A DNA stretch of 19,587 bases from an uncultured Clostridia bacterium (GTDB taxonomy: Bacteria; Bacillota; Clostridia; Christensenellales; Borkfalkiaceae): NCBI GenBank assembly GCA_946637575.1, contig CAMPBJ010000001.1, positions 1 through 19,587 on the forward strand, given 5' to 3'. The notes under the pieces were generated by a model. It had not been told where the DNA came from. It saw nothing but the letters and a program-made list of their open reading frames with translations, and ran no database searches. The stretch's first letter is position 1. Every line of letters starts with the position of its first letter. This document shows positions 1-19,587 of the stretch, piece by piece. Both the position numbers and the translations under genes were made by a program.

Positions 1-111
1 TTTAATAATTCTGTAAATCGCCCAAATAATGTCGAGAGCGGGAATACAGAGGATAATTTTGACGATAAGAGGCAAATCGTCCATTGCGCTGATAAATCCG
101 TTTTTTGCCAT
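1..111 (-). CDS. Small membrane protein, N-terminal part (runs off window edge)
   Basis: The minus strand reads an ATG at 111-109 followed by 37 open codons up to the window edge. The visible product starts MAKNGFISAMDDLPLIVKII and continues with a hydrophobic stretch (about residues 17-34) typical of a single membrane segment. An AAAGGAG ribosome binding site lies about 7 nt upstream of the ATG (around 119-126), and a TATAAT-like -10 box is seen on the minus strand at 149-144 with no convincing -35. The short polar N-terminus followed by a hydrophobic helix suggests a tiny integral membrane protein. The family is not recognised and no function is proposed. It is divergent from the tRNA gene. 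Confidence 0.6.
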   Translation of the reverse strand, partial: MAKNGFISAMDDLPLIVKIILCIPALDIIWAIYRIIK

Positions 112-221
112 AAGAAAATCTCCTTTATTTTTTTATTACTTATATTATACTACTTTAAAACGAAAAATAAATAGGTAAAAACAAATTTTTTTTAATTTTT
201 TTGTATATCGTTAAAATAAAG

Positions 222-250
222 TTGCAAATTTAAGGAAAATATATTACAAT
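222..250 (+). promoter_or_regulatory. Sigma-A promoter of tRNA-Ser
   Basis: A -35 hexamer TTGCAA (222-227) and a -10 hexamer TACAAT (245-250) are separated by exactly 17 nt. The predicted start site near 257 leaves a short 5' leader before the mature tRNA at 272. Confidence 0.7.
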
Positions 251-271
251 AATGAGCGGACTGAAAAACAC

Positions 272-359
272 GGAGAGGTGTCAGAGTGGTCTAATGTGCC
301 CGCTTGGAAAGCGAGTATAGTGAAAGCTATCGGAGGTTCGAATCCTCTCCTCTCCGCCA
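272..359 (+). tRNA. tRNA-Ser (anticodon GGA), CCA encoded
   Basis: The acceptor stem GGAGAGG (272-278) pairs perfectly with CCTCTCC (349-355), followed by discriminator G356 and encoded CCA (357-359). The T-arm has GGAGG and loop TTCGAAT (337-343). The anticodon loop TTGGAAA (304-310) gives anticodon GGA at 306-308, which reads UCC/UCU serine codons. A long variable arm (ATAG 317-320 pairing with CTAT 327-330) is the class II hallmark of tRNA-Ser. One oddity: the anticodon stem CCCGC/GCGAG (299-303/311-315) contains a C300-A314 mismatch, which would be C-G or T-A in a regular stem. The rest of the fold is intact, so it is probably functional. Confidence 0.96.
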
Positions 360-396
360 AAATACCCCTATCGACTTCTGTCGGTGGGGGTATTTT
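359..396 (+). terminator. Long hairpin directly after tRNA-Ser
   Basis: AAAATACCCC (359-368) pairs with GGGGTATTTT (387-396), and the stem continues inside as TATCGAC/GTCGGTG with G-U pairs. This gives about 17 bp closed by a 4-nt loop (376-379). The stem starts at the A of the encoded CCA, so this is the natural terminator or processing hairpin of the tRNA transcript. The 3' arm ends in TTTT but no longer U-run follows. Confidence 0.6.
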
Positions 397-550
397 CGTA
401 AAGTTAAAGGGAGAGGATTCGAAGGGAGCGTTAAAAAAAAGGTGGACACCCACCTTTTTTAGCGACTGACCGAAGCGTTTTGCAAAGCATCGGTTTGAGA
501 TTCCGTAATTTGCTTTGCAAAATGCAAGAAAAATCCTCTCCTCTCCGCCA
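360..550 (+). repeat. Tandem tRNA-flanking unit 1 (191 bp)
   Basis: This unit begins right after the CCA of tRNA-Ser and ends with a second copy (532-550) of the last 19 nt of the tRNA (first copy 341-359). It contains, in order: the 17-bp post-tRNA hairpin; an inverted copy of the tRNA T-arm (410-423 is the reverse complement of 337-350); GGATTCGAAGGGAGCG; a perfect hairpin with A-run and U-run (435-445/450-460); and an inverted repeat of about 15 bp built on TTTTGCAAAGCA (475-489 with 511-525). No credible coding sequence is present; the open frames across it are by-products of the tRNA sequence. The direct 19-nt repeat is what integration at a tRNA 3' end, or tandem duplication of its flank, would leave. 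Confidence 0.85.
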
Positions 551-747
551 AAATACCCCTATCGACTTTTGTCGTTAGGGGCATTTTCTGTAAGGTCGTT
601 GGATGGGATTCGAAGGGAGCGACGCCGAAGGCGGAAAAAGTTGCCTGTGGCAAGTTTTTAGCGACTGACCGAAGCGTTTTGCAAAGCATCACTCGTGCTT
701 TACTGTTTGCTTTGCAAAATGCAAGAAGAATCCTCTCCTCTCCGCCA
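551..747 (+). repeat. Tandem tRNA-flanking unit 2 (197 bp)
   Basis: This is a second, diverged copy of the preceding unit, ending in a third copy (729-747) of the 19-nt tRNA 3' end. It keeps the same order of parts: post-tRNA hairpin (550-587, now with mismatches), GGGATTCGAAGGGAGCG, a variable hairpin, the block TTTTTAGCGACTGACCGAAG, and the inverted repeat GCGTTTTGCAAAGCA/TGCTTTGCAAAATGC (674-688/708-722). In unit 1 the variable hairpin is AAAAAAGGTGG/CCACCTTTTTT. Here it is an unrelated AAAAAGTTGCC/GGCAAGTTTTT (635-659), preceded by a small CGCC/GGCG hairpin (623-633). The loop between the inverted repeats also differs. Structure is therefore kept while sequence changes. No gene is seen. 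Confidence 0.85.
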
Positions 748-752
748 AAAGG

Positions 753-800
753 GAATAATACGAACACCGACGATAATTCGGGGTTCGTATTATTCTTTTA
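753..800 (+). terminator. Strong intrinsic terminator after the repeat array
   Basis: GAATAATACGAAC (753-765) pairs with GTTCGTATTATTC (783-795). An inner CCGA/TCGG stem (767-770/778-781) and a 7-nt loop CGATAAT complete the hairpin, and TTTTA follows. The same hairpin, with one base changed in the outer stem, occurs at 17291-17331. The region from here to 893 has no gene; it holds only this hairpin and the terminator of the minus-strand operon. Confidence 0.8.
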
Positions 801-829
801 TAATGATTATTTCGGCGTGAAAATAGATA

Positions 830-869
830 GATAAAGAAAATAAATCCGGGCATATAATTGCTCGGATTT
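830..869 (-). terminator. Terminator of the fructan operon
   Basis: Just beyond the stop of the ATPase gene, AAATCCGGGC (842-851) and GCTCGGATTT (860-869) form a 10-bp inverted repeat with an 8-nt loop. On the minus-strand transcript one inner pair is an A-C mismatch. The 3' side runs into a U-rich ATTTTCTTTATC stretch. It is placed correctly to end the ten-gene operon. Confidence 0.6.
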
Positions 870-893
870 AAATTTAATAGTTTTTGAAACAGC

Positions 894-2156
894 TTAATTA
901 TTTTTATCTTCTTTTGCTTGATCCTTCGCCTTTTCTGCCTTTTTCTTTTTGCCGAAAAGTTTAGCGAACAGGCCTTTCTTTTCTTGTTCTATAATCGTAA
1001 CGTTGTCTTCGTCAAGCGATTTTGTCACTTCTATTTCTTCATATTCGCAATAGTCGGGGGTTATCGCTTTAGTAGTAGTTTCGTTAAAGAAGCGCGCGTA
1101 GGGATATTCAATAGCAACCTTAACAACGTCTTTTTCTTTTATTTCGTATTTATTCGGCACTTTCATTATTACGTCAATATCGCCGACTTTGCCGTGAACG
1201 TTAAGTATATCGCCTAATAATTCAACTATGCCTACTTTGATTTCAAATGCGGCGTCTTTAAACTGTGCAAAACGCTCGTCCTTTTCAAATATAAGATTTT
1301 CGGGACGAATACCGTATACAAACTTTTTCCCTTCGTAATTTTTAAGAAGTTCCTTTTGTTCCGGAAGCATTTTTACTTTTTGGTCGCTGCCCTTGATCGT
1401 GAACTCGCCGTTTTCCATTGTACCGTATAAAAAGTTCATAGCGGGCGTTCCTATAAATCCGGCAACGAAAAGATTTGCGGGATGATGATATACTTCGTTC
1501 GGCGTGCCTATCTGTTGAATAAATCCGTCTTTCATAACTACGATACGAGACGCCATCGTCATAGCTTCTATCTGGTCGTGAGTGACGTATATCGTGGTTG
1601 CGCCTACTTCTTCGTGTATACGTACTATCTCACTACGCATGGCAACACGGAGTTTTGCGTCTAAGTTCGACAAAGGTTCGTCCATTAAGAAAACCTTCGG
1701 CCTTCTTACTATCGAACGCCCGAGCGCAACTCTCTGCCTCTGACCGCCGGAAAGATTACGCGGTTTTCTGTCAAGATAAGGCGTTAACCTTAAAATTGCG
1801 GCCGCTTCCTGAACTCTTCTGTTTATTTCGTCCTTGGGTACTTTACGCAGTTTCAATGCGTATGCCATGTTGTTATAAACGGTCATTTGCGGGTATAACG
1901 CATATGATTGGAATACCATCGCTATATCTCTGTCTTTCGGCGCGGCATTGTTCATGAGTTTACCGTCTATGTACAACTCGCCGTAAGTTATCTCTTCTAA
2001 CCCCGCAACCATTCTTAACGTAGTTGATTTTCCGCAACCGGAAGGCCCTACGAATACAATAAATTCACCGTCCTGAATATCTATGTTGAAATCGTGAACG
2101 GAGTGAACTCCACCGTCATAAATCTTGTTTACGTTGACTAATTTAACGCTCGCCAT
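894..2156 (-). CDS. UgpC/MsmK-type sugar ABC transporter ATPase
   Basis: This is the ATP-hydrolysing subunit of a carbohydrate importer, acting at the cytosolic face of the membrane. Visible motifs are Walker [10 protein letters not shown] (residues 37-45), the Q-loop in [10 protein letters not shown] (81-90), signature LSGGQ (135-139), Walker B with MDE (158-160), the D-loop NLDA and H193 of the switch. After about residue 235 comes the TOBE/OB-fold regulatory region seen in MalK, UgpC and MsmK proteins. It is the last gene of the operon and starts one base after the fructokinase stop, so it is translationally coupled. Family members are usually about 365-370 aa. This one has roughly 50 extra residues, acidic then ending [17 protein letters not shown], a lysine-rich, partly amphipathic tail. 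LplB-type importers often borrow a shared ATPase from elsewhere, so a linked one is notable. Confidence 0.95.
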
Positions 2157-2157
2157 C

Positions 2158-3117
2158 TCATTTTACCGCCTTTTCAATATTTTCTTTGTTGCCCATGGCC
2201 GCTATCGCACCATGGCTCATCGTTGTATACGCTCCGCATTTACACGCGAAGTCGAGTATTTTACCTAAATATTCTTTAATTGTATCTAAACTGTTCGGCG
2301 TTGCCCCTTTTTCCATCAGTTCGGAAATAAATCCTCCGAAACAGGAATCGCCAGCGCCCGTAGTGTCAACGGCCTTTACTTTGTACCCGCCGTTTTCGGC
2401 AATCAATTCGCCTTTATAATAAACCTTCGCTCCCTTTGCTCCGTCGGTTAAAAGCAGTATCTTTAACCCGCCTTTACATATCTCTTTTACCGCTTCTTCT
2501 CCGCAAAGATCGGTTATAAACTCTAACTCGTCTACACCCACCTTTATAACGTCGGCATACGTTGCGAACTTACGAACGGTATTTTTCAGTTCATCTTTAT
2601 TTTCCCAAAGGTTAAACCGTAAGTTAGGATCGAAACACACTAACGCGCCCGATTCTTTTGCCTTATCGATAAGATACTTATGTGTCTTTCTGGAAACTTC
2701 GGTTTTCAGCGCTACGCTGCCGTATTCAAGTATATCGCCTTTATTAAACTTAACGTCTTTAAAGTCTGTTTCGTTTATATAAAGATCCGCAGCGGTGCGC
2801 CTATAAAAACTGAACTCCCGCTCTCCGCCTTCCAAAAAACTTACGAATGCCAGCGAAGTGTCGTGATCTTTACTCTGCGATATGTAAGAAACGTCCACAC
2901 CTTCAGCTTTTAGCGTGTCGATCAGAAAACTTCCGAAATCGTCCGCACCGACTTTTGTGAGATATGCGCTTTCCTTACCGAGCTTAGTCGCCTGAACGCA
3001 CACGTTCGCAGGTGCCCCGCCCGCTTTTTTAACAAATTCGGCCGTATCTTTCAGCGGCGATATCCCTACTGCTTGAAAATCTATAAGCAGTTCGCCCACA
3101 CAGTATAATTTACTCAT
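2158..3117 (-). CDS. PfkB-family sugar kinase, probable fructokinase
   Basis: This is a cytosolic ribokinase/PfkB-fold kinase of 319 aa, a normal length. It shows the N-terminal GELLIDF, the GGAPANV glycine motif (residues 33-39) of PfkB signature 1, and [13 protein letters not shown] near the C-terminus (251-263). That last motif holds the anion hole and catalytic base Asp257. The sequence style and its place next to two GH32-type glycosidases make fructose (to fructose 6-phosphate) the likely substrate; 2-keto-3-deoxygluconate or another ketose cannot be excluded. The start codon lies inside the end of the upstream GH32-like gene (8-nt overlap, ATGAGTAA), with a GGGAGTG ribosome site within that gene. 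The downstream ATPase follows after 1 nt. Confidence 0.9.
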
Positions 3118-4618
3118 AGAATTTCACTCCCTTAAAGGTAGATTCCGCGTCGTTTGAATAAAACGCAAAGTTTGACTTTGGCATATCCGTTATTCTCGCC
3201 GTCAAGGCGATTTCGCCGTTAAGATACGTCGTAATCAACTCGCCGTCGATAATTATATCTACATTGTACGTTGCGTTTTCTTCGAACGGAAAAGCGACTT
3301 GCGCCAGCGGTGAGCCGTAACGTAAGATATTTGAAACTCCGTTAAAACAAACCAATCTGTTGTTGTCGAGATCGAACGCTAATACAGCGCTTCCCAAACG
3401 GTTATCGTATAAACCGGAAATACCGAAAGTAAGACCTGCGTTGCCGGATAAATCTTTCGTTTCCAGCGTCATGGAAATGCGAGTGACGTTTTCGGAAAGT
3501 TTATCGAGACAATATGCCGTAAAACCTTCTCCGTCGAAGGTAAATTCCGTTGCGGCTTTTCCGTCTGACGTTTTATATGAAACCTTATGTGAGAAATAAT
3601 CTTTATAATTTTGCGGCATTACCGCGAACAATTCTCCGTTATCAGCTTGCCTTAATTCGTTCGTAACGAGATTTCCGCCCCAGTCGAATCCGCCCGAAGA
3701 ACCGCCAGTAAGTCTTGCGCACCAAGCAAACGCAAACAATTTATCGCCCGCCTTTTCTAGTCTGCCGGCATAGAAACCGCTTGCGTCTATACTGTCTCTT
3801 TCGAATTTTTGCCATGCGCCGTCGTGCGAAGTCTTATAACGGTAATGCGTTACCCTGTTATCGCCCTGTTCGCTATACGCTAAATAATAATAGCCGTTGT
3901 ATTCGATAAACGAAGGACATTCCATATTGTAAGAACCTTCGTCGTTAGTGAAAAAGTTATCTACAAACGCCCATTCCGATGAGGTTGCGTTTAAGTTTGT
4001 TGATGAGAACCTTCGTATAACCGCATTGCCGTAATCACGACTTGTAACTAACATGTAATACGTTGCATCGACCGAGTCGTAATAAACGTACGGATCACGG
4101 AAGTCGTTTTCATAACCGTAAAGCAAAAACTCTTCGTCTTTCACCCAGGTATTTTGACCATCGTTGCTCGTTGCGTGACGAACTACTTCGTTATACGGCA
4201 AGCCTTCGGATTGTCCGCTGTCGTTATGGCCGGTGTAGAAACAGTGATAAACGCCTTCCGCATCCTTTATAAACGACCCGGTACCGAGCGATGCATCGAC
4301 CGATGAAACGTTTTCTTCAAAATCGAGCGCAATGCCGTTATCAGTATAATGAATATAATCCGACGTGGATATGCGTGCTATCGGGTGGTAAAAAAGGCTG
4401 TTCGTACCTGTGCTGTTGCGTAAATGATAGATATTCATTACACCGTCGTCATAAAAAGGCATAACGTCGCCCATTGTGATAACGAGCGAATCTTCCGTAG
4501 AAGACGCGGGAAATACGTTTGCACCGCTCTGATCAATGACTGCCGTTCCCTTGGCGGAACACGCTGCCGTAAAACATAGCGATATAGCAATTACTATTAT
4601 GCTTAATAACTTTTTCAT
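3110..4618 (-). CDS. Surface lipoprotein, divergent GH32-like glycosidase
   Basis: This is a predicted extracellular enzyme of 502 aa anchored by a lipid. A signal peptide ends in the lipobox TAAC with Cys20. The middle is a five-bladed propeller of the GH32/GH43 type: FRDP (173-176, transition-state stabiliser D175) and ECPS (E233, acid/base) are clear. The usual WMNDPNG nucleophile motif is missing; in its place is MGDVMPFYDDG with D51 as the probable nucleophile. A C-terminal beta-sandwich (about 355-502) resembles the GH32 C-terminal or CBM66-like module. The likely role is cutting beta-fructan or fructo-oligosaccharide outside the cell. It overlaps the preceding GH32 gene by four bases (ATGA). 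The fold assignment is good; the substrate is inferred from the neighbours. Confidence 0.8.
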   Translation of the reverse strand: MKKLLSIIVIAISLCFTAACSAKGTAVIDQSGANVFPASSTEDSLVITMGDVMPFYDDGVMNIYHLRNSTGTNSLFYHPIARISTSDYIHYTDNGIALDFEENVSSVDASLGTGSFIKDAEGVYHCFYTGHNDSGQSEGLPYNEVVRHATSNDGQNTWVKDEEFLLYGYENDFRDPYVYYDSVDATYYMLVTSRDYGNAVIRRFSSTNLNATSSEWAFVDNFFTNDEGSYNMECPSFIEYNGYYYLAYSEQGDNRVTHYRYKTSHDGAWQKFERDSIDASGFYAGRLEKAGDKLFAFAWCARLTGGSSGGFDWGGNLVTNELRQADNGELFAVMPQNYKDYFSHKVSYKTSDGKAATEFTFDGEGFTAYCLDKLSENVTRISMTLETKDLSGNAGLTFGISGLYDNRLGSAVLAFDLDNNRLVCFNGVSNILRYGSPLAQVAFPFEENATYNVDIIIDGELITTYLNGEIALTARITDMPKSNFAFYSNDAESTFKGVKFYE

Positions 4619-5976
4619 TGTTTTTTACCTATTTCTTTTATTATTAGATTGAAGATATTTCCGCGTGTTTTAATGGAATAATCCCCTTCTATATAAATTC
4701 TGCTACTGATGACTTCTCTGCCGTTGTCGACGAAAACTTCGATACTCGAAACGTCTAACAGAATTCTTACGTCACAATCGACGAATCGCCCGTTCGTCTT
4801 TCTGATACATCCGTAAAGGTTGTTGCTTTTAGTCGTGTCAACGTATACTTCGCCGTCCTTTTTTACGCTTACGCTTCCGTTGCTGCCGAAAATCGTAATC
4901 TCTCCGTCACCTTTGAACTTAAAGCGTATATCCGAACATTTAGGAACTACACCGGTCTCTACGTCTACAAGATAACCGTCCAGGGTTTTAACGGGACTTT
5001 GGAAAATATCGCCGTCTTTTATAGTTATTTCTCTGGGGATTGAGAACGCACCTACCCAACCGTGATTTTTTTCATGAGTATAGTACTTTCTCTCCCACAT
5101 TTCCATCCAACCGATTATAATCGGCTTGTTCTCCCCGCGAATAAACTGCGGTGCGTAAAAGGCTTCGCCTTTATCGATTTCCTTTATGTAATCGACTTTC
5201 ATCAATCTGTTAGTAAAGTCTATTTCTCCTACTACGAATACGCTGGAGTTTACGTTCTTAAAATCGTTACCTCTCGGCAAAACCGAACATCCCGAAACTA
5301 CTAAAACGTCTTTATCGCCTATACGGAAATAACTGGGGCATTCGCCCATATTGCCTAACTCGTAAAAAGGACCTATCGTAAAATCGTAATGCAGTCTATC
5401 GGTAGATTTTCCGCTTAATACCACGATAACACCAGCATTTAGATTTACGTCCTTCCCTCCGACGAAAACGTAGTAAATATCTCCTATCTTTACCGGACAC
5501 GGATCGCGGAAGTCCGCTCTGCTCAAATTCTGCGGCAGATATTCGTTATCGAATACCTTAACACCCTTGTCAAAACTGAATCCGTTTTCAGATACGGCTT
5601 TATATACTTCTTCGCTTTTACCTTCTTCGGTTTCGATATGCAGAGTATAAAACGCATGTATCTTACCGTGGTGTTCTATCGCGCCGCCGGAATACGCGCT
5701 TGCGTTCTCCGTATCGGGCTTTAAGGCTACTCCGTCGTCCAAGTATTCTATCAGGTCGCTCGAAACAAAATGCCCCCAGCACATCTGCCCCGGTCTGCTC
5801 GCATAAGGGTTAAACTGATAATATAGATGATATCTACCCTTAAAATAGATTAAACCGTTCGGGTCGTTAAGCCAGCCTATCGGCGGCATCATATGATAAT
5901 TTAATCTGTATTCGTTGTTTACGGTTCTTTTGAACTGTGCGATGTAACTATTTGCTTGCCTTATCTTTTCAGTCAT
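4615..5976 (-). CDS. Cytosolic GH32 beta-fructosidase/sucrose hydrolase
   Basis: This is a glycoside hydrolase family 32 enzyme of 453 aa, typical length, without a signal peptide, so cytosolic. All family signatures are canonical: WLNDPNG (residues 35-41, nucleophile D38), YQFNPYAS (53-60), WGHFVSSDL (67-75), FRDP (156-159, D158) and ECPS (E212 acid/base). The C-terminal beta-sandwich carries the usual SSIEVFVDNG. It would release fructose from imported fructo-oligosaccharides or sucrose, feeding the kinase two genes downstream. A hydrolase for phosphorylated sucrose is unlikely because import here is by ABC transporter, not PTS. The start lies 16 nt after the upstream lipoprotein gene with a GAAGG-type ribosome site. 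The stop overlaps the next start (ATGA). Confidence 0.95.
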   Translation of the reverse strand: MTEKIRQANSYIAQFKRTVNNEYRLNYHMMPPIGWLNDPNGLIYFKGRYHLYYQFNPYASRPGQMCWGHFVSSDLIEYLDDGVALKPDTENASAYSGGAIEHHGKIHAFYTLHIETEEGKSEEVYKAVSENGFSFDKGVKVFDNEYLPQNLSRADFRDPCPVKIGDIYYVFVGGKDVNLNAGVIVVLSGKSTDRLHYDFTIGPFYELGNMGECPSYFRIGDKDVLVVSGCSVLPRGNDFKNVNSSVFVVGEIDFTNRLMKVDYIKEIDKGEAFYAPQFIRGENKPIIIGWMEMWERKYYTHEKNHGWVGAFSIPREITIKDGDIFQSPVKTLDGYLVDVETGVVPKCSDIRFKFKGDGEITIFGSNGSVSVKKDGEVYVDTTKSNNLYGCIRKTNGRFVDCDVRILLDVSSIEVFVDNGREVISSRIYIEGDYSIKTRGNIFNLIIKEIGKKQ

Positions 5977-5992
5977 TGAAATTTGCCTTCTG

Positions 5993-7660
5993 TCAGTTGT
6001 CGAGTTCGTTGTTTTTTAGACTTATTCTTATATCGCTTATTTCCACTGTTACGTCGTTGTTCGCTTGGTTCGCTATCGAGCCGAACTGCCATACAAGCGT
6101 GTAATTCCTATCGGAAGCGCTTCCGTTGCCGAAGAAAGTGTATATCGTATCTTCTTCCGAAAGCGTTACCTTGTGCCACATAAGCGTGGGATCCCAACCG
6201 CCAGCAACGGGCGCAGCTATTACCATTTCGATAGGCGCGGTCGCTTTCGCTTTAAACGATATTGCGTAATTGCTGCCGCTTCCCGAAATGAAAAACGTGG
6301 GACTGGTTATAGTATGTTCGTTATCTATATTAGAAAAACTGTTTATAACGTAAGTGAAATTACCCCTGTCCGAACTGAACGTGCAGTCGTATTTGTCGTT
6401 ATGGAATTCCGAGAAATCTTCAATCGCAAAGGTGTCTTTACCTGTCGGTTCGAGTTTTTCTTTCACGCTTAAATTCGAAAGCGTTATCGTATTTACAGCC
6501 GTGCCTGACTGAACGTATATCCATAAAGCGCCGGCAGTATTTTCTTCTACGGTTATCTCATTTTCTACTCTGCCGTCAGCAGGGGTATATACGGTTACGA
6601 ACTTGTGTTCGTTCCACTGTCCGCGTTGTATGATTACTTCGTAATCGTTATCATTGACACTTTCTACGTCAAATCCTATCGTATAACTTACGCCCGCTCT
6701 TAATTGAATATCCGTATTGATAAACATACCGCCGCGCCAAATATCCGCGCACGTATCGGTTATCTCTAAACGTGCGGCTTCTCCGCCGTTTTCCGACCAA
6801 GCGTTGCCCTTTAAATTATTGTTTCCGTTATCGTTATCTATTCTCGGGACAACTCTGCCGATAAAGCTGAAATCTTCCGCAAGTTCCACGAGTTTGCCCG
6901 CTTCCTGCGGATACTCGTATTCGACACCCGTGACAACCCATTGAACGTCGCCAAGTCCACCGAAACATATCGCTATTTCTACGTTGCGGTCTTCCTCGTC
7001 ACCTGTATTCCAAACCGTATGTTTGAAAGTCAAAACATTTTCGCCTTCGCTAACCGACATTTCGGCACAGTCTTCACCGTCCGCAGTCGCCTTTATTTTA
7101 CCTGAAACGTTTGACGTTAGTTTGTATATGAAAGTGTATTCTAAATCTGTTTTCAAATTATAGGAACGGAGAAGTTTCATATCCTCCGCAATCTCTCCGC
7201 CGGTTGCGTTTATCACAAAACTGCCGTTGATCATTCCGCATTTTTCTACCGTCGCCACACCTTCCGTTTCCACAGAAAATCCTTCCGGCATAACGAAAGT
7301 TTTATATACTTCACGGTCTACGACATCGACGTAGGATTTTTTCTGCGACGTTCTGCCTTTGCTATCCGTTATCTTATAATTTACGGTGTATTCGCCGACT
7401 TCGGTAAACGTAGCGTAGCCGTTTTTCACTTGCACTTCGGGTGAAACGGTTATGTCAAGCTGCGGCGTAATATCGCCGTCTTCAACGTCAAGCGCCGCAA
7501 TACCGTCGAGAAAATCCACAGTAGTGTTCACAATGCACTGAATATCCTTTATGCCCACCAAAGAAGGCGCTTTATTAGTGCCGGTTTGCGCCGAACTCGT
7601 ACAGCCGGCCAGCATTACCGCACCCGTTAAAAGCAATATCATTATCTTCGTTTTTTTCAT
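5993..7660 (-). CDS. Lipoprotein with Ig-like and CBM-like domains
   Basis: This is a secreted lipoprotein of 555 aa. The signal peptide ends LAGC (Cys20). Residues about 32-113 look like a bacterial Ig-like domain of the DUF5011/Cry22-like type (typical VEDGDITPQL, then GEYTVNYKITDSKGRTS). It is followed by about three beta-rich jelly-roll-like segments (about 118-258, 259-405, 415-555) resembling carbohydrate-binding modules of the CBM4/9 style, with motifs such as AGVSYTIGFDVE and YAISFKAKA. No catalytic motif is seen. In this operon it is best read as a surface glycan-binding protein that holds fructan near the importer. This is an inference; the binding specificity cannot be seen. It overlaps the upstream DUF624 gene by four bases. 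Confidence 0.75.
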   Translation of the reverse strand: MKKTKIMILLLTGAVMLAGCTSSAQTGTNKAPSLVGIKDIQCIVNTTVDFLDGIAALDVEDGDITPQLDITVSPEVQVKNGYATFTEVGEYTVNYKITDSKGRTSQKKSYVDVVDREVYKTFVMPEGFSVETEGVATVEKCGMINGSFVINATGGEIAEDMKLLRSYNLKTDLEYTFIYKLTSNVSGKIKATADGEDCAEMSVSEGENVLTFKHTVWNTGDEEDRNVEIAICFGGLGDVQWVVTGVEYEYPQEAGKLVELAEDFSFIGRVVPRIDNDNGNNNLKGNAWSENGGEAARLEITDTCADIWRGGMFINTDIQLRAGVSYTIGFDVESVNDNDYEVIIQRGQWNEHKFVTVYTPADGRVENEITVEENTAGALWIYVQSGTAVNTITLSNLSVKEKLEPTGKDTFAIEDFSEFHNDKYDCTFSSDRGNFTYVINSFSNIDNEHTITSPTFFISGSGSNYAISFKAKATAPIEMVIAAPVAGGWDPTLMWHKVTLSEEDTIYTFFGNGSASDRNYTLVWQFGSIANQANNDVTVEISDIRISLKNNELDN

Positions 7661-8334
7661 TTTTCTTCTCCGTTTTCGTCGGTACGCCTTATCGCGCCCA
7701 TTTCGTCCAGATAGTCGTCTTCGTTTTGTTTCTTCTTGAGTTCGTAAACGCTTGTTCCCAGCGCTTTCGCTTTTAAGTGTAAGAAGTTCTCTCTCATCAG
7801 CATTGAAGTCAGTAGCGGTGCGGCGTATAGCGTTAATACTACCGCATAGGGATAATACAATATCAATGCGACTACCCCCGCCATCACTCCCACCGCGGCG
7901 ATACTTCGCAACAGTGAACCGAATAGCATCATTACGCCGTTATACAGCAGTTGACGGAAGGTTACGTTCATATTCACTATCACCGTCGGCGCCGTCGCAA
8001 TAAATACTACGCCTACGAATAACGCTATGTATGAAACCGCAAGAACAAACTGATTTATCTTTTCGGGATGCGTATTGAAAAAATAAATGTTCAATACCGG
8101 AAATACTATTATAATCAGCTGAAATACAGTGTAAAAAATAAGTATTTTCCAATTTTCTTTTATCGCAGTAAAAATGTCTTTTATTCTGCGATCGCCCATT
8201 GCGTTCTGAAAAAAACCCGTTACGCCGACTATCATAGGTATAAATCCTATAACGGTAAACGCCGAAAGAGCTACAAGTACGGTTATCACTATAAATTCGG
8301 TAACGTAGTCGCCGAGAACTTTTAACCCTTTCAT
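7657..8334 (-). CDS. DUF624 (YesL-like) membrane protein
   Basis: This is an integral membrane protein of 225 aa with about five hydrophobic segments (roughly residues 11-42, 63-87, 95-125, 133-161 and 163-179) and a charged cytosolic C-terminus. Length, segment pattern and context fit the YesL/DUF624 family, which is regularly encoded with LplB/YtcP-type oligosaccharide importers and whose biochemical role is unknown. It lies 23 nt after the binding-protein gene, and its stop overlaps the start of the following lipoprotein gene (ATGA). The family call rests on pattern and neighbourhood rather than a single diagnostic motif. Confidence 0.75.
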   Translation of the reverse strand: MKGLKVLGDYVTEFIVITVLVALSAFTVIGFIPMIVGVTGFFQNAMGDRRIKDIFTAIKENWKILIFYTVFQLIIIVFPVLNIYFFNTHPEKINQFVLAVSYIALFVGVVFIATAPTVIVNMNVTFRQLLYNGVMMLFGSLLRSIAAVGVMAGVVALILYYPYAVVLTLYAAPLLTSMLMRENFLHLKAKALGTSVYELKKKQNEDDYLDEMGAIRRTDENGEEK

Positions 8335-8357
8335 TTTATGTCCTACCTATAATTAAC

Positions 8358-9965
8358 CTAGTTTATCGCTTCGATATACCTGTTATAAGCCGCTTGGTTA
8401 AGCCTTAAAACAGTGTCTATGGAATCTTTGTTCGTATTCAAAAAGTTCTGCCAAGATTCACGCGTAGGAGTCGAACCGCCCGTAATGCAGCCCGCATACC
8501 AACTCGCAATATTATTGCCGAGCGAAGATTCATAAGTGTTCAACGTCGTTAACTCTTCACGGGTATAATTGAGATTCGGTATCGAAGTCGCCCCTGCGAA
8601 AGTGTACTCTTTTACATAGTTCTCCAAGTTTGAAAGCCTTAACTTCGCACGGGATTCCATTTCAACGTAGTTATCCCAAGTTTCCTTCGCCAAATATACG
8701 ACGCCGTATGGTGCGTTTTTCATTCTAAAGTCGTCTGCACTCTGTTCTCCGTGATCGTCGTTAGGCACCAGCTTCCCGTTCACCTTTTGAGCAAGAAACG
8801 CACCGGACTTTATCGAACCGTAGTTCAGTTGCGCCGAATAATCCGGCTCGAAGAACTTATCGAAATAAGACAATAACCCTTCTTTATCTTCGCATGCGTC
8901 AAGTATTACGCAAGCGCCCTTTTCAATTTCGAGTTCGTTGCTTACACCGACGTAGCGCAGTCCCGTTTCGTCGTTGATAAGCGGTTTTACAATAATATAG
9001 TCGTTTCTAACACTCTTATTTAAAACGGTATCCTTTTCCCACCAGTAGAACGCACCGTATCTGCCGTCTTGCCCTCGTGCCAGAAAATCACTTTCGGTTT
9101 GCGTGAACGCAGATGAACGAATAAGTCCCAAACTATACCACTCCGAAAGTTCTCTAACCGCTCTGAACCAGTTTTCGTCTTCTATCGTGAATACTACTTC
9201 GCCGTCTATTATCGTCTTGTGTTCGCGGTTTTCCGCTATACCGAAAGACGCTATCAAATCCGATTCGTTCCCTTGCCAGTTCCCGCTTACGAACGAAAGC
9301 GGAACTTCGTTTGTAGTAGAACCGTTGCCGTCCATATCGAGTTCGTTGAATTTACGCAAAATCGCCTTGAACTCGTTTCTGGTTAAGTCCATTCCGTCGA
9401 CAAGATCGGTTTTCGCTATCGTAACGTCTGTCGGCATATTGCCGTCGTCTATAAGTTTTTCTACCCACTTTTTGTTTATGTACAAAATGTTGGGATAGGA
9501 TTTTAACCCCATTTCTTCAATCCTCGGTAACGAGTAAATATGCCCGTCCGGAGATTTTAACGCTTCAGCTATATCCGGCCTTGCCGTGAGTATTTTACTG
9601 AAATTCGGCATGACGCTGAGATATTGGTCAATCGCGACTATCCTTCCCCTTCTGCCATAGTCGTAAAGTTTAAGGTTGGAAAAACCTGCGTGATAGATAG
9701 CGTCTATTCCCTTTATGCCAACGGGGTCGGTATTGTTCGCATATTGTGTGGACGTGTTATATATCCATTTAACGTCCGTACCCGTATCTTCGGCAAGTTC
9801 CTGAAAAACGGGCATTGTATTGTAATCTTTTACTGCATCTTCTTTAACGGTCAAAACGGTGAACTGATTTGCAGAATTCGTATTCTGTTTGGCAAAAACA
9901 GAAAACATTATTACGCAAACCAGCCAAATTACCGCAACCGATATGCCTATTATCGCTTTCTTCAT
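8358..9965 (-). CDS. ABC transporter sugar-binding protein, N-terminally anchored
   Basis: This is an extracellular family 1 solute-binding protein of 535 aa, in the size range of LplA/YtcQ-type proteins that serve large oligosaccharides. Supporting features are YSLPRIEEMG after the N-lobe, the Ca-site-like DMDGNG (near residue 215) followed by EVPLSF, and many surface aromatics. The N-terminus has one hydrophobic segment (residues 4-25). Its only Cys sits in WLVC, which is not a lipobox since V precedes C, so the protein is probably held by an uncleaved helix or released by signal peptidase I after VFA. This is unlike the lipidated form usual in Gram-positives. It sits directly downstream of the two permeases, as expected. 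Confidence 0.9.
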   Translation of the reverse strand: MKKAIIGISVAVIWLVCVIMFSVFAKQNTNSANQFTVLTVKEDAVKDYNTMPVFQELAEDTGTDVKWIYNTSTQYANNTDPVGIKGIDAIYHAGFSNLKLYDYGRRGRIVAIDQYLSVMPNFSKILTARPDIAEALKSPDGHIYSLPRIEEMGLKSYPNILYINKKWVEKLIDDGNMPTDVTIAKTDLVDGMDLTRNEFKAILRKFNELDMDGNGSTTNEVPLSFVSGNWQGNESDLIASFGIAENREHKTIIDGEVVFTIEDENWFRAVRELSEWYSLGLIRSSAFTQTESDFLARGQDGRYGAFYWWEKDTVLNKSVRNDYIIVKPLINDETGLRYVGVSNELEIEKGACVILDACEDKEGLLSYFDKFFEPDYSAQLNYGSIKSGAFLAQKVNGKLVPNDDHGEQSADDFRMKNAPYGVVYLAKETWDNYVEMESRAKLRLSNLENYVKEYTFAGATSIPNLNYTREELTTLNTYESSLGNNIASWYAGCITGGSTPTRESWQNFLNTNKDSIDTVLRLNQAAYNRYIEAIN

Positions 9966-9977
9966 AAAACCCCCCGC

Positions 9978-10883
9978 CTATTTGAACGATCCGACTAAAA
10001 CGCCCTGACCGAAATGCTTTTCTATCATAGGATACAGAACTAAAATCGGCACCGTCGCCACAATTATGGAAGTAAACTTGATTTGCGTAGCCAGTCGCAT
10101 TTGTTCCAGTACAACTTCGCCTTCGCCGCTGGCGGTAGCATCAAGCAAGCCGTTCAATACCGTTTGCAACGGATAGAACTCTTTATCGATATTGAATATG
10201 TACGCGTCGATATAGTTGTTCCAGTGCCCTACGGCGTAGAATAAAACCATAACGCTGATGATCGACGTAGCGATAGGAAGAATAAGGTCGAAGAACGTTC
10301 TTATCTCGCCTGCGCCGTCTATCGAAGCCGCTTCCAAAACTTCCTTAGGGACGTTCGATTGAAAGAACGACTTACACATAAAGACGTTGTAAACGCTTAC
10401 TCCGCCGCCGATTATGAGAATTAACGGATTTTGATAAAGTCCCAGCGCCCTACACAAGATAACGTAAGGCACAAGTCCGCCGCCGAAAAACATCGTAATA
10501 ATGAGAAGTACCATTATAACCTTCCTGAACGGAAGATAATCGCGGGATAACGCCCAACCGGCAGGTATCGTCAGCGCAACGTTGAAAACGGTGCCGAGCA
10601 ACGTATATGCTAAGGTATTGAAATAACCTCTCCAAACGTCGTCCCTTTGGAAAAGGCTGGCATAACCTTTAAACGTCACCTTTACAGGCGCTATCCATTC
10701 GTCGCCAGTCATTACCGCATCGGCATCCGATATCGACGCAATAACAATGTAATAAAGAGGATAAATGATTATTACAGCCAAAAGGAACAGAATTATTCCG
10801 CATATGGCGTAGTAAACGTAATCGGTTTTACTCTCTTTTATTTTATTTTTCTTTTTCATTGCTTTTATGTCTTTAACATCCAT
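9978..10883 (-). CDS. Sugar ABC transporter permease, YtcP/LplC type
   Basis: This is one of two membrane subunits of the importer (301 aa, about six helices; first helix around residues 24-49). The cytosolic EAA loop that docks on the ATPase is present as EAASIDGAGEIRTFFDLILP (184-203). The closing VLVGSFK matches the characteristic C-terminus of this subfamily. The ATG at 10883 has a weak GGGTGA ribosome site; a second Met eight codons in (MKKKNK) is an alternative start. It follows the other permease by 36 nt and precedes the binding protein by 12 nt. Assignment is by the EAA motif, topology and pairing. Confidence 0.93.
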   Translation of the reverse strand: MDVKDIKAMKKKNKIKESKTDYVYYAICGIILFLLAVIIIYPLYYIVIASISDADAVMTGDEWIAPVKVTFKGYASLFQRDDVWRGYFNTLAYTLLGTVFNVALTIPAGWALSRDYLPFRKVIMVLLIITMFFGGGLVPYVILCRALGLYQNPLILIIGGGVSVYNVFMCKSFFQSNVPKEVLEAASIDGAGEIRTFFDLILPIATSIISVMVLFYAVGHWNNYIDAYIFNIDKEFYPLQTVLNGLLDATASGEGEVVLEQMRLATQIKFTSIIVATVPILVLYPMIEKHFGQGVLVGSFK

Positions 10884-10919
10884 AATAAATCACCCGAAAA
10901 AAATTCTCTTCTAAACCGA

Positions 10920-11936
10920 TTACCACATGCTTTGGTTAGCAAGTTTCTTCGACGTAAAGTTAGCGATAACAAGTAATACTACGTTTATAACCGAATTGAA
11001 CAGTCCCGCCGCGGTACCTACGCCGTATTGACCGCCGACTAAACCGAACGTATAAACGTAAGTGGACAAGATTTCACTCGTCGGCAAGTTTCCGCTCGTT
11101 TGCATCAGCAAGACTTTTTCGTAACCGCAATTCATTAAGTTGCCGACCGAAAGAATCATTAACATGACTATCGTAGGCAAAATCGCGGGAAGATCGACGC
11201 TGAATATTCTCTTGAAACGTGAAGCGCCATCTACCTTAGCCGCTTCATGAAGTGCCGGATCTACGCCCGAAAGCGCCGCAAGATAGATAATAGCCGACCA
11301 ACCGAAGTCCTGCCAGTTTCCCGAGAAAATAAACAACGGTCTGAACGCTTCGGGAGAAAGGAATAACTTTAACCCGTTAACGTCCCCGCCCATTTTTATG
11401 CTCAACTGATCCAAAAGTCCGTCTGAACCGAAAATAAGTTTCAACATACCGACTAATACTACCAGCGAAATAAAGTGAGGCGCATAATAAAGTATCTGTA
11501 AACCTTTCTTCACTTTCTTCGAACGCAACGAGTTCAGCAAAAGCGCTACTATTATCGGTAACGGGAACCCTATTATAAAACCGAAAATACATAATATGAA
11601 CGTATTCATAAAATAATCCCAGAAATTAGGATTTGAAAAGAACGTTCGGAAATTTTCAAAACCTACCCATACCGTTCCGCTGCCTACGATTTGGTCGCCC
11701 GGCATATAATCCTGAAACGCTACCAGTATGCCGTACATCGGTATGTAGCAGAAAATAATAACGTAGACAAGCGCGGGAAGAATAAATACGAGTATCCAGC
11801 CTCTCTTTTTAAAATTAGCCTTCCACTTTTCCCACTTTGACGTTTTATTAGGTTGTTCCGACGTGCCGTCCATCACCTCATAAGCCTGATCTATAAGATC
11901 TTGGTTGTCGGATATGGTATTCGTGTTTGTCGCCAT
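10920..11936 (-). CDS. Sugar ABC transporter permease, LplB type
   Basis: This is the second membrane subunit of the importer (338 aa). A polar N-terminal extension of about 45 residues precedes the first helix (about 47-72), which contains the typical ILPALVYVIIFCYIPMYGI pattern. The EAA loop reads EAAKVDGASRFKRIFSVDLP (231-250). Six transmembrane helices are predicted by eye. A run of eight G just upstream of the ATG acts as ribosome site. LplB/LplC-type pairs import oligosaccharides, often complex plant or host glycans. With GH32 enzymes downstream, fructo-oligosaccharides are the likely cargo (inference). Confidence 0.93.
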   Translation of the reverse strand: MATNTNTISDNQDLIDQAYEVMDGTSEQPNKTSKWEKWKANFKKRGWILVFILPALVYVIIFCYIPMYGILVAFQDYMPGDQIVGSGTVWVGFENFRTFFSNPNFWDYFMNTFILCIFGFIIGFPLPIIVALLLNSLRSKKVKKGLQILYYAPHFISLVVLVGMLKLIFGSDGLLDQLSIKMGGDVNGLKLFLSPEAFRPLFIFSGNWQDFGWSAIIYLAALSGVDPALHEAAKVDGASRFKRIFSVDLPAILPTIVMLMILSVGNLMNCGYEKVLLMQTSGNLPTSEILSTYVYTFGLVGGQYGVGTAAGLFNSVINVVLLVIANFTSKKLANQSMW

Positions 11937-11974
11937 AATTTTACCCCCCCCTTTAATTAAGTATTGCCAAGCGC

Positions 11975-13048
11975 TTACGCTTTGGACTTTTTATATACGG
12001 TAAACGCTACGTACGCAAGTATAAGCGATCCGAAAATCGCTACGTCTATCCAGAAGAACAGGTGATTAGATACGGCTTTAGGTTCCGTCATCGTTTCGAC
12101 TGTTTCGGAAATATTAAAAGTTGTTTCAGGTCTACCTGCGTTCGTATAAAGCTTAACTACGTGATTGCCCGAAACCAAACTGTCGGCGTCTTCCGCCGCA
12201 ATCTTTACTAGCTTACCGTTCTGCGTAAAATCAAAATCTTTTTCATCTACGGTTACTTTCGTTACCGTCGCCGATGCGCTCATTTCTATCGAAACGTCAC
12301 TGTTGCGGTAGTATTTTTCTACGACCGAATATGCCGTTATAGGCGTAAAATCCGTAGTTATTTCAAAGTTAAGATCGGTAAAAGAAGTCACTACCCTGAA
12401 GGAGTACGTTTTATCCGCTTCAAGCGTGGAAAGATAATTTTCGGAAACGGTTAAAACGCCGTTCACAACCGTATAGTCGTCATTTGTAAGTTTGTAATTC
12501 CCGTCCGTCAGGTTTACGACTTTCAACACCTCGTACCCCAAACAGAAAATATCGCCGTCTAATACGTCGGTGCGGTATAGCAAAACGCCGCTAACCGCAA
12601 TTTCTTCGTCGGCAATGACGTTTACACTACCTTCGACTTTACCCGTTGCACATACTAAAACCGCAACGTCGTTGTCGTCAAGATAAATCTTGGCGATACC
12701 TTCGTTTAAAACAAGCGACAACTTAAATTTTTTGCTTTCCTGAAATTCGTGCTCAACCTTTTTTAAATCGGTAGAATCGGATTTACGCAAACTTACGTAA
12801 TTTTCCTTGACGTTTGCCACTGCGGCGAAAACCGTTTCGTCTTTGCCGAATACTATTTTTACTTCATCCGCACCGCTTTCCGGCGTGAATTCCGCAGAAA
12901 AAATAAAGTTTGCCGTGGCATCACCGACGTAAACCGAGTTGTCCGCGACGCAAACTTTCAAGTTGCTAACGGCAAAACTAAAGCAAATCGCCACTATTGC
13001 GACAATTAAACTTGTAAGCAAAAATGTTTTGAACTTAAGCGCTTTCAT
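11975..13048 (-). CDS. Surface protein with C-terminal membrane anchor
   Basis: This is the first gene of the transporter operon, 357 aa, with no recognised family. An N-terminal signal peptide (residues about 7-28, likely cleaved before DNSVYVG) and a C-terminal helix (about 329-351) followed by YKKSKA predict a type I membrane protein with most of the chain outside. Residues about 46-160 form a beta-rich unit (KLSLVLNEGIAKIYLDDNDVA) that recalls the concanavalin-like or CBM66-like sandwich at the end of the GH32-like lipoprotein in this operon. Two further beta-rich, Ig-like units follow (about 165-235 and 240-315). There is no LPXTG. A role in binding sugar or organising the importer at the surface is a guess from context. 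GGAG ribosome site at about 13055. Confidence 0.7.
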   Translation of the reverse strand: MKALKFKTFLLTSLIVAIVAICFSFAVSNLKVCVADNSVYVGDATANFIFSAEFTPESGADEVKIVFGKDETVFAAVANVKENYVSLRKSDSTDLKKVEHEFQESKKFKLSLVLNEGIAKIYLDDNDVAVLVCATGKVEGSVNVIADEEIAVSGVLLYRTDVLDGDIFCLGYEVLKVVNLTDGNYKLTNDDYTVVNGVLTVSENYLSTLEADKTYSFRVVTSFTDLNFEITTDFTPITAYSVVEKYYRNSDVSIEMSASATVTKVTVDEKDFDFTQNGKLVKIAAEDADSLVSGNHVVKLYTNAGRPETTFNISETVETMTEPKAVSNHLFFWIDVAIFGSLILAYVAFTVYKKSKA

Positions 13049-13106
13049 AATATCTCCAAAATGTGCTTAAAGAAAAAACTTTTATTATCTCAAATAATAT
13101 ACAATT

Positions 13107-13135
13107 ATTATAAATTGTGCGTAACAGTATGTCAA
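13107..13135 (-). promoter_or_regulatory. Sigma-A promoter of the fructan operon
   Basis: On the minus strand a consensus -35 TTGACA (13135-13130) and a consensus -10 TATAAT (13112-13107) are separated by exactly 17 nt. The predicted start near 13100 gives a leader of about 52 nt before the first gene. Confidence 0.85.
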
Positions 13136-13154
13136 TCGATACAGAATTCTTTAG

Positions 13155-13166
13155 GCATTTGCAAAC
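13155..13166 (-). promoter_or_regulatory. Putative regulator site S1
   Basis: The plus strand reads GCATTTGCAAAC, nearly identical to two sites next to the LacI gene (GCATTTGCAAAT at 16073, GCATTTGCATAC at 16106). The core ATTTGCAAAY is a near-perfect palindrome. It ends 19 nt upstream of the -35 box, and its centre is near -61.5 if transcription starts 7 nt after the -10. The binding protein is inferred to be the LacI-family regulator encoded at 16170. Confidence 0.6.
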
Positions 13167-13172
13167 TCTTTT

Positions 13173-13210
13173 ATGCCGATAATTTTTGCGTTTGCAAAAA
13201 TTATCGGCAT
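13173..13210 (-). terminator. Perfect 17-bp hairpin between the two transcription units
   Basis: ATGCCGATAATTTTTGC (13173-13189) and its exact reverse complement (13194-13210) surround a 4-nt loop. It lies about 60 nt after the stop of the large lipoprotein gene and just before site S1. Neither strand has a long U-run after the stem, so it may be a weak terminator or a 3'-end stabilising stem that lets some transcription continue into the transporter operon. Confidence 0.55.
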
Positions 13211-13272
13211 TACTGCTTTTTACCTACAGCGTCCTTGCCCGTCCGTAACGACGACAACGCCCCGTTTTTGTA

Positions 13273-15954
13273 TTACTTTTCGTTAATAACTATTTGTATT
13301 CTGCCTTGTTGCCAATCGTCCGCTTCTTTGAAGAGTACGGCGTATACGGTGTCGCCGTAAACTACTTCGACGTCGCGTGCAAGTTCCCAATCGGCTGCAT
13401 TTTCATACAAGTATTCCATACTCTTTGTCTTGCCGTCGGAACCGACAACCAGCAATCTTACCGCAAATCTCGTCGGGCTTTCACCGTCTTGATTTTCACT
13501 GTCCGGCGCATGCGTAAACGTGACTTTTACGTTGAGTTTGGACTGTCCTTCGACAACTAAATATCCTATCGCCGCGTTTTTCCATTCGGAAAGTATCCAG
13601 TCTTTTTTAATGATAACACCGTTTTCTCCGCCCCACTCATATTCGTTTTGAGCGGTCAACGCATTAAACGTGAAGTCGTTTTGATTTTCGCCCTCCCATA
13701 CGTAATCGGTTGCATAGCCGTATACCCAGCCGTTATCTCCGCCGGTTGAGAAATCGTCAAAGTAGTTCGCTACTTCGGTGTTAACCGGTTCTTCCGGTTG
13801 TTCGGGCTCTGTTTGTTCGTCTTTTATCTCGTTAATAACTATTTGTATTCTGCCTTGTTGCCAATCGTCCGCTTCTTTGAAGAGTACGGCGTATACGGTG
13901 TCGCCGTAAACTACTTCGACGTCGCGTGCAAGTTCCCAATCGGCTGCATTTTCATACAAGTATTCCATACTCTTTGTCTTGCCGTCGGAACCGACAACCA
14001 GCAATCTTACCGCAAATCTCGTCGGGCTTTCACCGTCTTGATTTTCACTGTCCGGCGCATGCGTAAACGTGACTTTTACGTTGAGTTTGGACTGTCCTTC
14101 GACAACTAAATATCCTATCGCCGCGTTTTTCCATTCGGAAAGTATCCAGTCTTTTTTAATGATAACACCGTTTTCTCCGCCCCACTCATATTCGTTTTGA
14201 GCGGTCAACGCATTAAACGTGAAGTCGTTTTGATTTTCGCCCTCCCATACGTAATCGGTTGCATAGCCGTATACCCAGCCGTTATCTCCGCCGGTTGAGA
14301 AATCGTCAAAGTAGTTGATAACTCTTTCGATACTCATTGAGAAGTGCCCGTGATAGTAGCCGGCCGATCCTTCGTTAAAGAAAATGACGGATATTCTGCT
14401 GCCTTCTTCAACAGTTACGGTTTTGTCATACGTCCAGGTACTGCTTTCAATACCGCTTATAAAGTCGCAAAGTTGAACCGTGCCGTCTGCTTTTAATATA
14501 TGCAATCTACCGGTTAATCTCGTAACTTCTTCGGAACCGCTGAACGCAACCGAAATATTTACCGTGTTCGTTCTGGGCATAACATACGTGATAACCGCAT
14601 TTGCTCCGCCGCGTTCGTTCTTTATCCAGTCGGCTTTGAGTTCTATTTCGCTTCCGCTGTCAAGCCAAGCGAACTCGCCGGCACTTAATGCGTTAAACGT
14701 AAAGGTGTTGTCGCCGAAGTTAAAGTCGGTAGTATAACCGTATTCCCAACAGTCTTGTGCCGAAAGTTTGAAATCTTCGGTATAGTTCGCTCCGCTGTAT
14801 ACGGTTGTAGGTAATATTTCCGTTCTCGTCGTGCCGCAACCGTTCTTACAGGTGTAAGTCTTTTCGCCGACTTGTGTGGTTGTAGGCTTAGTCGTAATTA
14901 CACCATCGTCAAAGTCGTGATCGCTCATTGCGATTGCTTCAATATATTTTTCACCGCAAACTATACACGTGTATTCTTTTTCGCCTTCTTCGTTACATTT
15001 AGAACCTTTAATAACTTCACCGCCGTTATATAAGTGTAAACATTTTGCGCTTATGCTGACGGACAATGCGCCTTCGGGCTCGCCCGTTCCCGCATTTTCA
15101 AATACTATATGTATTATATCGTTTTTATTAACTTCGAACGCATTTTCGCTAGAATAACTCCATTCTGATTCACCGTTAGGATTAAGCGCTATAACTTCTT
15201 CGCCGACGATTATGTAAGCGTTCAATACGGTATCGCTTTCCGTTCCTTTGAAACTTATTTCAACGTTCGCTTTGGTCTTTTGGGTAAGATCTTGCAAAAA
15301 TTTATACGCTACCACTGCGTTGTTAGACGACTTAACCTGACCTTTAGAAAGTTCAACGCCTTCTGCTTTATAAACACCTTCTTCGGCTGTTTCAATACGG
15401 ACAAACGTAAGTGTGCCGCTCTGTTTGTCAAATGCTGAAGCATAGCCGTATATCCAACCGCTGTTTTCTACTGAGAACTTTTCCGCAAAATCAGTATGCG
15501 CCGGTATCGCTTCTCTCTTCTTGTCGCCACAAACAGTACAGGTAAATTCCTTTTCCCCTGCTGTCAAGAAATCGGCAATTTTAACTACTTCGCCTGCATT
15601 ATAAGTGTGCGCTATCTTTGCAATAGGTTCTTCCTTAGTATGTCCGCAACCTTCTCTTGTACAAGTGTAAGTCATCGTGCCGGTAGTAGTGCAAGTAGGA
15701 TCAGTGGTTACTTCGCCGTCATTCCAACTGTGCGCAATCATGCCTATCGGCGACGTTTTAGTCTGATCACATCCTTCTACCGTACAAGCGTAAGTCATCG
15801 TTCCTTCCGAAAAACACGTTGCTTCTTTTGTTACCCTTCCGCTATCCCATACGTGATCGTGCTCCGGAACACCTTTGCCGCCACAAGCAATCAGCCCCAA
15901 AAGCATACAAGCCGCCATCACTGCCGTAAAAAGTTCAATTAGGATCTTTTTCAT
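13273..15954 (-). CDS. Large repeat-rich surface lipoprotein
   Basis: This lipoprotein has 893 aa from the ATG at 15954, chosen because MKKILIELF follows a GGAGGGG ribosome site and begins a proper signal peptide with lipobox LIAC (Cys24). An upstream in-frame ATG at 16020 would add 22 non-signal residues. Five cysteine-pair repeats of the H-W/Y-GxVT-PTC-GTMTYTC-GC type lie at about 32-72, 74-114, 115-153, 306-343 and 345-385. Four modules of about 150-165 aa follow the pattern FxxxxxxGWxYGY...TFNAL (about 154-304, 389-545, 547-709, 730-893). The last two are identical and joined by the linker EQPEEPVNTEVA. No catalytic motif is visible. The modules are probably beta-sandwich binding domains; a role in capturing glycan at the surface is inferred from its own promoter with the same regulatory site as the transporter operon. 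Confidence 0.85.
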   Translation of the reverse strand: MKKILIELFTAVMAACMLLGLIACGGKGVPEHDHVWDSGRVTKEATCFSEGTMTYACTVEGCDQTKTSPIGMIAHSWNDGEVTTDPTCTTTGTMTYTCTREGCGHTKEEPIAKIAHTYNAGEVVKIADFLTAGEKEFTCTVCGDKKREAIPAHTDFAEKFSVENSGWIYGYASAFDKQSGTLTFVRIETAEEGVYKAEGVELSKGQVKSSNNAVVAYKFLQDLTQKTKANVEISFKGTESDTVLNAYIIVGEEVIALNPNGESEWSYSSENAFEVNKNDIIHIVFENAGTGEPEGALSVSISAKCLHLYNGGEVIKGSKCNEEGEKEYTCIVCGEKYIEAIAMSDHDFDDGVITTKPTTTQVGEKTYTCKNGCGTTRTEILPTTVYSGANYTEDFKLSAQDCWEYGYTTDFNFGDNTFTFNALSAGEFAWLDSGSEIELKADWIKNERGGANAVITYVMPRTNTVNISVAFSGSEEVTRLTGRLHILKADGTVQLCDFISGIESSTWTYDKTVTVEEGSRISVIFFNEGSAGYYHGHFSMSIERVINYFDDFSTGGDNGWVYGYATDYVWEGENQNDFTFNALTAQNEYEWGGENGVIIKKDWILSEWKNAAIGYLVVEGQSKLNVKVTFTHAPDSENQDGESPTRFAVRLLVVGSDGKTKSMEYLYENAADWELARDVEVVYGDTVYAVLFKEADDWQQGRIQIVINEIKDEQTEPEQPEEPVNTEVANYFDDFSTGGDNGWVYGYATDYVWEGENQNDFTFNALTAQNEYEWGGENGVIIKKDWILSEWKNAAIGYLVVEGQSKLNVKVTFTHAPDSENQDGESPTRFAVRLLVVGSDGKTKSMEYLYENAADWELARDVEVVYGDTVYAVLFKEADDWQQGRIQIVINEK
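13280..13767 (-). repeat. 488-bp perfect repeat, copy A
   Basis: By eye this is base-for-base identical to 13829-14316, at a fixed offset of 549 bp. It encodes the last of the four modules of the surface lipoprotein. The identity includes third codon positions, so the duplication is very recent or maintained by gene conversion. Confidence 0.95.
13829..14316 (-). repeat. 488-bp perfect repeat, copy B
   Basis: This copy is identical to 13280-13767 and encodes module three of the lipoprotein. The 61 bp between the copies encode the proline/glutamate-rich linker, so the unit of duplication is a whole module plus linker and keeps the frame (549 = 3 x 183). Confidence 0.95.
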
Positions 15955-16024
15955 ATATCCCCTCCAAAATAATTTTAGTATTACCGAATAAAATTTCTGT
16001 TTATCAGCAAAAACATGCAACTTT

Positions 16025-16053
16025 ATTTTAACTTTTATATAATTCTAGGTCAA
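16025..16053 (-). promoter_or_regulatory. Sigma-A promoter of the large lipoprotein gene
   Basis: On the minus strand TTGACC (16053-16048) and TAAAAT (16030-16025) are separated by 17 nt. The predicted start near 16018 leaves a leader of about 64 nt with a GGAGG ribosome site before the ATG at 15954. Confidence 0.7.
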
Positions 16054-16072
16054 TACAAAAAAACTTTTTTAT

Positions 16073-16084
16073 GCATTTGCAAAT
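16073..16084 (-). promoter_or_regulatory. Putative regulator site S2
   Basis: GCATTTGCAAAT contains the perfect palindrome ATTTGCAAAT. It ends 19 nt upstream of the lipoprotein promoter's -35, exactly the same distance and orientation as site S1 at the transporter promoter, so the centre again falls near -61.5. Confidence 0.65.
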
Positions 16085-16105
16085 TATATATAATTAATAT
16101 TTTTT

Positions 16106-16117
16106 GCATTTGCATAC
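16106..16117 (+). promoter_or_regulatory. Putative regulator site S3
   Basis: GCATTTGCATAC directly abuts the -35 box of the regulator's own promoter, with its centre at about -40.5. It lies 33 bp from site S2, about three helical turns, so both could be bound on one face of the DNA. Confidence 0.55.
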
Positions 16118-16146
16118 TTGACTTGATCATTTAAATAAAATATAAT
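16118..16146 (+). promoter_or_regulatory. Sigma-A promoter of the LacI-family gene
   Basis: TTGACT (16118-16123) and TATAAT (16141-16146) have exactly 17 nt between them. The predicted start is about 16153, only about 17 nt before the ATG, with the ribosome site GGGGGGA (about 16155-16161) near the very 5' end of the transcript. Confidence 0.85.
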
Positions 16147-16169
16147 AGACATTATGGGGGGATATTTTT

Positions 16170-17204
16170 ATGAGAAAGGCGGTCACTATTAAGAGTATAG
16201 CAGAACAGCTCGGTTTATCGCGCAACACAGTTGCGAAGGCGCTTAACGGTCAGTACGTGCCCGAATCGACAAGGGAACGCGTTCTTAAAAAGGCGCAGGA
16301 ACTTAACTATAAGTCAATGAACCTAACTCATATAGCGTTAGGCAAAAAGAAATACAAAATACTTCTCGTTTCTGGAAAACCGCTTAGCAATATCAATTTT
16401 TTTATTCCGCTTGTCAAAGGCATTGAAAACTCTTGCTACGAAAACAATTACGATCTCTTTCAACTGACTTATAACGTATCGACCAGCCATTTCGCATACC
16501 TTTCCGAACACGTTAAGGAATTGCGTGCCGACGGTATCGTCGCAATTGAGTGTTTTGATAAAAACTTCATTGCGAAATTGGTTAATCTGGGATTGCCTAT
16601 TTGTTTCTACGACTTTTCCGCCGACAACGTCAAATCAGCAACTAAAATCGATATTATACGCACAAACGACAACAGTGCGGTTTCGGAAATCGTTAACCTA
16701 CTTCATAATAAGTACAAAACCGAACGTTTTACTTTCGTCGGAGACAGAAAACATTGCCTTAGCTTTTACGCAAGATATATTGGCATGCGTATGGGTATTA
16801 TGTCTTTTTCGGATAAACACACTGTCGCAAGCGATATTCTATGTAACGACGAAAGTTTCCCCTACGGCAACCCCGAAGCGATTAAAACCGAAATACTTAA
16901 ACTAAGGCATATTCCCGATTGTTTTGTTTGTTGCAACGACTTCGTCGCCAGAAACGTCTGTCATGCATTGTCGTCATTAAATATAAAGGTTCCTAACGAC
17001 GTTATGATTATCGGCTTTGACAACGTTCCGGAAGCCACCGCCTTGTCGCCAAATATTACGTCTTTTTCCATAGATAAGGAATTTCTGGGGAGAGAAATGA
17101 TACGAACTCTTGTCCAAAGAATCGAAAATCCAAATATCCCATCGAGAATGGTAACTCTTCGCACCGAAATGATTCTACGCGAATCAACCGACCGCAACGA
17201 CTAA
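16170..17204 (+). CDS. LacI/GalR-family transcription regulator
   Basis: This is a DNA-binding regulator of 344 aa. The N-terminal helix-turn-helix is TIKSIAEQLGLSRNTVAKALNG (about residues 6-27); the recognition helix carries Arg-Asn where LacI has Tyr-Gln. It is followed by a linker (KAQELNYKSMN) lacking the usual PNxxAR hinge pattern. The rest is a periplasmic-binding-protein-like effector domain, with CCNDFVARNV, VMIIGFDNVPEATALSPNITSF and a C-terminal MVTLRTEMILRES strand, all typical of the family. The effector is unknown; fructose, a fructose phosphate or a fructo-oligosaccharide is likely from context. It is divergent from the surface lipoprotein gene. Near-identical candidate sites precede its own promoter and the two structural promoters, and their positions suggest activation. 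Confidence 0.93.
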   Translation: MRKAVTIKSIAEQLGLSRNTVAKALNGQYVPESTRERVLKKAQELNYKSMNLTHIALGKKKYKILLVSGKPLSNINFFIPLVKGIENSCYENNYDLFQLTYNVSTSHFAYLSEHVKELRADGIVAIECFDKNFIAKLVNLGLPICFYDFSADNVKSATKIDIIRTNDNSAVSEIVNLLHNKYKTERFTFVGDRKHCLSFYARYIGMRMGIMSFSDKHTVASDILCNDESFPYGNPEAIKTEILKLRHIPDCFVCCNDFVARNVCHALSSLNIKVPNDVMIIGFDNVPEATALSPNITSFSIDKEFLGREMIRTLVQRIENPNIPSRMVTLRTEMILRESTDRND

Positions 17205-17290
17205 TATATAAAAGCAAATTGACGTCGACCAAACTCGTCTCTTCTTCTAATCAAGGTTCGTACCTATTGCAGCTATTGACACCAAACAGG

Positions 17291-17336
17291 AATAATACGG
17301 ACACCGACGATAATTCGGGGTTCGTATTATTTTTTA
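17291..17336 (+). terminator. Terminator of the LacI-family gene, repeated hairpin
   Basis: AATAATACGGAC pairs with GTTCGTATTATT around an inner CCGA/TCGG stem and the loop CGATAAT, followed by a TTTTT run. It is nearly identical to the hairpin at 753-795 after the tRNA array, including the loop, so this looks like a genome-wide terminator-type repeat. The preceding bases (ACCAAACAGG) also resemble the CCAAAAGGG before the first copy. Confidence 0.8.
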
Positions 17337-17479
17337 ATATAAAAAATACTACTTATAATAATATGCTACAAGCGAAAGCATTAAAAGAAGAAATAATTTC
17401 ACAATTATAATAAAACAACTAGTCTACAACGTTTTAGGACTCATACCTAATAAAATGAAACATTTTAGTGCATACACAC

Positions 17480-17519
17480 AAAAAGAAAACAGGCAGACGG
17501 ACTTCGCGCCGTCTGCCTG
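17480..17519 (-). terminator. Strong terminator of the STAS/PHP operon
   Basis: On the minus strand CAGGCAGACGG (17519-17509) pairs with CCGTCTGCCTG (17500-17490) across an 8-nt loop. It is followed immediately by TTTTCTTTTT, a classic intrinsic terminator about 50 nt after the STAS stop. Confidence 0.92.
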
Positions 17520-17566
17520 TTTGCATAGTTATCCCGTTGAATCGCAAAAAAACGGTTATTATTCCC

Positions 17567-17866
17567 CTATTCTATCGTTAAAATATCCGAAAAGCCGGTT
17601 ACGTCGAAGATATCCTTGACCGCTTCGGCAACGTTTTTTACCACCATTTTGCCCTGTGTGTTCATGATCTTCTGCGCTGACAAAAGCACCCGTAGCCCCG
17701 CGCTCGACACGTACTCTAACTCGGCAAGGTCGAACGTTAATAACGTAATTCCGTTTATCGACTCCTTTATCTCCGTTTCGAGTTGGGGGGACGTAACCGT
17801 ATCGAGTTTTCCGCTTAAACCGATGGTCAAAGACGTGTTTTCAACTTTCTTTGTAATGTTTAACAT
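17567..17866 (-). CDS. STAS-domain anti-anti-sigma factor
   Basis: This is a single STAS domain of 99 aa, the size of SpoIIAA/RsbV proteins. It shows LSGKLDTVTSPQLE (17-30) and the phosphoacceptor loop YVSSAGLRVLL with Ser54/Ser55 (52-62), where the partner kinase would phosphorylate it. In known partner switches the unphosphorylated form binds the RsbW-like kinase and releases the sigma factor or other target. An RsbW-like ATPase domain is encoded two genes upstream in the same operon, so they are a likely pair. No sigma factor is visible in the window. A GGAG ribosome site precedes the ATG. It is the last gene of the unit, 27 nt after the PHP gene. Confidence 0.93.
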   Translation of the reverse strand: MLNITKKVENTSLTIGLSGKLDTVTSPQLETEIKESINGITLLTFDLAELEYVSSAGLRVLLSAQKIMNTQGKMVVKNVAEAVKDIFDVTGFSDILTIE

Positions 17867-17893
17867 ATTATCTTCTCCGTTTTTTATTTTATA

Positions 17894-18766
17894 TCAATTA
17901 TTATAAACGATCTTTACGTCGCTCAAAAACCTTTCTAAACCCTTCGGGTACTCTTTTACCGTATCCAAGTTAGTGTCGCCAAGCATAACGAGTTTGTTTC
18001 CACCGTGATAGTCGCTCCCTGCGGTTACGTACAAATCGTACCTTTCCGCAAGCGCAAGTATCTCCTTTTGAAGCGGCGGAGTAAAGCCGGAGTAAAAAGC
18101 CTCTAATCCTTTAATGCCCATACGTACCAAACGTTTTACTCTGTTTTCCATCTCCGTGCCTATTATCAGCGCGTCCCCTCTGCCGTAAGACGGGTGCGCA
18201 AGCACAGGTATCCCTCCGGCGTTCAATATACCTTCTATTGCCTGTTCTGGACGGACGTATTCAGTTTTACTGACGAACTTATCGAGATACTCTTCTATCG
18301 CGACTTCTTTACTCGGCGCATACCCGTACTTTACCATAAGGTTGCCGATATGCGGTTTCCCGGGGTTGCTCAAAGAAAACAGCCGTTCCCTGTCCTCGTT
18401 CTTAAATGTAAAACCGTACTCCTTTTCAAGAAAATCGAGGCGTTTATTCAATTTACTCACGCGGAAACCGTGCCCGAGTTCCACCACTTCGTTAATTGAC
18501 GGCGCGGTCTCGTCGTACCCGTAACCTAAAATATGGTACTGACCTTCTTCGTCTTTACACGAAAACTCCACGCCGTAAATAAACGCAGGATCACCTTTCT
18601 TTAACGCGTTTTTTACCCGTTTGCAACCCTCGATCGCGTCGTGATCCGAGATCGCAAATAAAAGTATGTTCGCGGCCTTTACCCGCTCTATTATCTCTTC
18701 GGGCGTATCCGTTCCGTCGGACACACGCGTGTGCATATGTAAGTCGATCCTACCGTTAAAGAGCAT
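17894..18766 (-). CDS. PHP-domain phosphoesterase (YciV/TrpH-like)
   Basis: This is a metal-dependent hydrolase of 290 aa, the family's usual size. The PHP metal-binding motifs are intact: DLHMHTRVSDGT (8-19, H10, H12, D17), ISDHD (39-43), GVEFSC, then HPSYGRGD and GSDYHGG toward the C-terminus. Characterised YciV/TrpH-type relatives are nucleoside 3',5'-bisphosphate phosphatases or 5'-3' exonucleases on short RNA; which one applies here cannot be read. It begins 2 nt after the stop of the kinase/ATPase gene and is followed by the STAS gene, so all three are co-transcribed. A link between nucleotide turnover and the partner switch is possible but unproven. Confidence 0.88.
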   Translation of the reverse strand: MLFNGRIDLHMHTRVSDGTDTPEEIIERVKAANILLFAISDHDAIEGCKRVKNALKKGDPAFIYGVEFSCKDEEGQYHILGYGYDETAPSINEVVELGHGFRVSKLNKRLDFLEKEYGFTFKNEDRERLFSLSNPGKPHIGNLMVKYGYAPSKEVAIEEYLDKFVSKTEYVRPEQAIEGILNAGGIPVLAHPSYGRGDALIIGTEMENRVKRLVRMGIKGLEAFYSGFTPPLQKEILALAERYDLYVTAGSDYHGGNKLVMLGDTNLDTVKEYPKGLERFLSDVKIVYNN

Positions 18767-18768
18767 TA

Positions 18769-19587
18769 CTATATCCCTTTTTTAAGCGTAAGTATATTCT
18801 TTCCGTCCACGTACTCGTAGCACACGTCGTCCATAATCTTTTTCGTCATAAAGATCCCGAGACCGCCTATATCCCTTTCGTCGGCGGAAAGGGTTATGTT
18901 CGGATCCGCCTTCGCCGTGGGATCGAAGGGTTTTCCGTCGTCCATAAACGTTATGGTAACGGTAAGCGGTTCTTCGGTTACCTCCACTCTTACGGTAACT
19001 TTGCCCGTCTTCGGCGCGTAAGCGTAGTTTGCGATATTGACGAATATCTCTTCCACCGCTACGGTAATCTGCATCTTTACCTTGGGTGCGCAACCGACTC
19101 TATTTAAGTGCTGTTCGACAAAGTCTAAAACTTCGGAAAGATTTTCGTTTTTAGCGTCTGTCTCTAATTCGTTTCTTAAAAACAGGAGCGTGTCGTACTT
19201 ATCGAGAAGCGAAATAAGTTCGCCTTTCCAAAGTTCGATCTCCTTTCTCTTCTCTTCGTTCTCTAATCCGTGACGGCGGATCGAACCGCGTATCATACGC
19301 GTGTAACCTACAATCCTCGCCTTGTCCGTAACTTCGCTTATCTTTTCTTTATCCGACGTCCCGAGATAGCGGGATAAGAACTTATTGAAAAAGAGCGTGG
19401 AAGTTTCAAAGTCAAAACCTTGGAAACTCTTCACCTGATTGTGATCGTATTCGGAGTAACCTATAAACGCGTTATAAATGCTTGCAAGTTCGAAAATCGG
19501 GTGACCTACGGATAAGGTATCCATATCTATTAAAAGCACTTCGTCGCCCTGGAGTTCAAGGTTTTTCGTGTGATAGTCGCCGTGCAA
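18769..19587 (-). CDS. APH-like kinase fused to RsbW-like ATPase (5' end outside window)
   Basis: The visible 272 residues start inside a phosphotransferase of the aminoglycoside/choline kinase fold. The catalytic loop HGDYHTKN and the metal site LIDMDT (19-24) are present, so the N-lobe lies beyond the window. The first visible codon is TTG and is most likely an internal Leu, not a start. A helical linker (about 112-165) leads to a histidine-kinase-like ATPase of the RsbW/SpoIIAB type: N-box EEIFVNIANYAY (179-190), G1 DDGKPFDP (216-223), G2 GGLGIF (241-246). Such domains phosphorylate STAS proteins, and one is encoded in the same operon. The fusion suggests that an APH-type kinase, of unknown substrate, senses something and tunes the partner switch (inference). 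Confidence 0.88.
   Translation of the reverse strand: MHGDYHTKNLELQGDEVLLIDMDTLSVGHPIFELASIYNAFIGYSEYDHNQVKSFQGFDFETSTLFFNKFLSRYLGTSDKEKISEVTDKARIVGYTRMIRGSIRRHGLENEEKRKEIELWKGELISLLDKYDTLLFLRNELETDAKNENLSEVLDFVEQHLNRVGCAPKVKMQITVAVEEIFVNIANYAYAPKTGKVTVRVEVTEEPLTVTITFMDDGKPFDPTAKADPNITLSADERDIGGLGIFMTKKIMDDVCYEYVDGKNILTLKKGI

Follow-up and report, generated by a model that had tools for sequence, protein, structure and literature searches.

A local LacI-family regulator of gut Clostridia with paired operators at a fixed distance upstream of fructan operon promoters: a candidate activator

LacI-family proteins acting from upstream of the promoter

Local LacI-family regulators are mostly regarded as repressors. 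For those of L. plantarum, a repressor role was predicted (PMC2329647). CcpA is a global LacI-family regulator that works with phosphorylated HPr. It activates from cre sites upstream of the -35 box in a manner that depends on the helix face, as at ackA, pta and ilvB of B. subtilis and in L. lactis. The activating positions in L. lactis, counted from the -35, are -31 and -21 (PMC2329647). In Bifidobacterium breve, the sites of the LacI-type AraQ/MalR1 at pyk and eno precede the -35 by 15-16 bp, and the authors inferred activation there; the CcpA site in the same comparison lies at 14 bp. Genes predicted to be activated were not significantly altered in an araQ mutant, which the authors considered consistent with their prediction (PMC6882875, sections used here). 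At E. coli gal, a GalR dimer at -60.5 contacts RNA polymerase, with P1 repressed and P2 activated (PMC4693257). The distances between tandem operators of the LacI family peak at 13, 22 and 32 bp, and the peaks at 22 and 32 bp are interpreted as cooperative binding; 49 of 1303 regulators have even palindromes whose central pair differs (Ravcheev et al. 2014, PMC4052901). A literature phrase search for LacI-type activators found no paper, which proves no absence.

The locus described here lies in the window, the whole stretch of 19,587 bases that was analysed. It shares with CcpA a predicted LacI-family dimer position upstream of the -35 and the dependence on the helix face: counted from the -35, cre is centred at -21 or -31 (PMC2329647), and the sites here lie 22-23 or 34 nt upstream. 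The regulator here is local, unlike CcpA, and its operator is mostly A/T-centred, whereas cre has a CG centre (PMC3463425). An obligatory 33-bp pair is not described for cre in the passages covered. AraQ/MalR1 differ by their global role, 20-bp operators and a distance that varies between promoters (PMC6882875, sections used here). GalR shares the upstream position but has 16-bp operators and an internal second operator at +53.5, with no upstream tandem pair in the part covered (PMC4693257). The spacing of about 32 bp read as cooperative dimer binding resembles the one found here, but is not tied to a fixed -35 distance in the part covered (PMC4052901). E. coli CRP sites near -61.5 and -93.5 are also upstream and about 32 bp apart; however, the protein family is unrelated and the two positions are different promoter classes there (PMC5957442, in part).

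Genes, promoters and operators of the window

Coordinates are given in Table 1. The operon, read as serving fructan use, encodes an accessory protein, two ABC permeases, a putative solute-binding protein, a small membrane protein, a lipoprotein, two GH32 proteins, a PfkB-type kinase, which is a probable fructokinase, and an ABC ATPase. The solute-binding, accessory, small membrane and lipoprotein assignments are based on position and sequence, with no Pfam match. Synteny is kept in L021, L025, L098-L106, L109 and L110, as far as each stretch extends. The putative secreted lipoprotein encoded upstream of the operon also had no match in a Pfam search; the repeats in its gene are 549 bp apart.

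Table 1. Coordinates of genes, promoters and operator sites in the window
Feature	Position	Strand	Basis or detail
Probable operon, fructan use	894..13048	-	Domain matches, position, sequence, synteny
Transporter-operon promoter, TTGACA-17-TATAAT	13107..13135	-	12/12 consensus matches
S1, proximal operator of transporter-operon promoter	13152..13165		Centre 23 nt from TTGACA
S0, predicted distal operator paired with S1	13185..13198		TTTGCGTTTGCAAA, 33 bp from S1
Putative secreted lipoprotein, 895 aa, internal tandem duplication	13273..15960	-	Lipobox read by eye
Surface lipoprotein promoter, TTGACC-17-TAAAAT	16025..16053	-	Box match, promoter scan
S2, operon-proximal operator of divergent pair	16070..16083		14-mer TATGCATTTGCAAA; centre 23 nt from lipoprotein-promoter -35
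S3, distal operator of divergent pair	16103..16116		33 bp from S2; 1 nt from regulator -35
Regulator promoter, TTGACT-17-TATAAT	16118..16146	+	Box match, promoter scan
LacI-family regulator, 344 aa	16170..17204	+	Pfam LacI and Peripla_BP_3 above cut-off; orthologs found

The regulator belongs to the LacI/GalR family, with PF00356 at 30.4 bits (cut-off 27) and PF13377 at 87.7 bits (cut-off 26.5). A structure model of moderate confidence (mean pLDDT 78), used for fold confirmation and a view of the hinge only, best matched structures of PurR, CelR, RbsR and CcpA. None of the NCBIfam equivalogs reached its cut-off for the regulator. An identity as CcpA ortholog was rejected at 61.3 bits for TIGR01481 (cut-off 442.35). 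The usual LacI-family hinge has the form YRPNxxARxL. The typical, though not universal, combination of a hinge helix with an intercalating leucine and a CG-centred operator was not found for this regulator. Its hinge reads approximately YKSxNxxHIxxG in most of 12 aligned proteins and is poorly conserved, with low model confidence, and most of the operator sites have TT or AA at their centre. Loss of the hinge leucine has been linked to loss of the CG centre (Francke 2008, PMC2329647, in the part considered).

The earlier note had described three sites with the core GCATTTGCAWAY. Exact copies are present at 13155-13166, 16073-16084 and 16106-16117, and these are the only ones in the assembly of the window (1,050,281 bases, 77% complete), for which our own arithmetic with even base use expects about 0.5. 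As had been stated, 19 nt separate S1 from the downstream TTGACA and S2 from the downstream TTGACC, and both promoters have 17-nt spacers. As an operator, the 12-mer was replaced by a better unit, the symmetric 14-bp palindrome TGTGCA-WW-TGCACA, which is found in pairs. The 12-mer was rejected because its centre is flipped relative to the operon in S2 of L025 and in the S1-type sites of L102, L103 and L110, as a palindrome would be. With a start site assumed 7 nt after the -10, this puts the dyad centres of S1 and S2 near -58.5 instead of -61.5, and that of S3 near -43.5 instead of -40.5. S0 is a fourth site that had not been noticed before, and the S0-S1 spacing equals the S2-S3 spacing. It differs from TGTGCANNTGCACA at three bases; 11 positions in the window (0.06%) come this close. 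The site sits at the centre of a 17-bp hairpin.

A blind promoter scan of 12900-16300 ranked the three promoters at the top, with 12, 11 and 10 of 12 matches. It supports them by rank only, because the total of 5 promoter-like sites does not exceed the 6.5 in shuffles. The -35/-10 pairs were picked by best match, which biases them towards consensus boxes.

Conservation of pairing and distance

The main sample was taken upstream of the orthologous regulator and comprised 31 regions, of which 20 are below 80% identity. It omits L033, which is the window itself, and L048, whose helix-turn-helix was missed by the motif of the script; L048 and L017 were measured separately. The regions include near-copies (e.g., L018/L032, L022/L028, L023/L030, L024/L029), and the regulator -35 assignment is poor in L025, L026 and L035.

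The operators are paired at a nearly constant spacing. Sought between 20 and 45 bp, it was 33 bp in 28 of the 31 regions, 32 bp in two and 30 bp in one. With the spacing free from 14 to 79 bp, 33 bp was found in 17 of the 20 regions below 80% identity versus 1% of 400 first-order-resampled controls; the values for L043 and L047 were then 48 and 46 bp. The distance to the operon -35 is also regular. The proximal centre lies at 23 nt in 23/31 regions, 22 nt in 7/31 and 34 nt in 1/31; below 80% identity (n = 20), the counts are 15, 4 and 1. The earlier note had named missing conservation at orthologous promoters as a refutation, and its idea withstands this check: the 19-nt spacing is conserved in 23 regions (16 nt from the 14-mer), with 18 nt (15 nt from the 14-mer) in seven and one helical turn more in one. 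As for CcpA, the operator distance upstream of the -35 is fixed and helix-phased, at 22-23 nt in 30/31 regions.

The same geometry is present at other promoters. Nine further S1-type sites were detected by the motif, and seven of them are centred 23 nt from TTGACA/G. The remaining two, in the near-copies L025 and L026, are without a recognisable -35. Partners at 33 bp of S1-type sites also occur in L021, L099, L102, L103 and L110, and the partner in L104 is weak. Clusters without a motif-found S1-type site include L098, L100, L101, L105, L106 and L109.

In the outgroups, the regulators of L017 and L047 have a drifted motif 34 nt from the -35, one helical turn more. L048 has a different motif, chosen by eye, but keeps the 23 nt, with a pair spacing of 31 bp. 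Among more distant relatives, 24 places were found, seven inspected and four measured. These four (L074, L075, L077 and L078; about 30% identity, larger genomes) have centres at 27, 27, 28 and 28 nt, which breaks a universal 23-nt rule across the wider subfamily. Inspection of L080/L081 revealed no clean pattern.

Predicted mode of action and its alternatives

The fixed upstream spacing suggests contact with RNA polymerase. The layout, common to many species, appears to fit activation better than blocking, as far as can be predicted from sequence. The best explanation, which we favour with modest confidence, is a class-I-like activation by paired dimers at the operon promoters, as by CcpA. Two regulator dimers would bind side by side on one DNA face, on 14-bp palindromes, mostly A/T-centred, 33 bp or about three helical turns apart. 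At each operon promoter, the proximal dimer, centred 23 nt upstream of the -35 (about -58.5), would touch RNA polymerase, most likely via the alpha C-terminal domain. Through this contact, the genes for the fructan lipoprotein, the transporter and the GH32 proteins would be transcribed more strongly, and the distal dimer would stabilise the proximal one. In the divergent intergenic region, the distal site covers or adjoins the regulator -35 in most species and may most simply serve autorepression. The sites themselves, their pairs, the fixed phase, the conservation and the co-occurrence with the regulator are observed; binding, cooperativity, polymerase contact, the positive sign, autorepression and the sugar signal are predictions from them. 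Of the upstream activator position suggested earlier, the predicted polymerase contact from upstream at the operon promoters is supported; its sign would be activation or, with lower probability, GalR-type contact inhibition. A looping of S1 with S2/S3 is not a general mechanism, because four loci (L098, L100, L101 and L109) have strong sites only at the divergent promoter.

Promoter strength counts against activation. The S1 promoter of the window matches the consensus in 12/12 positions and five other S1-type promoters in 11/12, so they do not look activator-dependent. Divergent operon promoters (19 regions) have a mean match of 5.8/6 for the -35 and 4.3/6 for the -10. Such near-perfect -35 boxes, together with the 12/12 S1 promoter, are expected of promoters needing no help, and they fit a contact inhibition as by GalR at gal P1: the upstream-bound regulator would hold the polymerase inactive, with the same geometry and the opposite sign, and fructan sugars would release it. 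Release by the cognate sugar is common among LacI-family sugar regulators. From -60.5, GalR itself acts by contact in both directions, repressing P1 and activating P2 (PMC4693257). However, gal also has the internal operator at +53.5 (PMC4693257, in the part covered), whereas by our own count all 25 sites with up to 2 mismatches in 11 long main-group loci are in promoter regions. A search of these loci for an internal operator found no strong one; a weaker candidate, a 2-mismatch site in a looser count that ignores the centre, lies at 9645 in L019, within the first gene of the operon, and makes a downstream operator possible there. Gram-positive LacI-family sites upstream of the -35 are described as activating (PMC2329647, PMC3463425, PMC6882875, in the parts considered). 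Contact inhibition is a serious but rather unlikely alternative.

Strong core promoters combined with a rigid upstream contact geometry would also suit a dual switch, in which the same dimer pair acts as a repressor when sugar is absent and as an activator when it is present, while S3 represses the regulator promoter. Regulators that switch sign at one promoter are known from other families, e.g., AraC or MerR. The claim is more complex than the data require, and we regard it as improbable.

In most of the 31 regions, S3 adjoins or overlaps the regulator -35, with a gap between -1 and 3 nt. This would be expected if S2 and S3 served autoregulation only, with S2 as a mere helper of S3 and an incidental distance to the operon promoter. 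This reading is very improbable. The same geometry is found at promoters without a regulator gene (seven of nine sites), and in L043-L045 the regulator -35 is 39 nt from S3, yet the 33-bp pair and the 23 nt from S2 to the operon -35 are kept. Overall, the gap ranges from -1 to 39 nt, while S2-S3 stays mostly at 33 bp. Class II activation of the regulator from S3, as proposed before, fails because this distance varies.

The pairs co-occur with the regulator. Across 396 genomes, a scan that allowed 8-38 free bases yielded 21 places, 16 of them at exactly 33 bp, including two identical copies in G428; the hits come from 13 genomes. Twelve of the 13 genomes carry the regulator; the 13th has no match at E 1e-15, and its contig ends within the lipoprotein gene. 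The regulator is patchy, with a match in 2/101 genomes of relatives at E 1e-30 and in 21/396 genomes of the order at 1e-70, the genome of the window included in both. Given this co-occurrence and the drifted operators of outgroup regulators at similar places, it is extremely unlikely that the sites belong to another DNA-binding protein.

Activation by paired dimers leads to a more tentative proposal, a subfamily of dedicated activators. These local, sugar-specific LacI-type proteins of gut Clostridia and Erysipelotrichaceae could bind as cooperative dimer pairs to A/T-centred operators three turns apart, have a non-canonical hinge, turn fructan operons on via one fixed upstream face and restrain their own gene by the same pair. 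LacI-family sugar regulators are commonly annotated as repressors, and a conserved rigid upstream pair is a sequence-only predictor of the sign that is open to testing. The system is simple: sign, phase and pairing can each be altered separately. If the regulator is an activator, its loss would silence the fructan pathway rather than free it, which would affect the modelling of fructan use by gut Clostridia.

Gene cluster and paired predicted operators

The minus-strand gene cluster of the window reads as one for fructan use, judged by its annotated content: two ABC permeases, a putative solute-binding protein, two GH32 proteins, a PfkB-type kinase and an ABC ATPase. It is preceded by a gene for a large putative lipoprotein, and the gene of the LacI-family regulator is divergent to it. 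All three copies of GCATTTGCAWAY described in the earlier note are present and are the only exact copies in the assembly (1,050,281 bases, 77% complete). The 19-nt distances of S1 to TTGACA and of S2 to TTGACC, with 17-nt spacers, were found as claimed. A blind promoter scan ranked the same three promoters top.

Regulator orthologs show that the predicted operator is a palindrome, TGTGCA-WW-TGCACA, with mostly TT, AA or AT in the centre. Two such sites lie 5' of the regulator gene in 10/10 contigs with regulator orthologs. The centre is flipped relative to the operon in L025 and at further motif-found promoter sites (S1-type) of L102, L103 and L110, which is allowed because the element is palindromic. 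The predicted sites are paired. S2 and S3, separated by 33 bp, form one pair; the partner of S1 at the same distance is S0, which the earlier note missed.

Features of the window and of two related loci
Feature	Coordinates	Strand	Remark
tRNA gene	272-356	+	
cre-like palindrome	13034-13047		TGAAAGCGCTTAAG
S1	13152-13165		predicted proximal operator, transporter operon
Hairpin	13173-13210		17 bp, after lipoprotein gene
S0	13185-13198		predicted distal partner of S1
Tandem duplication	13267-13566, 13816-14115		within lipoprotein gene
S2	16070-16083		predicted operon-proximal operator
S3	16103-16116		predicted distal operator
Regulator gene	16170-17204	+	344 aa
Operator pair, L025	12041-12086		5' of extra gene
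Operator pair, L026	12041-12086		5' of extra gene

The midpoint of the hairpin falls exactly on S0. In a scan it was terminator-like on the plus strand only; no T-run follows it on the strand of the lipoprotein gene. The repeats in this gene are spaced 549 bp apart, with a reported 98% identity over 300 nt, and its translation contains a stretch of roughly 180 aa twice. The CcpA cre-like palindrome has two mismatches and overlaps the start codon of the first gene of the transporter operon; it may be a chance match or a catabolite-repression roadblock.

Conservation of spacing and helical phase

A profile search for the regulator, run over 396 genomes from the window's order, matched 21, the window's own included. 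Together with the contigs, these yielded 31 regulator-upstream regions, of which 20 share less than 80% identity with one another. The pair spacing was 33 bp in 28 of the 31, 32 in two and 30 in one; the proximal centre lay 23 nt from the operon -35 in 23, 22 nt in seven and 34 nt in one. With the spacing left free (14 to 79 bp), 17/20 regions had 33 bp, against 1% of resampled controls (n=400); one had 32, and the remaining two 48 and 46.

In an independent scan, two half-patterns with 8-38 free bases between them were found at 21 places in the 396 genomes; a reversed control pattern gave three matches there, counted by hand. The spacing was exactly 33 bp at 16/21 places, including two identical copies within one genome. 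These 16 are spread over 13 genomes, 12 of which have the regulator. The 13th, G411, gave no regulator match at E 1e-15; its contig stops inside the lipoprotein gene. At the other five places the spacing differs, and the four genomes that hold them gave no match to such a regulator at E 1e-70.

Several clusters have another promoter 5' of accessory or permease genes, like S1; a motif-based comparison of loci found no S1-type site in other clusters. At seven of the nine motif-found sites, TTGACA or TTGACG lies 23 nt from the proximal centre and is followed by a 17-nt spacer; these seven also have a partner 33 bp upstream, a weak one in L104. Since these regions sit elsewhere than the divergent region, the recurrence is strong evidence for a functional geometry. 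The other two, in L025 and L026, are 32-bp pairs with no good -35. They precede an extra gene (295 aa), possibly an activator-dependent regulon member.

Internal operators are unlikely on these counts: in 11 long loci of the main group (L098-L106, L109, L110), 25/25 sites with up to two mismatches were in promoter regions, counted by hand. A looser count that ignored the centre added one two-mismatch site, within the first operon gene of L019.

The outgroup regulators of L017 and L047 (about 40% identity) have 34 nt to the -35, one turn more, and a 30-bp pair; loci with 34 nt form a single group in the regulator tree. In a further outgroup, L048 (31% identity), the motif, picked by eye, is another one, yet the distance is 23 nt and the pair spacing 31 bp. 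Four relatives of the same phylum (about 30% identity; 6.4-7.3 Mb genomes, possibly Paenibacillus-like) have 27-28 nt, so the distance rule holds for the main group rather than for every relative. These four (L074, L075, L077, L078) are divergent from an LplB-type permease and share TGTGCA-like half-sites; possible further half-sites, read by eye, lie about 20 bp away.

Regulator promoter and hinge

The earlier note had proposed class II activation of the regulator from S3. The gap between S3 and the regulator -35 varies from -1 to 39 nt among the 31 regions, which speaks against this. In L043-L045 the regulator promoter is 39 nt from S3, yet S2-S3 stays at 33, which disfavours class II activation. 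Where S3 abuts the -35, the simplest reading is occlusion of that -35.

The regulator is a LacI-family member without the hinge sequence usual in this family. According to Francke et al. (PMC2329647), where the hinge leucine is lost the central CG is lost as well, so the unusual hinge fits the CG-less operator centre. A minority of regulators, 49/1303, have even palindromes whose central pair is not CG (PMC4052901).

Sign of regulation

The rigid, helix-phased upstream position suggests polymerase contact. The closest LacI-family cases are activating: CcpA of L. lactis at -21 and -31 relative to the -35 (PMC2329647). CcpA also activates in B. subtilis via upstream cre sites (PMC3463425), and for AraQ/MalR1 activation from upstream was inferred (PMC6882875). 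That the regulator does not activate the operon promoters is favoured by their nearness to consensus: S1 matches 12/12 and five others 11/12. In 19 regions, the divergent operon promoters match on average 5.8 of 6 positions in the -35 and 4.3 of 6 in the -10; regulator promoters reach 4.5 and 5.4. In addition, GalR represses gal P1 from -60.5 (PMC4693257), and genes predicted as activated did not change significantly in an araQ mutant (PMC6882875). Activation of the operon promoters by the regulator has roughly an even chance. Of the activator geometry first proposed, upstream contact is well supported and class II is not. The site arrangement itself is genuine and conserved, and shows more order than the earlier note saw.
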